Source: Ottowia thiooxydans DSM 14619
GTDB lineage: Bacteria > Pseudomonadota > Gammaproteobacteria > Burkholderiales > Burkholderiaceae_C
Assembly: GCF_000422885.1 (NCBI RefSeq)
Contig: NZ_AUGX01000008.1
Span: 310,001-374,000 of the forward strand
Direction of reading: 5' to 3'
Length of the DNA stretch: 64,000 nucleotides
In this document: positions 1 to 64,000 of the stretch, in pieces
Position numbering within the stretch: position 1 is the stretch's first letter
Layout of the letters: the number at the start of each line of letters is the position of its first letter
Notes under the pieces: model-generated
Told to the model about the DNA's origin: nothing
What the model saw: only the letters and a program-made list of their open reading frames with translations
The model's database searches: none
Made by a program: the position numbers and the translations under genes

Positions 1-972
1 TCGGGCTGCCAACGCTTCCCAATAGCCCGTAGGTAATTGGCGGGGCAGCACCGGCACGGCGGTTTCAGGTGCCACCACCAGGGTGGCCTCGGCGTCGCGC
101 AGTTGCTCGCCATACCAGCGCAAGGAGTCCATGACACCCGTGCCGGGCACGAATTTCTCGTCTTGCGGAATATTGCCTTGCAGAAGGGCCACACTCATCA
201 CCAGCGGCTGCGCAGGAGAAGCCGAGACTGGACAAAAACCGGCAGTGCCATCGACAGCGCACTGCCGCGCTGCCCAGCCTGCGCCACCCAGCGCCACGAC
301 CAACGCCATTCCAGCGTAAATAGGCCAGGCGCGCCAGCGAAAACGGGGCGCCAATACCAGCAACGCCGCCAGCGCCGCGGCCACAAAACCTATGCTGTAC
401 ACGCCTCCGTATCGTGCCAGGAAGGCCAGCGGCCCATCTATGTGGGCATATCCACCCGCGCCCCATGGAAAGCCAGTGAACCAACTGCCACGGGCCAGCT
501 CGGCCAGTGTCCATAACGCGGCAAATAGAAGTGCGGGGGCCAAGCCGCCTGCATTCCTGCGCGAAGGCGTCAACGCCATGAAGACCGCGCAAACGAAGCC
601 GTAGTAAAGCGCCAGTAAACCGGCTAGCCCCAATACCGCCATCACCGCCAGCACGGCATTCAGCCCACCATAGGTGTGCATGGAAATGAACAACCACCAG
701 AATGTGCCGGTCAGCCAGCCCAACCCGAACAGCCAGCCTAGCCACAAGCCTGTACGCCATCCCGCTTCAACCTGCGGAGTGCCCCAGGTGCTGGCACTCC
801 ACGATGTGGTTCGCTCGGTTCGATGAACCAGCTGCCACACCAGGAATGCGAGACTGAGCACCTGTAGCCACCAATGCGGCTGGCCTGTCCACGGATCACC
901 GATGGAAAACGCCTGCGCGCAGCCTGCGGCCAGCGCCATAGGAGAGCAGGCGAACCGGCGCGCGAAACTCAT
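1..972 (-). CDS. lnt: Apolipoprotein N-acyltransferase, C-terminus outside window
   Basis: Inner-membrane enzyme that adds the third acyl chain to the N-terminal Cys of lipoproteins. The reverse-strand frame opens with ATG at 972 and stays open to the window edge (324 codons), so the C-terminus is missing. Hydrophobic segments fill the N-terminal half, including a WWLFISMHTYGG stretch typical of Lnt. The nitrilase-like half follows, with the motif APETA near residue 302; its Glu (about 303) is the expected catalytic base. It lies 9 bp after corC on the same strand, the usual corC-lnt order in Burkholderiales. Family is clear; only completeness is unknown. Confidence 0.9.
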   Translation of the reverse strand, partial: MSFARRFACSPMALAAGCAQAFSIGDPWTGQPHWWLQVLSLAFLVWQLVHRTERTTSWSASTWGTPQVEAGWRTGLWLGWLFGLGWLTGTFWWLFISMHTYGGLNAVLAVMAVLGLAGLLALYYGFVCAVFMALTPSRRNAGGLAPALLFAALWTLAELARGSWFTGFPWGAGGYAHIDGPLAFLARYGGVYSIGFVAAALAALLVLAPRFRWRAWPIYAGMALVVALGGAGWAARQCAVDGTAGFCPVSASPAQPLVMSVALLQGNIPQDEKFVPGTGVMDSLRWYGEQLRDAEATLVVAPETAVPVLPRQLPTGYWEALAAR

Positions 973-981
973 GGAGGATTT

Positions 982-1869
982 TTAGTCTGGAGCGCCAGTT
1001 GGCGTCACTTTGAACCAGCGCACTGCGCCGCCCTTGGTGTGTAGCACCGCGAAATCAAGGCCACCCAATTGGAAACGCTCGCCGCGCTTGGGTACGTGAC
1101 CCATTTCATGGGCGATCAGACCCCCGATGGTGTCAAAGTCGACTTCCAGATCGCTGTCGGAATGAGTACCCAACTGAACGCCGAAGGACTCGTTGACGCG
1201 CTCAAGCGGGGTATCACCCGCCACGCGCCAAGTGTTGTCTGCCAGCGCGAAGATATCACCCGCGTCAGCGTCGATGTCGAATTCGTCCTCAATCTCACCG
1301 ACGATCTGCTCAAGCACGTCTTCAATGGTGATCAAACCCGCTGTGCGACCGAATTCATCGACCACGATGGCCAGATGATTGCGGTTGATGCGAAATGCTC
1401 GCAGCAACTCGTTCAATCCCTTGGTCTCCGGAACAAACACGGCTGGGCGAAGCAGTGTGCGAATATTCAGCTCCGGGGCCCGTTGCAGCTTGAGCAGGTC
1501 CTTGGCCATCAGGATGCCAATGATGTTCTCGCGCTCGTCCTGGTAGACCGGAAAACGCGAATGAGCGGTCGAGATGACCTCCCTCAGCAATTCCTCGTAC
1601 GGCGCGTCGATATTCAGCAAGTCCATGCGTGGCGCGGCCACCATGGCATCGCCAGCCGTCATGTCGGCCATGCGAAGCACGCCCTCCAGCATGACCCGGC
1701 TTTCGGCGTTGATCACCTGATTGTCCTCAGCCTCTGCCAAGGTTTCGATCAGTTCATCTGTCGAATCAGGGCCGGGGTTGATGAACTCGACGAGTTTCTG
1801 AAATAAGCTGCGTTTGTCTTCTCGCTCGGAAGCAGAGTAAGAGGAGTGCGCGGGATGCGGGTCAGCCAA
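982..1869 (-). CDS. corC: HlyC/CorC family protein with CBS pair
   Basis: A 295-residue protein of the CorC family, linked to Mg2+/Co2+ efflux or membrane-associated functions. A CBS-domain pair spans roughly residues 75-205, with typical phrases RMDLLNI, FPVYQDE and VVDEFGRTAGLITIED. An acidic linker and a CorC/HlyC transporter-associated domain follow (about 215-290). There is no transmembrane DUF21 region, so this is the soluble CorC type. The frame starts at a TTG with no strong ribosome-binding site; no better in-frame ATG precedes the conserved part. It is probably co-transcribed with lnt. Assignment is to the family; transport was not shown. Confidence 0.9.
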   Translation of the reverse strand: MADPHPAHSSYSASEREDKRSLFQKLVEFINPGPDSTDELIETLAEAEDNQVINAESRVMLEGVLRMADMTAGDAMVAAPRMDLLNIDAPYEELLREVISTAHSRFPVYQDERENIIGILMAKDLLKLQRAPELNIRTLLRPAVFVPETKGLNELLRAFRINRNHLAIVVDEFGRTAGLITIEDVLEQIVGEIEDEFDIDADAGDIFALADNTWRVAGDTPLERVNESFGVQLGTHSDSDLEVDFDTIGGLIAHEMGHVPKRGERFQLGGLDFAVLHTKGGAVRWFKVTPTGAPD

Positions 1870-2003
1870 GGTCTGGGTGTGCAGGACGTGCGGTAGTTGC
1901 GAACCGCTCTAGGATAGCGGAAATCGCGGTCAAACCCGGGGTATTGCAAGATTTTCCTGGCTGGGCAGGTGGCGTAGCCTCAACAACCCAGGCAAGGATT
2001 TCC

Positions 2004-2170
2004 TAGGAGGCTGTCGGACTTGGAGCGCCGATAGCGAAAATGTGCCCCAGCGAGGACAGTTTTCACGGGATTTGCAGGCCCATAGCCTAGCTATGGGTCA
2101 AAAAGACCGTGAAAAATGGACCGCTGCGGCCCATTTGCAGCCGGCGATTTCCAAGTCCGACAGCCTTCTA
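2004..2170. repeat. 167-bp palindromic repeat, MITE-like
   Basis: A long imperfect palindrome. The ends are inverted copies beginning TAGGAGGCTGTCGGACTTGG at 2004 and matching, with one mismatch in the outer 14 bases, the complement of 2151-2170. Further pairing runs inward and meets at a centre containing CCCATAGCCTAGCTATGGG. No transposase frame lies inside. The right edge supplies the stop codon of the neighbouring acetyltransferase gene. Size, symmetry and absence of coding suggest a non-autonomous mobile element or a large intergenic palindrome. A similar-sized element lies at 46207-46370. Confidence 0.75.
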
Positions 2171-2839
2171 GCTACCCGCTTTATGACGCGCTTCCTGAAC
2201 GCCCAAACGAACTTGCTGCACAAAGCCCAACAAATTCCGCATATGGGAGAACTCGGATTTGAGCCAGTAATCAAGTTGGCCCACGCGCTCTGAAAACAAC
2301 TCGCTCACGCGGGTTTCCAACGTAGCCACAGGCAACTGCAGATGGCATTCACTTTCGCCACCTGAACGCTCCACGCTGGCTCCAGCTTTCCGGGCAATCC
2401 GGATCATGGCTGCGTTTTCCGCCAGCGCATGGACATAAAGCACGTTCACGCCTTCGTTGGCCGCGTGAATGGCAGCACGCTCAAAAAGGCGTGAACCATA
2501 GCCACGACCGCGTGCATGCTTGACCACGGACACACCGAATTCAGCGAGCCGGGAGGGACGAAACTCGCTTGCACGGGCCAAATGTGCGAACGCAATCAAC
2601 TCGAGCTTGCGGTTGAAGATTCCGAAGACCCGGTCACGCGTGAAATCAATGCCATTCACATAGGCACCGATCTGCCGATCATTGGCGGCATAACCAAAGC
2701 GTAGGTAACGGTCGCGCTCATCAAGTGACAACAGATGACGTGCCACTTGCTCGCGGTACCGCGAACCGATCTCGCGAATCGGTACGATGGCCGAGCCATG
2801 CCCGGCGGAGGAGCGGTTCAAAGTATTCATGGCTTCCAT
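2168..2839 (-). CDS. GNAT family N-acetyltransferase
   Basis: A 223-residue acetyltransferase of unknown substrate. The acetyl-CoA binding core lies near the middle: FGVSVVKHARGRGYGSRLFE contains the R/Q-x-x-G-x-G/A motif (RGRGYG), preceded by a beta strand (AEFGVSVV) and followed by an N-terminal-helix/strand pattern (VLYVHALAENAAMIRIARKAG). I chose ATG 2839, preceded by AGGGAAG at suitable distance; an upstream in-frame TTG at 2863 is possible. The stop codon TAG falls in the edge of the palindromic repeat, so the C-terminal tail may differ from homologues that lack the repeat. Substrate cannot be inferred. Confidence 0.8.
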   Translation of the reverse strand: MEAMNTLNRSSAGHGSAIVPIREIGSRYREQVARHLLSLDERDRYLRFGYAANDRQIGAYVNGIDFTRDRVFGIFNRKLELIAFAHLARASEFRPSRLAEFGVSVVKHARGRGYGSRLFERAAIHAANEGVNVLYVHALAENAAMIRIARKAGASVERSGGESECHLQLPVATLETRVSELFSERVGQLDYWLKSEFSHMRNLLGFVQQVRLGVQEARHKAGS

Positions 2840-3182
2840 ATTAGGGTTCTTCCCTAGAGTCAAAACTCCAAAATGACCCTTTTTTGCTGCATTGCAGCAA
2901 AAAACGCGAAATAGTAGCCGCCACGCCCTTCATCGGCACACCACAAGGCCTCGCAAAACGCGGTGGGGGTGCCCGGCAAATGGCATGGGTGGTGCTCTGC
3001 GAACGCCGGTCTTCCCTGATTTGGGGGGCACGTACGAAGCGCGGTTTTTTCGGAAGGCCAATTGCAGGCCGCACGCGCAAGCAGATCCGATAGGTGGCGA
3101 TGTTTAAGAACGTCTAGCCCCAGTCGGGCCAAAGCTCGTGCTCTTTCACCGAATCAATGCCACGCCCCCGCGTGCCGGATGC
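2840..3182. other. Non-coding gap
   Basis: About 340 bases between the AtuA-like gene and the GNAT gene (both minus strand). Apart from the palindrome at 2880-2904 I see no convincing gene, tRNA or repeat. Short open frames here have no recognisable protein features. Confidence 0.6.
2880..2904. promoter_or_regulatory. Perfect 25-nt palindrome, candidate operator
   Basis: Twelve-base arms around a single central T: TTTTTTGCTGCA then TGCAGCAAAAAA. It sits about 40 bp upstream of the GNAT start, in the position of a promoter-proximal operator. The GCTGCA/TGCAGC core resembles TGC-rich palindromes reported for the polyhydroxyalkanoate regulator PhaR; that comparison is from memory and approximate. 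It could also fold as a hairpin flanked by T and A runs and act as a bidirectional terminator. Confidence 0.4.
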
Positions 3183-5000
3183 TTACACGGTGGCGACCTG
3201 CCCTTGAAACCCCTGCTCCAGCTCGTCCAGCCAAGCGCTTGGAACATCCACCTGGCAGGTTAAAACGATTTGCCCAAAGGTTTTACCTAAAGGGTCGTTA
3301 CGAAGCGAAGACGATCCGCCGCCATCGAGGGCTTGGTCCAGGACAAAGTTATAGGCATGAATGCCCGGCACGTCATAACGATGAACCACGCCCATGACCA
3401 AATGGGCGAAATACCCCTTCACGACCTCAGCGGTCAACTGTTGACCAATCAGGGCCGCGAACTTGGGGGTCCGAGCAATCACTGCCAGGTGAGCGCGGTC
3501 GCCTTTGTCTCCGCTGCGCGCGACGGCAATGGCCGAGAGAGGGACGCGCGTGGTGCTGCCCAACGGGCGAGAAAGAGGCTCGAAGCGCGCGCCTGGCGCT
3601 GGAGCGCTCTCGGTCTTTTCACCCACCGGGACCTCTACGGGCTGTAGTTGGTTGTCGATAAAAACCCCCACGGGAACGGATGCTTTGGGCCACGTGAAGG
3701 AAAAGAGGCGAAAAATGGGGCTTGATTTTTGCCGGCCACTAAACCCCGTGGTTCCCGGCGCGCCTGCCACGCCCATGGGCGCCACTTCGGTGGCCAACAA
3801 TTCCAGGGCCCTGGCGTCGCTGTGGTGCACCGCCAAGCGCACGACCACTTCACGGGCATCTGCACGTGCTTGTGCGCCAAAGGAAGGAAGCTCGCTTCCC
3901 AGCACCTCTATGCTGGTGCGCGTGAAGTCATCGAGCCCGGCAGTTACCAAAATACGGCGGGTGCGCGTCAGGATGGCCTCCATGGCCCGACGCCCCATGG
4001 CCACCGCATCGGCACCAACGAAGGTCAGCGTGGTGGTCAACCGGTAGCCGTCCAGCCAGGTCCCGCTGACCTTGTAGGTGGGGGTGGGTTTGCGGCCACG
4101 TGCCCCCGCAAACCGTACGCGGTTCTCGGCCACTTGCGTGATCGTGACAGACGTGAAGTCGCAGCACACGTCTGGCAACAGGTAGTTGGCTGGCTCCGTC
4201 ACTTCATAGAGCATCTGCTCGGCAGCAACCAAGGGTGTTATGAGCCCGCCGGTGGCCGGTGGTTTGCTCAGCACAAAGCTGCCATCTGCCTCGCATTCAG
4301 CAATGGGATAGCCCATATTCTCCCAGCCGGGCACCTTCCACCAATCCGTGAACAAGCCGCCAGTGGTCTGCGTGGTGCATTCGAGGATGTGACCCACAAG
4401 GCTTCCTGCGGCCAAGCGGTCATAGTCATCAGCTTGCCAATCGAAGTGGTGCATGAGCGCGGCTAGCGCCAGCGCACTGTCTACGCATCGGCCGGTGATG
4501 ACCACGTCCGCGCCAGAGCGCAAAGCCGCCAGCACAGGCATGGCGCCTAGATAGGCATTCATGCTGTTCAGCCCGGCTGGCAAACTGGCGCCGGTGAACA
4601 TCTCACGCACTTGCGCAGCCTGAATCTGATCCCGCACCGGCAGGAGATCGTCGCCTTCTACCACCGCGATACGCAACTGCACACCGGCCGCATCCGCAGC
4701 CTTGCGCAAAGCCTCCGCGCAAGCCTGAGGGTTCATGCCGCCTGCATTGCTGAGCAACCGGATGCGACGCTCAGCGATCTCTGGCAAGTGAGGCGCCACC
4801 GCTTTGACGAAGTCTGTGGCATAGCCCATGGCGGGATTGCGCGCCTTGGCCGCAGCCATGATCGACAGAGTGAGTTCGGCGAGATAGTCGAACACCAGCA
4901 CGTCGACGTTCCCGCCGTGAACAAGTTGCCCAACCGCATGGTTGCTATCACCCCAAAAAGCGCAGGCTCCCCCGATTCGCAGCGTTCGCGGTGCATTCAT
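3183..5000 (-). CDS. Acyclic terpene utilisation AtuA family protein (DUF1446)
   Basis: A 605-residue protein. The N-terminal three quarters is DUF1446, as in Pseudomonas AtuA: it opens with RIGGACAFWGDSN and contains LSNAGGMNP and VVITGRCVDSALALAAL. The last ~110 residues form the AtuA-like C-terminal domain (RSGDKGDRAHLAVIAR), giving the full-length fused form. AtuA is needed for citronellol/geraniol catabolism in Pseudomonas, but its reaction is unknown. No other atu genes (biotin carboxylase, geranyl-CoA carboxylase, enoyl-CoA hydratase) are near, so the role here is likely a different acyl-CoA pathway. ATG 5000 has AAAGGAA upstream. Confidence 0.82.
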   Translation of the reverse strand: MNAPRTLRIGGACAFWGDSNHAVGQLVHGGNVDVLVFDYLAELTLSIMAAAKARNPAMGYATDFVKAVAPHLPEIAERRIRLLSNAGGMNPQACAEALRKAADAAGVQLRIAVVEGDDLLPVRDQIQAAQVREMFTGASLPAGLNSMNAYLGAMPVLAALRSGADVVITGRCVDSALALAALMHHFDWQADDYDRLAAGSLVGHILECTTQTTGGLFTDWWKVPGWENMGYPIAECEADGSFVLSKPPATGGLITPLVAAEQMLYEVTEPANYLLPDVCCDFTSVTITQVAENRVRFAGARGRKPTPTYKVSGTWLDGYRLTTTLTFVGADAVAMGRRAMEAILTRTRRILVTAGLDDFTRTSIEVLGSELPSFGAQARADAREVVVRLAVHHSDARALELLATEVAPMGVAGAPGTTGFSGRQKSSPIFRLFSFTWPKASVPVGVFIDNQLQPVEVPVGEKTESAPAPGARFEPLSRPLGSTTRVPLSAIAVARSGDKGDRAHLAVIARTPKFAALIGQQLTAEVVKGYFAHLVMGVVHRYDVPGIHAYNFVLDQALDGGGSSSLRNDPLGKTFGQIVLTCQVDVPSAWLDELEQGFQGQVATV

Positions 5001-5052
5001 TCCGATTCCTTTAATTCCGATTCAAACAAGCCAATTGGAATTGTCTTTATTA

Positions 5053-5076
5053 TTTTATAGTTCTGTCAATAGAACT
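5053..5076 (-). promoter_or_regulatory. Promoter-like element with inverted repeat before AtuA-like gene
   Basis: A perfect inverted repeat AGTTCT-N6-AGAACT (5059-5076) lies about 60 bp upstream of the start in a markedly AT-rich stretch. On the minus strand TATAAA (5053-5058) follows it directly, so the repeat would fill the spacer upstream of a -10 box. The -35 is weak. Position and symmetry suggest an operator; the regulator is unknown. Confidence 0.4.
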
Positions 5077-5215
5077 TTTAATTTCTACTTCCATTGGCTT
5101 CAAGAAAATAAGGAATACAAGACGGCATCTCAGGTTCGCCCAATGTGGCAACGGCCTGCGCGGCTTGCCTGGAAGTGGACCCGCCGCACCTTCCCGAGCG
5201 GCAATGCACCCTCAC

Positions 5216-5695
5216 CTACACCGGATAGGCCGTGGTGGCTTTCACCCGATCCATGACGAAGCTTGTCTTGCAGTCTTGAACTGAAGGGTGGCGCAGCAGT
5301 GTGTCCATCATGAACCGGGAATAGGCGCTCATGTCGGCCACCACCAAGCGAAGCAGGAAGTCCATCTCGCCAGTCAGCGCGACACATTCAATGACCTCGG
5401 GCCAGCCCTGGACGCTGGCCCGAAACACATCCATTGGGTTTCGCTTGGCGCCTTCGGCGTGCTTTTCAAGCCGGACATTGACATAAGCAACCAAACCCAG
5501 GCCCAAGGCTTCCGGCCGCAACAGAGCCACATAACGATCAATGACGCCAGCATCTTCAAGCCTCTTGATGCGTCGCAAGACAGCAGAGGCGGACAGGCCA
5601 ATCCGCTCGCCAATGGCCTCGCAGGTGGCGCGGCCATTGGCCTGCAAGCCATCAAGGATGGCGCGATCGAGTTTATCCAGGGCTGGGGCGAGCAT
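5216..5695 (-). CDS. Lrp/AsnC family transcriptional regulator
   Basis: A 159-residue regulator of the usual Lrp/AsnC size. The N-terminal helix-turn-helix is evident: LDKLDRAILDGLQANGRATC, then ERIGLSASAVLRRIKRLEDAGVI (about 8-55). The C-terminal RAM ligand domain follows (about 70-150), with VIECVALTGEMDFLLRLVVADM as its core. It is transcribed divergently from hppD with about 200 bp between, where an inverted repeat lies at 5726-5747. The arrangement fits local control of hppD in response to an aromatic amino acid, as for other Lrp-type regulators beside hppD. That is inference from position. Confidence 0.9.
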   Translation of the reverse strand: MLAPALDKLDRAILDGLQANGRATCEAIGERIGLSASAVLRRIKRLEDAGVIDRYVALLRPEALGLGLVAYVNVRLEKHAEGAKRNPMDVFRASVQGWPEVIECVALTGEMDFLLRLVVADMSAYSRFMMDTLLRHPSVQDCKTSFVMDRVKATTAYPV

Positions 5696-5725
5696 GTTGA
5701 GTGGAGTCCACGAAAGGAAATTTCA

Positions 5726-5747
5726 GCGTCAAAATTCATATTGACGC
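5726..5747. promoter_or_regulatory. Inverted repeat in Lrp-hppD intergenic region
   Basis: GCGTCAA-N8-TTGACGC, exact 7-bp arms, between the divergent Lrp-type gene and hppD and about 30 bp from the regulator start. Candidate operator for autoregulation by the Lrp-family protein. No binding data. Confidence 0.4.
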
Positions 5748-5893
5748 ATGCAATCAGCGCAGATTAACAAAAATCACCCCATTCTCGGCTCAAAACTGCA
5801 GAAACCTCCTCTAAGACGCATGAAAGCTGAGGCGCATCCCAACTACAGTAGTGAATTCTGAGCTTTGACTCAAATCAATCAGGAGACCCCACC

Positions 5894-7021
5894 ATGAGCA
5901 CTTCACCCGTAACTACTGCGCCCACCACTTGGGATAACCCCATGGGCACTGACGGCTTCGAATTCATCGAGTACGCGGCACCGGATCCCGTGGCCATGGG
6001 AGCCTTGTTTGAACAGATGGGATTTACAGCGGTGGCCAAGCACCGGCACAAGAACGTGCTGCTGTATCGCCAAGGCGAGATCAATTTCATCATCAACGCG
6101 GAGCCTGACAGCTTCGCCCAGCGTTTCGCGCGCCTGCATGGCCCCAGTATTTGCGCCATTGCTTTTAGGGTGCAGGACGCCAAGAAAGCCTATGAGCGAG
6201 CACTGAGTCTGGGTGCCTGGGGCTACGCCGGCCAAGCCGGGCCGGGCGAGCTGAACATTCCCGCCATCAAGGGGATTGGCGACTCGATCATCTACCTGAT
6301 CGACCGTTGGCGTGGAAAGAAAGGTGCAAAAGAAGGCGATATTGGCAACATTGGTTTCTATGATGTTGATTTCGAACCCTTGCCAGGCGTGAGCGGCTCC
6401 GCTGCGATCAGCCCGGAAGGCTACGGCATGACCGTGATCGATCACCTGACGCACAACGTGCACAAGGGACGCATGGCGGAGTGGTCGAGCTTCTACGAGC
6501 GTCTCTTTAATTTCCGCGAAGTTCGCTACTTTGACATTGAAGGTCAGGCCACCGGGGTCAAGAGCAAGGCCATGACCAGCCCCTGCGGAAAAATTCGCAT
6601 CCCGATCAATGAAGAGGGCAATGAAAACAAAGGCCAGATCCAGGAGTATCTGGACAGCTATCAAGGCGAAGGGGTGCAACACATCGCACTCTCCACCAAA
6701 AATCTCTACGACACCGTGGATTCCTTGCAAATGGCAGGTATCAAGCTGCTAAATACCAGCGAGTCCTACTACGAGCTCCTGCCTGCCCGGATTCCTGGCC
6801 TGAAAGAGCCCATTGGTGAGCTTCAATCGCGCAACATCCTCGTGGATGGAGAGCCAGGCGAGCTGTTGCTGCAGATTTTCAGCGAGAACCAGCTCGGACC
6901 CATCTTCTTCGAGTTCATCCAGCGCAAAGGCAACGAAGGCTTTGGCGAAGGCAATTTCAAAGCGCTGTTCGAGACGATGGAGCTGGATCAGATGAAGCGA
7001 GGGGTGGTCAAGGTGGAGTGA
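5894..7021 (+). CDS. hppD: 4-hydroxyphenylpyruvate dioxygenase
   Basis: Fe(II) enzyme converting 4-hydroxyphenylpyruvate to homogentisate in tyrosine breakdown; 375 residues, normal length. Two vicinal-oxygen-chelate domains are visible. The metal ligands of the C-terminal domain are His184 (VIDHLTHNV), His263 (GVQHIAL) and Glu340 (FFEFIQRKGN). The product-gating C-terminal helix GNFKALFE is present. ATG 5894 follows CAGGAG at good distance. hmgA and fahA are not adjacent. The upstream Lrp-type gene is the probable regulator. Function is secure from family residues. Confidence 0.96.
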   Translation: MSTSPVTTAPTTWDNPMGTDGFEFIEYAAPDPVAMGALFEQMGFTAVAKHRHKNVLLYRQGEINFIINAEPDSFAQRFARLHGPSICAIAFRVQDAKKAYERALSLGAWGYAGQAGPGELNIPAIKGIGDSIIYLIDRWRGKKGAKEGDIGNIGFYDVDFEPLPGVSGSAAISPEGYGMTVIDHLTHNVHKGRMAEWSSFYERLFNFREVRYFDIEGQATGVKSKAMTSPCGKIRIPINEEGNENKGQIQEYLDSYQGEGVQHIALSTKNLYDTVDSLQMAGIKLLNTSESYYELLPARIPGLKEPIGELQSRNILVDGEPGELLLQIFSENQLGPIFFEFIQRKGNEGFGEGNFKALFETMELDQMKRGVVKVE

Positions 7022-7071
7022 GCGCCGTGCAAGGCATTTAGGCTTAAGGACCTCAGGGCGTAAATATCGCT

Positions 7072-8010
7072 TTAAGGTCTCTGCGTTTTACGCCCGGGCA
7101 TCCCGAACGTGAGTGCACCCACAGCGCCTTGCACAAGGCTATAGAGGCCATAGACCATCGCTCCGCCCACCGCCGCCGCGGGAGCAACGCCAAACGGAGC
7201 TAGCGCCGCTACCGCAGCCGCCTCGCGGGTGCCCCAGCCTCCCACGCTCACGGGCAAAGCTGCCATCAGGAATATGGGTGCAATGGCAAACGCCCAAGCT
7301 GCAGGGGACAAACGCACGCCTAGCGCGTACGCGCCCGCCGCCAGCGCCGCCGCAGACAACACCTGCACGGCCGCTGACCACAGCGCCTGCACCCCCACTT
7401 GCGCGGCGAAATCGGGGCGCTGTGCCGCTATGCGCAGTGGACCAATCCAGCGCTCACCGGGCCCCTTCCACAGGCGCAACAGCGGCGGTAGCAACCAAGG
7501 CAACGCCAACCATGCCAAGGTACAGACCAGCATCAAGGCTGAGAGCAACGTGGGATCGACACTCAACTCTGCCCCCAATCGAGGGGCGGATAGCACGGCG
7601 CCCAACCCACCTATGGCGCACAGCATCCACAGACCGCTCATGCGGTCGATGATCACTGACCAGGTAGATGCCAGCGTGTCTTGCCCGGCGCGCCGCAGCA
7701 TCATGGCCCGGTACACATCACCCCCCACCACGGCGCCCGGGAGCAGTGCATTCAAGCCCATGGCCTGAAAATACCAGCGCTGCGCGTTGCCAAGCCCCAG
7801 GTCGCCACCCAACCAGCGCGCCAAAACACGCCAACGCAGCGCGGAAGCGACGTTGGAGGCAATCGCCAACACGAGCCCGGTCAAGACCCAGCCTGGGTGC
7901 GCCTGACGCAAGGCGGCAATCACCCGCGCTGGGTCCGCCAAAGCCAGCACCACCGCCAGCAAGGCCAGCCCGAGCAGGCCTCGCAGCAAAGCTTTGTGCG
8001 ATGGCTTCAC
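7072..8010 (-). CDS. Flippase-like membrane protein (LPG synthase TM / UPF0104)
   Basis: A 312-residue polytopic protein with about eight hydrophobic segments and the family phrases RWRVLARWLG, ALLPGAVVGGDVYR and VGGWGTREAA. It belongs to the YbhN/AglD-type family related to the membrane part of lysyl-phosphatidylglycerol synthase, often found beside polyprenyl-phosphate glycosyltransferases. It starts with GTG and overlaps the upstream GT2 gene by four bases (GTGA), so translation is probably coupled. A likely role is to assist in flipping or handling a lipid-linked sugar; that is inferred from the neighbours. Confidence 0.82.
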   Translation of the reverse strand: MKPSHKALLRGLLGLALLAVVLALADPARVIAALRQAHPGWVLTGLVLAIASNVASALRWRVLARWLGGDLGLGNAQRWYFQAMGLNALLPGAVVGGDVYRAMMLRRAGQDTLASTWSVIIDRMSGLWMLCAIGGLGAVLSAPRLGAELSVDPTLLSALMLVCTLAWLALPWLLPPLLRLWKGPGERWIGPLRIAAQRPDFAAQVGVQALWSAAVQVLSAAALAAGAYALGVRLSPAAWAFAIAPIFLMAALPVSVGGWGTREAAAVAALAPFGVAPAAAVGGAMVYGLYSLVQGAVGALTFGMPGRKTQRP

Positions 8011-9020
8011 TGAATGGGAGCCGGGGGTTCTGGCTGCACCGAAGGCGAGGCGCTTTCTCTACCGTACTCTTTGGCGTGGTATTGCGGCGCCCCACCCGCC
8101 TCGTGGTAGATGCGCATGAGTAGTTCGCCCATCAGTCCGGCAGCGATGAATTGCATACCCATCAGTACCAGCATCACGCCCATCAACAACAAGGGGCGCC
8201 CGCCAATGTCTTCGCCAATCAACTTGAGGGCGAAAAGCCAGGTAAGAATCAGCGCGCCCGGCGTTACCAGCCAGAGGCCTAAGCCACCGAAGGCATGCAG
8301 AGGGCGCTGGCGATAGCGCATGAAAAACACGATCAGAATCAGATCGAGAATGACTCGGAAGGTGCGATCAATACCGTACTTGGACACGCCCCTGGTGCGC
8401 GCATGGTGGCGCACCGGCACCTCCGTGATGCGCGCGCCCGCCTCCTTGGCCAGAGAAGGGATGAAACGGTGCAACTCTCCATAGAGGCGAATCCGGTCAA
8501 TGATAGGCCTCCGGTACGCTTTCAGCGCGCAACCGTAATCGTGCAGATGCACGCCAGTGGCGCGGGAAATCAGCCGGTTAGCAATGCGCGAAGGGAGTTT
8601 GCGGGAAATTTCCGCATCCTGCCGGTCCTTGCGCCAGCCACTGACCATGTCTACAGAAGAATCTTTTTCCAGCCGATCGAGCAGGAGCGGGATATCAGCA
8701 GGTTCGTTCTGCAGATCAGCATCCAGCGTCACCACATAACGGCCGCGCACACGGTCAAAACCAGCCTGAAGCGCGCTGGATTGTCCGTAATTGCGCACCA
8801 GGCAGATAGCTCGCAACCAAGGGCGCTCGGCAGCGAGTTCCCGGAGCAGCGCCGCACTGGCGTCCGTAGAGCCGTCGTCCACAGCCAACAGCTCAAAGGA
8901 AAGTGTCTGGCTGGCCATCGCCTGGGCGATGCGGTCGACCAGGTCGCGCAGATTGTCGACTTCGTTGTAGATAGGCACCACGATGGAGACATCCGGCGCG
9001 GCTTCGAGATCTTGAATCAT
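8007..9020 (-). CDS. Polyprenyl-phosphate glycosyltransferase, family 2
   Basis: A 337-residue GT2 enzyme of the ArnC/DPM1 type, which transfers a sugar from UDP-sugar to undecaprenyl phosphate. The GT-A domain opens with VSIVVPIYNEVDNL and has VTLDADLQNEP for metal binding. Two transmembrane segments follow near residues 240-310, as in ArnC. I chose ATG 9020, just before the conserved domain; the open frame continues to 9134 but that would cross the start of the divergent GT39 gene. Neighbouring Ugd and UDP-glucuronate 4-epimerase point to a uronic acid as the sugar. Confidence 0.88.
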   Translation of the reverse strand: MIQDLEAAPDVSIVVPIYNEVDNLRDLVDRIAQAMASQTLSFELLAVDDGSTDASAALLRELAAERPWLRAICLVRNYGQSSALQAGFDRVRGRYVVTLDADLQNEPADIPLLLDRLEKDSSVDMVSGWRKDRQDAEISRKLPSRIANRLISRATGVHLHDYGCALKAYRRPIIDRIRLYGELHRFIPSLAKEAGARITEVPVRHHARTRGVSKYGIDRTFRVILDLILIVFFMRYRQRPLHAFGGLGLWLVTPGALILTWLFALKLIGEDIGGRPLLLMGVMLVLMGMQFIAAGLMGELLMRIYHEAGGAPQYHAKEYGRESASPSVQPEPPAPIQ

Positions 9021-9080
9021 CGCCACATTTTGCCTTGCCTCGCCTCGCGGTACGATCCGTCGTTGCCTTTCGATCGCCCC

Positions 9081-10601
9081 ATGAATCTTTCCGACCCGCA
9101 GAAGTCGCCGCCTTTGGGCTCCGTCATCGCCCATCCACTGCTGTGGCTACTGCTGCTGGCTGCTGCCCATGTGGCCGTGCGGCTGGCGATTTCGCCTGCG
9201 CTGAAATGGGATGAAGCAGAGCAAATACTCTGGTCTCAGAATCTGGCGCTTGGCTACGGTGCTCAGCCGCCGCTCTACACCTGGCTGCAATGGGCGTTCA
9301 ACTCAGTCTTTGGGCCGAGCGTGCTGGCCCTTTCCGCCCTCAAACACTCCGCGCTGGTGCTCACCTATGTGCTGATGTGGGGTGCGGGGCGGGAACTGCT
9401 CGGTCCACGCGGCGCCTGGTGGGCCTCGGCCAGCATGCTGTTGCTACCGCCACTGGGCTGGTATTCCGTGCGCGATCAGACACATTCCATCCTGGTCACG
9501 GCCATGGCCTGCGCTGCGTGGTGGATGCTGTTTCGATTGATCAAACGACCGAGCCAGCGCGATTTCGCGTTGCTGGGTCTCGCTTGCGGGATCGGCATGC
9601 TGTCCAAATACAGTTTTGCCCTGGTTGCCGGGGCCATGGTGCTGGCCGCGCTCATGGTGCCAGAAGCACGGCGCGCCCTGCTCTCTCGCGGCTGGTGGTG
9701 GACTCCCATCGTCGCCGCACTGGTGTTTTTGCCCCACGCAAGCTGGTTGATGACCCACCTTCAGGAAGCCACCGCCGGAACCTTGCACAAGATGCAGATT
9801 CAGGCCGACCCTTCACTGACCAAGGGACTGTTCAGCCTGTTCACCAGCTTGCTTGGCGTGCTGCTACTGTGGAGCGTGGTGGCCCTTTGGGCGTTTCGTA
9901 CCAGTTGGTGGCGCAAGTCTGTGTCTGCAGCGTCGGTCACACCCTGGGCCTTGCCCCTTTTCAGGCGCTACCTGATGTTGGTCACGCTGGCGCTTGTAGG
10001 TATGGTGCTGCTAGGAGGGGTCACGACTTTCCGGGAACGCTGGCTGCTTCCTCTACTGTGTGTGGTGCCTCTGATGGCCTTCGCAGTTCGACCAGACCTG
10101 CAACAGCACCCGCGCGCAGGTCGGTACACAGCCGCAGTCACCGTGATTGCGGTCCTGCTGCTGGTAGCTGCAGGTGCGCGACTGTGGTTCGGCCTGATAC
10201 GCGGAGATGCGGATGAACTCAACCACCCGGTGCTGGAGCTGGCTGGAACGCTCCGAGATGCGGGCTACGATGGCCGCAGCCCCATTGTTGCGGCAGACCA
10301 TATGCTTGCAGGTACCCTGCGCACCAGATTCCCACAAGCGCCAGCGAGGGCTTGCACCGCGGATGACGGTCAGGACGTGGCGGCCTGCGTCGCCGCCTCC
10401 GCCGAGCGCGCACGCTTGGCGGGCCAAGGCTTGCTGCTGATCTCACGCTCCGACCGTGTGGAGCCGGACTGGTGGGCTCGCGCTCAAAGTGGGCTGGGGC
10501 CGATGGCGGTGCTGGGCATCGATCTGCCTTTCCACCAACTACACAAACTGCCGCCCGCACACTATGAGTTTGCCTGGCAACCCGCGAGAACCACCCCGTG
10601 A
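9081..10601 (+). CDS. ArnT-like glycosyltransferase, family 39
   Basis: A 506-residue integral membrane glycosyltransferase. The first periplasmic loop carries KWDEAEQ, the acidic DE motif of GT39/PMT/ArnT enzymes, and QPPLYTWLQW as in the PMT_2 domain. About ten further membrane spans and a short soluble C-terminal domain follow. Enzymes of this type move a sugar from an undecaprenyl-phosphate carrier to lipid A or core sugar in the periplasm. ATG 9081 was chosen because the conserved protein begins there; the same frame is open much farther upstream but that part opposes the GT2 gene. It ends in a GTGA overlap with the epimerase. Confidence 0.87.
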   Translation: MNLSDPQKSPPLGSVIAHPLLWLLLLAAAHVAVRLAISPALKWDEAEQILWSQNLALGYGAQPPLYTWLQWAFNSVFGPSVLALSALKHSALVLTYVLMWGAGRELLGPRGAWWASASMLLLPPLGWYSVRDQTHSILVTAMACAAWWMLFRLIKRPSQRDFALLGLACGIGMLSKYSFALVAGAMVLAALMVPEARRALLSRGWWWTPIVAALVFLPHASWLMTHLQEATAGTLHKMQIQADPSLTKGLFSLFTSLLGVLLLWSVVALWAFRTSWWRKSVSAASVTPWALPLFRRYLMLVTLALVGMVLLGGVTTFRERWLLPLLCVVPLMAFAVRPDLQQHPRAGRYTAAVTVIAVLLLVAAGARLWFGLIRGDADELNHPVLELAGTLRDAGYDGRSPIVAADHMLAGTLRTRFPQAPARACTADDGQDVAACVAASAERARLAGQGLLLISRSDRVEPDWWARAQSGLGPMAVLGIDLPFHQLHKLPPAHYEFAWQPARTTP

Positions 10602-11608
10602 GCGAGATCCTGGTCACCGGCGCCGCCGGATTCATCGGCATGCACGCCTGCGAGCGCCTGCTCGCCCTTGGGCATTCGGTTACGGGCATCGACAATCTGA
10701 ACGCCTATTACGACGTCAGCCTGAAGGAAGCCCGGCTGGCCCGCCTCACGCCGAACCCGCGCTTTTCCTTCGAGCGCATGGACATTGCTGACCGCGCTGC
10801 CATCGCTGCGCTGTTTGAGCGCATCCGGCCTCAGCGTGTACTGCACCTGGCGGCTCAGGCTGGCGTTCGGTATTCGCTGGAGGCGCCCCATGCCTATGTG
10901 GACTCGAATCTGGCGGGGTTTGTGAACCTCCTTGAAGGCTGCCGTGCTCAGCCGGTGGAGCACCTCGTGTATGCCAGCAGCTCCAGCGTCTATGGCGGCA
11001 ACACGAAGCTGCCATTTTCGGAGCATGACCCGGTCGATCACCCCATCAGTCTGTACGCGGCCACCAAGCGGGCCAACGAATTGATGGCGCATACGTACAG
11101 CCACCTCTTTGGCTTCCCGGCCACGGGGTTACGCTTTTTCACCGTTTACGGACCATGGGGACGCCCTGACATGGCGCTTTTCAAGTTCACCCGCGCCATA
11201 CTTGCGGGTGAACCAATTGATGTGTACGGGCACGGGAAGCTGCTGCGCGACTACACTTACATCGATGACATCGTGGAAGGTGTACTGCGCGTGCTGGACA
11301 AGCCAGCCACCGCAGACCCGAGCTACGATGCAAAAGCGCCCAATCCCGCCACGGGAGCGGCTGCACATCGGATTTTCAACATTGGCAACAGCACACCTAC
11401 GGTGCTGTCGGAATACATCGGAGCGCTGGAGTCTGCGCTTGGCGTCAAGGCCGTGCAACGCTTGCTGCCGGAGCAGCCGGGCGACATGCACAGCACAGCG
11501 GCCGACACGACAGCGCTTGCCGAATGGGTGGGCTTTGAGCCCGCCACGCCTGTACGTGAAGGCGTGGCACGTTTCATTAACTGGTATCGGGATTTCCATC
11601 ATTTATGA
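10598..11608 (+). CDS. UDP-glucuronate 4-epimerase-like NAD-dependent epimerase
   Basis: A 336-residue extended SDR converting, by family, UDP-glucuronate to UDP-galacturonate. The NAD motif TGAAGFIG is at residues 7-14; the active-site region has SSSSVYGGN and the catalytic YAATK. The stretch [19 protein letters not shown] is highly typical of bacterial UDP-GlcA 4-epimerases (LpsL/Cap1J group). GTG start inside the stop of the GT39 gene and ATGA overlap with ugd show an operon. Ugd next door supplies the substrate, which supports this specificity over a UDP-glucose epimerase. Confidence 0.88.
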
Positions 11609-12951
11609 AAGTCAGCGTTTTCGGCACCGGCTATGTCGGTCTGGTCCAAGGAACTGTGCTGGCCGATGTGGGCCACGACGTCATCTGCATCGATATTGAC
11701 GCGGCCAAGATCGCCGGGCTCAAAGCGGGCCAGATTCCAATCCATGAACCAGGTTTAGCGCCTTTGGTGCTGGAAAACCAGGCGGCTGGCCGCTTGCGCT
11801 TCACGACCGACGCGGCGGAAGGCGTGGCGCACGGCGAGCTGATTTTTCTGGCCGTCGGTACGCCGCCAGATGAAGACGGCAGCGCCGACCTGAAGCATGT
11901 CCTGGCCGTAGCGCGCACCATTGCCCGGCACATGGATGGGCCGCGCACGCTGGTCAATAAATCCACGGTGCCGGTGGGCACTGCGGATCGGGTGGCCGCC
12001 GCGGTGCGCGAGGTGCTGAAAGAACGTGGGGTGGAGTACGCCTTCGATGTGGTCTCCAACCCTGAATTTCTCAAGGAAGGCGCTGCGGTAGCTGACTGCA
12101 AGCGGCCTGACCGCATCGTGATCGGCACCGACAGCCCTGCGGCAGAAGCCCGTTTGCGCGAGCTGTATGCGCCATTCAACCGCAATCACGAGAAGATCGT
12201 GGTGATGGACATCCGCAGTGCGGAGCTGACCAAATACGCCGCCAACGCCATGCTGGCCACCAAGATCAGCTTCATGAATGAGATCGCCAATCTGGCCGAG
12301 CGCCTGGGCGCTGATGTCGAAGCCGTGCGACGAGGTATTGGCAGCGATCCGCGCATCGGCTACCACTTCATCTACCCGGGCCTGGGATATGGCGGCAGTT
12401 GCTTTCCGAAAGATGTGAAAGCGCTGATCCACACCGCTCGCAGTACGGATTTTTCTCCGGAGCTGTTGCTGGCGGTAGAACGGCGCAACGAAGCTCAGCG
12501 GCGCGTGATGTTCGAGCGCATCAATGCTTTCTACGGCGGTGAGCTGAAGGGAAAAGTGGTGGCGCTGTGGGGCCTGGCTTTCAAGCCCAACACCGATGAC
12601 ATGCGGGAAGCCCCCAGCCGATCGCTGATGGAGGCCCTTTGGGAGGCCGGCGCGAGCGTGCAGGCCCACGATCCCGTGGCCATGCAGGAGGCGCGGCGCG
12701 TCTATGGTGAGCGTGCCGATCTGACATTGGCAGCAACACCAGGAGCCGCGCTAGAGGGCGCCCACTGCCTGGCAATCGTCACCGAGTGGCAGACCTTCCG
12801 GGTACCGGATTTTGCGCAGATGGCGCGTCTTCTGAAAGACCGCATGGTCTTCGATGGCCGCAATCTATACGACCCAGCGCTGCTGGCACGCCATGGTCTC
12901 GGCTATTCCTCGATCGGCCGTGCAGCGCAGAAACCTGCGAGTTTGAGCTGA
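11605..12951 (+). CDS. ugd: UDP-glucose 6-dehydrogenase
   Basis: Oxidises UDP-glucose to UDP-glucuronate in two NAD+-dependent steps; 448 residues, normal length. It begins with the Rossmann motif [11 protein letters not shown]. Other markers are [10 protein letters not shown] and the catalytic Cys in [14 protein letters not shown], followed by the C-terminal UDP-binding domain ([16 protein letters not shown]). Its ATG overlaps the stop of the epimerase gene. It provides the common precursor for the envelope module that starts at 7072. galU at 42178 makes the UDP-glucose. Confidence 0.96.
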
Positions 12952-12963
12952 CGAGGTGAAACG

Positions 12964-13008
12964 GCTTGCCCACGGCAAGCCCGTATGCAAGCCCGCCGGC
13001 GGGCTTGA
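12964..13008. terminator. Hairpins between convergent genes
   Basis: Two GC-rich stem-loops, GCTTGCC-cac-GGCAAGC (12964-12980) and CAAGCCCGCCGGCGGGCTTG (about 12989-13008), fill the gap between ugd and the convergent acyl-CoA synthetase gene. No clear U-tract follows, so termination is inferred from position. Confidence 0.45.
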
Positions 13009-13045
13009 AGGCTAAGGCCGAACGCCCGATTCACGCCCTCACCGG

Positions 13046-15745
13046 CTACAGCGCGTGTGTGACGAGCCTGAAATCCGGATCCTCTGGGTACGCCTTGACA
13101 GTAAACCCCAGGCTCTGCACCAGCTTGAGCATGGATCCGTTATTGGTCAGCACCAAACCCATCATCTCCTGCAGGCCCTTGTCCCGGGCAACCTCCATGA
13201 TGCCGTGCATCATTCGCGTCCCCAGGCCTTGCCCCGCGAAGGCGTCGTCCACTACGAGTGAGAACTCACAGCTGTTCTGATCCGGGTTGGTGATGTAGCG
13301 TGAGACGGCTATAAATCGCTCGCTGGTCTCCTGCTGGCCATCCGAACCAAGCTTATCTTCCTTGATGACGGCGCACAGTGCCATCTCCCGGTCATAGTCG
13401 ATCAGCGTAAAGCGCGAAAGCATGCCAGGGGGTAACTCCGCCATGCTGGAAACGAATCGGAAGTACCGGCTTTCGGGTGACAGGCGTTTGGTCATCTCCT
13501 GCAGCATCTGGGCATCCCCCGGCCGAATGGGCCGCACAGTGTATTCACCGCCACCGCGCAGCGGCCATACCTGCTCGTAGCGCGCCGGATACGGCAAGAT
13601 GGCCAGGTGACCATAGCTGCGCCCCCGCGGCCCGCCGGAAGACGTGGGCGCTGCCGCATGGCCCACGACAATGCGCGCATCCACCGCCACGGCGCCGAAT
13701 TCGTCGACGATGATGGGATTGATATCCATCTCGCGCAGTTGGGGCAATTCGCACACCATCTCGGAGACGCGGAGCAACACTTGCTCCAAAGCCGACATAT
13801 TCACTGCGGGCGCGCCACGCCATTCACCCAAAGTTTCGGCCACTCGCGCGCGCTCAATCAGTCGGTGAGCCAGAAACTGGTTCAGCGGCGGCAGCTCCAT
13901 GGAGCTACCCCCCATGAGCTCGACCAAGGTGCCACCAGCGCCAAAGGCGATTACCGGGCCAAAGGGATCGTCGGTGACGACGCCAATATACAGTTCGCGA
14001 CCGCGGCGCGCCTTCGCCATGGCCTGCACGGTGATACCGTTGATGTGCGCATCAGGGCGAGCGTGAGACACGTTGGCCATCATGTCGTTGTAGATGTCGC
14101 GCACCGCCGTGGCGTTCATCACATTCAACGCCACACCTCCTACATCACTCTTGTGAGAAATATCAGGAGAATCAATTTTCAAGGCCACCGGGAAGCCCTG
14201 CTGGGTAGCGATCATCATGGCTTCACTAGGATTGCGCGCCAAGGTGGTGGGGGTGATTGGAATATGGAAAGCGGCCAGCAGGGCCTTGGATTCCATCTCT
14301 GTCAGCGCCTGGCGCCGCTCGGCCAGCACGCCTTCAATCAAAAGCCGCGCGCCCTCAGCATCGGGCGCGGCCAGTTGTGTAAGTGGCGGCGGTGTCTGCC
14401 GCAAAAGCTGCTGGTTTTGGTAGAAGCTGGCTATGTTGCCAAAGGCACCCACCGCCGCCTCGGGCGTACGGAACGTGGGAATCTGCGCATCAGCCAACAG
14501 CGTTCGTGCAGCGCCAACCGAAGCATCGCCCATCCAGCAACTGACCAGCGGCTTCGATAACCTGGGCCTGGCCTCCACCAGCACACGGGCAATGGCATCC
14601 GCATCGCCGCCCCACTTGGGCGAGTAGATTACCAGCGCACCATCGATGTCTTTATCGCTCATCGCCGCTTCCAGTGCAGCCCGATAGTGCTCAGGCTGAG
14701 CATCTTCCGTGACGTCGATCAAATCCGCCAGCGAAGCGTTGGGGGGCAGTTGAGTCAGGAGGGCGCTGGCCTTCTCACCGGAGAGCAGGCCCAGTTTCAA
14801 ACCGATCTCACTCACCCAATCAGCTGCCAGTACACCCGGGCCTCCGCCGTTAGTGACAATGGCCAATCGTTTTCCCACTGGCCGGTAACGAGAAGCCAGA
14901 CACTTCGCAGCTGAGAACAACTGCACGAACGAGCGGACCCTCACAGCGCCGGCTCGGCGCAGCGCGGCATCAAACACGGCATCACTACCGACGACGGCAC
15001 CTGAATGCGTTTGCGCTGCGACGTTGCCAGCCAACTGCCGGCCAGATTTAAGAATGACGACCGGCTTGCTGCTGGCCGCCGCACGCAACGCGCTCATGAA
15101 ACGCCGGGCATTGGAGATTCCCTCCAGATAGACCACGATGGCTTGGGTATTGCGATCACTGGCCAGAAAGTCCAGCATGTCGGCAATATGCAGTGCGCTA
15201 TGAGGCCCTACGGAAATCACACTGGAAAAGCCCACCCGGTTCTGGCGAGCCCAGTCCAGGATAGATGCCGTGAGCGCGCCAGATTGCGCCACCAAGGCCA
15301 ATTGACCAGGCGCTGCCATGGGTCCCAGCGTACTGGCATTTAAAAGCCGTGCGGGCCTCTGAAACCCCTGGCTATTAGGCCCCAGCAGCATCACACCATG
15401 GCGCTGCGCGGTCCGGGCCAGCTCGGCCGCCAACGGCGCGCCAATACCGGCAGAAAGAATCAAGGCTGCTTTGCATTTGATCCGCCCAGCCAGCTCGAGT
15501 GCGGCCAGGGTTTCCTCCGGCTGCAAGGCAATGATGGCAAGATCCGCACGCGCCTGCGCCAGATCACCCAAGGTACCTGTGGTCTGGGTATGGAGCTCGG
15601 TCACCGCACCGTCGAAAGCCTGCGCGCGAAAACCCGCAAGCAACGCCTTCGCATGAGGTGCAAGCCCCTCCGGATCGGCTTCGCCGCCCGTAAACAAAAT
15701 GATCGACCGAGGATCGAAAAGCGGGCTGAGGTAGTGTTGGTCCAT
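13046..15745 (-). CDS. ADP-forming acyl-CoA synthetase fused to GNAT acetyltransferase
   Basis: An 899-residue fusion. Order: CoA-binding domain (about 10-130), succinyl-CoA-ligase-like domain (150-290), ATP-grasp domain (about 470-690; KIDSPDISHKSDVGGVALNV, FGAGGTLVELMGG) and a C-terminal GNAT domain (730-890; VVDDAFAGQGLGTRMMHGIM). This is the architecture of Pat-type protein lysine acetyltransferases, which modify and silence acyl-CoA synthetases. The His in AAQTHSGAVVG aligns with the phospho-His of succinyl-CoA synthetase (GHAGA), so the synthetase half may be active. ATG 15745 is preferred; an in-frame GTG lies at 15763. Physiological substrate unknown. Confidence 0.87.
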   Translation of the reverse strand: MDQHYLSPLFDPRSIILFTGGEADPEGLAPHAKALLAGFRAQAFDGAVTELHTQTTGTLGDLAQARADLAIIALQPEETLAALELAGRIKCKAALILSAGIGAPLAAELARTAQRHGVMLLGPNSQGFQRPARLLNASTLGPMAAPGQLALVAQSGALTASILDWARQNRVGFSSVISVGPHSALHIADMLDFLASDRNTQAIVVYLEGISNARRFMSALRAAASSKPVVILKSGRQLAGNVAAQTHSGAVVGSDAVFDAALRRAGAVRVRSFVQLFSAAKCLASRYRPVGKRLAIVTNGGGPGVLAADWVSEIGLKLGLLSGEKASALLTQLPPNASLADLIDVTEDAQPEHYRAALEAAMSDKDIDGALVIYSPKWGGDADAIARVLVEARPRLSKPLVSCWMGDASVGAARTLLADAQIPTFRTPEAAVGAFGNIASFYQNQQLLRQTPPPLTQLAAPDAEGARLLIEGVLAERRQALTEMESKALLAAFHIPITPTTLARNPSEAMMIATQQGFPVALKIDSPDISHKSDVGGVALNVMNATAVRDIYNDMMANVSHARPDAHINGITVQAMAKARRGRELYIGVVTDDPFGPVIAFGAGGTLVELMGGSSMELPPLNQFLAHRLIERARVAETLGEWRGAPAVNMSALEQVLLRVSEMVCELPQLREMDINPIIVDEFGAVAVDARIVVGHAAAPTSSGGPRGRSYGHLAILPYPARYEQVWPLRGGGEYTVRPIRPGDAQMLQEMTKRLSPESRYFRFVSSMAELPPGMLSRFTLIDYDREMALCAVIKEDKLGSDGQQETSERFIAVSRYITNPDQNSCEFSLVVDDAFAGQGLGTRMMHGIMEVARDKGLQEMMGLVLTNNGSMLKLVQSLGFTVKAYPEDPDFRLVTHAL

Positions 15746-15763
15746 AGCGATTCTTTTTGCCAC

Positions 15764-16071
15764 CCCACCCCGAAACCAAGAGCACGGCCAAGGGGGCAGC
15801 GAGCCTCATGATGCGAGGAGCTTAGCGGCCTTTTTTTATATCCCAAAGGGAAAACCCTTATTCTGCGCTCCAAAACACTCGCTGCGGCTGATAGCGTGCT
15901 CAAAAGCCCCTCCCTACCTCGTTGCACCCGTATGGAAGGCCGCAAAAATACGCGCGACACCACAAGGTATCCCTGCGTTTTCCGTGGCACGGGCGCACCC
16001 TCGCATCCACAGTTTTTGAACACAACGGCCCTCCCGCGGAGACGTTGGACACGCTCTGAGACAATACAGTC
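15764..16071. other. Non-coding gap before hemE
   Basis: About 310 bases between the divergent acyl-CoA synthetase fusion and hemE. It must hold both promoters. I see no convincing -35/-10 pair, repeat or RNA gene; the part near 15830-15870 is AT-rich. Confidence 0.55.
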
Positions 16072-17187
16072 ATGAGCTTCGCCCCACTGCAAAACGACAC
16101 TTTTCTGCGCGCCTGCCTAGGTCAGGCGACTACCCACACCCCTATCTGGCTGATGCGCCAGGCTGGCCGCTACCTGCCTGAGTACCGCGCAACACGGGCC
16201 CAGGCCGGCAGTTTCATGGGGCTGGCCACCAACGTCGATTACGCCACCGAAGTCACCCTGCAGCCGCTGGAGCGCTATCCGCTTGATGCCTCCATCCTGT
16301 TTTCGGACATCCTGACCGTACCGGACGCCATGGGCCTCGGCCTGTCGTTCGCACTAGGCGAAGGCCCCAAGTTTGAACGCACGGTGCGCGACGAAGCGGC
16401 CGTGGCTCAACTGGCCGTGCCGGACATGAACAAGTTGCGCTATGTGTTCGATGCTGTCACCTCCATTCGCAAGGCTCTCAATGGCCGCGTGCCCCTGATC
16501 GGGTTTTCCGGCAGCCCCTGGACGCTGGCCTGCTACATGGTCGAAGGCGGCGGTTCGCAGGATTACCGAGCCGTCAAGACCTTGATGTATGCCCGGCCTG
16601 ATCTGATGCACCGCATTCTGGCCATCAACGCCGACGCCGTAGCCGTCTATCTGAATGCACAGATCGATGCAGGCGCTCAAGCCGTCATGATCTTCGATAG
16701 CTGGGGCGGGGTATTGGCCGATGGGGCGTTCCAGGACTTCAGCCTTGCCTACACCACTCGGGTGCTGGGGCAGCTCAAACGCACCGGGAGTGATGGCGCG
16801 GTGGTGCCACGCATTGTCTTCACCAAAGGTGGTGGCTTGTGGCTCTCGCAGATGCGTACTCTGGATTGCGAGGTGCTGGGACTCGACTGGACTATGAACC
16901 TGGGCACTGCGCGCGCCATCGTCTCAGAAGGCTCCGGCGCCCACCGCAAGTCACTGCAAGGCAACATTGATCCAAACGTGTTGTTTGCGCCACCTGAAGC
17001 CATTCGCGCACAGGCACGTGCCGTACTCGATAGTTTTGGTGCACCACATATGGAGCAGGACAAGCCCGGGACCGGCCATATCTTCAATCTCGGGCACGGG
17101 ATCAGCCAATTCACCCCACCGGAGCACGTGGCCCACTTGGTAGACGAAGTGCATGCCCACTCCAAACGGATGCGTACCGGCCTCTAA
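16072..17187 (+). CDS. hemE: Uroporphyrinogen decarboxylase
   Basis: Decarboxylates the four acetates of uroporphyrinogen III to give coproporphyrinogen III in haem synthesis; 371 residues, slightly longer than E. coli HemE. Signature 1 appears as [16 protein letters not shown] near the N-terminus, followed by [17 protein letters not shown] and [19 protein letters not shown] (signature 2). The catalytic Asp lies in ILFSDIL. It is a cytosolic homodimer by family. It stands alone, divergent from the acyl-CoA synthetase fusion and upstream of priA, separated from priA by the AT-rich gap with DnaA boxes. Confidence 0.96.
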
Positions 17188-17575
17188 GCGCTCGTTGGAC
17201 TTGCCGGGGTCGTAAATCACGGGATGCCAATGGACTGTACCGCCCCATTGGCAGCAGCGCCTCTACTTATCGCGGATGAGCAAGTCAAGCAATTTCGTGG
17301 GCATTAGAGCAAAAAAAAGAGGTTCATCTACTTTACTTATGCACAAAAATCAGATCATCTCGCGCTTGGCATATTTCCCTAAGGGCGACGAACTGATTAA
17401 CCATAAGTCATTGATTTATATAAAAAATAGAACAATGCTTTTTTGATGAGCAAGGTAGTGAAAGCCTTGATTTTTAAGGCTTTCAGGCGATTCATCAGAC
17501 GTTTTCCACAAAGTTATCCACAGAAATTGGGTATGACTTGCAAAACTCATTCAAAACAAGCACTTAAAGCCAAAA
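17188..17575. other. AT-rich gap with three DnaA boxes
   Basis: The gap between hemE and priA is much more AT-rich than its surroundings. It holds TTATGCACA (17337-17345), TTTTCCACA (17502-17510, one mismatch) and the perfect consensus TTATCCACA (17514-17522), all in the same orientation. A very AT-rich stretch lies at about 17407-17440. A 9-bp stem-loop (GAAAGCCTT/AAGGCTTTC) lies just upstream of the last two boxes. This could be a DnaA-controlled promoter for priA, a DnaA-titration site or an origin-like remnant. No gene is seen. Confidence 0.6.
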
Positions 17576-19726
17576 TTGCATGTTGATTGGAATCCCTTGA
17601 CGAGCGATGCACACTGGCTGGCGGTGGCCGTGGCAACGCCGGCGCACAGTGGCATAGGCACGCCGTTGACCTATCGCAGTGCGCAGCCTCTGCCACCGGG
17701 CACCCTGGTACGAGTACCACTGGGCTCCAGAGAGGTGTTGGGGGTCGTCTGGTCTGCACTACCCGAGCCCGAACCCGGTTTGGTCAAGTCGGCACGCGAA
17801 GTGGCTGGCACGCTCGGCGATCTGGCCCCCCTGGATGACCATTGGCGTGCCCTGATGGCGTTCGCCGCACGCTACTACCAACGAGCCTTGGGCGAAGTCG
17901 CTCTCGCAGCTCTGCCACCCCAACTGCGCACCTTGAATCCCACGCAGATGGCGCGTCGCCTGAAGCGCACTCACGGCTCTAAAAATTCGACCGACGCGCC
18001 AGATGAATTGGCTCCCCTGAAAGAGCTTTCTCAGGAGCAAGCAGACGCCCTGCTCAGGATTGAGCAGGAAAGCGGACCCTTCTTGTTGTTCGGAACCACG
18101 GGGAGCGGCAAGACTGAGGTCTATATGCGTGCAGCCGCACGGACTTTGGCCCAGGACGCACAGGCGCAAATCCTCGTATTGGTGCCAGAGATCAACCTGA
18201 CTCCGCAGCTGGAAGCGCGCTTTACAGAGCGCTTTGGGGCGGAATCAGTGGTTTCAATGCACAGCGGGCTCACTCCCGCGCAGCGCTTGGCCGGTTGGCT
18301 GGCGGCCCATACCGGGCAGGCGCGCATCGTTCTGGGAACGCGCATGGGGGTACTGGCCTCCATGCCGCACCTGGCGCTGATCGTCGTGGATGAAGAGCAC
18401 GACCCCAGCTACAAACAACAGGAAGGCGCCCGCTATTCAGCCCGTGACCTGGCGGTTTATCGCGGACGATTGGTCGGCGCCAAAGTGATTTTGGGCTCAG
18501 CCACGCCTTCGCTGGAGAGTTGGGAGCGAAGCCGCTCCACAGAAGAGGGAGGCCTGGGGCGCTACGTGCGGCTAGCCATGCCCCAACGCATAGGTGCCGG
18601 AGAGTCGGGTTCAGGTATGCCGCGCGTGCGGCGTGTGGATATGAGCCGGCAACCGCGTGGCACCTCGATCTCCCCTCCGCTGCTGCAGGCCATTGGCGAG
18701 CGCGTGGAGCGCGGTGAGCAAGCGCTGCTGCTGCTCAACCGTCGCGGCTATGCCCCCGTGCTGCATTGCGGTGATTGCGATTGGAAAAGTGAATGCCCTT
18801 ACTGCAGCGCTTACCGTGTGTTCCACAAGATCGACCGCACCCTGCGTTGCCACCACTGCGGTTTCACCGAACGCGTACCCAGAGCCTGCCCATCCTGCGG
18901 CAACGTGGACATTGGCACCATAGGGCGTGGCACGGAGCAGTTGGAAGAACACCTCGCCGAACTCTTGGCGCCATTGACGCGACCTGATGGCACTCCCGTG
19001 CGCGTGGCCCGTATCGACGCGGACTCCACACGTGGAAAAGGCAGCCTGGAAACCCAGCTGGCGCAGGTGCACGCGGGCGAAGTGGACGTTCTGGTCGGCA
19101 CGCAGATGATTGCCAAAGGGCACGATTTCAGGCGCGTGACCCTGGTAGCGGCCATCAATCCAGACACAGCGCTGTTCTCCAGCGATTTCCGCGCGCCCGA
19201 ACGCCTTTTCTCGCTGCTGCTGCAAGCGGCTGGGCGTGCCGGGCGCGATGCCGCCATATCGGCGTCCAGTGAAATGTGGCTTCAAACCCACCACCCTTTT
19301 CACCCTCTTTATGAAGCGCTGAAAGCACACGATTACCCGAGCTTTGCAGACAGCCAACTCATCGAGCGTGCCCAAGCGGGTTTGCCGCCATTCACACATC
19401 TGGCGCTACTGCGCGCGGAAGCCCGCAGTCAGGAAGCAGCGCAGGCTTTTTTGAAGGAGGCAGCACAAACGGCCAAGAATGTACTTGGAGAAGACAGTGA
19501 GATGCTGCCCGCCCTGGAAGCCATCACTTGGTACCCCCCCGTGCCGATGGCGGTACAACGGGTGGCCAATATTGAACGCGCGCAAATGCTGATCGAAAGC
19601 CCCTCGCGTGCAGCCTTGCAGCGAGTGCTGACCTCATGCCAACCCATCTTGCACCAGCTGCGCACCGCTGCGGACCACCGAGGCATCGTGCGTTGGGCCA
19701 TGGACGTAGATCCACTCGCTGTCTAA
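17576..19726 (+). CDS. priA: Primosomal replication restart helicase PriA
   Basis: 3'-5' DNA helicase that restarts collapsed replication forks; 716 residues. The N-terminal 3'BD domain (AVATPAHSGIGTPLTYRS) is followed by Walker A GTTGSGKTEVY, the DEEH box (VVDEEHDPSYKQQ) and the aromatic-rich loop. The eight-Cys zinc-binding insert lies at about residues 398-445 (CGDCDWKSECPYC, then CHHC and CPSC). The helicase C-terminal region contains GRAGRD. The frame starts at TTG 17576; a second in-frame TTG near 17597 has GGA upstream, so the exact start is open. Confidence 0.94.
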   Translation: MHVDWNPLTSDAHWLAVAVATPAHSGIGTPLTYRSAQPLPPGTLVRVPLGSREVLGVVWSALPEPEPGLVKSAREVAGTLGDLAPLDDHWRALMAFAARYYQRALGEVALAALPPQLRTLNPTQMARRLKRTHGSKNSTDAPDELAPLKELSQEQADALLRIEQESGPFLLFGTTGSGKTEVYMRAAARTLAQDAQAQILVLVPEINLTPQLEARFTERFGAESVVSMHSGLTPAQRLAGWLAAHTGQARIVLGTRMGVLASMPHLALIVVDEEHDPSYKQQEGARYSARDLAVYRGRLVGAKVILGSATPSLESWERSRSTEEGGLGRYVRLAMPQRIGAGESGSGMPRVRRVDMSRQPRGTSISPPLLQAIGERVERGEQALLLLNRRGYAPVLHCGDCDWKSECPYCSAYRVFHKIDRTLRCHHCGFTERVPRACPSCGNVDIGTIGRGTEQLEEHLAELLAPLTRPDGTPVRVARIDADSTRGKGSLETQLAQVHAGEVDVLVGTQMIAKGHDFRRVTLVAAINPDTALFSSDFRAPERLFSLLLQAAGRAGRDAAISASSEMWLQTHHPFHPLYEALKAHDYPSFADSQLIERAQAGLPPFTHLALLRAEARSQEAAQAFLKEAAQTAKNVLGEDSEMLPALEAITWYPPVPMAVQRVANIERAQMLIESPSRAALQRVLTSCQPILHQLRTAADHRGIVRWAMDVDPLAV

Positions 19727-19809
19727 GCACGTGTTCAAAGTCTACGCGCGACATGCGGGTGCGCGATTGAGCGCTCTACTCCGCGGTAATTCTTACCAAG
19801 GACGCCTTG

Positions 19810-20928
19810 TTAATCCGAGCCGCTGAAATACCGAACAACATCTGTGAGCTCACCGTCCAGATTCATGTCGGCGAGCGTCGGGCCTGCAGACCATGGATCT
19901 ATTCCGAGCAGTACCCCCAGGATATCGGCGACACCTCGGTGTAAGGGGGCTGAGAGTCCGGCCTGCTCTGCCAACCAAACCAGCGGGACGATGGCATAAG
20001 GAACATCCACTGACTCCCAGCCGCGCCAGGTGGTTGCAGGATAAGCCCCCCAAGCTTGCATGGCGTCGCAGTGAAGGACAGCCTCGTAAGCATTCTTTCC
20101 AGGCGTACCATAGTAATGGTCGATAGCTGTTGGCAAGGTCCGGTGGCGCACGCCATACGCTTTGCAAACGGCACCACGTTCGACGTCCAGTGCGTCGGCC
20201 AGTTTTCCGGCGCTTGGCACATTACATTCGCGATAAAACCGTACATGCTCACCACCACGCAGGTCAGCGCGCTCGATCATCCCGATACCTAGAAGCACCA
20301 TCGCGGGGTGCACCATCAGGTTCAGGTTTTCCAGACCGGTCTGCAACGCAGATGGCGCTGCAAGGGCGTCCCCGAACAAGGGCTTGAGTTTGGCCAGCGC
20401 CTCAGTGATCCGGTGACCAGGCACCGTAGCGAACTCAACAGATCGGCGGCAGCGCCCGGTCACTACCACGCCATCCAACGCGGCAACGTGGGTAGGCACC
20501 CCTGCATCCGTGGCGATCACATCCTCGCGATTCGCTTTGCGCAGCAAGGGTCTCACGCGTGCTGCGGACCAGTAGCCGTGGCCCTGAATGTGAACCACGG
20601 CGCCGTGTGGCAAATCTTGAATCAGTTCCCCGAACCTGTTTTCCAATTCTGGCATTGGCACGTCGAGCAGCACCACTTCTGCCCCGTCGAGCGCTTGAGC
20701 CGCTGTGTCGCAAATGGCATGTAGTGGCGCTTTTCCAATCTTTCCAGAGTAGTAAACGCTGGGATCTCCCTTGAGTTCAAAGCCACCACTGGCTCGCAAT
20801 TCATCAAGCTGCATCGACGGCCCGGAAAGTGGCGCGTAGCGAACTTCGTGGCCCGCAAGCGCCAAGTCGGCCGCGCAAGCGACGCCCAGATTGCGGTGTG
20901 TATTTCCGATAACTGCAACTTTGGTCAT
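19810..20928 (-). CDS. NAD/NADP octopine/nopaline dehydrogenase family protein
   Basis: A 372-residue protein with an N-terminal Rossmann fold (KVAVIGNTHRNLGVACAADL, residues 3-22) and the all-helical C-terminal domain of opine dehydrogenases, where NLNLMVHPAMVLLGIG includes the conserved catalytic His. Members make or break N-(1-carboxyalkyl) amino acids. It lies 9 bp downstream of a Bug-type binding-protein gene in one transcription unit, with a divergent LysR gene. The context suggests catabolism of an imported opine-like or 2-hydroxy/keto acid. Substrate unknown. Confidence 0.8.
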   Translation of the reverse strand: MTKVAVIGNTHRNLGVACAADLALAGHEVRYAPLSGPSMQLDELRASGGFELKGDPSVYYSGKIGKAPLHAICDTAAQALDGAEVVLLDVPMPELENRFGELIQDLPHGAVVHIQGHGYWSAARVRPLLRKANREDVIATDAGVPTHVAALDGVVVTGRCRRSVEFATVPGHRITEALAKLKPLFGDALAAPSALQTGLENLNLMVHPAMVLLGIGMIERADLRGGEHVRFYRECNVPSAGKLADALDVERGAVCKAYGVRHRTLPTAIDHYYGTPGKNAYEAVLHCDAMQAWGAYPATTWRGWESVDVPYAIVPLVWLAEQAGLSAPLHRGVADILGVLLGIDPWSAGPTLADMNLDGELTDVVRYFSGSD

Positions 20929-20937
20929 ACGGTGCTC

Positions 20938-21942
20938 TCAGTTTGCTTTCAGGTTGAGTCGCTTGGCGAGCTCACTCGCAGACTTGATGTCGTTCGAGAG
21001 CAAACGTGCAGTGTTCTCCGGTGTGTTGTTGGCCGGAACCTCCAGGTTGGCTTCGGCGAAACGCTTTTGAACCGTGGGCGATTGCACTGCATTGCGTAGC
21101 GCCTCGTTGATTTTTGCCACGATAGCTGGCGGCGTACCGCTTGGCACCAGCATCATGTACCAGCCAATCGATTCGAAGTCCTTGAACTCCGGCAAGCCCG
21201 ACTCCCTGAAGGTGGGTACGTTCGGTAAGGTCGACAACCGTTTGCCAGACATGACTGCGATCGCTCGCACGTTGTTTCTAGCCAGGAAAGGCATGGTGCT
21301 TGACGCAGGGTCGGTCGCCATCTGGACCTGACCACTCATGATGTCGGTCATCATCGTGCCACCACCACCACGATAGGGCACATGCGTCACCTGCAGGCCG
21401 CCGGCGGTGGCCAGCACCCGCTCAAAGCTGAAATGCATGGCACTGCCGATGCCAGCACTGCCGTAGTTGTATTTACCCGGATTGGCGCGAACCAGCGCAA
21501 TCACCTCAGGTAATGTCTTGGCCGGAAAATCGTTATTGACGATCAGGATGGACGTAGTCGTTCCTACCAGGCCAACCGGAACCAAGTCCTCTTCCGGGTC
21601 GAAAGTGGTCTTGACCCCAAGCGCCTTGAGATAGGTGAGACTGGTCGTGGTGAGCAAAACGGTGTGCCCATCCTTAGGGGCGGAGGCGACAAATGCAGTG
21701 CCTGTCACCCCGCCTGCGCCACTTCTGTTGTCAACGATGAAAGTGCGGCCGAGTTGTTTACCCATCTCGTCGGCGACCACGCGCGCGGTCAGGTCAGCAG
21801 GTCCGCCGGCGCTAAACGGTACGACAATCCGCACCGGCTGCGCTGGCCATGCGGGAGCAGGCGATTGCGCCCATACGGTGCCTGCGAAACCCAATCCTAT
21901 GCCGAGGATCCCGGTCACCCAAGGGCGGAACTGCTTTCTCAT
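20938..21942 (-). CDS. Bug family (TctC-like) substrate-binding protein
   Basis: A 334-residue periplasmic binding protein of the tripartite tricarboxylate transporter type. A signal peptide ends near ...GFAGTVWAQ (about residue 26). The mature part starts with the family pattern PAWPAQPVRIVVPFSAGGPADLTARV and contains NRSGAGGVTGTAFV and HVPYRGGGGTMMTDI, typical of the carboxylate-binding cleft. No tctA or tctB membrane gene is nearby, as is common for Bug proteins in Burkholderiales. Ribosome-binding site AGGAGA precedes the ATG. It is in one unit with the opine-dehydrogenase-like gene. Confidence 0.9.
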   Translation of the reverse strand: MRKQFRPWVTGILGIGLGFAGTVWAQSPAPAWPAQPVRIVVPFSAGGPADLTARVVADEMGKQLGRTFIVDNRSGAGGVTGTAFVASAPKDGHTVLLTTTSLTYLKALGVKTTFDPEEDLVPVGLVGTTTSILIVNNDFPAKTLPEVIALVRANPGKYNYGSAGIGSAMHFSFERVLATAGGLQVTHVPYRGGGGTMMTDIMSGQVQMATDPASSTMPFLARNNVRAIAVMSGKRLSTLPNVPTFRESGLPEFKDFESIGWYMMLVPSGTPPAIVAKINEALRNAVQSPTVQKRFAEANLEVPANNTPENTARLLSNDIKSASELAKRLNLKAN

Positions 21943-22066
21943 CGCGCTTCTCCTGTATAGGGAGGCCTATCGTGCCAGCGCGCCCGTGGTAGCGGAAGCC
22001 ATTGAGAGGGCATTTATCCGTTGCGCTGTACGCATCAATCGAAGGCAAGGAAGCTACCATTGCAGC

Positions 22067-22969
22067 ATGGATGCCAATGAAATCGCTTTCTTCGTCGCCG
22101 TGATGGATGCGGGAAGCTTTGCCAATGCGTCACGCAAACTCGGCATCGACCGCTCGAACATCAGTCGCCGCATACACAACATTGAAAAAGAGATTGGCGC
22201 TGTGCTTCTGGCTCGCACGACGCGGTCCATGCGCCCAACCGAGGCCGGTGAAATTCTCTACGAGCGTGGAGTCGCGATCAACGCTCAAGTCACAGAAGCA
22301 AACCGAGCTGTGCTCAGCCTGCGCTCGGAAGTGCGCGGGCCGCTGCACATCAGTTGCGCGCCACTGCTCTGGCGCCTTCACATGCAGAAGATTTTTTGGG
22401 CATTCTGCGCGGAGCACCCGGAGGTGCAGTTAAGCATCACGTTGCGAAACGAAGTCAACTTCACCCGAGAGAGTGTCGATGTTGCGCTGCGCGTCATCGA
22501 CGACCTGGTGGATACCGTTGTGGCGCGGCAACTCGGTCACGTGAGTTGGAACTTGTGTGCGAGCCCGGCTTACTTACGCCGCAACGGCACGCCGAAGACG
22601 CCGCAAGAGCTAGCAGAGCACGCCTGGCTTAGTATCCGCACCCGCCCCATGCTGGAGTTCACGCGTGGCATAGAGTCGTGGCGAGTGAAGCCGTTTTCTC
22701 GCGTCGAGTGTGGCAGTCACAGCGTCCTTCACGAAGCTGCATTGGCCGGGCTAGGTCTTGGCTTCGTGCCTTCGTACGCGACTCATGAAGACTTTGCTCG
22801 CCGTCGGTTGGTTCCGTTACTTACCGGCTACGACGTGCTACCAACACCAGGCACTCGACTTTATGCGGTCACGCCAAAATCGCGTTATGTGGCCTCGCAG
22901 GTCAGATGTCTTCTCGATTTTCTGTGTGAGAAAACCAGCGGCGAGCCTGTTTGGCAGAAGAAGGGATGA
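22067..22969 (+). CDS. LysR family transcriptional regulator
   Basis: A 300-residue LysR-type regulator. The N-terminal winged helix is clear: AFFVAVMDAGSFANASRKLG, then IDRSNISRRIHNIEKEIGAVLLARTTRSMRPTEAG split over residues 8-60. The effector domain fills about 90-290. ATG 22067 is the first start that leaves a normal N-terminus; the frame is open farther upstream but would cross into the divergent Bug gene. Divergent placement suggests it controls the Bug/opine-dehydrogenase-like pair, the usual LysR layout. Confidence 0.9.
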   Translation: MDANEIAFFVAVMDAGSFANASRKLGIDRSNISRRIHNIEKEIGAVLLARTTRSMRPTEAGEILYERGVAINAQVTEANRAVLSLRSEVRGPLHISCAPLLWRLHMQKIFWAFCAEHPEVQLSITLRNEVNFTRESVDVALRVIDDLVDTVVARQLGHVSWNLCASPAYLRRNGTPKTPQELAEHAWLSIRTRPMLEFTRGIESWRVKPFSRVECGSHSVLHEAALAGLGLGFVPSYATHEDFARRRLVPLLTGYDVLPTPGTRLYAVTPKSRYVASQVRCLLDFLCEKTSGEPVWQKKG

Positions 22970-23257
22970 GTACTCAAACCGATAGCGATTCCCATCACAT
23001 CACCCGCATTTAGCGCGACCGCCTAGGCAACGCCAAAGACGCGTTTTTTCGGCCGCCAAGAAGCGGCAACGAAACACGCTCCGCGCGATTCGGCGTCACC
23101 GCTGACAGGCTAAACGCAAAGATTTTGCCCGGATGGCCCACAGTTTGGCGAGCCCCCGTCTGACAAGGTAGACGCAGTGCGCGGCATACAGTGATGTATC
23201 GGTCAATCCGACGCGGGACGTTTCCGTACTTCCCGCAAGCCAAGCAAAGGAATCTCC

Positions 23258-23671
23258 ATGTCAAAAAACAAAATTCTTGTACTAGCCGCACTGGTGGGCT
23301 CAATGGCCGTACCGGCCTTCGCTCAGTCAACTCTTACCACCAGCCAAACCAATATGGACCAGCGCGCCGCCGCACAAGAAAGGCGCGCTGCCACATCCAA
23401 GGGGCAGCTGGCAACGGTCACACCTGAGCAAGCACGCGCCAATAGCATGCTGCGTTGCGCCAATTTGCCTAGTTTCTATAAGGTGGATTGCGAAGCTCGC
23501 GCGGGAGGCCAGGGTGAAGTCTCAGGTAGCGTCATTGGCGGAGGCCTCATCAAGGAAAGCGTGACCCAGGTCACAGCAGAAGAGCTGGCTAATGCGCCCC
23601 GGATCGAACTCAAACCACAGCCTGAGACATCCGCTGCACCACAGCGCCAGCGTACAGCGCCCCGCAACTAA
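23258..23671 (+). CDS. Small secreted protein, unknown function
   Basis: A 137-residue protein with a clean signal peptide (MSKNKILVLAALVGSMAVPAFAQ, first 20 residues hydrophobic after KNK, AFA cleavage motif near 23). The mature protein is polar, with two Cys (about residues 68 and 79) that could form a disulphide, and a Pro/Gln-rich C-terminus. Strong ribosome-binding site AAAGGAA. It ends 5 bp before the convergent AEC transporter gene. I do not recognise a domain; a periplasmic or surface role is all that can be said. Confidence 0.72.
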   Translation: MSKNKILVLAALVGSMAVPAFAQSTLTTSQTNMDQRAAAQERRAATSKGQLATVTPEQARANSMLRCANLPSFYKVDCEARAGGQGEVSGSVIGGGLIKESVTQVTAEELANAPRIELKPQPETSAAPQRQRTAPRN

Positions 23672-23676
23672 CGCGC

Positions 23677-24672
23677 TTAGGGAGAAGGGCCGAGCGGTTG
23701 TGTCACATATCCGCCGGCCACTATAGAAAAAGACACGAAGGCCGCGCACGTGGACCATAGAATTATCCGCGCTATACGGCCATTGTCAGCCCCGAAGCGC
23801 TCCGCCAATAAAGACACATTGCTGGCACTGGGGAGGGCTGCGGTCAGCACCAATGCCGCCAAGACTTCCGGTCCGAATGCACCGGCCCTCACCGCCAGGC
23901 TGGCAAATGTCCACACCAGTAGCGGGTGCAGAACTAGCTTACACCCTGCTATCCAGCCCACATCACGAGCGGAGGATTTTTCTTTGTGGTGGTGCTTGGC
24001 AAGCATTTGAGAACGCGCGAGCACTGCCCCGATAGTGAACAACGCGACGGGAGATGCAGCGTTTCCTAATAGCGTGACCGTTTGCATGACCGGTTGCCAA
24101 AGCTGCAAGTTCATGGCCCCACCGAGTGCGCCCAGCAAAATAGCCCAAGGCATGGGGTTGCGCAAAACACCTTTAAGAGCCCGCCCTGCTGCCTTGAGTG
24201 CCCCGGCTTCTCCCGCCACGCCCCACTGCGATAAGCCTATGCAGACGGAAGTTGTGACCGCCAAATCGATCAACAGCGTTGACATCACCGGCCCTACTGC
24301 ACTTTCGCCCAGCAGAGCGAGAATCAGGGGCACGCCCATGAAACCTGAGTTCGGGAATGCAGCTACCAATGCGCCCATCGCCGCATCAGGCCATTGGGCT
24401 CCCCGCCTGCGGGCCAGCCAGCTTGTGAGGGCAACCACTAGGCCGGCGGCAGCGAGCCAGAGGATACAAATGACTGGATCGAACAGTTGAGCGATTGGCG
24501 TCGAACTGCCAAAGCGGTACAGCATGCACGGCAAGGCGAAGTAAAGCACGAACATGTTGAGACCCGCCACAGCCTCAAGCGGCAGTAGACGCGAGCGCGC
24601 TGCCGCGTAGCCACAAAAGACCAGGGCAAAAAAGGGCAGCGTGACAGAAAATATTTGGGCTAAGGCGCTCAT
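23677..24672 (-). CDS. AEC family transporter (auxin efflux carrier-like)
   Basis: A 331-residue inner-membrane protein with about ten predicted spans and the AEC fold. Family markers are the N-terminal LPFFALVFCGYAAARSRLL, the mid-protein AAFPNSGFMGVPLILALLG (the conserved N-x-G-F-M/L-G-x-P motif) and the C-terminal ALPSASNVSLLAERFGAD. Bacterial members carry dicarboxylates such as malate or malonate. Divergent from the Rep helicase gene (119 bp apart) and convergent with the small secreted protein gene. Substrate not inferable. Confidence 0.87.
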   Translation of the reverse strand: MSALAQIFSVTLPFFALVFCGYAAARSRLLPLEAVAGLNMFVLYFALPCMLYRFGSSTPIAQLFDPVICILWLAAAGLVVALTSWLARRRGAQWPDAAMGALVAAFPNSGFMGVPLILALLGESAVGPVMSTLLIDLAVTTSVCIGLSQWGVAGEAGALKAAGRALKGVLRNPMPWAILLGALGGAMNLQLWQPVMQTVTLLGNAASPVALFTIGAVLARSQMLAKHHHKEKSSARDVGWIAGCKLVLHPLLVWTFASLAVRAGAFGPEVLAALVLTAALPSASNVSLLAERFGADNGRIARIILWSTCAAFVSFSIVAGGYVTQPLGPSP

Positions 24673-24791
24673 GATTTCGGCAATTCAGCGTGCCGATGAT
24701 GCCATCCCGCGATGTGGAGCGTCACTCGGTATGATCGGAACGGTCCATATTTTCAGCTCCCCGTCCGGGAGCAAGTTCAAGTTCGCCCTGC

Positions 24792-26855
24792 ATGTCTGTC
24801 GACCGCCTCAACCTCGCCCAACAAGACGCCGTCAATCATCTGCGCGGCCCCTGTCTGGTGTTGGCAGGTGCCGGCTCCGGTAAAACCCGCGTCATCACAC
24901 ACAAGATCGGACGATTGATCCAGACTGGGCTGGAAGCTAAGCGCGTGGCTGCCATTACGTTCACCAACAAGGCCGCCAGCGAAATGCGCGAGCGCGCTCG
25001 CCACCTGATTGGAAAAGCCGCAGGTGAAGTGCTGATCTGCACCTTCCATGCCCTGGGTGTACGCCTGTTACGGGAAGACGGCGCCACCATGGGGTTAAAA
25101 CCGCAATTCAGCATTCTGGACAGCGACGAATGCCTGAGCCTGCTGAAAGATTGCGGCACCACTACCGATGCGGCCACCGCCCGCCAGTGGCAATGGACCA
25201 TCAGCCGGTGGAAAAGCGAAGGCCTCACCCCCGAAGAAGCACTCGCGCAAGCGACTAGCGAGGGCGAACGGGAGACGGCACGCTTGATGGCGCACTACCA
25301 TGAGCGTTTGGTGGCCTATCAAGGGGTGGACTTTGATGACCTGATCGGCATGCCACTGCGCATGCTTAGAAATCACGCTTCGGTGAGCGAGAAATGGCAA
25401 ACGCGCCTTGGGCATGTTCTGGTGGATGAGTATCAAGACACCAACGCTACGCAGTACGAACTCTTGAAGCTGCTGGTGGGCACTGAGGGCAACTTCACTG
25501 CAGTGGGCGATGATGACCAGAGCATCTACGGTTGGCGTGGCGCCACATTGGATAACCTCAAACGACTACCGCTGGACTACCCGCGCCTGAAAATCATCAA
25601 GCTGGAGCAGAACTACCGGTCTACCAGCGCTATCTTGCGCGCTGCGAACAACGTGATCGGGCCCAACCCGAAGCTCTTTCCCAAGAGATTGTTCTCTGAA
25701 TTGGGTGAAGGCGAACCTGTGCGCGTGGTCGATTGCGACCACGAAATGCACGAGGCCGAACGCGCTTCTGCACGCATCCAAAGTTTGCGCGCTTCATCAG
25801 TACAAAAGGAATGGCGAGATTTCGCCATCCTGTACCGGGCCAATCACCAAGCCAGGCTCTTTGAGCAAGCCCTTCGACGAGCTCAAATCCCGTACAAGGT
25901 CTCTGGAGGTCAAAGCTTTTTTGATCGAGCGGAAATCAAGGATCTCTGCTCCTGGTTCCGGCTGTGGATCAACGAAGACGACGATCCAGCGTTCATGCGC
26001 GCCATCACCACGCCCAAACGCGGGATCGGCCACCAGACCTTGGCTCAATTGGGTGATCTGGCCACCAAGTATCACTTGAGCCTGTTTGGTGCCTTGTTCT
26101 CCCACTCACTCGGTGGCGTACTCTCTGCGCGCGCGGTTGGTAGCCTTCAGGAATTTGGCCGCTGCGTGAACGATTTGCAGCACAGGGCTCGGCACACCAT
26201 CGGAGAGGAAGCGGCCAAAGTGTTCCTTTCTGACTGGTTGAAAGACATAGGCTACGAGAAATACCTTCAAGATGCCGAAGAAAGCGACAAGCTCGCGGCA
26301 TCGCGCTGGAACAACGTGTTGGACTTTTGTGAGTGGATGGCAGGCCGCTGCGGTGGCCGCATTGACGATGCCGCCGGCGCCAGCGGGGGCAGTGAGAGCA
26401 AAAGCCTGTTGGATGTGGCCCAAACCATCTCCTTGCTGTCGACCCTGAGCGAACGCGAACAGGACCCGAACGTTGTCACACTTTCCACCCTCCATGCCTC
26501 CAAGGGCCTGGAGTGGCCACATGTGATTCTGGCCGGAGTGAACGAGGGTTTGCTGCCTTTTCGTACGGACGATGCGCCTGCAGACGCTGTCGTCGCGCGC
26601 ATCGAGGAGGAGCGCCGCTTGATGTACGTGGGGATCACCCGCGCCCGGCAAACTCTTGCTGTGAGCTGGACGCGTCGTCGCAAAAAGGGCCGGGAAATCA
26701 TAGCTGCCCAACCGAGCCGCTTCATCGCTGAAATGGCACTTGATCAAACCACTGCCCGGGAAGACCCGCGCGCGAAACTGAAAGCTCTCAGGGCAGAATT
26801 CGCGCTCAAGGCGGCTGTTACCGAGCAGGCTGCACAGGCAGCCTCCAAAGATTGA
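24792..26855 (+). CDS. rep: ATP-dependent DNA helicase Rep (UvrD superfamily 1A)
   Basis: A 687-residue SF1A helicase moving 3'-5' on single-stranded DNA, assisting fork progression. Motif I is LAGAGSGKTRV (about 23-33), Ia ITFTNKAASEMRERA, II VDEYQDTN, III GDDDQSIYGWRGA, IV EQNYRST, V TLHASKGLEW and VI YVGITRARQ. It starts with QQDAVNHLRGPCLVLAGAG, the Q motif of Rep/UvrD. Length is near E. coli Rep (673) and the C-terminus is not extended as in UvrD, so Rep is preferred. Followed closely by a small secreted-protein gene. Confidence 0.92.
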   Translation: MSVDRLNLAQQDAVNHLRGPCLVLAGAGSGKTRVITHKIGRLIQTGLEAKRVAAITFTNKAASEMRERARHLIGKAAGEVLICTFHALGVRLLREDGATMGLKPQFSILDSDECLSLLKDCGTTTDAATARQWQWTISRWKSEGLTPEEALAQATSEGERETARLMAHYHERLVAYQGVDFDDLIGMPLRMLRNHASVSEKWQTRLGHVLVDEYQDTNATQYELLKLLVGTEGNFTAVGDDDQSIYGWRGATLDNLKRLPLDYPRLKIIKLEQNYRSTSAILRAANNVIGPNPKLFPKRLFSELGEGEPVRVVDCDHEMHEAERASARIQSLRASSVQKEWRDFAILYRANHQARLFEQALRRAQIPYKVSGGQSFFDRAEIKDLCSWFRLWINEDDDPAFMRAITTPKRGIGHQTLAQLGDLATKYHLSLFGALFSHSLGGVLSARAVGSLQEFGRCVNDLQHRARHTIGEEAAKVFLSDWLKDIGYEKYLQDAEESDKLAASRWNNVLDFCEWMAGRCGGRIDDAAGASGGSESKSLLDVAQTISLLSTLSEREQDPNVVTLSTLHASKGLEWPHVILAGVNEGLLPFRTDDAPADAVVARIEEERRLMYVGITRARQTLAVSWTRRRKKGREIIAAQPSRFIAEMALDQTTAREDPRAKLKALRAEFALKAAVTEQAAQAASKD

Positions 26856-26863
26856 TCCTCCTT

Positions 26864-27298
26864 ATGAGAAGTACGCTTTCTTTCTTGTTGACTGTGGCCT
26901 TGTCCACAGCAGCCCTGGCTCAAGACCAATCTAAACCAGCGGCCACCCCGCGCTGTGCACCACCCAAGTCTTTTCAAGCCATCCAACTGTACGGCGCCTG
27001 GAGAATCGAGCTCCCCGCTGTCAAGCTAACTGGCAGCATGACACTGCGTCAGCACCCCGAATTCTCTGAGAGCCTACGCGGGGAACTGCGCTACGGCGAC
27101 ACGCAATCGATCGCCTCGGGAGATCTAGAGGAAGGGGAATTCAATCTGGATGAGTCGAGCGACCGCATAGGCATCACCGCCACATGGACTGGAAAGCTCG
27201 TCGAGAGCTCCTGCGGTAAGGAAATTCGCGGGGAATGGCAGGATTCGCGAAAAGGAGTCACGAGCCCGTTCATTCTCCGCCGGGATGCAGGCTGGTAA
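26864..27298 (+). CDS. Small secreted protein, unknown function
   Basis: A 144-residue protein beginning with a signal peptide (MRSTLSFLLTVALSTAALAQ, cleavage after ALA). The mature part has Cys near residues 30 and 120, alternating beta-type stretches (GSMTLRQHPEFSESLRGEL; ITATWTGKLVESSCGKEIRG) and ends FILRRDAGW. This suggests a small beta-barrel or lipocalin-like fold, but I recognise no family. The gene begins only 8 bases after rep and is probably co-transcribed. ATG 26864 is preferred to TTG 26852 because it gives a proper signal peptide. Confidence 0.72.
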   Translation: MRSTLSFLLTVALSTAALAQDQSKPAATPRCAPPKSFQAIQLYGAWRIELPAVKLTGSMTLRQHPEFSESLRGELRYGDTQSIASGDLEEGEFNLDESSDRIGITATWTGKLVESSCGKEIRGEWQDSRKGVTSPFILRRDAGW

Positions 27299-27660
27299 TC
27301 CAGCCAGGAGCCTGACTACTATCGCATCCGAGAGTTGGCCTTGGCATCGACGATAGGAGACTGGCAGATTTGCGGAGCGAACGCCGAACATGGGCCAGCG
27401 GGGAAAGTTCTCGTTGAGTTCGCAGCCCCCGTCCCCATTGGCGAGTCAAAATTCGAAAAAAATGGGCCGCAACGGCCCGTTTATAGCTAAAAATCTCCAG
27501 GCTGATAGCTTTCCAGCGAGTCCGAGGCTAAGCGTAGATTCAAAACCAAAGAGTTTCAGCGAAACTGCGTCAACGATTTTCCGTGAATTTCCCTCAGCGG
27601 AAAAAACCGTGTTATTAAATCGCTTATTGAAATTCTCTAATTATTAGAGTCAGAGAAAAC
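27299..27660. other. Non-coding gap between rep operon and tRNA-fMet
   Basis: About 360 bases. It contains a stem-loop GGGCCG-CAA-CGGCCC (27464-27478) followed by GTTTAT, a possible terminator for the rep operon, and a perfect AT-rich palindrome CTCTAATTATTAGAG (27635-27649) of unknown use. No gene is seen. Confidence 0.5.
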
Positions 27661-27692
27661 AAAAAAGCCCGCTGAAATTCAGCGGGCTTTTT
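27661..27692 (-). terminator. Rho-independent terminator after tRNA-fMet / rplQ
   Basis: AAGCCCGCTGAA-TTTCAGCGGGCTT stem flanked by A and T runs, directly after the 3' end of the initiator tRNA on the minus strand. It would end the whole ribosomal-tRNA transcript and can also work on the plus strand. Confidence 0.85.
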
Positions 27693-27696
27693 AATT

Positions 27697-27773
<77 letters not shown>

Positions 27774-27794
27774 GTAAGCTGTTATTGTAGCCGA

Positions 27795-28187
27795 TTATTT
27801 AGCTTCTTGCTCGGCTTCTGAAGATATTTCTGCGCGATCGACTAATTCAACGAACGCCATAGGTGCGTTATCGCCAACGCGGAAACCCATCTTCAAAATA
27901 CGTGTGTAACCACCTGGACGGGCGTTGAAACGCGGACCCAGATCGTTGAACAATTTCTTAACGCTGTCGTCATCACGCAAACGTGCAAATGCCAGACGGC
28001 GGTTTGCAACCGTAGACACTTTAGCCAAAGTGATCATGGGCTCGATCACGCGGCGCAGTTCCTTGGCTTTTGGAAGCGTGGTTTTGATGGCTTCGTGCTC
28101 GATGAGCGAATTCATCATGTTGCGCAGCATTGCCTGGCGGTGGGCGCTGGTGCGGTTAAGTTTGCGAAGGCCGTTGCCGTGACGCAT
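27795..28187 (-). CDS. rplQ: 50S ribosomal protein L17
   Basis: 130-residue large-subunit protein bound near the tunnel exit. It begins [20 protein letters not shown], the universal L17 start, and contains [25 protein letters not shown] 28187 was chosen on this basis although the frame is open to 28250. The last gene of the alpha block. Unlike the usual tight rpoA-rplQ spacing it has a ~280-bp spacer with its own sigma70-like promoter (28369-28397), so L17 can be made independently. A C-terminal acidic tail (SSEAEQEAK) is lineage-specific. Confidence 0.97.
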
Positions 28188-28368
28188 GGTGCTTTTCCTT
28201 TTTAGAACTACCTTATTAAAGGGCCGCCGGATCAGGTACGGCCCCTGCACATGTACACCTGAAGTAATTCAGGTGTCATTCCTACTTTTTACGCCCAAAT
28301 TCTTTCGGGCGAAACTTCGAAGAACGTACACCTAAATAGGTTTTAGGCGCAACTTCGAAGAGCCTTCG

Positions 28369-28397
28369 ATTATAGCCCGGAATGCAGTGCCTCTCAA
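28369..28397 (-). promoter_or_regulatory. Sigma70-type promoter before rplQ
   Basis: On the minus strand TTGAGA (28392-28397), a 17-base spacer and a perfect TATAAT (28369-28374), inside the rpoA-rplQ gap. Downstream of it lie two direct repeats of GCG-(A/C)-AACTTCGAAGA (28309 and 28347) and small hairpins, including ACACCTGAA/TTCAGGTGT near 28255-28275. Confidence 0.7.
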
Positions 28398-28471
28398 CCC
28401 TGCATTCCGGCCGCAGCCCACTCCAAAGCAGGCCGCCATCTCAGGCTAAACCAGGTTTCCCTGGTTTGGAC

Positions 28472-29464
28472 TTACCGTTTGTCCAGACCGGATGGTGGCC
28501 AGTTTTCCAGCTTCATGCCGAGAGTCAGGCCACGCGATGCCAAGACTTCCTTGATCTCGTTAAGAGATTTCCGGCCCAGGTTAGGGGTCTTGAGCAACTC
28601 GTTTTCAGTGCGCTGAATCAGATCACCGATGTAGTAGATGTTTTCGGCTTTCAGGCAGTTGGCCGAACGCACGGTCAATTCCAGCTCATCCACAGGGCGG
28701 AGCAAGATTGGATCGAAGCGTTCGCTACCACCACGTTGGGCCGGCTGATCGAAGGCGGCCAGTTCGCTGCCTTCCAGCTGTGCGAACACAGCCAGCTGCT
28801 CAACCAAGATCTTGGCAGAAGCACGAACTGCATCTTCGGCAGTGATCGCGCCGTTGGTTTCGATCTCAACCACCAGCTTGTCCAGATCGGTACGCTGCTC
28901 AACACGGGCGCTATCGACCGTGTAGCTCACGCGCTTGACAGGCGAGAACGAAGCATCGAGAACAATACGACCAATTGACTTGGTGGTTTCGTCAGCATAA
29001 CGACGCATCGTGCCTGGCACATAACCACGGCCTTTTTCGACCTTGATCTGCATGTCCACTTTACCGCCTTGCGACAAAGTAGCAATCACGTGCTCAGGAT
29101 TGATGATTTCCACATCGTGCGGAGTCTGGATGTCAGCCGCAGTGACGACGCCTTCGCCTTCTTTGCGCAGGCTGAGGGTCACTTCATCGCGGTTATGCAG
29201 CTTGAACACCACGCCTTTGAGGTTGAGGAGGATGTTGACAACATCTTCCTGAACACCGTCAATGGTGGAGTACTCGTGCAACACGCCAGCAATCGTGACT
29301 TCGGTCGGCGAATAGCCGACCATCGACGACAGCAGCACACGGCGCAGGGCATTGCCCAGAGTGTGGCCATAGCCGCGCTCGAAAGGCTCGAGTGTGACCT
29401 TGGCTTTGTTTGGGCCCAAGGGCTCGACGTTGATGGCTTTGGGTTTCAGCAGTTGGGTTTGCAT
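28472..29464 (-). CDS. rpoA: RNA polymerase alpha subunit
   Basis: 330 residues, normal length. The N-terminal assembly domain has [18 protein letters not shown] (about 33-50) that dimerises and binds beta/beta'. After a linker the C-terminal domain (about 250-320) carries [12 protein letters not shown]-type contacts ([18 protein letters not shown]) with the conserved Arg of the UP-element/CRP surface, and [14 protein letters not shown]. Follows rpsD by 110 bp on the same strand in the alpha block. Nothing unusual in the sequence. Confidence 0.98.
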
Positions 29465-29574
29465 TCTCTAGACTTCCTCTCAATACCCCCGGCTCGTTAC
29501 ACCGGTAAGGCTGGTGAAGCGCCAAACCCGCCAGGACGGCGGGTTGGAACAAGGGTGAACTAAAACCGCAAGAA

Positions 29575-30198
29575 TCAGCGCGAATAAAGTTCGACGATCA
29601 GCGATTCGTTGATATCAGCGCCAAACTCATCCCGATCAGGTACTTTCTTGAAGGTACCTTCGACTTTGTCGACATTGACCTCGACCCAAGCTGGCATACC
29701 CACTTGGCCTGCCAATTGCATGGCTTCCAGAATGCGAGTTTGCGTCTTCGATTTTTCGCGCACAGACACGACGTCACCGGTCTTAACCATGTACGAAGGA
29801 ATGTTGACAGGCTTGCCGTTCACGGTAACAGCCTTGTGCGAAACCAGCTGGCGCGCTTCAGCGCGAGTGGAGCCAAAGCCCATACGGTACGCGACGTTGT
29901 CCAGACGGGATTCCAGCAAGAACAGCAGGTTGGCGCCAGTGTTGCCACGGCGGCGGTCAGCTTCTTCGAAGTAGCGGCGGAATTGCTTTTCCAGCACGCC
30001 ATACATGCGCTTGACCTTCTGCTTTTCACGCAATTGCAGACCGTAGTCTGAAGTGCGTTGGCCGGAAGTGCGGCCATGCTGACCCGGCTTGGAGTCGAAT
30101 TTGCATTTGTCGCTGATGGAGCGGCGTGCGCTCTTCAGGAACAGATCGGTGCCTTCACGGCGGGAGAGTTTGGCCTTAGGGCCGAGATAACGTGCCAC
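29575..30198 (-). CDS. rpsD: 30S ribosomal protein S4
   Basis: 207-residue primary 16S rRNA binder that nucleates 30S assembly; in E. coli it also represses the alpha operon. The S4 RNA-binding domain (about 95-155) includes [21 protein letters not shown] and [13 protein letters not shown]-terminus [22 protein letters not shown] start with AAGGAAG upstream. It lacks N-terminal zinc cysteines (C- form). The 139-bp gap to rpsK upstream contains a terminator-like hairpin. Confidence 0.97.
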
Positions 30199-30294
30199 TT
30201 GAACTTCCTTCTTGCTTCATCTTCCACAGCAAGCCAAATTAGGCCAAACTGCGGGAGCCGTCATTCAAATGAATGGCGGCGGTGGGCTTGGGTT

Positions 30295-30323
30295 TAAAAA
30301 ACGGTCTCCTGCGAACGCAGGAG
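30295..30323 (-). terminator. Terminator-like hairpin between rpsK and rpsD
   Basis: On the minus strand CTCCTGCGTTCGCAGGAG (8-bp stem) then ACCG and a T6 run. It lies 15 bp after rpsK, within the alpha operon, so it probably works as an attenuator or partial terminator that sets the ratio of S13/S11 to S4/alpha. Confidence 0.6.
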
Positions 30324-30337
30324 CCGAATACGTACGA

Positions 30338-30742
30338 TTAAATACGACGACGCTTTTGAGGGCGGCAGCCGTTGTGCGGCACGGGCGTGACGTCGGAGAT
30401 CGAGGAGATGCGAATGCCAAGTGCGGCCAACGCGCGCACTGAGGATTCACGTCCTGGGCCTGGGCCCTTGATTTCGACGTCGACGTTCTTGATGCCTTGT
30501 TCGATGGCAGCGCGACCCGCCACCTCGGAAGCCACCTGAGCAGCGAAAGGCGTAGACTTGCGAGAGCCTTTGAAGCCCTGGCCACCTGACGATGCCCAAG
30601 ACAACGCATTGCCTTGACGATCGGTGATGGTGATGATGGTGTTGTTGAACGACGCGTGCACGTGTGCAATGCCGTCCGAAATATTCTTCCGGACTTTCTT
30701 GCGAACACGCTGCGAAGCGTTATTGGCGGGTGCTTTGGCCAT
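30338..30742 (-). CDS. rpsK: 30S ribosomal protein S11
   Basis: 134-residue small-subunit platform protein contacting mRNA near the Shine-Dalgarno helix. Recognised by [39 protein letters not shown] and the C-terminal [18 protein letters not shown]. The N-terminal lysine/arginine-rich tail ([14 protein letters not shown]) is usual. 25 bp downstream of rpsM. Followed by the hairpin at 30295-30323. Normal length for a betaproteobacterium. Confidence 0.98.
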
Positions 30743-30767
30743 ATTGAACCTTCTTCAATCCTAGAGC

Positions 30768-31133
30768 TTATTTTTTCAGCGACTGAGCAGCTTTGCGCGG
30801 ACCTTTACGGGTACGAGCATTGGTGCGCGTGCGCTGGCCGCGCATAGGCAGGCCGCGACGATGGCGGAAGCCGCGGTAGCAGCCGATGTCCATCAAACGC
30901 TTGATGTTCATCGTTGTTTCACGACGCAAGTCGCCTTCAATGATGAAATTTGCGATTTGATCGCGAATTTTTTCCTGATCCCCGTCCGTCAGATCTTTGA
31001 TCTTCTTGGAGAAGGGAATGCCGCAAGCCTCGCAAATCTCGCGGGCGCGTTGCCGACCAATACCGAAAATGGCGGTCAAGCCGATTTCAGCGTGTTTGTG
31101 CGGCGGAATGTTGATACCAGCAATACGTGCCAT
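30768..31133 (-). CDS. rpsM: 30S ribosomal protein S13
   Basis: 121-residue head protein that contacts the P-site tRNA and bridges to L5. Diagnostic sequence [20 protein letters not shown] at the start and [20 protein letters not shown] with [11 protein letters not shown] at the basic tail that reaches the P site. Helix-two-turn-helix region at about residues 14-60. First full-size gene of the alpha block after rpmJ (32-bp gap), as in other proteobacteria. Confidence 0.98.
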
Positions 31134-31165
31134 GTTCTATCCTCTGACGATTCTGATGGGCTGCA

Positions 31166-31279
31166 TCAGCCTTGACGCTGCTTGTGGCGCGGATCTGTGC
31201 AGATCACGCGTACCACGCCCTTGCGGCGGATGATTTTGCAGTTACGGCAAATTTTCTTAACCGAAGCTGAAACTCTCAT
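31166..31279 (-). CDS. rpmJ: 50S ribosomal protein L36
   Basis: 37-residue zinc-ribbon protein, shorter than most gene finders accept. Translation of the minus strand starts [20 protein letters not shown] and ends DPRHKQRQG. The zinc ligands are CxxC (residues 11 and 14), Cys27 and His32, the zinc-binding form. Ribosome-binding site AGGAG precedes ATG 31279. It lies directly after secY (116-bp gap) with no room for infA, which many Burkholderiales carry here. A stem-loop AAAGGCG...GGCGCCTTT lies in that gap. Confidence 0.97.
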
Positions 31280-31395
31280 TTCATTCTCCTAAAACTATTC
31301 AATTCACTGCGCCTATTCAACGCGAAACACTATTCGTATCCTAAAAGGCGTCGAGGATCATTACCTCTGGCGCCTTTATGAACTAGGACACGTTT

Positions 31396-32709
31396 CTAAA
31401 GCGTCGTCTTGAAATTGGCTTTCTTCAATAACGATTCATACTGCTGCGACATCATGTAGTTTTGAACCTGAGACATAAAGTCCATGGTCACTACCACAAT
31501 AATCAGCAACGAAGTGCCGCCAAAATAGAACGGAACGTTGTAGCGCAGAATCAGGAACTCAGGCAGCAGACAAACCAACGTGATGTAGATTGCGCCTGCC
31601 AATGTGAGGCGAACCAGGATCTTGTCGATATATCTAGCGGTCTGATCACCCGGGCGAATGCCTGGAATGAAAGCTCCGCTCTTTTTCAAGTTATCCGCGG
31701 TTTCCCGGCTGTTGAACACCAGGGCCGTGTAGAAAAAGCAGAAGAAGATGATGGCCGATGCATAAAGCATCACGTAGATCGGCTGACCTGGTGACAACGT
31801 AGCAGCGATATCCTTCAACCAGCGCATCGAATCACCAGCACTGAACCAACCCACGACAGTGGCCGGCAGCAAAATGATGGACGAAGCGAAGATCGGTGGA
31901 ATAACACCGGCCATATTGACCTTGAGCGGAAGGTGAGACGATTGACCGCCATACACCTTATTGCCCACCTGACGCCGAGCGTAGTTCACAAGAATCTTGC
32001 GCTGACCACGCTCCATGAACACGACGAAGTAGGTTACTCCCGCAACCAGCACGACGATGAACAAGGCCACGATGATGCTCATTGCGCCGGTTCGTACCAG
32101 CTCCAACAGCCCACCGACAGCATTAGGCAAACCAGCTGCAATGCCCGCGAAGATCAGGATCGAGATCCCGTTGCCAAGACCACGCTCTGTAATCTGCTCG
32201 CCAAGCCACATGAGGAACATGGTGCCTGCCGTGAGACTGACCACTGCAGTCAAGCGGAAGCCAAAACCGGGGTTGATCACCAAGCCTTGCGAAGCCTCAA
32301 GTGCCACCGCAATACCCAGAGACTGGAACAGTGCGAGACCCAGCGTGCCATAACGCGTGTACTGCGTAATCTTGCGCTGACCGGACTGCCCTTCTTTCTT
32401 CAATTGCTCGAACGCCGGCAGCACGTAGGTCATCAGCTGCATCACGATCGAAGCCGAGATGTAGGGCATGATGCCAAGCGCAAACACGGTAAACCGCGAA
32501 AGCGCACCGCCGGAGAACATGTTGAACAAGTTCAGAATCCCGCCCTGCTGGCCCTCGAACAGCTGACGAAGCTGATCAGGGTTGATGCCGGGCACAGGGA
32601 TGTGCGCGCCAAGCCGGTAAACGACCAGCGCGAGCAGCAAAAATACCAGCCGACGGCGAAGATCGCCGTATTTTCCGGTTTTTGCTATTTGCGGTGCGCT
32701 GGTGGCCAC
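31396..32709 (-). CDS. secY: Preprotein translocase subunit SecY
   Basis: 437-residue channel subunit of the Sec translocon with ten transmembrane segments. Markers: the plug/TM2 region [20 protein letters not shown], signature 2 [20 protein letters not shown] and C-terminal [20 protein letters not shown]. Start is GTG at 32709 (GTG GCC ACC). It follows rplO by 25 bp, the standard spc order, and supplies the pore with SecE/SecG encoded elsewhere. Length normal. Confidence 0.98.
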
Positions 32710-32734
32710 TACTCAAACACTTTCTAAAAAGCGA

Positions 32735-33166
32735 TCAAGCCAGCGAGCCGCCAGCAGACTCAATAGCCGCCTTGGCACCAGCTGTCGCGCCAATACCGGT
32801 CAACTTGACTGCTTTAGTCAGTTCGCCCGATTTAATGACTTTGACAACTTTCACCAATTCGCCCACAAGACCTGCTTGCTTGAGCGCCAACATATCCACT
32901 TCGGCTGCGCCAAGGCGCTCGAGTGAAGTCAGCGTCACTTCAGCGTTGTACTTGAGCGTGCGCGACTTGAAGCCACGCTTAGGCAAGCGACGCTGCAGCG
33001 GCATTTGGCCGCCTTCGAAACCAACTTTATGGTAGCCGCCGGAACGCGACTTTTGACCTTTGTGACCGCGACCGGCTGTCTTTCCCAGACCGGAGCCGAT
33101 CCCGCGGCCAACCCGCCGACGTGGGCGATTGGAGCCTGATGAAGGCTTGATAGTATTGAGTTCCAT
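32735..33166 (-). CDS. rplO: 50S ribosomal protein L15
   Basis: 143-residue late-assembly protein. N-terminal glycine/arginine-rich extension ([20 protein letters not shown], then [11 protein letters not shown]) that penetrates 23S rRNA, and a globular C-terminal half with [21 protein letters not shown]. 13 bp downstream of rpmD and 25 bp upstream of secY on the minus strand, matching the spc operon order. No unusual features. Confidence 0.98.
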
Positions 33167-33179
33167 TACCGGATCCTCT

Positions 33180-33365
33180 TCAAACGATTTTGACCAGGTA
33201 GTCGATCTTGTTGATCATCCCGCGGACTGCAGGAGTATCTTCGAGTTCGCTCACGCTATTGAGCTTGCGCAGGCCCAGACCACGCACAGTAGCGCGATGC
33301 GATTCTTTGCAACCGATAGGGCTGCGAACCAGCTGGACCTTGACGGTTTTTTGTGGAGTTGTCAT
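33180..33365 (-). CDS. rpmD: 50S ribosomal protein L30
   Basis: 61 residues, single L30 ferredoxin-like fold. Contains [20 protein letters not shown] and [20 protein letters not shown], the family signature, and ends in [15 protein letters not shown] 33365. Lies 14 bp after rpsE and before rplO; spacing and strand fit the spc operon. Short but unambiguous. Confidence 0.97.
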
Positions 33366-33379
33366 GTTTATGCTCCAGA

Positions 33380-33901
33380 TCAGGCGAAGATGTCTTCGAC
33401 TGATTTACCGCGCTTGGCCGCAACTTGAGACGGAGTCGTGCAGTTTTTCAGTGCGTCCAGAGTGGCGCGCACCATGTTGTATGGGTTGGAAGTGCCGTGG
33501 CTTTTGGCCACGATGTCGGTGATACCGACCACTTCGAACACTGCGCGCATTGGACCGCCCGCAATAATGCCGGTACCGCGAGGAGCCGGAGCCATCATCA
33601 CGACTGCGGCGCCATGATGGCCCGTGACGTTGTGATGAATGGTGCCATTCTTGAGGGAAACCTTAGCCAGGTTGCGACGGGCTTCTTCCATCGCCTTTTG
33701 CACAGCAGCAGGCACTTCCTTGGATTTGCCTTTGCCCATGCCAACGCGGCCATCACCATCGCCCACAACTGTCAGTGCTGCGAAGCCGAGAATACGGCCG
33801 CCCTTGACCACTTTGGTCACGCGGTTGACCGCAATCATCTTTTCGCGAAGACCGTCCTCCGGACCGTCGCCTTGCGCTCTTGCCTGAAATTTAGTAGCCA
33901 T
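33380..33901 (-). CDS. rpsE: 30S ribosomal protein S5
   Basis: 173-residue protein of the mRNA entry site, important for accuracy. The N-terminal double-stranded-RNA-binding-like domain has [20 protein letters not shown] and [20 protein letters not shown]. The C-terminal domain has [19 protein letters not shown] and [20 protein letters not shown]. Sites where spectinomycin-resistance changes map (VKGGR region) are wild-type. 18 bp downstream of rplR. Confidence 0.98.
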
Positions 33902-33919
33902 CTTCTTTGCCCTGCCCGA

Positions 33920-34279
33920 TTAGAACTGCAGACCTGCTTCACGAGCGGCTTCGGCTAATGCCTTGACGCGTCCGTGATAGGCGAAGCCTGCGCGGTCGAA
34001 TGCCACCGTCTCGACGCCAGCGGCTTTTGCTCGTTCGGCAATACGCTTGCCGACTTGCTGTGCCGCGGCTGCGTTGCCGCCATTACCGCCAAGAGCCGTG
34101 CGCAATTCGCTTTCGGCCGTAGATGCGGTTGCCAGAACTTTGGCGCCGTCGCCAGAAATGACACTGGCGTAGATATGCGAATTGGTGCGGTTCACCGTCA
34201 GGCGAGCGACGCCCTTGATAGCGATGCGAATACGCGTCTGGCGTGCACGGCGGAGACGCTGCTCTTTCTTGCTCAACAT
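33920..34279 (-). CDS. rplR: 50S ribosomal protein L18
   Basis: 119 residues; binds 5S rRNA with L5 and L25. Basic N-terminus [19 protein letters not shown], then [16 protein letters not shown] and the conserved C-terminal [20 protein letters not shown] with AREAGLQF at the end. Located between rplF and rpsE with short gaps (11 and 18 bp). Typical in every way. Confidence 0.98.
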
Positions 34280-34290
34280 GATGCAGGTCC

Positions 34291-34824
34291 TTATTTCTTC
34301 TTGGTTTCCTTGATCACGACCTTCTCATCCGAATAACGGATGCCTTTGCCTTTGTAAGGCTCAGGAGGACGTGATGCGCGGATTTCAGCTGCGATCTGAC
34401 CAACGCGCTGACGATCAGCGCCCTTGACGATGATCTCAGTCGGCACCGGAGTGGTCACCGTGATGCCTTCAGGCATCTCGAAGTTCACTGGGTGAGAGAA
34501 ACCAATCGCCAGATTCAATTTGTTGCCGCTGGCTGCAGCGCGGAATCCCACGCCAACCAAATTCAGCTTCTTCTCGAATCCCTTGCTCACACCCACCACC
34601 ATGTTGTTCACCAGCTGACGCATGGTGCCACTCAGGGCGTTTGCTTCGCGTGACTCATCGACAGGAGCAAAAGACAATTTGCCGCCTTCGGAAGAGACTT
34701 TCACCAGGGCGTTTGGCACGAGTTTGAGCTCAGCGCCGCCGCCTTTAACGGTGATCAATTCGTCTTTGATAGACACATCGACGCCCGCGGGGACGTTGAC
34801 GGCCATTTTTGCGATACGTGACAT
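34291..34824 (-). CDS. rplF: 50S ribosomal protein L6
   Basis: 177 residues, two homologous L6 repeats near the factor-binding site. Start [20 protein letters not shown]; second-repeat signature region [20 protein letters not shown] near the C-terminus, which ends in a basic tail (KETKKK). 12 bp downstream of rpsH. Standard spc position. Confidence 0.98.
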
Positions 34825-34836
34825 TTCAGGTTCTCC

Positions 34837-35232
34837 TTACGCCACGTAGCACAGCACTTCGCCACCGACACCGGTAGCGCGCGCCTTGCGGTCTGTCATG
34901 ACGCCTTGGGGAGTAGTGACAATCGCCACGCCCATACCGTTCATGACTTCCGGCAGATTGCCAGTGCCTTTGTAGACGCGCAGGCCTGGGCGGCTCACAC
35001 GTTCAATACGCTCAATGACCGGACGGCCAGCGTAGTACTTCAGGGCGATCAGAAGCTCGGACTTGCCGTCTTCAGTCTTCACCTCGAAGCTATCGATATA
35101 ACCTTCGTCCTTCAGCACTTGGGCAATAGCCACCTTCACCTTGGAAGAGGGCACGGACACGGTCTGCTTAGCCACCATCTGCGCATTGCGGATGCGGGTC
35201 AACAGATCGGCAATGGGATCACTCATGCTCAT
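34837..35232 (-). CDS. rpsH: 30S ribosomal protein S8
   Basis: 131 residues. Binds helix 21 of 16S rRNA; in E. coli also the translational repressor of the spc operon, acting at the rplE start. Begins [20 protein letters not shown], and the C-terminal RNA-binding part has [20 protein letters not shown] and [20 protein letters not shown]. 18 bp after rpsN. I did not try to model an S8-binding mimic at rplE. Confidence 0.98.
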
Positions 35233-35250
35233 CTTGTTACTCCTGCCGAC

Positions 35251-35556
35251 TTACCAGCTAGCCTTGGTGATACCAGGGATATTGCCGGCGAAAGCCATTT
35301 CGCGAATCTTTGCACGACCAAGACCGAACTGACGGAAAGTACCGCGAGGACGACCAGTGATTGCGCAGCGGTTACGCTGGCGTGTAGGGTTAGCGTTGCG
35401 CGGCAATTTTTGCAGCGCCAAACGCGCTTGCGCACGTTCGTCATCGCTGCGTTTGACATCGCCTGCAATGGCCTTCAACTCAGCGTGCTTCTTGGCGTAC
35501 TTGGCCACCAATTTGTCACGTTTGAGTTCGCGTTCGATCAAAGCTACTTTAGCCAC
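35251..35556 (-). CDS. rpsN: 30S ribosomal protein S14
   Basis: 101 residues, the long zinc-independent form: it lacks the CxxC pairs of short S14. Recognised from [20 protein letters not shown] at the start and the C-terminal [20 protein letters not shown] followed by [19 protein letters not shown]. Between rplE (11 bp) and rpsH (18 bp). No duplicate gene is seen in the window. Confidence 0.98.
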
Positions 35557-35567
35557 TTACGTTACCT

Positions 35568-36107
35568 TCAGTTCTTGAACGGGAAACGGAAAGCCGAGAG
35601 CAGCGCTTTGCACTCTTCGTCGTTCTTGGCCGTCGTAGTGATGCTGATATTGAGGCCGCGCAAGGCATCAACCTTGTCATACTCAATCTCAGGGAAAATG
35701 ATCTGTTCTTTGACGCCAACGTTGTAGTTGCCGCGGCCATCAAAGGAACGCCCAGAAATACCACGGAAATCGCGTACACGGGGCAGAGCCACGGTAACGA
35801 AGCGATCCAGGAATTCATACATGCGCACACCGCGCAATGTGACCATAGTGCCAATAGCCTGGCCTTCGCGGATCTTGAAACCGGCGATAGCGCGTTTGGC
35901 CTTGGTAACCACTGGCTTCTGGCCAGCGATCTTGGTGAGGTCAGACACAGCGTTGTCCATGACCTTCTTATCCGCCACTGCCTCGCTCACGCCCATATTG
36001 AGAGTGATCTTGGTGATGCGCGGCACCTCCATTGGCGACTTGTAGCCGAACTTCGCAATGAGTTCGGGCGCCACTTTTTCACGGTAAATTTGTTGCAGTC
36101 GTGCCAT
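35568..36107 (-). CDS. rplE: 50S ribosomal protein L5
   Basis: 179 residues; binds 5S rRNA and contacts P-site tRNA. Signature region [20 protein letters not shown] near residue 30, then [20 protein letters not shown] and the C-terminal [20 protein letters not shown]. 12 bp after rplX. In E. coli S8 acts near the start of this gene to regulate the operon. Length and order are standard. Confidence 0.98.
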
Positions 36108-36119
36108 GATTTTCTACCC

Positions 36120-36440
36120 TCAGGCCACTTTGATTTCGTCGCCGCTGGACTTGTAAACGCGCACACGCTTACCATCCGCCAACAACTTGATACCCACGCG
36201 ATCAGCTTTGCCGGTGGCCTTATTGAAGATTGCCACGTTCGACTGGTGAATCGGCATGGATTTCTCGATGATGCCGCCAGTCACACCCTTCATAGGATTA
36301 GGCTTGGCGTGCTTCTTGACGACATTGATGCCCTCAATGACAACACGGTCTTCAGCAGCGCGCAGCGTCACTGTGCCGCGCTTGCCCTTATCGCGCCCAG
36401 CCAGCACGATCACTTCGTCGCCTTTGCGAATCTTGTTCAT
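36120..36440 (-). CDS. rplX: 50S ribosomal protein L24
   Basis: 106 residues; assembly initiator near the exit tunnel. KOW motif at the N-terminus ([19 protein letters not shown]), then [20 protein letters not shown] and the C-terminal strand [19 protein letters not shown]. 13 bp after rplN and 12 bp before rplE. Typical. Confidence 0.98.
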
Positions 36441-36453
36441 GATGTGTCTTTCC

Positions 36454-36822
36454 TTACAGCACTTCTGGTGCCAGCGACACGATCTTCATGAAGCGTTCGT
36501 TACGCAGTTCACGCGTAACTGGGCCGAAGATGCGGGTGCCGATAGGCTCCAACTTGGCATTGAGCAGCACGGCGGCATTGCCGTCGAACTTGATCAGCGA
36601 GCCATCACCGCGGCGGATGCCCTTGGCGGTGCGAACCACAACCGCGCTATAGATCTCGCCTTTTTTGACGCGACCACGCGGAGCAGCTTCTTTAATGCTC
36701 ACTTTAATGATGTCTCCAACGCTCGCGTAGCGACGCTTGGAGCCGCCCAGCACCTTAATGCACAGGACGGACTTGGCGCCGGTATTATCGGCGACCTCTA
36801 GTCGAGATTCAGTCTGGATCAT
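36454..36822 (-). CDS. rplN: 50S ribosomal protein L14
   Basis: 122 residues. ATG 36822 is chosen because L14 proteins begin [20 protein letters not shown]; the frame is open farther upstream without homology. The beta-barrel core includes [20 protein letters not shown] and the C-terminus [20 protein letters not shown]. It is the first gene of the ribosomal block here: upstream on the same strand is glpD, not rpsQ/rpmC, so the S10 operon is elsewhere. A good promoter (36960-36988) lies upstream. Confidence 0.98.
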
Positions 36823-36887
36823 TTCAAATTTCCCAACTTGTACCCAGCGCAGCAAAAAGCCACCGGATCAGTCTTGGGCCCGTCACC

Positions 36888-36913
36888 GCGCCTGAAAAAA
36901 CTTTTCCAGGCGC
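36888..36913 (-). promoter_or_regulatory. Leader stem-loop of spc operon
   Basis: GCGCCTG...CAGGCGC (7-bp stem, A/T-rich loop) in the ~130-nt leader between the promoter and rplN. Possible attenuator or site of autogenous control; no T-run fits simple termination. Confidence 0.35.
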
Positions 36914-36959
36914 TGCGCTTGGGGCAGATTCTCTAAGCCCAATTCGGGCGAAGCTCTCG

Positions 36960-36988
36960 ATTATGCAGTGGATCAGAAGGTGCGTCAA
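36960..36988 (-). promoter_or_regulatory. Sigma70-type promoter of spc operon
   Basis: Minus strand: TTGACG (36983-36988), exactly 17 bases, CATAAT (36960-36965). It lies just before the end of glpD's downstream gap and about 140 bp upstream of rplN. With glpD as the upstream neighbour, the ribosomal block needs its own promoter, and this one fits well. Confidence 0.72.
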
Positions 36989-37011
36989 CTACCCAAGCTG
37001 CTAAATCGTAT

Positions 37012-38619
37012 TTATCTTGCACCATAGTGCTTGGCCAGGGCCTGGAACTCACCCAGGCCTGGAGAGTATTGCGCAGAGGCACCCGTATCGCCCCCCAACT
37101 CTTTCACCAGGATGCTGGCTACGGCGTCCGCAGCAGCCACGGCCTTGGTGGCATCAAGAAACAACAGGCGCGATCTCCGTGCCAAGACATCTTCTACCGT
37201 ACGGGCATATTCGAATCGAACCGCGAAGCGGACCATCGCCTCACTAAGGCCATCGGCAAGATACCTGTCGCTTCCAGGCAACATCGACACTTCCCCAGCC
37301 TCGCTGCCATACAAATGAAGGCCCGGATCAGCGCTGACGCTTACAGCGCCCGCACCAGGAGCGGGCGCCCCTACGAGCCGCTGACCGGCTGTACTGGCCC
37401 TGCCCCGCCCTGCCAATAGCCCACTGGACACGCATTGGGCCAGTACATCTTCAGCCATGGCGCGGTAAGTGGTCCATTTGCCGCCAGTCACCGTGACCAA
37501 CCCGGCTTTTGACACCAGGACCGTGTGCTCTCTACTGATCGCACGGGTGGGGGCGCCACTTTCGCCACCCGGACGAACCAACGGTCGCAGGCCCACCCAT
37601 TGACTCAGAATGTCTGCCCGTCCGGGCGCTCGGCGCAAGTAACGGCCTGCTTCACGCAAGATGAAATCGACTTCGTGCTCAAAAGGCGTCGGCTCCAGAG
37701 GAACGTCCTGACGCGGCGTGTCGGTGGTGCCCAAAATCAACTTTCCCAGCCAGGGCACAGCAAACAGCACCCGGCCATCTGCAGTGCTGGGGACCAGCAA
37801 GGCATGCGCCCCGGGGGAAAAAGATTGATCCACAACCAAATGGACGCCTTGGCTCGGTGCCACGATGGCACTGGTATTCTGGCCCAGGGCCCGCGCATCT
37901 TCCTGGCGCAAGGCATCCACCCAAACACCAGTGGCGTTGATCACACAGCGCGCATTCAGCGTCAATTCACGCCCGGTTTCCGCATCTCGACAAGTGACTC
38001 CGGTGACCTTGCCACCTTCGTGCACCAACCCCGTTGCGCCGCAATAGTTGACGATCCTCGCGCCATGCTGCGCCGCTGTGCGGGCGATGGCCAATGCCAG
38101 GCGAGCATCGTCAAATTGCCCATCCCAGTATTTGACACCGCCCTTCAATCCCCGCGACTGCACCCCGGGGAGCAAGCGCTGCGCCTGCCCCGAGGTCAGC
38201 CACTGCGTGCGCCCCAACCCGGCTTTCCCCGCCAACGCGTCGTAAATCTTGAGGCCTATTCCATAGAACGGCGTTTCCCACAATTTGTAGGAGGGCATGA
38301 CAAAGGGCAGCGGTTGCGCCAGATGCGGCGCCCCATGAAGGATATTCAGACGCTCATGCAGCGCCTCCCGAACGAGGTGAATATCGCCCTGGGCCAGGTA
38401 GCGCACGCCCCCGTGCACAAGCTTGGTAGCCCGCGAGGAGGTGCCCTTGGCGAAATCGTGCGCCTCGACGAGCGCTACCGAGTAGCCACGCAGAGATGCA
38501 TCCAGAGCCACGCCCAAGCCAGTCGCACCACCGCCAACCACCACGATGTCATATCGCTCAGGTTCGGCCAGGCGAGCCAGTATGTCTTCACGTCGTGTGG
38601 GCAGCGGAGCAGCAGTCAT
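37012..38619 (-). CDS. glpD: Aerobic glycerol-3-phosphate dehydrogenase
   Basis: 535-residue FAD enzyme that oxidises glycerol-3-phosphate to dihydroxyacetone phosphate and feeds electrons to quinone at the inner membrane. FAD motif VVVGGGATGLGVALDASLRG near residue 25; GlpD phrases SSRATKLVHGGVRYLAQGD and LTVTGGKWTTYRAMAEDV-type sequence (VTVTGGKWTTYRAMAED). The C-terminal DAO_C domain closes the protein. 37 bp downstream of glpK on the same strand, so a glpKD unit. No glpF or glpR nearby. Confidence 0.96.
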   Translation of the reverse strand: MTAAPLPTRREDILARLAEPERYDIVVVGGGATGLGVALDASLRGYSVALVEAHDFAKGTSSRATKLVHGGVRYLAQGDIHLVREALHERLNILHGAPHLAQPLPFVMPSYKLWETPFYGIGLKIYDALAGKAGLGRTQWLTSGQAQRLLPGVQSRGLKGGVKYWDGQFDDARLALAIARTAAQHGARIVNYCGATGLVHEGGKVTGVTCRDAETGRELTLNARCVINATGVWVDALRQEDARALGQNTSAIVAPSQGVHLVVDQSFSPGAHALLVPSTADGRVLFAVPWLGKLILGTTDTPRQDVPLEPTPFEHEVDFILREAGRYLRRAPGRADILSQWVGLRPLVRPGGESGAPTRAISREHTVLVSKAGLVTVTGGKWTTYRAMAEDVLAQCVSSGLLAGRGRASTAGQRLVGAPAPGAGAVSVSADPGLHLYGSEAGEVSMLPGSDRYLADGLSEAMVRFAVRFEYARTVEDVLARRSRLLFLDATKAVAAADAVASILVKELGGDTGASAQYSPGLGEFQALAKHYGAR

Positions 38620-38656
38620 GGCTTGATTTTCACCGAGAATGCCCCTGAGAACGTCG

Positions 38657-40189
38657 TCAAGCCCTGGACTCGTGAGCCCAGCCCCGAGAACGCGCCACCG
38701 CTTCCCGCCAACGATCCAGGCGCGCGCGCCGCGCAGGTTCGGTCAGGCGGGGCTCGAACCGCTGATCGATGGCCCAATGCTGAGCAATAGCCGATCCGTT
38801 AGCCCACGTTCCGATGGCCAAGCCAGCCAGATAGGCTGCGCCCAGTGCAGTGGTTTCAGTGATGCGGGGGCGCACCACCGGCACGCCGAGAAAATCAGCC
38901 TGCATCTGCATCAACAAGTCATTGCGGCTGGCTCCGCCGTCAACCCGCAACTCGGTCAGTGCAATCCCGGAGTCGCGCATCATGGCACCAAACAGGTCCG
39001 CCGATTGCAATGCAATGGCTTCCAAGGCAGCGCGCGCGATATGGGCGCGGGTAGTGCCGCGCGTCAGCCCAACGAGGGTACCGCGTGCGCAGCCATCCCA
39101 ATCGGGGGCGCCCAAGCCAGCAAAGGCCGGAACGAGAAACGCATCACCGGTATCAGGTACGCTGGCGGCCAGTGGTTCTACCTGCGCAGCGTTGTCGATG
39201 ATTCCCAGGCCATCGCGTAACCACTGAATGGTTGCGCCAGCCATGAAAACCGATCCTTCCAGACAATAGGCCGTGCGCCGCTCGCCGCCCTCCTCCGGAC
39301 CTTGCCAGCCCACGGTGGTCAGTAAACGATTGCGACTGGTCACAGCGGCCGTACCGGTATTCATGAGCATGAAGCATCCAGTGCCATAGGTGTTCTTAGC
39401 CATTCCGGGGCCGAAGCAGGCTTGGCCAAACGTAGCGGCCTGTTGGTCACCGGCCACTCCGGAGATGGGAATAGGCTCGCCCAGCCATTTGGGCAAAACC
39501 TCTCCCAGCACGCCGCTGGACGGCACGATGCGCGGTAATACTGCGCGAGGTATGTTGAAAAGGCGCAGCAGCTCCTCATCCCACTGCAGAGAGTGGATAT
39601 TCATGAGCAATGTGCGGGAGGCATTGCTGGCGTCAGTGGCGTGTACTTGCCCGCCAGTCAGATTCCAGATGAGCCAGCTGTCTACCGTACCGAACGCGAG
39701 CTCTCCCGCCTCAGCACGCGCCCGAATGCCCGGGATGTGATCAAGCAACCATTCCAGCTTGGTGGCAGAGAAATAGGAATCCAACACCAAGCCGGTCTTG
39801 CGCTGGATAAGCCCTGCTTTACCAGCACGGCGCAATGCCTCACAACGATGCGTTGTGCGGCGGTCTTGCCAAACAATCGCCGGGGCCACTGGGTGCCCCG
39901 TTGCACGCTCCCACAGAACGGTGGTTTCGCGCTGATTGGTGATGCCTATAGCCCGGACTTTCACCGGACCCGCCGCTGAACCCTGCTGCGCCGTTAGCTT
40001 CTCCAGGCATTCACGCGCTACGCTGAGCTGCGTTAACCAGATTTCCGCCGCATCATGCTCGACCCAACCCGGTTTAGGGAAGTGCTGCGTGAACTCACGC
40101 TGCGCTAGCGCTGCTACCCGGCCGTGGGTATCAAAAGCAATGGCACGAGAGCTGGTGGTGCCTTGGTCGAGCGCAAGCAAATAGTCCAT
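38657..40189 (-). CDS. glpK: Glycerol kinase
   Basis: 510 residues of the FGGY family; phosphorylates glycerol with ATP. N-terminal phosphate loop [16 protein letters not shown], substrate-site [14 protein letters not shown], and the FGGY-type signature [20 protein letters not shown] in the middle; [20 protein letters not shown] near the C-terminus. First gene of glpKD. About 100 bp downstream of the tRNA-Leu on the same strand, separated by its terminator. Confidence 0.97.
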
Positions 40190-40251
40190 GACCGCTAGCG
40201 TAACCTGGGATCAGGCGGCGTAGAACGGGTATTTTCCTGGTCACCAAAACC

Positions 40252-40282
40252 AAAAAAACCGCTGACTCAAGCGAGTAAGCGG
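40252..40282 (-). terminator. Rho-independent terminator of tRNA-Leu
   Basis: Minus strand: CCGCTTACTC-GCTT-GAGTCAGCGG followed by T7, 12 bases after the tRNA 3' end. It separates the tRNA from glpK. Confidence 0.85.
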
Positions 40283-40293
40283 CTTCTTATTTT

Positions 40294-40378
40294 TGGTGCC
40301 CGGGGCCGGAATCGAACCGGCACTCCTTTCGGAGGGGGATTTTGAGTCCCCTGCGTCTACCAATTTCACCACCCGGGC
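40294..40378 (-). tRNA. tRNA-Leu (CAA)
   Basis: 85 nt with encoded CCA and the long variable arm of a class II tRNA (CCTCCGAAAGGAG). Anticodon loop CTCAAAA gives CAA, reading UUG. Acceptor GCCCGGG pairs with CCCGGGC. Own terminator directly downstream; divergent from cysM. Confidence 0.96.
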
Positions 40379-40416
40379 AGGAAGATGACAGACCAAAATT
40401 ATGGCACAGTATCAGC

Positions 40417-41319
40417 ATGAACTATCCAACAATTGAAGACGCAGTTGGCAAAACACCGCTGGTGCAGCTGCAACGCATTGGCGCACAAGACATTTTGGCT
40501 CGCGCGAACGTTGTGCTGGCTAAGCTGGAAGGCAACAATCCGGCGGGTTCTGTGAAGGATCGGCCGGCTTTATCCATGATTCGACGTGCCGAAGAGCGCG
40601 GTGACATCAAACCAGGTGACACCTTGATTGAGGCTACGTCGGGCAATACCGGCATTGCGCTGGCCATGGCGGCGGCCATCAAGGGCTACCGCATGGTGCT
40701 GATCATGCCGGAAGATTTGTCAGTGGAACGCGCGCAAACCATGAAGGCGTTTGGCGCTGAGCTGATCCTCACGCCCCGCTCAGGGGGGATGGAATATGCG
40801 CGCGACTTGGCCGACAAGATGGTGGGACAAGGCAAGGGCGTGGTGCTCGACCAGTTTGCGAACCCCGACAACCCGCGCATTCACTACGAAACCACAGGAC
40901 CTGAGCTGTGGGAACAGACTGGTGGCCGCATCACGCACTTCATCAGCGCAATGGGGACCACCGGAACCATTACAGGCGTTGCCCGGTTCCTGAAAGAAAA
41001 AAATCCAGCGGTGAAGATCATTGGCGCCCAGCCAGCCGAAGGCTCCCGGATTCCCGGGATTCGTAAATGGCCGCAGGAGTACCTGCCAAGAATCTACGAC
41101 CCTCAACTGGTGGATGAGGAAATGCTCGTGACGCAGGATGACGCAGAGGAAATGGCAAGGCGCCTGGCGCGCGAGGAAGGCATCTTTGGTGGTATTTCCT
41201 CCGGCGGTGCAGCCTGGGTGGCCCAGCAGGTCGCCTTGCGCGAGAAAAATGCAACCATCGTGTTCGTCGTCTGCGATCGCGGGGACCGGTATCTGTCCAC
41301 TGGCGTGTTTCCCGCCTGA
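40417..41319 (+). CDS. cysM: Cysteine synthase B (O-acetylserine sulfhydrylase, CysM type)
   Basis: 300-residue PLP enzyme making cysteine, or S-sulfocysteine from thiosulfate, from O-acetylserine. The PLP lysine lies in NPAGSVKDRPALSM; the substrate loop is ATSGNTGIALAMAA; the phosphate-binding region is SAMGTTGTITGVARFLKE and the C-terminal ring-N contact EGIFGGISSGGAAW. The length and EDLSVERAQTMKAFGAEL favour CysM over CysK. ATG 40417 starts the conserved MNYPTIEDAVGKTPLV. tusA, also a sulfur-handling gene, is two genes downstream. Confidence 0.94.
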   Translation: MNYPTIEDAVGKTPLVQLQRIGAQDILARANVVLAKLEGNNPAGSVKDRPALSMIRRAEERGDIKPGDTLIEATSGNTGIALAMAAAIKGYRMVLIMPEDLSVERAQTMKAFGAELILTPRSGGMEYARDLADKMVGQGKGVVLDQFANPDNPRIHYETTGPELWEQTGGRITHFISAMGTTGTITGVARFLKEKNPAVKIIGAQPAEGSRIPGIRKWPQEYLPRIYDPQLVDEEMLVTQDDAEEMARRLAREEGIFGGISSGGAAWVAQQVALREKNATIVFVVCDRGDRYLSTGVFPA

Positions 41320-41370
41320 GACCACTTGTCCATTCACCCTCCCCCGTCAACTGCCTGGTAACGATCCCGT

Positions 41371-41934
41371 ATGGCCCATTGGAATTTCTGCCCTCAGTGC
41401 GCAACGCCACTGGAGATGATCACCCTCGAAGAAGACGGTGGCCCTCAAGAGCGCCTGCGCTGCCCGGCTTGCGACTTCACACACTGGAACAACCCAACGC
41501 CCGTCCTGGCGGCTATCGTGGAAATCGATGGCAAGGTGCTCCTGGCGCGCAACGCCGCTTGGCCGCACAAGATGTTCGCCTTGATCACTGGCTTCATGGA
41601 AGCTGGGGAGTCTCCTGCAGACGGCATTGCCCGGGAGGTCAAGGAAGAGACCAACCTGGACGTGCGATCGTCCAAGCTTGTGGGAGCCTATGAGTTCCTG
41701 CGCATGAATCAGGTCATCATTGCCTACCACGTGGTAGCTGAGGGTGAGGTGCGCCTATCACCTGAGTTAGCAGACTACAAACTCTACGACCTGGCTGATC
41801 TGAAATGCTGGCCGGCGGGCACCGGGTACGCACTGGCCGATTGGCTTCGCACGCGCGGGCACGAACCCGTATTCTTCACGCCTGAGGAAAACGCCGAACG
41901 CCGGCGCGGCTTCGGCGAAGCTTCCAGTACTTAG
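41371..41934 (+). CDS. Nudix hydrolase with N-terminal zinc ribbon
   Basis: 187 residues. An N-terminal zinc ribbon (CPQC at 8-11, CPAC at about 32-35) precedes the Nudix domain, whose box is GFMEAGESPADGIAREVKEE (G-x5-E-x7-RE-x2-EE pattern). The ribbon plus Nudix layout resembles NudC-like NADH pyrophosphatases, but the protein is shorter and lacks the large NudC N-terminal domain, so the substrate (NAD-type, ADP-ribose or other nucleoside diphosphate) stays open. 8 bp before tusA, probably co-transcribed. Confidence 0.87.
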   Translation: MAHWNFCPQCATPLEMITLEEDGGPQERLRCPACDFTHWNNPTPVLAAIVEIDGKVLLARNAAWPHKMFALITGFMEAGESPADGIAREVKEETNLDVRSSKLVGAYEFLRMNQVIIAYHVVAEGEVRLSPELADYKLYDLADLKCWPAGTGYALADWLRTRGHEPVFFTPEENAERRRGFGEASST

Positions 41935-41942
41935 AACCGGCC

Positions 41943-42170
41943 ATGAATATCGACAAGGAAGTAGACGCCCGCGGATTGAATTGCCCGCTGCCCATTCTTA
42001 AGGCCAAGAAGGCCTTGTCAGAGATGCAAAGCGGCCAATTGCTGAAAGTGCTCTGCACCGACCCCGGGTCTGTGCGCGATTTTCAGGCTTTCGCGAAGCA
42101 AACCGGCAATGAGCTGACCGAGCAGCAAACGGTTGAAGGCGAGTTCATCCACGTGCTGCGGCGGCGCTAG
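41943..42170 (+). CDS. tusA: TusA/SirA family sulfurtransferase
   Basis: 75 residues, a small sulfur carrier. The active Cys lies in DARGLNCPLPILKAKKAL, the CPxP motif of TusA, at about residue 14. Family proteins take sulfur from IscS for tRNA 2-thiolation or pass it to other sulfur metabolism. It follows the Nudix gene by 8 bp; cysM is upstream. Convergent with galU (7 bp). Confidence 0.9.
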   Translation: MNIDKEVDARGLNCPLPILKAKKALSEMQSGQLLKVLCTDPGSVRDFQAFAKQTGNELTEQQTVEGEFIHVLRRR

Positions 42171-42177
42171 GAGGCTC

Positions 42178-43065
42178 TTACAGCTCCAGCGACTTCAGGT
42201 ATTGGCGGAACTCTGCGCCCATTTGAGGGTGCTGCAAAGCCAATTCGACTGTGGCTTGCAAAAAGCCATCTTTGCTGCCGCAGTCGTATCGTTTCCCACT
42301 GTATTGATAGGCGTAAACGCGCTCCTTGGCCATCAGGTTGCCAATGGCATCGGTGAGCTGAATCTCCCCACCTGCGCCTGGAGGCAGATTGCGGATTTCA
42401 TCGAAGATGCGTGGCGTGAGGATGTAGCGCCCGGCCACGCCCATGCGGGAAGGTGCCTCGCTAGGCGTTGGCTTTTCGACGATGCGATCGATGCTGATCA
42501 AACGCTCCCCAGCAGCTTGCCCGGCGACGATACCGTAACGCTTGACCTGGTCTTCTGGCACTTCCTGCACGGCCAACACCGAGCGGCCCAGCGCGCTAAA
42601 CGCCTTCACCATCTGCGTCAGCACTGCGGGGCCTCCGGGTGGCCCTACCATCAGGTCATCGGCCAGGAGGACGGCAAACGGTTGTTCACCCACGATGTGG
42701 GCGGCGCATAGCACAGCATGACCGAGACCAAGCGAGCGCGCCTGGCGAACATAAGTGCAAACCATGTCGTCTGGCTGCACCGCGCGCACAGCCGAGAGCA
42801 GCTCTGTTTTACCAGCGGCGTCCAGCTCGCTTTCCAGTTCGTAGGCGGTGTCGAAGTGGTCTTCAATGGCACGCTTGCTGCGGCCTGTCACGAAAACCAT
42901 ATGGCGCACGCCCGCGGCATAAGCCTCCTCCACTGCATACTGGATCAGCGGTTTATCGACGATGGGCAGCATCTCCTTGGGACTGGCCTTGGTGGCTGGA
43001 AGAAAACGCGTACCCAACCCAGCAACGGGAAAGACGGCGGTAGTGACTTGGCTGGGGGATGTCAT
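42178..43065 (-). CDS. galU: UTP-glucose-1-phosphate uridylyltransferase
   Basis: 295 residues. Makes UDP-glucose. Nucleotide site VFPVAGLGTRFLPATKASPK near the N-terminus, followed by KEMLPIVDKPLIQYAVEEA and FVTGRSKRAIEDHFD; ADDLMVGPPGGPAVLTQM in the centre. It supplies the substrate of Ugd at 11605, so it completes the route from glucose-1-phosphate to UDP-uronates found in this window. 48 bp downstream of valS on the same strand. Confidence 0.96.
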   Translation of the reverse strand: MTSPSQVTTAVFPVAGLGTRFLPATKASPKEMLPIVDKPLIQYAVEEAYAAGVRHMVFVTGRSKRAIEDHFDTAYELESELDAAGKTELLSAVRAVQPDDMVCTYVRQARSLGLGHAVLCAAHIVGEQPFAVLLADDLMVGPPGGPAVLTQMVKAFSALGRSVLAVQEVPEDQVKRYGIVAGQAAGERLISIDRIVEKPTPSEAPSRMGVAGRYILTPRIFDEIRNLPPGAGGEIQLTDAIGNLMAKERVYAYQYSGKRYDCGSKDGFLQATVELALQHPQMGAEFRQYLKSLEL

Positions 43066-43113
43066 ACAGAAATGAAATTGAGAAACGTGAATAAGCGGGG
43101 ATCGACGAAAGTT

Positions 43114-45963
43114 TCAACCAAGACGCGCTAATTGACTACGGTTTTTCTCCAGCGCCGCGTTGAAATCAGCTAGGCGTTTTTTCTCTTGTTCGATCACAGC
43201 GGGCGGCGCCTTGGCAACGAAAGCCTCGTTGCTGAGCTTCCCATCCGCCTTGGCGATCTCACCTTCCAGACGAGCCACCTCCTTGCCGATCCGGATCTTC
43301 TCGGCCGCGATGTCGACCTCCATGAAGAGCGCCATGCGGGCATCGCCCACCACGGCCACGGGTGCGGCCTGCGCAGCAGCTTGCCAAGCGCCCTCTTCGT
43401 CAAATACCTTCACTTCGCTCAGCTTCGCCAGAGCCTGCAGCACGGCCGCATTGGCTCGCATGAATTTGGTGTCACCCAGCACGAACAGGGGCATACGCTG
43501 CGCGGGAGAGACGCCCATCTCACCACGCAGGTTTCGGCAGGCTTCAACCACGCGCTTGAGCTGAGCGACTTCGTCTTCAGCAGCGGTATCGATGTTGGCG
43601 GCCTGTGCGAGTGGATATGGCGCGACGGCGATCGAGTCTCCGACCTTGCCGGCGACGGGTGCCACCGCCTGCCACAGTGCTTCGGTCACGAAGGGAATGA
43701 TGGGATGAGCCAAGCGGAGAATGGCTTCGAGCACTCGAACCAGGGTGCCGCGTGTGGCGCGCTGCTGCTGGGCATCGCCAGTCTGGATCTGCACCTTGGC
43801 GATTTCAAGATACCAATCGCAGAACTCATTCCATACGAAATCGTAGAGGGTGTTGGCGACGTTGTCGAGGCGGTAGTCGGCAAAGCCCTTGGCCACGTCA
43901 GCCTCAGTTTTTTGCAAGCGGCTGATGATCCATTTATCGGCTGCTGAGCGGTGGCTTGCCACATCTTCTGCGGGCGTGCAGTCATGGCCTTCGCAGTTCA
44001 TCAACACGAAGCGGCTGGCATTCCACAGCTTATTGCAGAAATTGCGGTAACCCTCGCAACGCTTGCTGTCGAAATTGACGGTGCGCCCCAGGGTAGCCAT
44101 GGCCGCGAACGTGAAGCGCAACGCGTCTGCGCCATAAGCGGGAATTCCTTCCGGGAATTCTTTCTTGGTGTTCGCGCGGACCTTGGGCGCTGTTTCCGGC
44201 TTGCGAAGGCCGGTGGCTCGCTTCTCCAGCAGCGGTTCAAGGGCAATGCCATCGATCAGATCGACTGGGTCAAGCACATTGCCTTCGGATTTGCTCATCT
44301 TCTTGCCCTGCGCATCAAGCACCAGGCCGTGGATGTAGACATCGCGGAAAGGCACCTGGCCTGTGAAGTGCGTGGTCATCATGATCATCCGGGCGACCCA
44401 AAAGAAGATGATGTCGTGGCCGGTGACCAGCACACTGCTTGGCAGGTAAAGGCTGAGGTCTTCTGTTTTTTCAGGCCATCCGAGCGAGGAGAACGGCACC
44501 AGCGCGGAGGAATACCAGGTGTCGAGCACGTCTTCGTCGCGGGTCAGGGAGCCGCTATAGCCGGCCTGCGTTGCCTTGGCACGCGCTTCTTCTTCACTGC
44601 GGGCAACGAAGATGCTGCCATTGTCCCCGTACCAGGCGGGAATTTGGTGTCCCCACCAGAGCTGGCGGCTGATGCACCAATCCTGGATGTTGTTCATCCA
44701 TTGGTTGTAGGTATTGACCCATTGCTCAGGAACGAATCGCACCTGGCCAGATTGAACGACATCGATCGCTTTCTGGGCGATGCTTTTACCGGTTTCATCG
44801 GGTTTGCTCATCGCCACGAACCATTGGTCGGTCAGCATGGGTTCGATGATCTGCCCTGTGCGCGCACAGCGCGGCACGACCAAACGGTGCTTCTTGGTTT
44901 CCACCAGAAGGCCCAGTGCCTCCAGATCAGCCACCACGGCCTTGCGGGCCACGAAGCGATTCAGGCCTCGGTACTTCTCGGGCGCGTTGTCGTTGATAGC
45001 GGCGTCCAGCGTGAGCACTTCAATGATGGGCAGTCCATGGCGCTGCCCCACCGCGTAATCGTTGGCATCATGGGCAGGCGTGACCTTGACGACCCCGGTG
45101 CCGAATTCCTTATCAACATAATCGTCGGCGATGACCGGGATCTCTCTGCCCACCAGCGGCAGCTTGACTTGGCTTCCGATCAGGTGCTTGTAGCGCTCGT
45201 CTTCTGGGTGCACCATCACGGCCACGTCACCCAGCATGGTTTCAGGCCGTGTAGTGGCCACCACCAGTTGACCGCTGCCATCTGCCAGTGGGTAGGCGAT
45301 ATGCCAAAGGAAGCCGTCTTCTTCTTCGCTTTCCACCTCGAGATCGCTCACGGCGGTTTTAAGCTCTGGATCCCAGTTCACCAGGCGTTTGCCGCGATAG
45401 ATCAGGCCTTGATCGTGCAACTGAACAAAGGTTTCCGTGACGACCTTGCTCAGCTTGTCGTCCATGGTGAAGTATTCGCGGCTCCAATCGACGCTGGCAC
45501 CCATGCGGCGCATCTGCTGCGTGATGGTGTCGCCGGAACGCTTTTTCCATTCCCACACACGGGCGACGAAATTCTTGCGGCCCAGATCATGCCGGCTTTG
45601 CTTTTGCTCCTGAAGCTGCCGCTCCACGACGATCTGCGTGGCAATGCCGGCGTGATCAGTCCCCGGAACCCAGAGCGTGTTGAACCCTTTCATCCGGTGA
45701 TAGCGCGTGAGGCTATCCATGATGGTCTGGTTGAACGCATGCCCCATGTGCAGCGTGCCGGTCACATTGGGTGGCGGCAGTTGTACGGCGAAGTTTTCGC
45801 CCTTGGCTGCGGCTTCGGCGCTGGCCTGGCCCGTCCCGCGAAATCCGGCACGCCCCATGCCGCGCTGCTCCCACAGGGGGCCCCAGCTCGACTCAACGGC
45901 GGCTGGATCGAAAGATTTGGAAAGGGCGGCGAGGCCCGGCTGCGAAAGCTCTTGATCAGACAT
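43114..45963 (-). CDS. valS: Valyl-tRNA synthetase
   Basis: 949-residue class I synthetase. HIGH motif as [25 protein letters not shown] motif as [14 protein letters not shown], and a CP1 editing domain between them. [18 protein letters not shown] is typical of ValRS. The C-terminal coiled-coil arm ([20 protein letters not shown]) that grips tRNA is complete. ATG 45963 begins [11 protein letters not shown]; the frame is open to 46002 but without homology. Long open frames on the opposite strand are shadows. Confidence 0.97.
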
Positions 45964-46206
45964 GGTGGCGGGCGGCGTAACCGCAAATAGTATGGCCCGC
46001 AATGCCAGAAAAAGCCGGGAGCGGGCCTAGAAGGGTTGATTTTAGCTTCGCGGACCTTTTTGCATGCGGGGCGGCCCCATTGTCCATGGAGCTTTGCCTT
46101 GAGAACTGAGCGGACAGATCATGGCGTTACCCTCCCTTCCTGCCCCCGGAGCCCCCAAGCACCTCCCAGAGAGCCCCCTATTCCCACATATATCAAGAGC
46201 ATCTCC

Positions 46207-46370
46207 AGTGTCGTGAGTTGGAAGTTCGCTGAAGATAAAAATCTGTCGAAATTGGCGTCAGGCAAGGAACAAACCGCAGTGATACCGAGTGGTATCGCGA
46301 GGAGTTGTGACGCCGCATGGCGCCGATTCTCGGCGGATTTGTTCAGCGAACTTCCAATTCACGACACTAG
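46207..46370. repeat. 164-bp palindromic repeat, MITE-like, before tcdA
   Basis: Near-perfect inverted ends: AGTGTCGTGAGTTGGAAGTT at 46207 matches, with one mismatch, the complement of the right end, and the pairing extends through TCGCTGAA. The centre holds GATACCGAGTGGTATC. No coding. Its core TGTCG-(G/T)-...TTGGA is shared with the ends of the element at 2004-2170, so the two may be related families. The rest of the valS-tcdA gap (45964-46206) shows no gene. The right edge is only 9 bp from the tcdA ATG. Confidence 0.75.
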
Positions 46371-46379
46371 AATCCCACC

Positions 46380-47168
46380 ATGCTTTCACTTGCAGACACT
46401 GCCATCGACACCTCACCCGACCTGGAGCGGCGCTTTGGCGGACTCAGCCGCCTTTATGGGGTTGAGGGCGCGAAGCGCATCCGCGCCGCTCATGTGGCCG
46501 TGGTGGGAATTGGCGGCGTGGGATCGTGGGCGGCAGAGGCACTGGCCCGCAGCGGGGTTGGCCAGATCACGCTAATAGATATGGACCATATCTCTGAGTC
46601 AAACGTCAACCGCCAGATTCACGCGGTGACTTCCACGCTTGGCCAAGCCAAGGTAGAAGCCATGCGCGAGCGAATTGCGCAAATTCACCCTGGGTGTGTA
46701 GTCCACACCGTGGATGCGTTTGCTGAGCCAGGCAATTGGCCGCAAATCTTGCCGACATCGGTGGATGCCGTTATTGACGCTTGTGATCAGGTCGTCGCCA
46801 AAGTCGCCATGGCCGCCTGGGCGCGCCGTGAGCGGCGTAGTTTTATTAGTGTGGGCGCCGCTGGCGGCAAGCTTCGGGGCGATCTGGTGGAAGCGGCGGA
46901 TATCGCCGACGCCACCCACGATCCCTTGCTGGCGCAAGTGCGCTATCGCCTGCGGCGCGAGCACGGCGCCCCATCTGCGGGCAAACGCATAGGCGTTCGT
47001 TGTATATTCAGCCGTGAAAGCGTCGCACTGCCACCAGCAGTTTGCGAGGGAGAAGAAACCGATGGCACCCTCAATTGCCACGGCTACGGATCCACGGTTG
47101 CGGTCACTGCAACCTTCGGTTTTTGTGCCGCCGGAGAACTTTTAAACGAGATTTCCAAAAGAGCCTAA
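46380..47168 (+). CDS. tcdA: tRNA threonylcarbamoyladenosine dehydratase
   Basis: 262-residue E1-like ATP enzyme that cyclises t6A37 to ct6A in tRNAs reading ANN codons. Rossmann/adenylation motif VVGIGGVGSWAAEALARSGV at about residues 41-60, then LIDMDHISESNVNRQIHA, which binds Mg-ATP. The conserved SVGAAGGKLRGDLVEAADIA and a C-terminal Cys in GTLNCHGYGS follow. ATG 46380 begins directly after the palindromic repeat, with no clear Shine-Dalgarno, so the element has probably replaced the original leader. tRNA-Lys follows by 43 bp. Confidence 0.93.
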   Translation: MLSLADTAIDTSPDLERRFGGLSRLYGVEGAKRIRAAHVAVVGIGGVGSWAAEALARSGVGQITLIDMDHISESNVNRQIHAVTSTLGQAKVEAMRERIAQIHPGCVVHTVDAFAEPGNWPQILPTSVDAVIDACDQVVAKVAMAAWARRERRSFISVGAAGGKLRGDLVEAADIADATHDPLLAQVRYRLRREHGAPSAGKRIGVRCIFSRESVALPPAVCEGEETDGTLNCHGYGSTVAVTATFGFCAAGELLNEISKRA

Positions 47169-47177
47169 AAAGCACGC

Positions 47178-47183
47178 TATAAT
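47178..47183 (+). promoter_or_regulatory. -10 element of tRNA-Lys
   Basis: Perfect TATAAT 28 bp before the mature tRNA, followed by a GC-rich discriminator/leader. The -35 region (around 47152-47160) is weak. It lies at the tcdA stop region. Confidence 0.55.
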
Positions 47184-47211
47184 TTGAGGCTTCCCGGTTC
47201 TCCGGGAAAGT

Positions 47212-47287
47212 GGGACGTTAGCTCAGTTGGTAGAGCAGCGGACTTTTAATCCGTTTGTCGTGGGTTCGACCCCCGCACGTCCCACCA
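47212..47287 (+). tRNA. tRNA-Lys (TTT)
   Basis: 76 nt with encoded CCA; acceptor GGGACGT pairs with ACGTCCC. Anticodon loop CTTTTAA, anticodon TTT at 47245-47247. D-arm AGCTCAGTTGGTAGAGC and T-arm GTGGGTTCGACCCCCGC-type pairing are intact. Terminator directly downstream. Confidence 0.97.
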
Positions 47288-47299
47288 AGGTATATAAGG

Positions 47300-47334
47300 A
47301 AACCGCGCTATCCAAAAGGTAGCGCGGTTTTTCT
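47300..47334 (+). terminator. Rho-independent terminator of tRNA-Lys
   Basis: AACCGCGCTA-N9-TAGCGCGGTT stem followed by a T-rich tract, 13 bases after the tRNA. Confidence 0.88.
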
Positions 47335-47489
47335 TTTGGCGCGCTTGCACACAATCTCAGGGCAACTTGGCCACAAGCGGAGGGCCCATCACCGACAATG
47401 GATAGACCACCGACCCGGAAGCCTTCCTTGTAGCGGCAGATGCAAGAGCGTTTGAAGCATGACTCGCGGGCGCATTCCACGCCGATGAT

Positions 47490-48581
47490 TTAGCGCGGCT
47501 GCTGTTGCGTCGTGCAGTGGATGCCACCACCGCCGGCGGCAATGGCGTCGATGTCGAGTTGCACCACCTCGCGCTTGGGAAACATCTCGCGCAACAATGC
47601 ACGGGCGTTAGCATCAGCACGTGCATCGCCGAATTGTGGCGCGATGACCGCGCCATTGCAGAGGTAGAAGTTGATGTAACCCGCCGCGAACTCATCCGAC
47701 TCGAAGGTGCTGCGCACCGTCTCCGGGCCGCGGAGGACTTCCACGCGCAGGCGTTGCCCGCGTGCATCTGTGGCCTGGCGCAGGATCTCCAGGTGGCGCC
47801 GGGTCACAGCGTGATCGTAAGAGTCCGGGTCGTCTTCCAGCCCTGCGACCACCACGCCCGGCGCGGCAAAGCGCGCGTAGAAATCGGTATGGCCGTCAGT
47901 GATGTCGCGGCCCGCGATACCGGGCAGTCAGATGATCTTGCGCAGACCCAGCAGGCGCTTGAGTTCGGCTTCACAGGCCTCCTTGCGCAGACCGGGGTTG
48001 CGGTTGGCGTTGAGCACACAGCTCTCGGTGATGATGGCGGTGCCCGCGCCGTCGACCTCGATGCCACCGCCTTCGAGCACCAGCCGCGTGCGCAGGCGCT
48101 GTACTTTGGCAGAGCCAGTCACGTATTCGGCGACTTCGGCGTCGCGCGCATGCGATTGCTTGTTGCCCCAGCCATTGAAGTTGAAATCAACGCCAGCCCA
48201 TTCACCAGCGCCATTGCGCACAAACACGGGGCCAGTGTCCCGCATCCAGAGGTCGTCGACTGGCTGCACCTCGAGCTTCACGCGGTGGCCGCATAGCCGT
48301 GCGGCCAAGTCGTGCTCCTGTTCGCGCACCAACAGGTGCACGGGCTCAAACGCGGCGATGGTGCGGGCGATCAGCGCCAGGTTCTCGCGCGCTGGCTTCA
48401 GCAGGCGCCGCCCCCAGACACGTTCGCTAGGGCCGAAGGACATCCAGGTGGCCCGGTGCGCATCGCCCTCATCAGGCATATGCCAGGTGTCGGGTGCTGC
48501 GGCGGTGGACGTGGCAGCCCACGCCAGCGGGGCCAAGCCCAAGCGGTGCAGCAAGCGGCGGCGGGTCAGGAGAAGAGGCAT
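47490..48581 (-). pseudogene. Agmatine deiminase/PAD family protein, interrupted by in-frame TGA
   Basis: The minus-strand frame encodes 363 codons, with TGA at codon 218 (47928-47930). Upstream: a twin-arginine-type signal (LTRRRLLHRLGLAPLAWAA), substrate-binding TWMSFGPSERVW and VDDLWMRDTGPVF, and LEGGGIEVDGAGT. Downstream in the same frame: LPGIAGRDITDGHTDFYARF with the catalytic His, and the catalytic Cys in GGGGIHCTTQQQP. Homologues have Trp where the TGA is (IIWLPG), a one-base TGG-to-TGA change. The remainder shows no decay, so the mutation looks recent, or is a sequencing error. Start ATG 48581 has GGAG upstream. An exported agmatine- or peptidylarginine-deiminase-like role would be expected if intact. 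Confidence 0.85.
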
Positions 48582-48622
48582 GTCGGTCTCCGAAATCAAG
48601 GGACGTGGCGCGGCCCCACGGC

Positions 48623-49483
48623 TCATTGGTCTTTCCGTATTAATGCATCGATCGACTGGAGGGCACGGAGCGCACCGCAAGCCAATCCCACATCAAAAGG
48701 CGTTGGAACACTGAACTCCCTGGGATTGATGCGAACCAACCGCCCGCCAAATGCCTGAATGACTCTGTGGCTGAAATGACGCACAGAAGGAATGGCCGTT
48801 CCGGCGCCAATTTCTACAACAACGGGCCTGCGCGCGCCCAAAAGCCAATGCTCCAGCTGCCGGCTTTGCGCGGCTTGGCGGCTATCGTTCCAATGCCAAT
48901 CGTTGAACATCAACACGTTGGGTCGTGCCAGACCGCCACAGTGAGGGCATGCCGGGGGCGAGTTAAGCAATAAGCAGCGCTTTTCATCCCCCTCGGGGAC
49001 AAAGTCATCGGCGGGCCAAATGGCATCACTACAAGGCTTTGAGCATTGCAGGTGAAGAATGGAACCATGGCATTCGTTGATTCTGGTTTGGGCGAACTCT
49101 GCTCTTTGGAACTGCCCATCGACATTGCTCGTGAACACGGCACTGCCCAGTTCCATGCGCTCTCCCCAGGCTTTCAATATTTGGAAGCCTGCATGAGGTT
49201 GCGTTGCTCGGTATAGCTGGAGCCGGTGACCATAGAACCCCCAGGCGCGCTCAGGATGAGCACGAAATGCTTCCGGGGAGGCAATGCTGGTGAAATCTAC
49301 TTGCTCATGCGCCAAGGCTGGATAGGCTTTCCAAAAACCTTCTGTGCCACGAAAGTCTGGCAAGCCTGAGTCAACGCCCATCCCTGCTCCCGCTGCCACT
49401 ATCAAAGCGTCAGACTGCATCACCAGGTCGGCAGCGTGCTCCAGGTCACCCGCATTGATTGGCGTGCTTGCTGTGGATTTCAT
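48623..49483 (-). CDS. Sir2 family NAD-dependent protein deacetylase
   Basis: 286-residue sirtuin. NAD-binding motifs: VAAGAGMGVDSGLPDFRG near residue 30, TSNVDGQFQRAEF, and the catalytic His in NECHGSILHLQC. Zinc site: Cys in LQCSKPC and CPHCGG. The usual GAGxSxxSGIPDFR reads GAGMGVDSGLPDFR, so the first Ser is Gly. It could remove acyl groups from lysines, for example from acyl-CoA synthetases, and the window also holds a Pat-like acetyltransferase at 13046. 41 bp upstream of the deiminase gene on the same strand. ATG 49483 has AGGA upstream. Confidence 0.87.
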   Translation of the reverse strand: MKSTASTPINAGDLEHAADLVMQSDALIVAAGAGMGVDSGLPDFRGTEGFWKAYPALAHEQVDFTSIASPEAFRAHPERAWGFYGHRLQLYRATQPHAGFQILKAWGERMELGSAVFTSNVDGQFQRAEFAQTRINECHGSILHLQCSKPCSDAIWPADDFVPEGDEKRCLLLNSPPACPHCGGLARPNVLMFNDWHWNDSRQAAQSRQLEHWLLGARRPVVVEIGAGTAIPSVRHFSHRVIQAFGGRLVRINPREFSVPTPFDVGLACGALRALQSIDALIRKDQ

Positions 49484-49597
49484 TCCCAAATCCTACCGGG
49501 TTCCTTGAGCGTACGAATGCCTTTCTAGGCTCATGTCGTGGACGCGCGAGCCATGGACACGCCGTTTGCCCTCACCGGTTGGCCGGCCCCGCCCCAC

Positions 49598-49621
49598 CCT
49601 CTCCCGCCTGCGGGAGAGGGA
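49598..49621. repeat. Perfect 24-nt GC-rich hairpin, REP-like
   Basis: CCCTCTCCCGC-CT-GCGGGAGAGGG, 11-bp arms. No T-run of length follows, so it resembles the short intergenic REP-type palindromes common in Burkholderiales more than a terminator. Confidence 0.5.
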
Positions 49622-49929
49622 GTAAAACCAGCTCACTGTCTCGGGTTCTGGGGCTCAAGTCGGCAGGCGCGCCTGCGTCAGTCTCTCCCAGCTAGAGCCG
49701 TGGAGCTTTGATGTTTCTCGCGCTTCGAAGCGCTGACCAGGACTGCGCGTAGCGAAACCATGGAGGAAGTCGCACAGATAGCAACCTGTCCGCTATGCGC
49801 CTCAGCCTTACCCAGCGCATCAGGGATGAGTCATGCCTTGAGGGTTCTAGGTGACCAAGCTCCTGCCGCGCCCGTTGACAGCCCAAAACGTAACGCCAAG
49901 CATTAGGGAAATCCATGATTATGGATGTA

Positions 49930-49976
49930 TTTACTTTTATTCTCACACCCATACAATTCATCCAAAATCATGAATT
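49930..49976 (+). promoter_or_regulatory. Promoter with overlapping 22-bp inverted repeat
   Basis: TTTACT (49930-49935), 16 bases, TACAAT (49952-49957). An inverted repeat AATTCAT-N8-ATGAATT (49955-49976) overlaps the -10 and extends downstream, 33 bp before the first start codon of the operon. Size, symmetry and place fit repression by a MarR-family dimer, and a MarR gene (63113-63622) lies at the end of the operon. Confidence 0.55.
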
Positions 49977-50009
49977 CTCGGCATCCAGCGAGACTCAAAT
50001 AGGACCCAC

Positions 50010-52166
50010 ATGGCTGAGCGTTCGTTCGTCGAGGAAGTCAAGAAACTCCGCCTGGGTGAGGGCGAGGTTTTTCATGGAGAAGGCATTCTTGCCGTTACCA
50101 AGGCCTTGCTTGAGTCGGGGGTGAACTACGTCGCTGGCTATCAGGGCTCGCCTATCTCGCACTTGATGGATGTGCTGGCCGATGCACAGGACATTCTTTC
50201 CGAGTACGGCATCCGCTTCGAAAATAGCGCCAGTGAAGCCACGGCAGCCGCCACGCTGGCCGCTTCCGTGAACTACCCGTTGCGCGGCGCGGTGACTTTC
50301 AAGGCCACGGTGGGCACGAACGTGGCTTCTGACGCGCTTGCCAACCTGGCCTCCGGTGGCGTGACTGGCGGCGCACTCATCATCGTGGGAGAGGACTACG
50401 GTGAGGGTTCCTCCATCATGCAAGAGCGCAGCCACGCGTTCGCGATGAAGTCGCAAATGTGGATGCTCGATCCGCGCCCCAACCTGCCGAGCATTGTGCA
50501 GGCGGTGAAGGATGGGTTTGACCTGTCTGAGGCGAGCCATACACCCGTCATGTTGCAGCTGCGCATTCGCGCCTGCCATGTACACGGTCAATTCGTAGCG
50601 GCGAACAACCGCCGTCCTAGCTACAGCATCGCTGAAGCGATGGAGCAGCCGCAGCGCGATGTGAGCCGCATTGTGTTGCCGCCGGCCAGCTTCGCGCACG
50701 AGCAGGAAAAGGTGCATGAACGCTGGCCGGCCGCGCTGCGCTTCATTACCGAGCGCGGCCTGAACGAGTTCTTTTCAGAAGATGCGGACGATGTGGGGCT
50801 TATCGTGCAGGGTGGTTGCTACAACACGCTGATTCGCGCGCTGCAACATTGCGACCTGGCCGACGCTTACGGCAACACGCAGATCCCGCTGTACGTGATG
50901 AACGTGGCCTATCCGCTGGTCGACAATGAATTGCTGCGCTTTTGCACAGGCAAGCGGGCGGTATTGCTGATCGAGGAAGGGCAACCCAACTTTGTTGAGC
51001 AGAACGTCGCCACGGTGCTACGCCAAGCCAGCTCCGGCACTCTATTGCACGGCAAAGACCTCTTGCCTATGGCTGGCGAATACACCACCGCCACCGTGCT
51101 CAAGGGCCTGAGAGGTTTCCTGCGCAAGTACGACAAGCTGCCGGCATCGGCCACTCCTGCACGCAAAACCATTCCTTTGGTGGAGATGCAAGCCCAGCCA
51201 GCTTTGCCTATTGAAGCTAATGTGCATGGCCGCCCTCCTGGGTTTTGCACTGGCTGCCCTGAGCGCCCGATCTTCACGGCCATGAAGCTGGTTGAGAGAG
51301 AGCTGGGCGAGCATCACGTCAGCGCCGACATCGGTTGCCATCTCTTTTCCATCTTGCCACCGTTCAACCTGGGCAACACCACCATGGGCTATGGCCTGGG
51401 TGCAGCCGGCGCAGCGGCGCTTAACGTGGATGCGAGCAAGCGGGCGATCTCGGTGATGGGCGATGGCGGCTTCTGGCACAACGGCCTGACGAGCGGCATT
51501 GCCAACTCGGTTTTCAACCGCAGTGACAACCTGACCATCGTCGTTGACAACAGCTATACCTCGGCTACTGGCGGGCAAGACATCTTGTCATCCAAGGCAC
51601 AAAACCCTACGCGCAGCACCAATCATGCGATTGAGCAAGCCGTTCGTGGTGTAGGGGTGCAATGGGTCCAGACCGTGCGCCGCACCTACGACCTGAAAAC
51701 CATGGTGAGTACGCTGCGCGAGGCTCTGACCTCCACCGTTAAGGGCCCCAAGGTTTTGATCGCGCAGAGCGAGTGCATGTTGAACCTGCAGCGGCGCGAA
51801 AAACCCAAGGTTCGCCAGGCTATCGCCAGTGGCAAGCGCGTGGTGCGCGAGCGATTCGGTATAGATCCGGACACCTGCACCGGTGACCATTCCTGCATCC
51901 GCCTGTCTGGTTGCCCCTCCTTGTCAATCAAATCCAATCCCGACCCTCTGCGTACCGATCCGGTGGCGACGGTGCTTGACAGCTGCGTAGGTTGCGGTCT
52001 GTGTGGTGAGGTTTCGCACGCGGCTGTGCTTTGCCCATCGTTCTACCGCGCGCAGATTGTCAGCAACCCCAGTCGCTGGGACCGTTGGCTGCAGCGGTTA
52101 CGCACGGCCGTCATCGGCCGGCTGCAACAGCGCGATGCCCGTCGGCGTGCGCGATACGCCTTCTAA
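50010..52166 (+). CDS. Indolepyruvate ferredoxin oxidoreductase alpha-like subunit
   Basis: 718 residues. Thiamine-diphosphate enzyme of the 2-oxoacid:ferredoxin oxidoreductase family; IorA converts arylpyruvates to arylacetyl-CoA with reduced ferredoxin. N-terminal pyrimidine-type domain from about residue 25 (GVNYVAGYQGSPISHLMDVL); TPP motif VMGDGGFWHNGLTSGIAN near residue 483 with IVVDNSYTSATGGQ. The C-terminal iron-sulfur part has C-x5-C-x5-CP and CVGCGLC-x8-CP; the first group lacks the CxxCxxC pattern of archaeal IorA. First gene of the operon, 8 bp before the beta-like gene. True substrate unknown; arylpyruvate is inferred from the family. Confidence 0.85.
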   Translation: MAERSFVEEVKKLRLGEGEVFHGEGILAVTKALLESGVNYVAGYQGSPISHLMDVLADAQDILSEYGIRFENSASEATAAATLAASVNYPLRGAVTFKATVGTNVASDALANLASGGVTGGALIIVGEDYGEGSSIMQERSHAFAMKSQMWMLDPRPNLPSIVQAVKDGFDLSEASHTPVMLQLRIRACHVHGQFVAANNRRPSYSIAEAMEQPQRDVSRIVLPPASFAHEQEKVHERWPAALRFITERGLNEFFSEDADDVGLIVQGGCYNTLIRALQHCDLADAYGNTQIPLYVMNVAYPLVDNELLRFCTGKRAVLLIEEGQPNFVEQNVATVLRQASSGTLLHGKDLLPMAGEYTTATVLKGLRGFLRKYDKLPASATPARKTIPLVEMQAQPALPIEANVHGRPPGFCTGCPERPIFTAMKLVERELGEHHVSADIGCHLFSILPPFNLGNTTMGYGLGAAGAAALNVDASKRAISVMGDGGFWHNGLTSGIANSVFNRSDNLTIVVDNSYTSATGGQDILSSKAQNPTRSTNHAIEQAVRGVGVQWVQTVRRTYDLKTMVSTLREALTSTVKGPKVLIAQSECMLNLQRREKPKVRQAIASGKRVVRERFGIDPDTCTGDHSCIRLSGCPSLSIKSNPDPLRTDPVATVLDSCVGCGLCGEVSHAAVLCPSFYRAQIVSNPSRWDRWLQRLRTAVIGRLQQRDARRRARYAF

Positions 52167-52174
52167 GACCACCA

Positions 52175-53674
52175 ATGGCAACTCTGCAACCTATCAAGAT
52201 TGCCATTCTCGCCATGGGCGGCGAGGGTGGCGGCGTGTTGGCCGACTGGCTTGTGGACCTTGGAGAATTCAACGGCTACATCGCTCAGACCACCTCGGTA
52301 CCAGGCGTGGCTCAACGTACAGGCGCCACCATCTACTACGTAGAGTTGTATCCGCAGGCCCGTGCCCAGCAAGATGGTGGCCAACCCGTGCTGGCGCTGA
52401 TGCCGCTGCCCGGCGACGTGGACGTGGTACTGGCGTCCGAACTCATGGAGGCTGGCCGTGCCGTGCAGCGTGGTCTGGTCACGCCAGATCGCACCACACT
52501 TGTGGCGTCCACCCATCGCGTTTATTCCATTGGCGAAAAGACGGCGATGGGCGACGGGCGCGTAGACAGCACCGAGCTGCTCGCCCATTCAAAAAAATCG
52601 GCTCAGCGCTTTGTGGGCTTTGATATGGCCCAACTGGCTGAGCAAGCCGGCAGCGTAGTGAGCGCCGCGCTGTTCGGTGCGCTGGCAGGCACAGGCGCAC
52701 TACCCTGGAACCGTGCGCAATTTGAAGCCACGATTGAACGCGGCGGCGTAGGCGTCAAATCCAGCCTCAAGGCGTTCGGCGCGGCCTATGCGCGCGCGGC
52801 TGCGCCAGAGACGACGCCTCAGGTCGATGAGACGACAGCCGCCCCGGAGCCAGCGCCTAGTGACCCCAGCGTGATTGCACTGCTGGCGCGTGTGCGCGGC
52901 TTTCCCGAAGATGCACGCACGCTGATCACGGAAGGTGTGCGCCGTCTGATCGACTACCAGGATCCACCCTACGCTTCGCTTTACCTCGACCGCCTGGCTG
53001 CTGTGCAGACATTGCCGGGCGACGGCACCGGAGCATTGCTACGCGACACCGCGCGCTACCTTGCGCTGTGGATGGCCTATGAGGACACCGTGCGGGTAGC
53101 CGATCTCAAGACACGTGGCTCCCGCTTTGCGCGTGTGCAGTCTGAAGTGCGGCTGCAATCTGACCAGCAGATCGCCATTCACGAGTTCATGCACCCCCGG
53201 ATTGAAGAGATTTGTGACACCCTCCCGGTTGGCCTGGGCCGGTGGTTGGCCAAACCGCACGCGGTCCATCGCATGGTGGCGCGCTTCACGCAGCATGGGC
53301 GCACAGTTTCAACAAGTTCGTTGCGCGGCTTTCTGCTCTTGTGGGGGCTGGCGCGGCTGCGGAGCATCCGACGAGGATCGCTGCGCTACCAGAACGAGAA
53401 CATGCGCATAGAGCAGTGGCTGGAGCAGATTGCCAGCGCAGCCGCTGTCAATCCGGCGCTGGCTGCCGAAGTCGCTCAGTGCCAACGTCTGGTCAAGGGG
53501 TATGGCGACACGCATGCGAGGGGGCTGGCGAACTACCAGTTGCTCATGTACACGGTGCGCCGCGCCGGCTCCACGCTGGCACCGGCCACGCTGCGCGCAC
53601 TGCGCGAAGCCGCTCTCGCAGACGAACACGGCAAACAGTTGCAGGCAGAGCTCTCCCGACACGCGTTGGGTTGA
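52175..53674 (+). CDS. Indolepyruvate oxidoreductase beta-like subunit (DUF6537 type)
   Basis: 499 residues. The N-terminal ~200 residues form the gamma-type 2-oxoacid oxidoreductase domain (ILAMGGEGGGVLADWLVDLG; TTSVPGVAQRTGATIYYVEL) that binds CoA and partners the alpha-like subunit. The long C-terminal part (about 250-495) is the helical extension found in proteobacterial IorB proteins (DUF6537), with YDPPYASLYL-like text (YQDPPYASLYLDRL). ATG 52175 follows the alpha-like stop by 8 bp; the frame is open upstream but inside the first gene. No ferredoxin gene follows, so the electron acceptor is open. Confidence 0.82.
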   Translation: MATLQPIKIAILAMGGEGGGVLADWLVDLGEFNGYIAQTTSVPGVAQRTGATIYYVELYPQARAQQDGGQPVLALMPLPGDVDVVLASELMEAGRAVQRGLVTPDRTTLVASTHRVYSIGEKTAMGDGRVDSTELLAHSKKSAQRFVGFDMAQLAEQAGSVVSAALFGALAGTGALPWNRAQFEATIERGGVGVKSSLKAFGAAYARAAAPETTPQVDETTAAPEPAPSDPSVIALLARVRGFPEDARTLITEGVRRLIDYQDPPYASLYLDRLAAVQTLPGDGTGALLRDTARYLALWMAYEDTVRVADLKTRGSRFARVQSEVRLQSDQQIAIHEFMHPRIEEICDTLPVGLGRWLAKPHAVHRMVARFTQHGRTVSTSSLRGFLLLWGLARLRSIRRGSLRYQNENMRIEQWLEQIASAAAVNPALAAEVAQCQRLVKGYGDTHARGLANYQLLMYTVRRAGSTLAPATLRALREAALADEHGKQLQAELSRHALG

Positions 53675-53686
53675 ACAGGAATAGAT

Positions 53687-54655
53687 ATGTCCACCATCCT
53701 CATGCGCGTCACCCGGATCGAGATGCTGAACCCTCTGGTGCGTCGATTCACGTTGCAAAGCGCCCAAGGCAGCACGCTGCCACCTTTCGACGCCGGCGCC
53801 CATGTGCGAGTTCGCACTGGCCAACCCGATGAATGGCGCCACTATTCTCTGATCGATTTTTCCACCTCGGTCCAGGCCGATCCCGCACCTCTTACCTACA
53901 CGATAGCGGTGCGCCTGGACACAGAGGGCCGCGGAGGTTCGCGCTTCATGCATGGGCTAGACGAAGGTGATGAGATCACCATCGAACCGCCACGCAATGA
54001 CTTCCCGCTGGCCGCCCATGAAGGCTGCGCAGTATTGGTCGCAGGTGGCATTGGTGTCACGCCGCTTGCCAGCATGGCGGCGCGATGCCTGGCGCAGAGT
54101 CGGCCCGTACGCATGATTTACGCAGGCCGTAGCCAATCATTGATGGCCCTGCTACCTGAGCTGCAAACACTGCTCGGCAACGAGCTCCGCGTACACACCG
54201 ATGAGGAAGCCGGCGAACCGCTGAACATAGCCGCGCTGCTGGATGAATGCGGGCCCAGCGATCGCCTGTATGTTTGCGGCCCCCAACCCATGCTGGACGC
54301 CGTGCTGGCAGCAGCGCAGGCCCGGGCCTGGCCCAGCGAGCGTGTGCACTTCGAATTATTCACGGCTCCCGTACCCCAAGCAGGCGACCATGCCTTTGAG
54401 GTGGTGCTGTCGCAAAGCGGCCAGAGCTACACGGTGCCCGCAGACCAGAGCATCCTGGAGTGCCTTATCGACCAGGGATGTGATCCGATGTTTGACTGCA
54501 AGCGCGGTGAGTGTGGCGTATGCGCCGTGTCCGTGCTTGAAGGCGATATTGACCACCGCGATTACGTGCTGAACGCCAGCGAAAGAGCGGCCGGCAACGT
54601 GATTCAGATCTGTATCTCGCGCGCCAAGGGGCAGCGCCTGGTACTGGATCTCTGA
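53687..54655 (+). CDS. Phthalate-dioxygenase-reductase-type oxidoreductase
   Basis: 322 residues, VanB/PDR class. FMN/FAD site WRHYSLIDF near residue 47, NAD-binding VLVAGGIGVTPLASMAARCL near 113, and a C-terminal plant-type 2Fe-2S cluster with CKRGECGVC (about 272-280) and a fourth Cys in IQICIS. It hands electrons from NADH to a Rieske oxygenase. The likely partner is the alpha/beta oxygenase encoded 1 kb downstream, with only the Bug gene between. 12 bp after the beta-like gene. Confidence 0.9.
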   Translation: MSTILMRVTRIEMLNPLVRRFTLQSAQGSTLPPFDAGAHVRVRTGQPDEWRHYSLIDFSTSVQADPAPLTYTIAVRLDTEGRGGSRFMHGLDEGDEITIEPPRNDFPLAAHEGCAVLVAGGIGVTPLASMAARCLAQSRPVRMIYAGRSQSLMALLPELQTLLGNELRVHTDEEAGEPLNIAALLDECGPSDRLYVCGPQPMLDAVLAAAQARAWPSERVHFELFTAPVPQAGDHAFEVVLSQSGQSYTVPADQSILECLIDQGCDPMFDCKRGECGVCAVSVLEGDIDHRDYVLNASERAAGNVIQICISRAKGQRLVLDL

Positions 54656-54702
54656 TTTCCCCACCCCCCAGAAAACTAAACCACCACTCCAGGAGACACG
54701 AG

Positions 54703-55662
54703 ATGATGCATAAAACTTTGAGACGCCTAGCGGCGCTGGCGCTTTTCCCACTGGCAGCTCTGGCTAACGACGGCAAGCCCGTGGAGTGGGTCGTGGGGTA
54801 TGCCCCGGGTGGTGGGTCTGATGTGGTCGCCCGCATGCTGGCCGACGCTATGAGCAAGACCATGAATCAGTCCTTCATCGTCGTGAACAAGCCGGGCGCA
54901 GGGGCCAACATCGCTGCGGACTACGTGGCGAAAACGCGCAGCCCTGAGAACACGGTTTCCACAGTCGATTCCGCGGTACTCGCGGCCAACCCATTTCTCT
55001 ACAGCAAGCTCACCTACAGTGCGGAAAAGGATTTTGCCCTGGCGGGAATGATCGCTCGCTTTCCTCTGGTGCTTGTCGTAGCGCCGTCTGTTCCCGTCAA
55101 GAACTTGCAGGAATTTCTGGCATGGTCCAAGAGTGACCCCAAGGGCACCAGTTACGGCACGCCTGGCGCTGGCAGCCCTCATCACCTCGCGGTGGAATTG
55201 TTTCGCGCCCAGACCGGGCTGAATCTCATCCACGTGCCCTATCGCGGCGCCGCACCCGCTCTCGCAGACGTGGCCGGTGGCCAGGTGCCCTTCATGTTCG
55301 TAGACACATCCAGCGGCGGCCCTTTCATCAGCTCAGGCAAGGTCCGGGCTATCGGTGTGGCCAGCCCGCAACGCCTCAAATCGTTGACAGATGTACCCAC
55401 ACTGGCCGAACAGGGCTTGCCTGGCTTTGAGGCGTATGCCTGGCAGGCGCTTGTCGTACCTTCAGCCACCAAGCCCGCTACTGTAGAAGCCTTGAATAAG
55501 GCGCTGAACGTGGCGCTGAACTCCGACGACGTGAAAGCACGCATGCAGACGCTGGGCATAGAGCCATTGCCGACCACGCCCTCTGAGGCAACGCGTTATG
55601 CCAAGCAGGAACGCGATCGCTGGGGTCGCGTGATCCGCGATGCCAACATCAAGCTGGACTGA
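54703..55662 (+). CDS. Bug family (TctC-like) substrate-binding protein
   Basis: 319 residues. Signal peptide ends near residue 21 (ALFPLAALA). The mature part has the TctC features VEWVVGYAPGGGSDVVARML, NKPGAGANIAADYVA and HVPYRGAAPALADVAGGQVP. It probably binds the pathway substrate, a carboxylate, in the periplasm. No tctA/tctB in the window. AGGAGA precedes the ATG. It is embedded in the operon between the reductase and the oxygenase alpha gene, 4 bp before the latter, so it is tied to this pathway. Confidence 0.9.
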   Translation: MMHKTLRRLAALALFPLAALANDGKPVEWVVGYAPGGGSDVVARMLADAMSKTMNQSFIVVNKPGAGANIAADYVAKTRSPENTVSTVDSAVLAANPFLYSKLTYSAEKDFALAGMIARFPLVLVVAPSVPVKNLQEFLAWSKSDPKGTSYGTPGAGSPHHLAVELFRAQTGLNLIHVPYRGAAPALADVAGGQVPFMFVDTSSGGPFISSGKVRAIGVASPQRLKSLTDVPTLAEQGLPGFEAYAWQALVVPSATKPATVEALNKALNVALNSDDVKARMQTLGIEPLPTTPSEATRYAKQERDRWGRVIRDANIKLD

Positions 55663-55666
55663 AACC

Positions 55667-56998
55667 ATGAGCCACTACCACGATAGCCCCGCGGCGGTGG
55701 CCGCACTCGTGCGTGACACCGAGGTGCACAAGGACTGCTACATCAGCGAGGAAATCTTCGCGCTGGAAATGGAGCAATTGTTCGCCAACACCTGGGTGTA
55801 TGTGGGCCATGCCAGCCAGATTCCCAAATCCGGAGATTTCTACGGCACCACGGTTGGAGACCAGCCGGTGGTCATGGTTCGCCATACGGACGCCAGCATC
55901 AAGGTGCTCTACAACCGCTGTGCGCACAAAGGTGTGCAGATTGCACCCGAGGGATGCGGTAACACTGGAAAGTTCTTTCGCTGCCCCTACCACGCCTGGA
56001 CCTACCGCACCGACGGAAAGCTGTTGTCCATCCCGCTCAAGAAGGGCTATGACAACACTGGCTTCGAGAACTGCGAGGCCAGTCGCGGTCTGGCCGCTGT
56101 GGGGGCGGTGGAGGTCTACCGCGAGTTCGTGTTCTGCAGGCTTAACCCTGAGGGCATTTCGTTCGCGGAATTCTTTGGCCCCTCGCTGTCTACCCTGGAC
56201 AACATGGTGGATCGCTCACCCGAAGGGCGCCTTGAGGTCGCTGGTGGCGTCATGCGCTATATGCACCACTGCAACTGGAAGATGCTGGTGGATAACCAGA
56301 CCGACACCTGCCACCCCATGGTGGCGCACGAGTCGTCGGCCGGCACGGCTGTGAAGGTCTGGCAGGAAGCGCCAGAGGGCACGCCCAAACCGATGGCGGT
56401 CGAGCTGTTTGCGCCTTTTGTCAGCCCTTATGAGTTCTTCGAGAACATGGGCATTCGCGTCTGGGAAAACGGCCACGGCCATACCGGCGTCAGCGACTCC
56501 ATTCACGCGGCCTATTCACCCGCGCCGGGTTACTGGGAGAGCATGGTGGCGGCCTATGGGGAAGAGCGCGCGCAGGCCATCCTTGGCGAGGTTCGGCACA
56601 ACACGGTGTACTTTCCCAACATCATGGTCAAGGGGCCGATCCAGACCTTGCGCTTATTCAAGCCCTTGGCCGCCAACAAGACCCTGGTGGAAAGCTGGAC
56701 CTTCCGCCTCGTTGGCGCGCCCGATCTTCTGCTGGAGCGCACGCTCATGTACAACCGCCTCGTCAATGCGCCGACTTCGGTGGTTGGGCATGACGACCTG
56801 GAGATGTATGAACGTGCCCAGCAAGGCTTGCATGCGCGTGGCGCTAATTGGGTCAATGTGGGTCGGCTGTATGACAGCGCTGAACACGGCCAGACCGAAG
56901 CCGTCACCAACGGCACCAACGAATGGCAAATGCGCAGCCAGATGCGCGCCTGGGTGCGCTTCATGACAGCGGGCATGCCACAAGGAAAATCCGCATGA
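55667..56998 (+). CDS. Rieske ring-hydroxylating oxygenase, alpha subunit
   Basis: 443 residues. Rieske cluster: CAH and, 18 residues on, CPYH (NRCAHKGVQIAP, FRCPYHAWTY). Mononuclear iron site: D-x2-H-x4-H in DNQTDTCHPMVAHE, so all ligands are present. The enzyme incorporates O2 into an aromatic or indolic ring, fed by the reductase at 53687. ATG 55667 begins 4 bp after the Bug stop. ATGA overlap with the beta gene. Substrate is not readable from sequence; similarity in layout to oxygenases of IAA or aromatic-acid pathways is only suggestive. Confidence 0.9.
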   Translation: MSHYHDSPAAVAALVRDTEVHKDCYISEEIFALEMEQLFANTWVYVGHASQIPKSGDFYGTTVGDQPVVMVRHTDASIKVLYNRCAHKGVQIAPEGCGNTGKFFRCPYHAWTYRTDGKLLSIPLKKGYDNTGFENCEASRGLAAVGAVEVYREFVFCRLNPEGISFAEFFGPSLSTLDNMVDRSPEGRLEVAGGVMRYMHHCNWKMLVDNQTDTCHPMVAHESSAGTAVKVWQEAPEGTPKPMAVELFAPFVSPYEFFENMGIRVWENGHGHTGVSDSIHAAYSPAPGYWESMVAAYGEERAQAILGEVRHNTVYFPNIMVKGPIQTLRLFKPLAANKTLVESWTFRLVGAPDLLLERTLMYNRLVNAPTSVVGHDDLEMYERAQQGLHARGANWVNVGRLYDSAEHGQTEAVTNGTNEWQMRSQMRAWVRFMTAGMPQGKSA

Positions 56999-57477
56999 GC
57001 CCACCTACCGATGCCCAATTGGTGAACTTCGTACTGGACGAAGCTACCCTGCTCGACGAACTGCGCTTCGAAGATTGGCTAGCGCTTTTCAGTGAAGACG
57101 GCCATTACTGGATGCCGCTCACGCACGGCCAGTCTGATCCCCGGCTACAAGCCTCCCTGATGTATGAGGACAAGTTGCTGCTGCAGGTGCGCGTGGCGCG
57201 CCTGGCCGGTGCACGCACCTTCTCGCAGCAGCCAGTCAGCCGCTGTCACCACTTGCTGCAGCAGCCTCGCGTGCTGACACGCGATGAGGCTGCGGGTGTG
57301 TACACCTGCCGCACCTCCTTTCACTACGTCGAGGCCCGGCAAGACACGCAGACGCTGTACGCCGGATGGACCACCCATACATTGGTGCAGCAGGCAGATG
57401 GTTTGCGCATCCGTTTGAAGCGCGTCGATCTCGTCAATTGTGATGCGGCCTTCGGCAGCATACAGCTCTTCATGTAA
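56995..57477 (+). CDS. Rieske ring-hydroxylating oxygenase, beta subunit
   Basis: 160 residues, the structural subunit with a cone-shaped SnoaL-like fold. Features: FVLDEATLLDELRFEDWLAL near the N-terminus (the ring-hydroxylating beta family phrase), DGHYWMPLTHGQSDP, and a C-terminal RIRLKRVDLVNCDAAFGSI. The ATG overlaps the alpha stop by four bases, so the two subunits are made in balance. Followed 7 bp later by the acyl-CoA ligase. Confidence 0.88.
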   Translation: MSPPTDAQLVNFVLDEATLLDELRFEDWLALFSEDGHYWMPLTHGQSDPRLQASLMYEDKLLLQVRVARLAGARTFSQQPVSRCHHLLQQPRVLTRDEAAGVYTCRTSFHYVEARQDTQTLYAGWTTHTLVQQADGLRIRLKRVDLVNCDAAFGSIQLFM

Positions 57478-57484
57478 GACCCAC

Positions 57485-59086
57485 ATGCATACCCCCAACT
57501 CACTGGCGGACGCCTTCGCGCCGGCCGATCGCACGCTGCCGCGCATGCTTCAGAACCAGGCTGCGCGCTTTGGCGACCATACGCTCTTTGTTGCCGGCGC
57601 GGAGCGCTGGAGTTTTGCCGATGCGCTACGCATGGCGGGTGCTTACGGCGCGGCGCTACAACACGCGGGCGTACAAGCTGGTGACCGCGTGGCACTGCTG
57701 TGTTCGAACCGCGCGGAGTTCATGCAGGTTGTGCTGGGTTGTGCATGGATCGGCGCTGTTGCGGTACCGATCAACACCGCCTCACGCGGGAGCCAGCTGC
57801 AGCACATCCTCTCCAACTCAGGCGCCCGCTTGCTGGTGACTGAGACCGAGGGCTTGCAAGCTGTTCGCGCCCTCGCCGTTCTGGATGCCCCCGCGCTGCC
57901 GCTACAGACGATCTGGCTGCTCGATATGCCCCTCGAAGGCGAGGCTGGCTGCACGCCCTTCCCACCAGAGCCCACCGAGGTCGCCAAGCCAGCCGCTGTG
58001 CGCCCGGGCGACACGCTGCTCATTCTCTACACCTCTGGCACCACTGGCTTGTCCAAGGGCGTGTGCTGCCCCCATGCGCAATACTTCTGGTGGGGCGCGC
58101 ACAGCGGCAGCTTGCTGGGTTTGGGACAAGGCGAGGTGCTGGTAACCACGCTGCCGTTGTTTCATACGAATGCGATGAACGCATTCTTCCAGGCCTTGCT
58201 GAGCGGCTCCACACTGATCGTGGAAAAGCGCTTCTCAGCTTCTGCTTTCTGGGAATCGCTGGTGCGACACCAAGCCACGGTAACCTACGTGCTGGGCGCG
58301 ATGGTGCCGATCTTGTTGTCCAAGGATGCGACCGTGCACGACCGGGGCCACCGTGTGCGCGTCGCCCTTGCACCGGGCGTGCCATCGCAGTTTCATGCGG
58401 TGTTCACTGAGCGCTTTGGCATGCGCTTGCTGGATGGGTATGGTTCGACCGAGACGAACTTTGTGATCGGGCTGGATGCTGAAAAACGCCCTGGCAGCAT
58501 GGGGCGTATTGGTGATGGCTTCGAGGCTTTCGTCGCTGACGAAGATGACAATCCGCTGCCCCCAGGCCAGCCGGGCGAGCTACTGCTGCGTGCACGCGAC
58601 CCCTTTGCCTTTGCCACCGGTTACTTTGGCTTACCCGACAAGACAGTCGAGGCCTGGCGCAATCTGTGGTTCCACACGGGTGACCGTGTGGTCTGCGATG
58701 CCGACGGCTATTTCACCTTCGTGGACAGGCTCAAGGATGCGATCCGGCGGCGCGGCGAGAACATCTCGTCCTACGAAGTAGAGCAAGTGCTCTTGAGCCA
58801 CCCGGCTATTGCGGTAGCAGCCGTGTTCCCAGTCAAGAGCGAGATGGCCGAGGACGAAGTGATGACGGCCATCGTGCTGCGCGAGGGCGCAAGCCTGGAT
58901 GCCGTGGCGCTGATGCAATTTTGCGAGCCGCGCATGGCGTATTTCGCGGTTCCGCGCTTCGTCGAATTCATGGCGCAACTGCCTGCCACCGAGAACGGCA
59001 AGATTCAAAAGTTCAAGCTACGTGAACGCGGCACCAGCCAACAAACCTGGGACCGCGAGGCCGCAGGCTACCAACTCAAGCGCTGA
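57485..59086 (+). CDS. AMP-forming acyl-CoA ligase
   Basis: 533 residues, adenylate-forming enzyme of the FadD/CaiC type. P-loop LYTSGTTGLSKGV (about 180-192), LLDGYGSTETNFV, and hinge/A8 motif DRLKDAIRRRGENISSYEVE. The catalytic Lys is present in ENGKIQKFKL near the C-terminus. It should activate a carboxylate as its CoA thioester. Lying between the oxygenase and the thiolase-like gene (3 bp after it), it probably activates either the starting acid or a ring-cleavage product. Substrate unknown. Confidence 0.9.
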   Translation: MHTPNSLADAFAPADRTLPRMLQNQAARFGDHTLFVAGAERWSFADALRMAGAYGAALQHAGVQAGDRVALLCSNRAEFMQVVLGCAWIGAVAVPINTASRGSQLQHILSNSGARLLVTETEGLQAVRALAVLDAPALPLQTIWLLDMPLEGEAGCTPFPPEPTEVAKPAAVRPGDTLLILYTSGTTGLSKGVCCPHAQYFWWGAHSGSLLGLGQGEVLVTTLPLFHTNAMNAFFQALLSGSTLIVEKRFSASAFWESLVRHQATVTYVLGAMVPILLSKDATVHDRGHRVRVALAPGVPSQFHAVFTERFGMRLLDGYGSTETNFVIGLDAEKRPGSMGRIGDGFEAFVADEDDNPLPPGQPGELLLRARDPFAFATGYFGLPDKTVEAWRNLWFHTGDRVVCDADGYFTFVDRLKDAIRRRGENISSYEVEQVLLSHPAIAVAAVFPVKSEMAEDEVMTAIVLREGASLDAVALMQFCEPRMAYFAVPRFVEFMAQLPATENGKIQKFKLRERGTSQQTWDREAAGYQLKR

Positions 59087-59089
59087 AGC

Positions 59090-60268
59090 ATGGCCCACTT
59101 CCAACAACGCAAGGGTTACGAAGGCGTGGCCGTCGCGGTGCCCGTGACGGTGCCCTACGAGCGCTATTCCACGCGCGGCGCGCACTGGTTCATTGGCCGC
59201 GCGTTGCACGCACTCCTGGAGCAATCCGGCTTGCCCAAGAACGCCATCGACGGGCTAACGATCAGCAGCTTCTCACTGGCCCCGGATACCGCTGTAGGTG
59301 TCACCCAGCACTTGGGCCTCTCCCCTCGCTGGCTGGATCACATTCCCACCGGTGGAGCCAGCGGCGTGATGGCACTGCGCCGCGCCTCACGGGCCATTCA
59401 AGCTGGTGACGCAGACATCGTGGCCTGCATCGCGGCCGATACCAACCACGTCGACTCATTTCGCCAGACCCTTGGCGCGTTCAGCCACTTTGCACGTGAT
59501 GCGACCTACCCGTATGGTGCGGGCGGGCCGAACTCCATGTTTGCGTTCATCACCGCGCACTACATGAGAACCTGTGGGGCTGCTCGTGAGGATTTCGGAC
59601 GTATCGCCGTGGACCAACGCAGCAACGCCCTGCGCAACCCCAACGCCTTGTTCAAGAAGCCGCTGACTCTGGACGAATACATGGGCGCCAAGGCGATCTC
59701 GGCCCCTATCCATCTTTTCGACTGCGTGATGCCCTGCGCAGGCGCTGAGGCTTTTCTGGTGATGTCCGAGACGCGTGCACGCGACATGGGGCTGCCCCAT
59801 GTGCTCCTACACGGAGCCATCGAGCGCCACAACGCCTACGCTGAAGATCCGGTCATGCTGCGCGGCGGCTGGCGCATGGATCGCGACGAGCTCTATGCCA
59901 TGGCCGGCGTACAGCCGGCTGATATCGACTTCGTGCAAACCTATGACGACTACCCCGTGATCGTGATGATGCAGTTCGAAGACTTGGGCTTTTGCGATAA
60001 AGGTGAGGGGCCGGCCTTCGTGCGCGCACACCGCATGACACATGACGGCGACTTTCCCAACAACACCAGCGGGGGCCAGCTCTCTGCTGGCCAAGCCGGT
60101 GCGGCGGGAGGGTTCCTGGGAATGACCGAGGCCATTCGTCAGCTGACCGGTGCCGCTGGCGAGAGGGCTGTAGCGAACGCAAAGCTGGGCCTGGTGGGAG
60201 GCTTTGGCATGGTCACGTACGACCGCTGCCTTTGTACGGGCGCTGTGATTCTGGGGAGCAGCACATGA
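59090..60268 (+). CDS. Thiolase-like protein without nucleophilic Cys (Ltp/SCPx type)
   Basis: 392 residues, thiolase fold, closest in pattern to lipid-transfer-protein thiolases. The nucleophile position (CxSG in thiolases) reads GGASG, so Gly89 replaces Cys. The C-terminal GHP reads GQA (Gln335 for His). The NxSGG motif is kept (NTSGG, 325-329), as is the Ltp phrase QTYDDYPVIVMMQFEDLGF with two Tyr. Loss of Cys with retention of Tyr is known from Ltp2-like retro-aldolases, which need a DUF35 partner, and such a domain is encoded in the next gene. So a retro-aldol or other non-thiolytic cleavage of an acyl-CoA is inferred. ATGA overlap with the next gene. Confidence 0.82.
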   Translation: MAHFQQRKGYEGVAVAVPVTVPYERYSTRGAHWFIGRALHALLEQSGLPKNAIDGLTISSFSLAPDTAVGVTQHLGLSPRWLDHIPTGGASGVMALRRASRAIQAGDADIVACIAADTNHVDSFRQTLGAFSHFARDATYPYGAGGPNSMFAFITAHYMRTCGAAREDFGRIAVDQRSNALRNPNALFKKPLTLDEYMGAKAISAPIHLFDCVMPCAGAEAFLVMSETRARDMGLPHVLLHGAIERHNAYAEDPVMLRGGWRMDRDELYAMAGVQPADIDFVQTYDDYPVIVMMQFEDLGFCDKGEGPAFVRAHRMTHDGDFPNNTSGGQLSAGQAGAAGGFLGMTEAIRQLTGAAGERAVANAKLGLVGGFGMVTYDRCLCTGAVILGSST

Positions 60269-61518
60269 GCATCCCGATGCCACGCCCCGCGCGTAAGAAC
60301 CCGATCCTTCGTACACCGCAGATCAATCTGCCGCCCAGTGCCCGTGGCCGCGTGGCCTTGGGGCTTACAGCCGCTGCGGCCGAGGGTCGCTTCGAGCTGC
60401 AAGCCTGCGAGGACTGCGGTGCTGTGCAGTACCCCCCGCGCGAGGCCTGCTTGCGCTGCGTGTCAGCACGGCTTCGCTGGCGCCAGCAGACAGGTAGCGG
60501 CCAATTGTTGGCTGAGACCACACTGGACCACAGCAACGACCTGTACTTCCGCGAGCGCCTGCCGTGGCGCCTGGGCATGGTGCAGTTGGACGAGGGCCCT
60601 AGCGTGATGGTGCACCTGCACAGCGCTGTGGGCGCTGCACCAACCCGCGTGCGGGTGGGCGCCAGGATCGACCGGGCCGGTCAGGCCGTATTGATCGGAT
60701 TTCCCGAGAAAGCGAGTGAACACATGGAAGACGACAAGATGCTGCGTGAAATGACCAGCAACCCGCGCTTTCGCAAGGTGCTGGTGACTGATGGCAAGAC
60801 CCCCGTGGGCCAAGCCGTAGTGCACGCGCTGAGAAAGGCAGGCGCTGACCTTGTATGGGTAGGCCATGCCGAGCCGTGGAAAAAAGCCCCTGGGCTCGCC
60901 GAGCTCACTGCGTTGCCTAGCATTTCCTTGGTACCCCTGGACCTGAGCGACGAACGCTCGGTCATGGAGCTGGCTGGCCAGATCGGCGGCAAGGTCGATA
61001 TTGTGATCAACACCGCAGAACTGCACCGGGGCTTCGGCATCGCAGCCCGGCGTGGCACCGATGTGGCCAAGGCAGAGATGGAGATCAACTACTTTGGACT
61101 GCTGCGGCTGGCCCAGGCCTTCGGGCCGGCATTGCGCGGTAGATCAGCAGATGGCGCGACCCATGCTTGCGCCTGGGTCAACGTGCTGTCCATCTATGCG
61201 CTGGCCAACTACCCGGCTCAAGGCACGTTCTCAGCGTCCAAGGCAGCTGCGCTGTCGCTGTCGCAATGTCTGCGCGCGGAGATGCGGCCAGCCGGCGTGC
61301 GCGTGGTCAATGTGTTCCCCGGCCCCGTGGATGACGAATGGAACCAGAACATGCCACCGCCAAAACTCAGCCCGGCTGCGCTGGCCTCAGCCATCGTCAA
61401 GGCCTTGCAAGACGGGGTGGAAGACGTTTACCCCGGAGACATTGCGCAAGAGTGGCTGGCCCGCTGGCGCGACAACCCAAAAGTACTAGAGCGTGAACTC
61501 GCAGCCGGAGGATCTTGA
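60265..61518 (+). CDS. DUF35 Zn-ribbon/OB domain fused to degenerate SDR
   Basis: 417 residues. Residues 35-150: zinc ribbon (Cys48, 51, 62, 65) then an OB fold, the DUF35 pair that partners thiolase-like proteins. Residues 170-400: short-chain dehydrogenase fold with nucleotide motif VTDGKTPVG, a weak form of TGxxxGxG, and NTAE where NNAG is usual. Ser309 and Lys326 of the catalytic set are kept, but the Tyr, 13 after the Ser, is Phe322 (TFSASK). The domain may bind NAD(P) or CoA without oxidoreductase activity. Translationally coupled to the thiolase-like gene, its probable partner. Confidence 0.82.
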   Translation: MSIPMPRPARKNPILRTPQINLPPSARGRVALGLTAAAAEGRFELQACEDCGAVQYPPREACLRCVSARLRWRQQTGSGQLLAETTLDHSNDLYFRERLPWRLGMVQLDEGPSVMVHLHSAVGAAPTRVRVGARIDRAGQAVLIGFPEKASEHMEDDKMLREMTSNPRFRKVLVTDGKTPVGQAVVHALRKAGADLVWVGHAEPWKKAPGLAELTALPSISLVPLDLSDERSVMELAGQIGGKVDIVINTAELHRGFGIAARRGTDVAKAEMEINYFGLLRLAQAFGPALRGRSADGATHACAWVNVLSIYALANYPAQGTFSASKAAALSLSQCLRAEMRPAGVRVVNVFPGPVDDEWNQNMPPPKLSPAALASAIVKALQDGVEDVYPGDIAQEWLARWRDNPKVLERELAAGGS

Positions 61519-61519
61519 G

Positions 61520-62338
61520 ATGGCGACACCCCCCCCAATTGCTTCGCCCATTCTGGGCAACCTCGTTGCCGCTCTGGCCACTGGTCAAATCCGGGTAGTG
61601 GATCTCACACAGACGCTGGTGCCGGAGTTCCCCGCCATTGTGCTGCCGCCGGAGATGGGCCAGTGCCAGCCATTCCGTGTTGAGCAAATTTCAGCCTACG
61701 ATGAACGCGGTCCGGGCTGGTACTGGAACAACTTCTCGTGCGGTGAACACACGGGAACGCATTTTGATGCACCCATCCACTGGATTTCGGGCCGCGACCT
61801 TCCAAACAATTCTGTAGACACCATTGATCCTCAGAAGCTCGTGGCTCCGGCCTGCGTCATCGATTGTTCGAAGCAAGCCGCAGCTGACCCCGACTACCTC
61901 ATGACCGTGGCCGACATCGAGGCCTTCGAAGCTTCACACGGGCGCATCCCGGCGGGCGCCTGGGTGCTGATGCGTACCGACTGGTCGCACCGGTGGTCCA
62001 AAGGCCAGGACGGGGAAGCCTTTCAGAATTTTGACGCCACTGGACAACACACCCCAGGGCCCAGCACAGAAGCCGTGCGCTTTCTCGTGGAGCAACGCGA
62101 CGTGCTGGGTTTTGGGTCCGAAGCCATTGGCACTGACGCCGGACAGGGCTACCACCTGCTGCCACCCTACCCCTGCCATTCACTGATGCACGGGGCTGGC
62201 AAGTACGGGCTGCAATGCTTGACCAACCTGGACCAGTTGCCCCCCACAGGCGCCGTGCTGTTCAGTGCACCGCTCAAGATCCAGAAAGGCAGTGGAAGCC
62301 CATTGCGCGTGCTGGCCCTGGTAGGAGCAGGCGCATGA
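61520..62338 (+). CDS. Cyclase family metallohydrolase
   Basis: 272 residues. The metal-binding signature is GEHTGTHFDAPIHW, with His77, His81, Asp83 and His87. The family includes kynurenine formamidase and isatin hydrolase and opens amide or lactam bonds, or hydrolyses ring intermediates. An isatin- or formamide-type substrate would fit an indolic pathway, given the indolepyruvate-oxidoreductase-like genes, but that is a guess. GGAGG precedes ATG 61520, 1 base after the previous stop. ATGA overlap with the SDR gene. Confidence 0.85.
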   Translation: MATPPPIASPILGNLVAALATGQIRVVDLTQTLVPEFPAIVLPPEMGQCQPFRVEQISAYDERGPGWYWNNFSCGEHTGTHFDAPIHWISGRDLPNNSVDTIDPQKLVAPACVIDCSKQAAADPDYLMTVADIEAFEASHGRIPAGAWVLMRTDWSHRWSKGQDGEAFQNFDATGQHTPGPSTEAVRFLVEQRDVLGFGSEAIGTDAGQGYHLLPPYPCHSLMHGAGKYGLQCLTNLDQLPPTGAVLFSAPLKIQKGSGSPLRVLALVGAGA

Positions 62339-63069
62339 ACGCGCCCGTCCACAAGGTCGCCGCTGTCACGGGCGGTAGCGCTGGCATTGGCAAGGCCATC
62401 TGCGAACAGCTACTGGAACAAGGCTACGAGGTCGTTTCGCTTTCACGCCGTGCCAGCCCACTCACGCATCCACGCTTGCACAACATTGAGGTCGACCTCT
62501 CCGACCGCGCGGCCACCAGCGAGGCAGCGCGCGACATGGCCCGCCGCTTCGAGGTCACAACGCTGGTGCACAACGCCGGTGTGATCCGCGCGGCGCTACT
62601 GCCCGATGTCAAGCTTTCAGATCTGGACGCGCTGGTTGACCTGCACCTTGGCTGCGCTGTGCAGTTGCTTCAAGCCGCACTGCCGACAATGCGTGCACGG
62701 CACTTTGGTCGCGTTGTGCTGCTGTCCTCGCGTGCAGCGCTCGGCTTGCAAACGCGTACCAGTTACTCGGCCACCAAAGCAGGCATGCTGGGCATGGCGC
62801 GCACCTGGGCGCTGGAGCTGGCGCCCGAGGGCATCACGGTGAATGTGGTGGCACCGGGCCCCATCCGCACGGATATGTTCTACGACGTGGTGCAAAAGGA
62901 CAGTGACAAGGAGCGCCAGCTCGCCGCCTCGGTGCCCGTCAAGCGCCTAGGTGAATCCGCAGACGTGGCACGTGCCGTTTCCTTCTTTGCCGATGCGGCC
63001 AACGGATTCGTCACCGGCCAGGTACTGTATGTCTGCGGTGGCACCAGCGTCGGCAGCCTGGCTCTGTAG
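62335..63069 (+). CDS. Short-chain dehydrogenase/reductase
   Basis: 244 residues, classical SDR. Cofactor motif VTGGSAGIG (about 10-18), HNAG for NNAG, catalytic Ser in VVLLSSRAAL and Tyr/Lys in SYSATKAGML, then PGPIRTDMF. All catalytic residues are present, unlike in the fused SDR two genes upstream. It probably oxidises a hydroxyl or cis-dihydrodiol, or a beta-hydroxyacyl-CoA, made in the pathway. Last gene of the operon. Convergent with marR (43-bp gap). Confidence 0.88.
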   Translation: MNAPVHKVAAVTGGSAGIGKAICEQLLEQGYEVVSLSRRASPLTHPRLHNIEVDLSDRAATSEAARDMARRFEVTTLVHNAGVIRAALLPDVKLSDLDALVDLHLGCAVQLLQAALPTMRARHFGRVVLLSSRAALGLQTRTSYSATKAGMLGMARTWALELAPEGITVNVVAPGPIRTDMFYDVVQKDSDKERQLAASVPVKRLGESADVARAVSFFADAANGFVTGQVLYVCGGTSVGSLAL

Positions 63070-63112
63070 CTTTTACTTTGGCGGCTTAATGCGTAGCCTG
63101 CCCATCAGGTGA

Positions 63113-63622
63113 TCAGCCTGCGGGCCGATGCAGTTCAATGATGCGCCTCAAGGTGACCTTGAGCGCTTCGGCCCGCTTTAAACCAAAGGGTTGCAACACA
63201 CGATGTTCGTGCTCTTTGGCCTTATTGATCAAACTGGCCACAATGGTTTTCCCAGCCTCAGTGATGCGCACCATGGTGATGCGGCGATCAGTTTCATGCG
63301 GAAAACGCTCCACATAACCCCTCGCCTCCATGCGATCGAGCAGGCGCGTGACAGTGGGTTGTTTACTGACGGAAATCTGCGCAAGCCCACCAATGCTGAT
63401 CCCGGGCTGGCCGGTCAATGAAGCCAGAACCCGCCATTCAGTGACAGAGAACCCAGCCAACTGCACCTCGCGATGGAACTCCGTTGATATGAGCTTGCTC
63501 GCTTGCGCCAGCAACGCAGGCAGGTAGTCATCGACGAAGGGCAAAGATAGCTCTTCATCGAACTCAGGGGCGTCTTCATCGGGACGGGCGTTGTCCCGAT
63601 GAGAGAGGGGTGATGCGGTCAT
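63113..63622 (-). CDS. MarR family transcriptional regulator
   Basis: 169 residues. Winged helix from about 55 to 120: FSVTEWRVLASLTGQPGISI, LAQISVSKQPTVTRLLDRME and the wing RGYVERFPHETDRRITMVRI. The N-terminus is acidic. MarR proteins repress catabolic operons and release DNA on binding the aromatic acid or its CoA ester. Convergent with the operon, whose promoter carries a suitable inverted repeat (49955-49976); the regulatory link is inferred. TATGAT on the minus strand at about 63668-63673 may be its -10. Confidence 0.88.
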   Translation of the reverse strand: MTASPLSHRDNARPDEDAPEFDEELSLPFVDDYLPALLAQASKLISTEFHREVQLAGFSVTEWRVLASLTGQPGISIGGLAQISVSKQPTVTRLLDRMEARGYVERFPHETDRRITMVRITEAGKTIVASLINKAKEHEHRVLQPFGLKRAEALKVTLRRIIELHRPAG

Positions 63623-64000
63623 TCGTCGACGTCAATCGCTGGGTGCCGCATGCGGCGGCGACATCGAATCATACTGATCTAGTGGCCGTGTTTCGGCAAT
63701 AACCATGGAGCAATGGCCGATAGTGGTGCTGAATCCACTTACCCATACGTCGTAAGCAATTCGAGCTCTGACACGCTTGAATGTTTTTCGAACGTCCCGA
63801 GATGAGCGTCTGGTTTCGTGCACTGGCTTGCTCTCCCATCCCAATCGTTGCACACGTTGGCTTCTCCTGACGAGGTGCCCTGCGCAAACAACGCCTCTGT
63901 TTCGGATGTGGTTACGTGGCGCCTGCGGAGGGCGGCGTCGGAGTTTCAAATCTGAGATTGGGAGGCAGATTCCAGTCTCAGAGTCCTAGCGCGTGCTGAA
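63623..64000. other. Window end, no recognised gene
   Basis: About 380 bases upstream of marR. Open frames on both strands are short, and their products look like nothing known. Base usage differs from the genes around, so this may be a degraded remnant or the edge of an unlisted feature continuing past the window. Confidence 0.5.

Follow-up and report, generated by a model that had tools for sequence, protein, structure and literature searches.

An iad-type indole-3-acetate operon in Ottowia thiooxydans, with proposed roles for IadAB and IadG/IadH in auxin and indole degradation

Which pathway is encoded by eleven same-strand genes and a convergent MarR gene of Ottowia thiooxydans DSM 14619? 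They lie in a window of 64,000 nucleotides (contig NZ_AUGX01000008.1, positions 310,001 to 374,000), and an earlier note took them for an undescribed aryl- or indolyl-CoA operon, knowing no named pathway with this set. They are instead a new copy of the known bacterial auxin-destroying pathway iad, reportedly so named by Nascimento 2021. What is new here is a mechanism proposed for the iadAB and IadG/IadH steps, which the accessible parts of the iad papers leave open. The whole statement, an iad operon with an isatinate-oxidising IadAB and a retro-aldolase IadG/IadH, has in our estimate a probability of about 0.65.

Operon layout and identity

All eleven plus-strand genes and the minus-strand MarR gene are intact open reading frames, with three ATGA overlaps of 4 bases (56995-56998, 60265-60268 and 62335-62338). 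Family profiles (Pfam, NCBIfam) agree with the assignments in the earlier note: TPP enzyme/IOR-like alpha, POR plus DUF6537 beta, FNR-type plus 2Fe-2S reductase, TctC/Bug, Rieske alpha and beta, AMP ligase, thiolase-like, DUF35-SDR fusion, cyclase, SDR and MarR. The features are as follows.

49911..49930, minus strand: second operator-like site before iadA, with 3 mismatches to the 49956-49975 site
49956..49975, plus strand: imperfect palindrome ATTCAT-N8-ATGAAT lying 35-54 bases upstream of iadA, candidate IadR operator
50010..52166, plus strand: iadA, TPP-binding alpha subunit of a 2-oxoacid oxidoreductase, annotated IorA; putative isatinate oxidoreductase
52175..53674, plus strand: iadB, POR plus DUF6537 beta subunit, annotated IorB (NF006179, 714.6 bits against a cut-off of 348)
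53687..54655, plus strand: iadC, FNR-type plus 2Fe-2S reductase of the oxygenase, 66% identical to that of Variovorax L120
54703..55662, plus strand: gene for a Bug/TctC-type binding protein (PF03401)
55667..56998, plus strand: iadD, Rieske oxygenase alpha subunit, predicted to act on indole-3-acetate (IAA)
56995..57477, plus strand: iadE, oxygenase beta subunit (PF00866)
57485..59086, plus strand: acyl-CoA ligase at the iadF position (NF004808, above cut-off)
59090..60268, plus strand: iadG, Cys-less thiolase-fold protein, putative retro-aldolase
60265..61518, plus strand: iadH, a DUF35 domain (zinc ribbon plus OB fold) that partners IadG, in fusion with a degenerate SDR domain
61520..62338, plus strand: iadI, isatin hydrolase by homology (E about 1e-111, residues 12-268 of 272)
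62335..63069, plus strand: iadJ, SDR dehydrogenase with intact catalytic residues
63113..63622, minus strand: iadR, MarR repressor, convergent with iadJ

Judged by sequence, this is almost certainly an iad-type IAA degradation operon (iadA, iadB, iadC, the Bug gene, iadD to iadJ, and iadR). The iadABCDEFGHIJKLMNR locus took its name from work on Achromobacter and was analysed in detail in Variovorax paradoxus CL14 (PMC9613470, PMC12633357, PMC10374108). As there, an iadDE-type Rieske pair is present, the exclusive markers iadA and iadB (iotA/iorB) adjoin the oxygenase genes, an isatin hydrolase gene is included, and genes A to J keep their order, apart from a Bug gene that separates C from D. 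V. paradoxus ISL-81 (L120) likewise has R (minus strand) A B C D E F G H I J. Unlike in Variovorax and Achromobacter, iadR is convergent after iadJ, not divergent before iadA, and we saw no iadK-N in the window stretch. A divergent iadR before iadA is not a defining iad feature. Beyond the window (L109) follow an amino-acid transporter, a methyltransferase-like gene, a BenC-like reductase and recG, which add nothing here.

The Rieske alpha subunit is identical to the solved Variovorax IadD at 247 of 435 residues (57%) and retains 13 of the 14 published metal-ligand and IAA-pocket residues. It matches the structures 9o71 and 7yls (E about 1e-180). The earlier note had named placement in a clade of known function as grounds for giving up its reading, and this is where the subunit falls. 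IadR matches MarR_73 structures best (7kfo, E 2.3e-57) and retains both the Ser and the Arg at which mutations leave MarR_73 unable to bind IAA. The candidate operator has 13 of its bases in common with the sequence upstream of iadA in L009. A pattern derived from this site itself was found at most 0 times in any of 100 shuffles, and the short core CCAAAATCATG occurs in only 2 of 149 loci. A PADLOC scan of IadJ returned nothing and is irrelevant to the question.

Among 54 loci with iadD on the plus strand (L009-L063), the order C-D-E is kept in 48, D-E-F-G-H-I-J in 32 and A-B-C-D-E-F-G-H-I-J in 10; several of the rest are truncated, either where a contig stops or at the limit of the retrieved stretch. 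The block thus recurs, as the earlier note's synteny check asked, and because it is conserved across loci it is not a chance grouping. The Bug gene is a true PF03401 member, but its place between C and D is found in only two of these loci (L009, L010), so it was dropped as a core member. Its product is a possible uptake protein; Variovorax has an ABC binding protein, IadK2.

That the genes form an undescribed operon with some other aryl or indolyl acid as substrate is very improbable. This reading could draw on the divergence from Variovorax: the ligase is of another lineage (35% to Variovorax IadF), IadE is 49% identical, IadD is the 57% noted above, and a Bug protein replaces the ABC binding protein. 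Against it stand the retained IadD and repressor residues, the isatin hydrolase, the iad markers and the gene order, and the idea was dropped, since IadD, isatin hydrolase, repressor and order all match iad. The note's suggestion of an indolic substrate is upheld by this identity. It was also right that iacA and iacB are missing: profile searches (Pfam, NCBIfam) of the operon genes found no iacA, iacB or iacI, and the iac type was dropped for that reason.

Proposed route and side-chain removal

IadR would repress the operon until IAA binds. IadC would relay NADH electrons to IadDE, which would oxygenate IAA, and IadJ would then form dioxindole-3-acetate; both steps were shown by others in Variovorax and are predicted here by homology. 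Dioxindole-3-acetyl-CoA would come next, made by the ligase at the iadF position as inferred in published work. IadG with the DUF35 half of IadH would split this ester by retro-aldol cleavage (our proposal). The resulting isatin would be hydrolysed by IadI, and the product isatinate (2-aminophenylglyoxylate) belongs to the aryl 2-oxo acids. IadAB, as a CoA-acylating 2-oxoacid oxidoreductase, would turn isatinate into 2-aminobenzoyl-CoA and CO2, passing two electrons to some carrier (again our proposal). A separate PRK08255-type aryl-CoA monooxygenase/reductase cluster, on another contig of the same genome, could process 2-aminobenzoyl-CoA further.

In IadG, Ala replaces the nucleophilic Cys in 43/43 aligned rows, the window included, and the Tyr of the YDxx motif is kept in 42/42 (for these and the following residue counts, duplicate rows and rows with internal stops were left out). 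The earlier note's Cys-less thiolase-like protein is therefore real, and IadG as a thiolase was dropped. Among solved structures, IadG best matches 9myr, in which the CtSal aldolase is paired with a DUF35 protein. IadG/IadH resemble CtSal-Shy(DUF35) 9myr and Ltp2-ChsH2(DUF35) 6ok1 in the Cys-less thiolase fold, the DUF35 partner and the catalytic-base Tyr, but differ in having YDDY for YDCY or YDHF, no Tyr344, and a DUF35 fused to a pseudo-SDR domain (PMC12329534). The second catalytic residue of those enzymes, Cys in CtSal and Tyr344 in Ltp2, is thereby lost, which speaks against the comparison. With the base Tyr and the DUF35 partner, and with YDDY in place of the Cys-bearing motif, IadG would act like a Sal/Ltp2 retro-aldolase but is not classed as Sal or Ltp2.

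IadH keeps the zinc ribbon in 37/37 rows. The DUF35-SDR fusion of the earlier note stands in that both halves are present, but the SDR half is degenerate: the NAD motif has an Asp in 37/37, and the catalytic Tyr is found in only 3/37. In L019 and L024, IadH lacks the SDR half. A classical SDR dehydrogenase was dropped, as neither the Gly-rich NAD motif nor the catalytic Tyr is kept.

We consider it likely that IadG/IadH form a retro-aldolase giving isatin and acetyl-CoA, rather than a ketothiolase plus a dehydrogenase. The latter, a working thiolase and a working dehydrogenase, is the annotation in PMC12633357 and seems unlikely. Both proteins are required for anthranilate in Variovorax, and a C8H7NO2 product, two hydrogens more than isatin, is reported after IadF-H and fits a reductive step (PMC12633357). 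In IadH an active-site Lys is present in 21/37 rows and a Ser in 35/37. A plain retro-aldol does not explain C8H7NO2, so isatin would need reducing by something other than IadH. Against a thiolase and dehydrogenase are the missing Cys of IadG, the missing Tyr, the Asp and the two absent SDR halves of IadH, and the substrate, a tertiary alcohol that cannot become a beta-keto ester.

IadI matches isatin hydrolases (PDB 5nna, 5nmp, 4j0n; PMC6117287) over its whole length, and at this level no difference was noted. This firms up the earlier note's comparison of its cyclase-family hydrolase to those enzymes. The metal motif is HxGTHxDxPxH (HxG[T/A]HxDxPxH in isatin hydrolases) and is kept in 48/48.

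The substrate of IadAB

IadAB have the marks of the 2-oxoacid oxidoreductase superfamily: a TPP GDG...N motif, Fe-S cluster motifs and a POR domain. The closest equivalog of IadA is TIGR03336 (IOR_alpha), at 280.2 bits, far below the cut-off of 650.9; for IadB the annotation model is PRK08312. IadA matched no solved structure at E <= 0.001. With IorAB (TIGR03336) they share the GDG motif, the second CxxCxxC cluster and the POR domain. They differ in the score, in a first cluster CxxDxxC with Asp for one Cys (40/40), in the DUF6537 of IadB and in going with isatin hydrolase.

That association holds across genomes. We counted IadA matches of 62% and above as the iad clade in both genome sets, and kept those of 51-60% apart; in the tree of IadA-like proteins the smaller clade has long branches. 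G036, which has no IadI and matches at 60% over a portion of the protein, and G120 (52-59%, in pieces) were assigned to the other type, and G127 (76% over 521 residues) to the iad clade. Among the 150 genomes of the family, 16 have IadI and every one of these carries iad-clade IadA, six of them without iadD; IadI is found in 0 of 30 that carry only the other IadA-like type. In 398 Pseudomonadota genomes, a set overlapping the first, IadI is found in 25 (of 27 matches, leaving out the weak G266 at 40% and G354 at 45%), IadA in 25 (scoring the two best candidates per genome only), and both in 23. Seventeen of the 23 lack iadD, eight of these being one genus, and in 15 of the 17 iadA lies 0.01-6.4 kb from IadI. 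Fisher tests give 7e-33 by genome and 5e-18 by genus, uncorrected for kinship. Exceptions are G086 and G487 (iadD without IadA or IadI), G401 (iadD at 42% and IadI without IadA), G490 (IadI without IadA), G425, G134 and G119 (IadA without IadI), and G013 (iadD and, of the two IadA types, just the other one). For IadA, 20 of 80 iadD loci were scrutinised, chosen mostly where iadA was unseen beside iadD.

Modules without the IAA oxygenase sit in indole-oxygenase-type clusters (L122, L125, L126). A 4HBT thioesterase gene adjoins iadB in L115 and L127 and is one gene off in L117, L124 and L116/L149. L127, L116/L024/L149, L023 and L042 have a PRK08255-family gene either in the cluster itself or no more than about 5 kb away. 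The Ottowia genome has no close match to this thioesterase type (best 23%). In B. japonicum, iadA and iadB homologues rise 31- and 8-fold with IAA (PMC3788728).

IadAB probably convert isatinate to 2-aminobenzoyl-CoA. Among the open-access passages searched, none assigned a role to iadAB or described such a conversion. The proposed product is the entry compound of the aerobic 2-aminobenzoyl-CoA pathway, which starts from anthranilate via an ATP-using ligase (PMC4539516, PMC3534580). In a strain given iadC-K2 without iadAB, anthranilate was fully restored (PMC12633357), and IadAB are therefore not needed for anthranilate there. An isatinate-like C8H7NO3 accumulated in that strain (PMC12633357), which could stem from overexpression alone.

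We give little credence to IadAB as a true indolepyruvate oxidoreductase, joining tryptophan breakdown to the pathway of the same iad operon. Indolepyruvate, from which IAA is known to be made, is itself an aryl 2-oxo acid, and the annotations of both subunits also favour this role. The IadA score (280 bits against 651) does not, and the enzyme would yield indoleacetyl-CoA, while IadDE takes free IAA. It also leaves the tie to isatin hydrolase in iadD-less genomes and the indole-oxygenase-type clusters unexplained. Decarboxylation of isatinate without a CoA ester, to 2-aminobenzaldehyde or directly to anthranilate, appears slightly less probable again. Acyl-CoA formation is the rule in the superfamily, and the neighbours of iadAB, genes for a thioesterase and an aryl-CoA monooxygenase, also speak for a CoA ester. 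CoA-free decarboxylation would fit anthranilate, reported as the end product (PMC9613470, PMC12633357), and the detection of C7H7NO, the formula of 2-aminobenzaldehyde, but C7H7NO built up in a strain without iadAB (PMC12633357).

Meaning for auxin and indole degradation

The iad operons help root bacteria reverse auxin damage, and the nine-gene iadC-K2, without iadAB, is by now being transferred to other strains (PMC12633357). If IadAB clear isatinate as 2-aminobenzoyl-CoA, this cassette is incomplete and anthranilate is partly a bypass product. The IadAB route would save the ATP of the anthranilate-CoA ligase. The IadG/IadH reading, if true, would mean that the chemistry published for the loss of the side chain needs correcting.

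For indole degraders, this role of IadAB would supply a missing link, the route from isatin to 2-aminobenzoyl-CoA. IadAB of Alcaligenes and G108 would feed a gentisate-type branch made up of an aryl-CoA 5-hydroxylase, a thioesterase, a gentisate-dioxygenase-like enzyme, an FAA hydrolase and a nitrilase-type amidase. Gentisate was reportedly formed from indole in Alcaligenes, and this branch could account for that old report. Genes so far used only as markers, and named after indolepyruvate, would on balance encode an isatinate:acceptor oxidoreductase, a lower step shared by auxin and indole degradation in aerobic Proteobacteria, with IadG/IadH as a further type of DUF35-dependent retro-aldolase that carries a pseudo-SDR domain.

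Assignment of the block to the iad system

The earlier note had placed the twelve genes at 50010-63622 of the window (G000:C4:310001-374000, in a genome of 7.05 Mb) correctly; all are intact, and the three ATGA overlaps among them are present as described. G+C content of the block, in 2-kb steps, is 60-63.5%, within or slightly above that of the remainder of the window. Elsewhere in the window an agmatine-deiminase-type gene (PF04371; 47490-48680, minus strand) is broken across two frames, of which 47928-48680 matches positions 1-178 of the profile and 47490-47855 matches 205-321; the split is either a frameshift or an assembly error.

The window IadD matches two solved Variovorax IadD proteins, oxygenases of indole-3-acetate (IAA), at E about 1e-180, with 247 of 435 ungapped positions identical. 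Of 14 residues that PMC10374108 names as metal ligands or part of the IAA pocket it keeps 13; the exception is Leu211, here Gln. IadR, a MarR protein, has its top structure matches in the MarR_73 set (7kfo and others, E 2.3e-57). It retains both residues, Ser and Arg, whose mutation gave the non-binding MarR_73 variant, which by our reading of the alignment would be chain 7krh. The cyclase-family protein IadI aligns with isatin hydrolases across residues 12-268 of 272. PMC9613470 gives iorB/iadB and iotA/iadA as exclusive markers of iad-like loci. The locus of V. paradoxus ISL-81 (L120) has the order R- A B C D E F G H I J (for iadR and iadA-iadJ), with identities to the window of R 70, A 78, B 68, C 66, D 57, E 49, F 35, G 82, H 78, I 79 and J 82%; D-J order is kept in 32 of 54 iadD loci and A-J order in 10. 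Taken together, the three protein matches, the marker genes and the shared gene order assign the window operon to the iad system already described, as an additional member. Published work on Variovorax has IadCDE oxidising IAA, F-J required for anthranilate and IadR repressing; degradation of IAA would be the predicted role of the window operon.

Local differences are considerable. In the window iadR lies 3' of iadJ and convergent, as in locus L010, and a Bug gene sits between iadC and iadD, a place it has elsewhere, among the 54 iadD loci, only in L009 and L010. The window ligase has 33-36% identity to those of Variovorax and Achromobacter but 70-78% to those of L009, L010 and L023, and belongs to a lineage other than the Variovorax/Achromobacter IadF. 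Across loci the iadF position (window 57485-59086) is occupied by two unrelated ligase lineages, and L022 has one gene of each (56% and 34%). The oxygenase alpha subunit is closer to Achromobacter (78-80%, versus 57-58% to Variovorax), whereas G-J are closer to Variovorax (about 76-83%, versus 59-69% to Achromobacter), a pattern that marks the iad operons as mosaics. Two mutually similar palindrome-like sites lie 35-99 bases upstream of iadA, the second alone being independent because the search pattern was derived from the first; just 2 of 149 loci contain their core. In L014 (Rhodoferax, 17504-19305) and L053 (Variovorax, 11630-12934) iadJ is followed by another iadD, which has diverged (51-55%).

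IadG, IadH and the published step order

PMC12633357 orders the steps as IadCDE, IadJ, IadF, IadG ('ketothiolase'), IadH ('alcohol dehydrogenase') and IadI ('amidase'). Among solved structures, the closest relatives of IadG and of the N-terminal part of IadH belong to a single complex, 9myr, in which the steroid aldolase CtSal is paired with a DUF35 domain; each matches one of its two chains. IadG has Ala at the thiolase Cys position (43/43 rows) and keeps the base Tyr (42/42), but where CtSal has the motif YDCY and Ltp2 has YDHF, IadG reads YDDY and thus lacks the second catalytic residue of either aldolase. In IadH the zinc ribbon is intact in all 37 rows. In the SDR half of IadH, Asp replaces the first Gly of the NAD motif in all 37 rows, and the catalytic Tyr is kept in 3 and the Lys in 21. 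IadH is DUF35 alone in L019 (Achromobacter aestuarii, 14717-15082) and L024 (Alcaligenes pakistanensis, 14657-15055), and in L114 the partner of a distant IadG (39%) is a zinc-ribbon protein of 102 residues. The beta-hydroxy group of the thioester dioxindole-3-acetyl-CoA sits on a quaternary carbon, so that no beta-keto thioester can form from it; retro-aldol cleavage would therefore be the direct chemistry, with IadG/IadH the probable retro-aldolase. Retro-aldol cleavage alone leaves unexplained the reduced isatin C8H7NO2 that PMC12633357 reports.

Co-occurrence of IadAB with isatin hydrolase

The names iadA and iadB are absent from the main text of PMC12633357. Isatinate, chemically 2-aminophenylglyoxylate, belongs to the aryl 2-oxo acids, so IadAB, a 2-oxoacid oxidoreductase pair, is expected to track isatin hydrolase and not the IAA oxygenase. 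We examined two overlapping sets, of 150 genomes (family) and 398 genomes (phylum). The family set has iadD in 11, IadI in 16 and iad-clade IadA in 18 genomes; all 16 IadI genomes have IadA, six lack iadD, and in four of these six the IadI-IadA gap is 13 bases to 4.2 kb. None of the 30 genomes with only the other IadA-like type has IadI. Exceptions are G119 and G134 (IadA without IadI) and G086 (iadD but neither IadA nor IadI, its contig being short). The phylum set has IadI in 25 (27 including weak matches), IadA in 25, both in 23 and iadD in 8. Six of the 23 have iadD; among the 17 without it, eight of them from one genus, the gap, from listed gene coordinates, is 0.01-6.4 kb in 15. Here the exceptions are IadI without IadA (G401, G490), IadA without IadI (G425, G134) and iadD without IadA (G401, G487). 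Fisher tests of co-occurrence, which ignore kinship, give 7e-33 when genomes are counted and 5e-18 when genera are (both genes in 14 genera, each in 16, of 213).

All 20 iad-locus genomes examined have an IadA-like gene somewhere, that of G013 being of the other type. Of 39 IadA-like proteins placed in a tree, 34 form one clade (100/100 support) and the other five fall outside it; the clade includes those of L122, L123, L125 and L126, whose genomes have no iadD. The first Fe-S cluster motif is CxxDxxC, with Asp for one Cys (window IadA residues 623-629), in 40/40 rows of both clades. A second IadAB-like pair in the Ottowia genome, of the other clade (58% and 44%; L129, G000:C29:44000-63000, 8485-14401), adjoins a branched-chain-type ABC binding protein and an LldD-like FMN 2-hydroxyacid dehydrogenase, and perhaps serves an aryl-2-oxoacid route such as that of mandelate.

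We infer that IadAB is an isatinate oxidoreductase, which would yield a CoA product. PMC12633357 distinguishes its C8H7NO3 from N-formylanthranilate, and the formula fits isatinate. Against this assignment, the strain accumulating C8H7NO3, which carried iadC-K2 without iadAB, still made anthranilate fully (same source), and overexpression alone could explain the accumulation.

Neighbours of the IadAB modules

Gene orders at selected loci
L125, L126: SDR, StyA-like FAD monooxygenase, flavin reductase, CrtI-like FAD enzyme, isatin hydrolase, outer-membrane protein, A, B
L122: the same gene set; isatin hydrolase precedes the CrtI-like gene, and one opposite-strand frame stands before A
L111-L113: isatin hydrolase, CrtI-like gene, short gene (MarR in L113), A, B
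L127 (G108, without iadD): A, permease, B, thioesterase, PRK08255, dioxygenase, FAA hydrolase, nitrilase
L149 (Alcaligenes pakistanensis, G003:C5:163000-182900; 20 kb): R- A B MarR thioesterase PRK08255 gentisate-dioxygenase-like FAA-hydrolase nitrilase I C D E F G H J

The L122, L125 and L126 clusters, where StyA is a family match under the equivalog cut-off, suggest a route from indole to isatin in which neither IAA nor indolepyruvate would take part. The genomes of L111-L113 have iadD at another place.

A 4HBT thioesterase directly adjoins iadB in L115 and L127 and is one gene away in L117 and L124 (Bug gene between) and in L116/L149 (MarR gene between). L023 (Ottowia sp. GY511) and L042 likewise have PRK08255 genes close to iad genes. 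The model is named salicylyl-CoA 5-hydroxylase/oxidoreductase, and its architecture is presumably also that of 2-aminobenzoyl-CoA monooxygenase/reductase. The protein has 786 residues here, which fits that enzyme, a 170-kDa homodimer (PMC4539516); hydroxyanthraniloyl-CoA is mentioned as one of its products in PMC3534580, and PMC6221969 mentions a gentisate route without known enzyme. The Ottowia genome has a PRK08255 gene above the model cut-off on a contig other than the window's, followed by MarR, enoyl-CoA hydratase, acyl-CoA dehydrogenase and benzoate-CoA-ligase-family genes, the last assigned under cut-off. In L149, where IadH is a DUF35-only protein, iad genes and a likely gentisate-type lower pathway stand within one 20-kb cluster, and such genes would form a downstream branch after IadAB.
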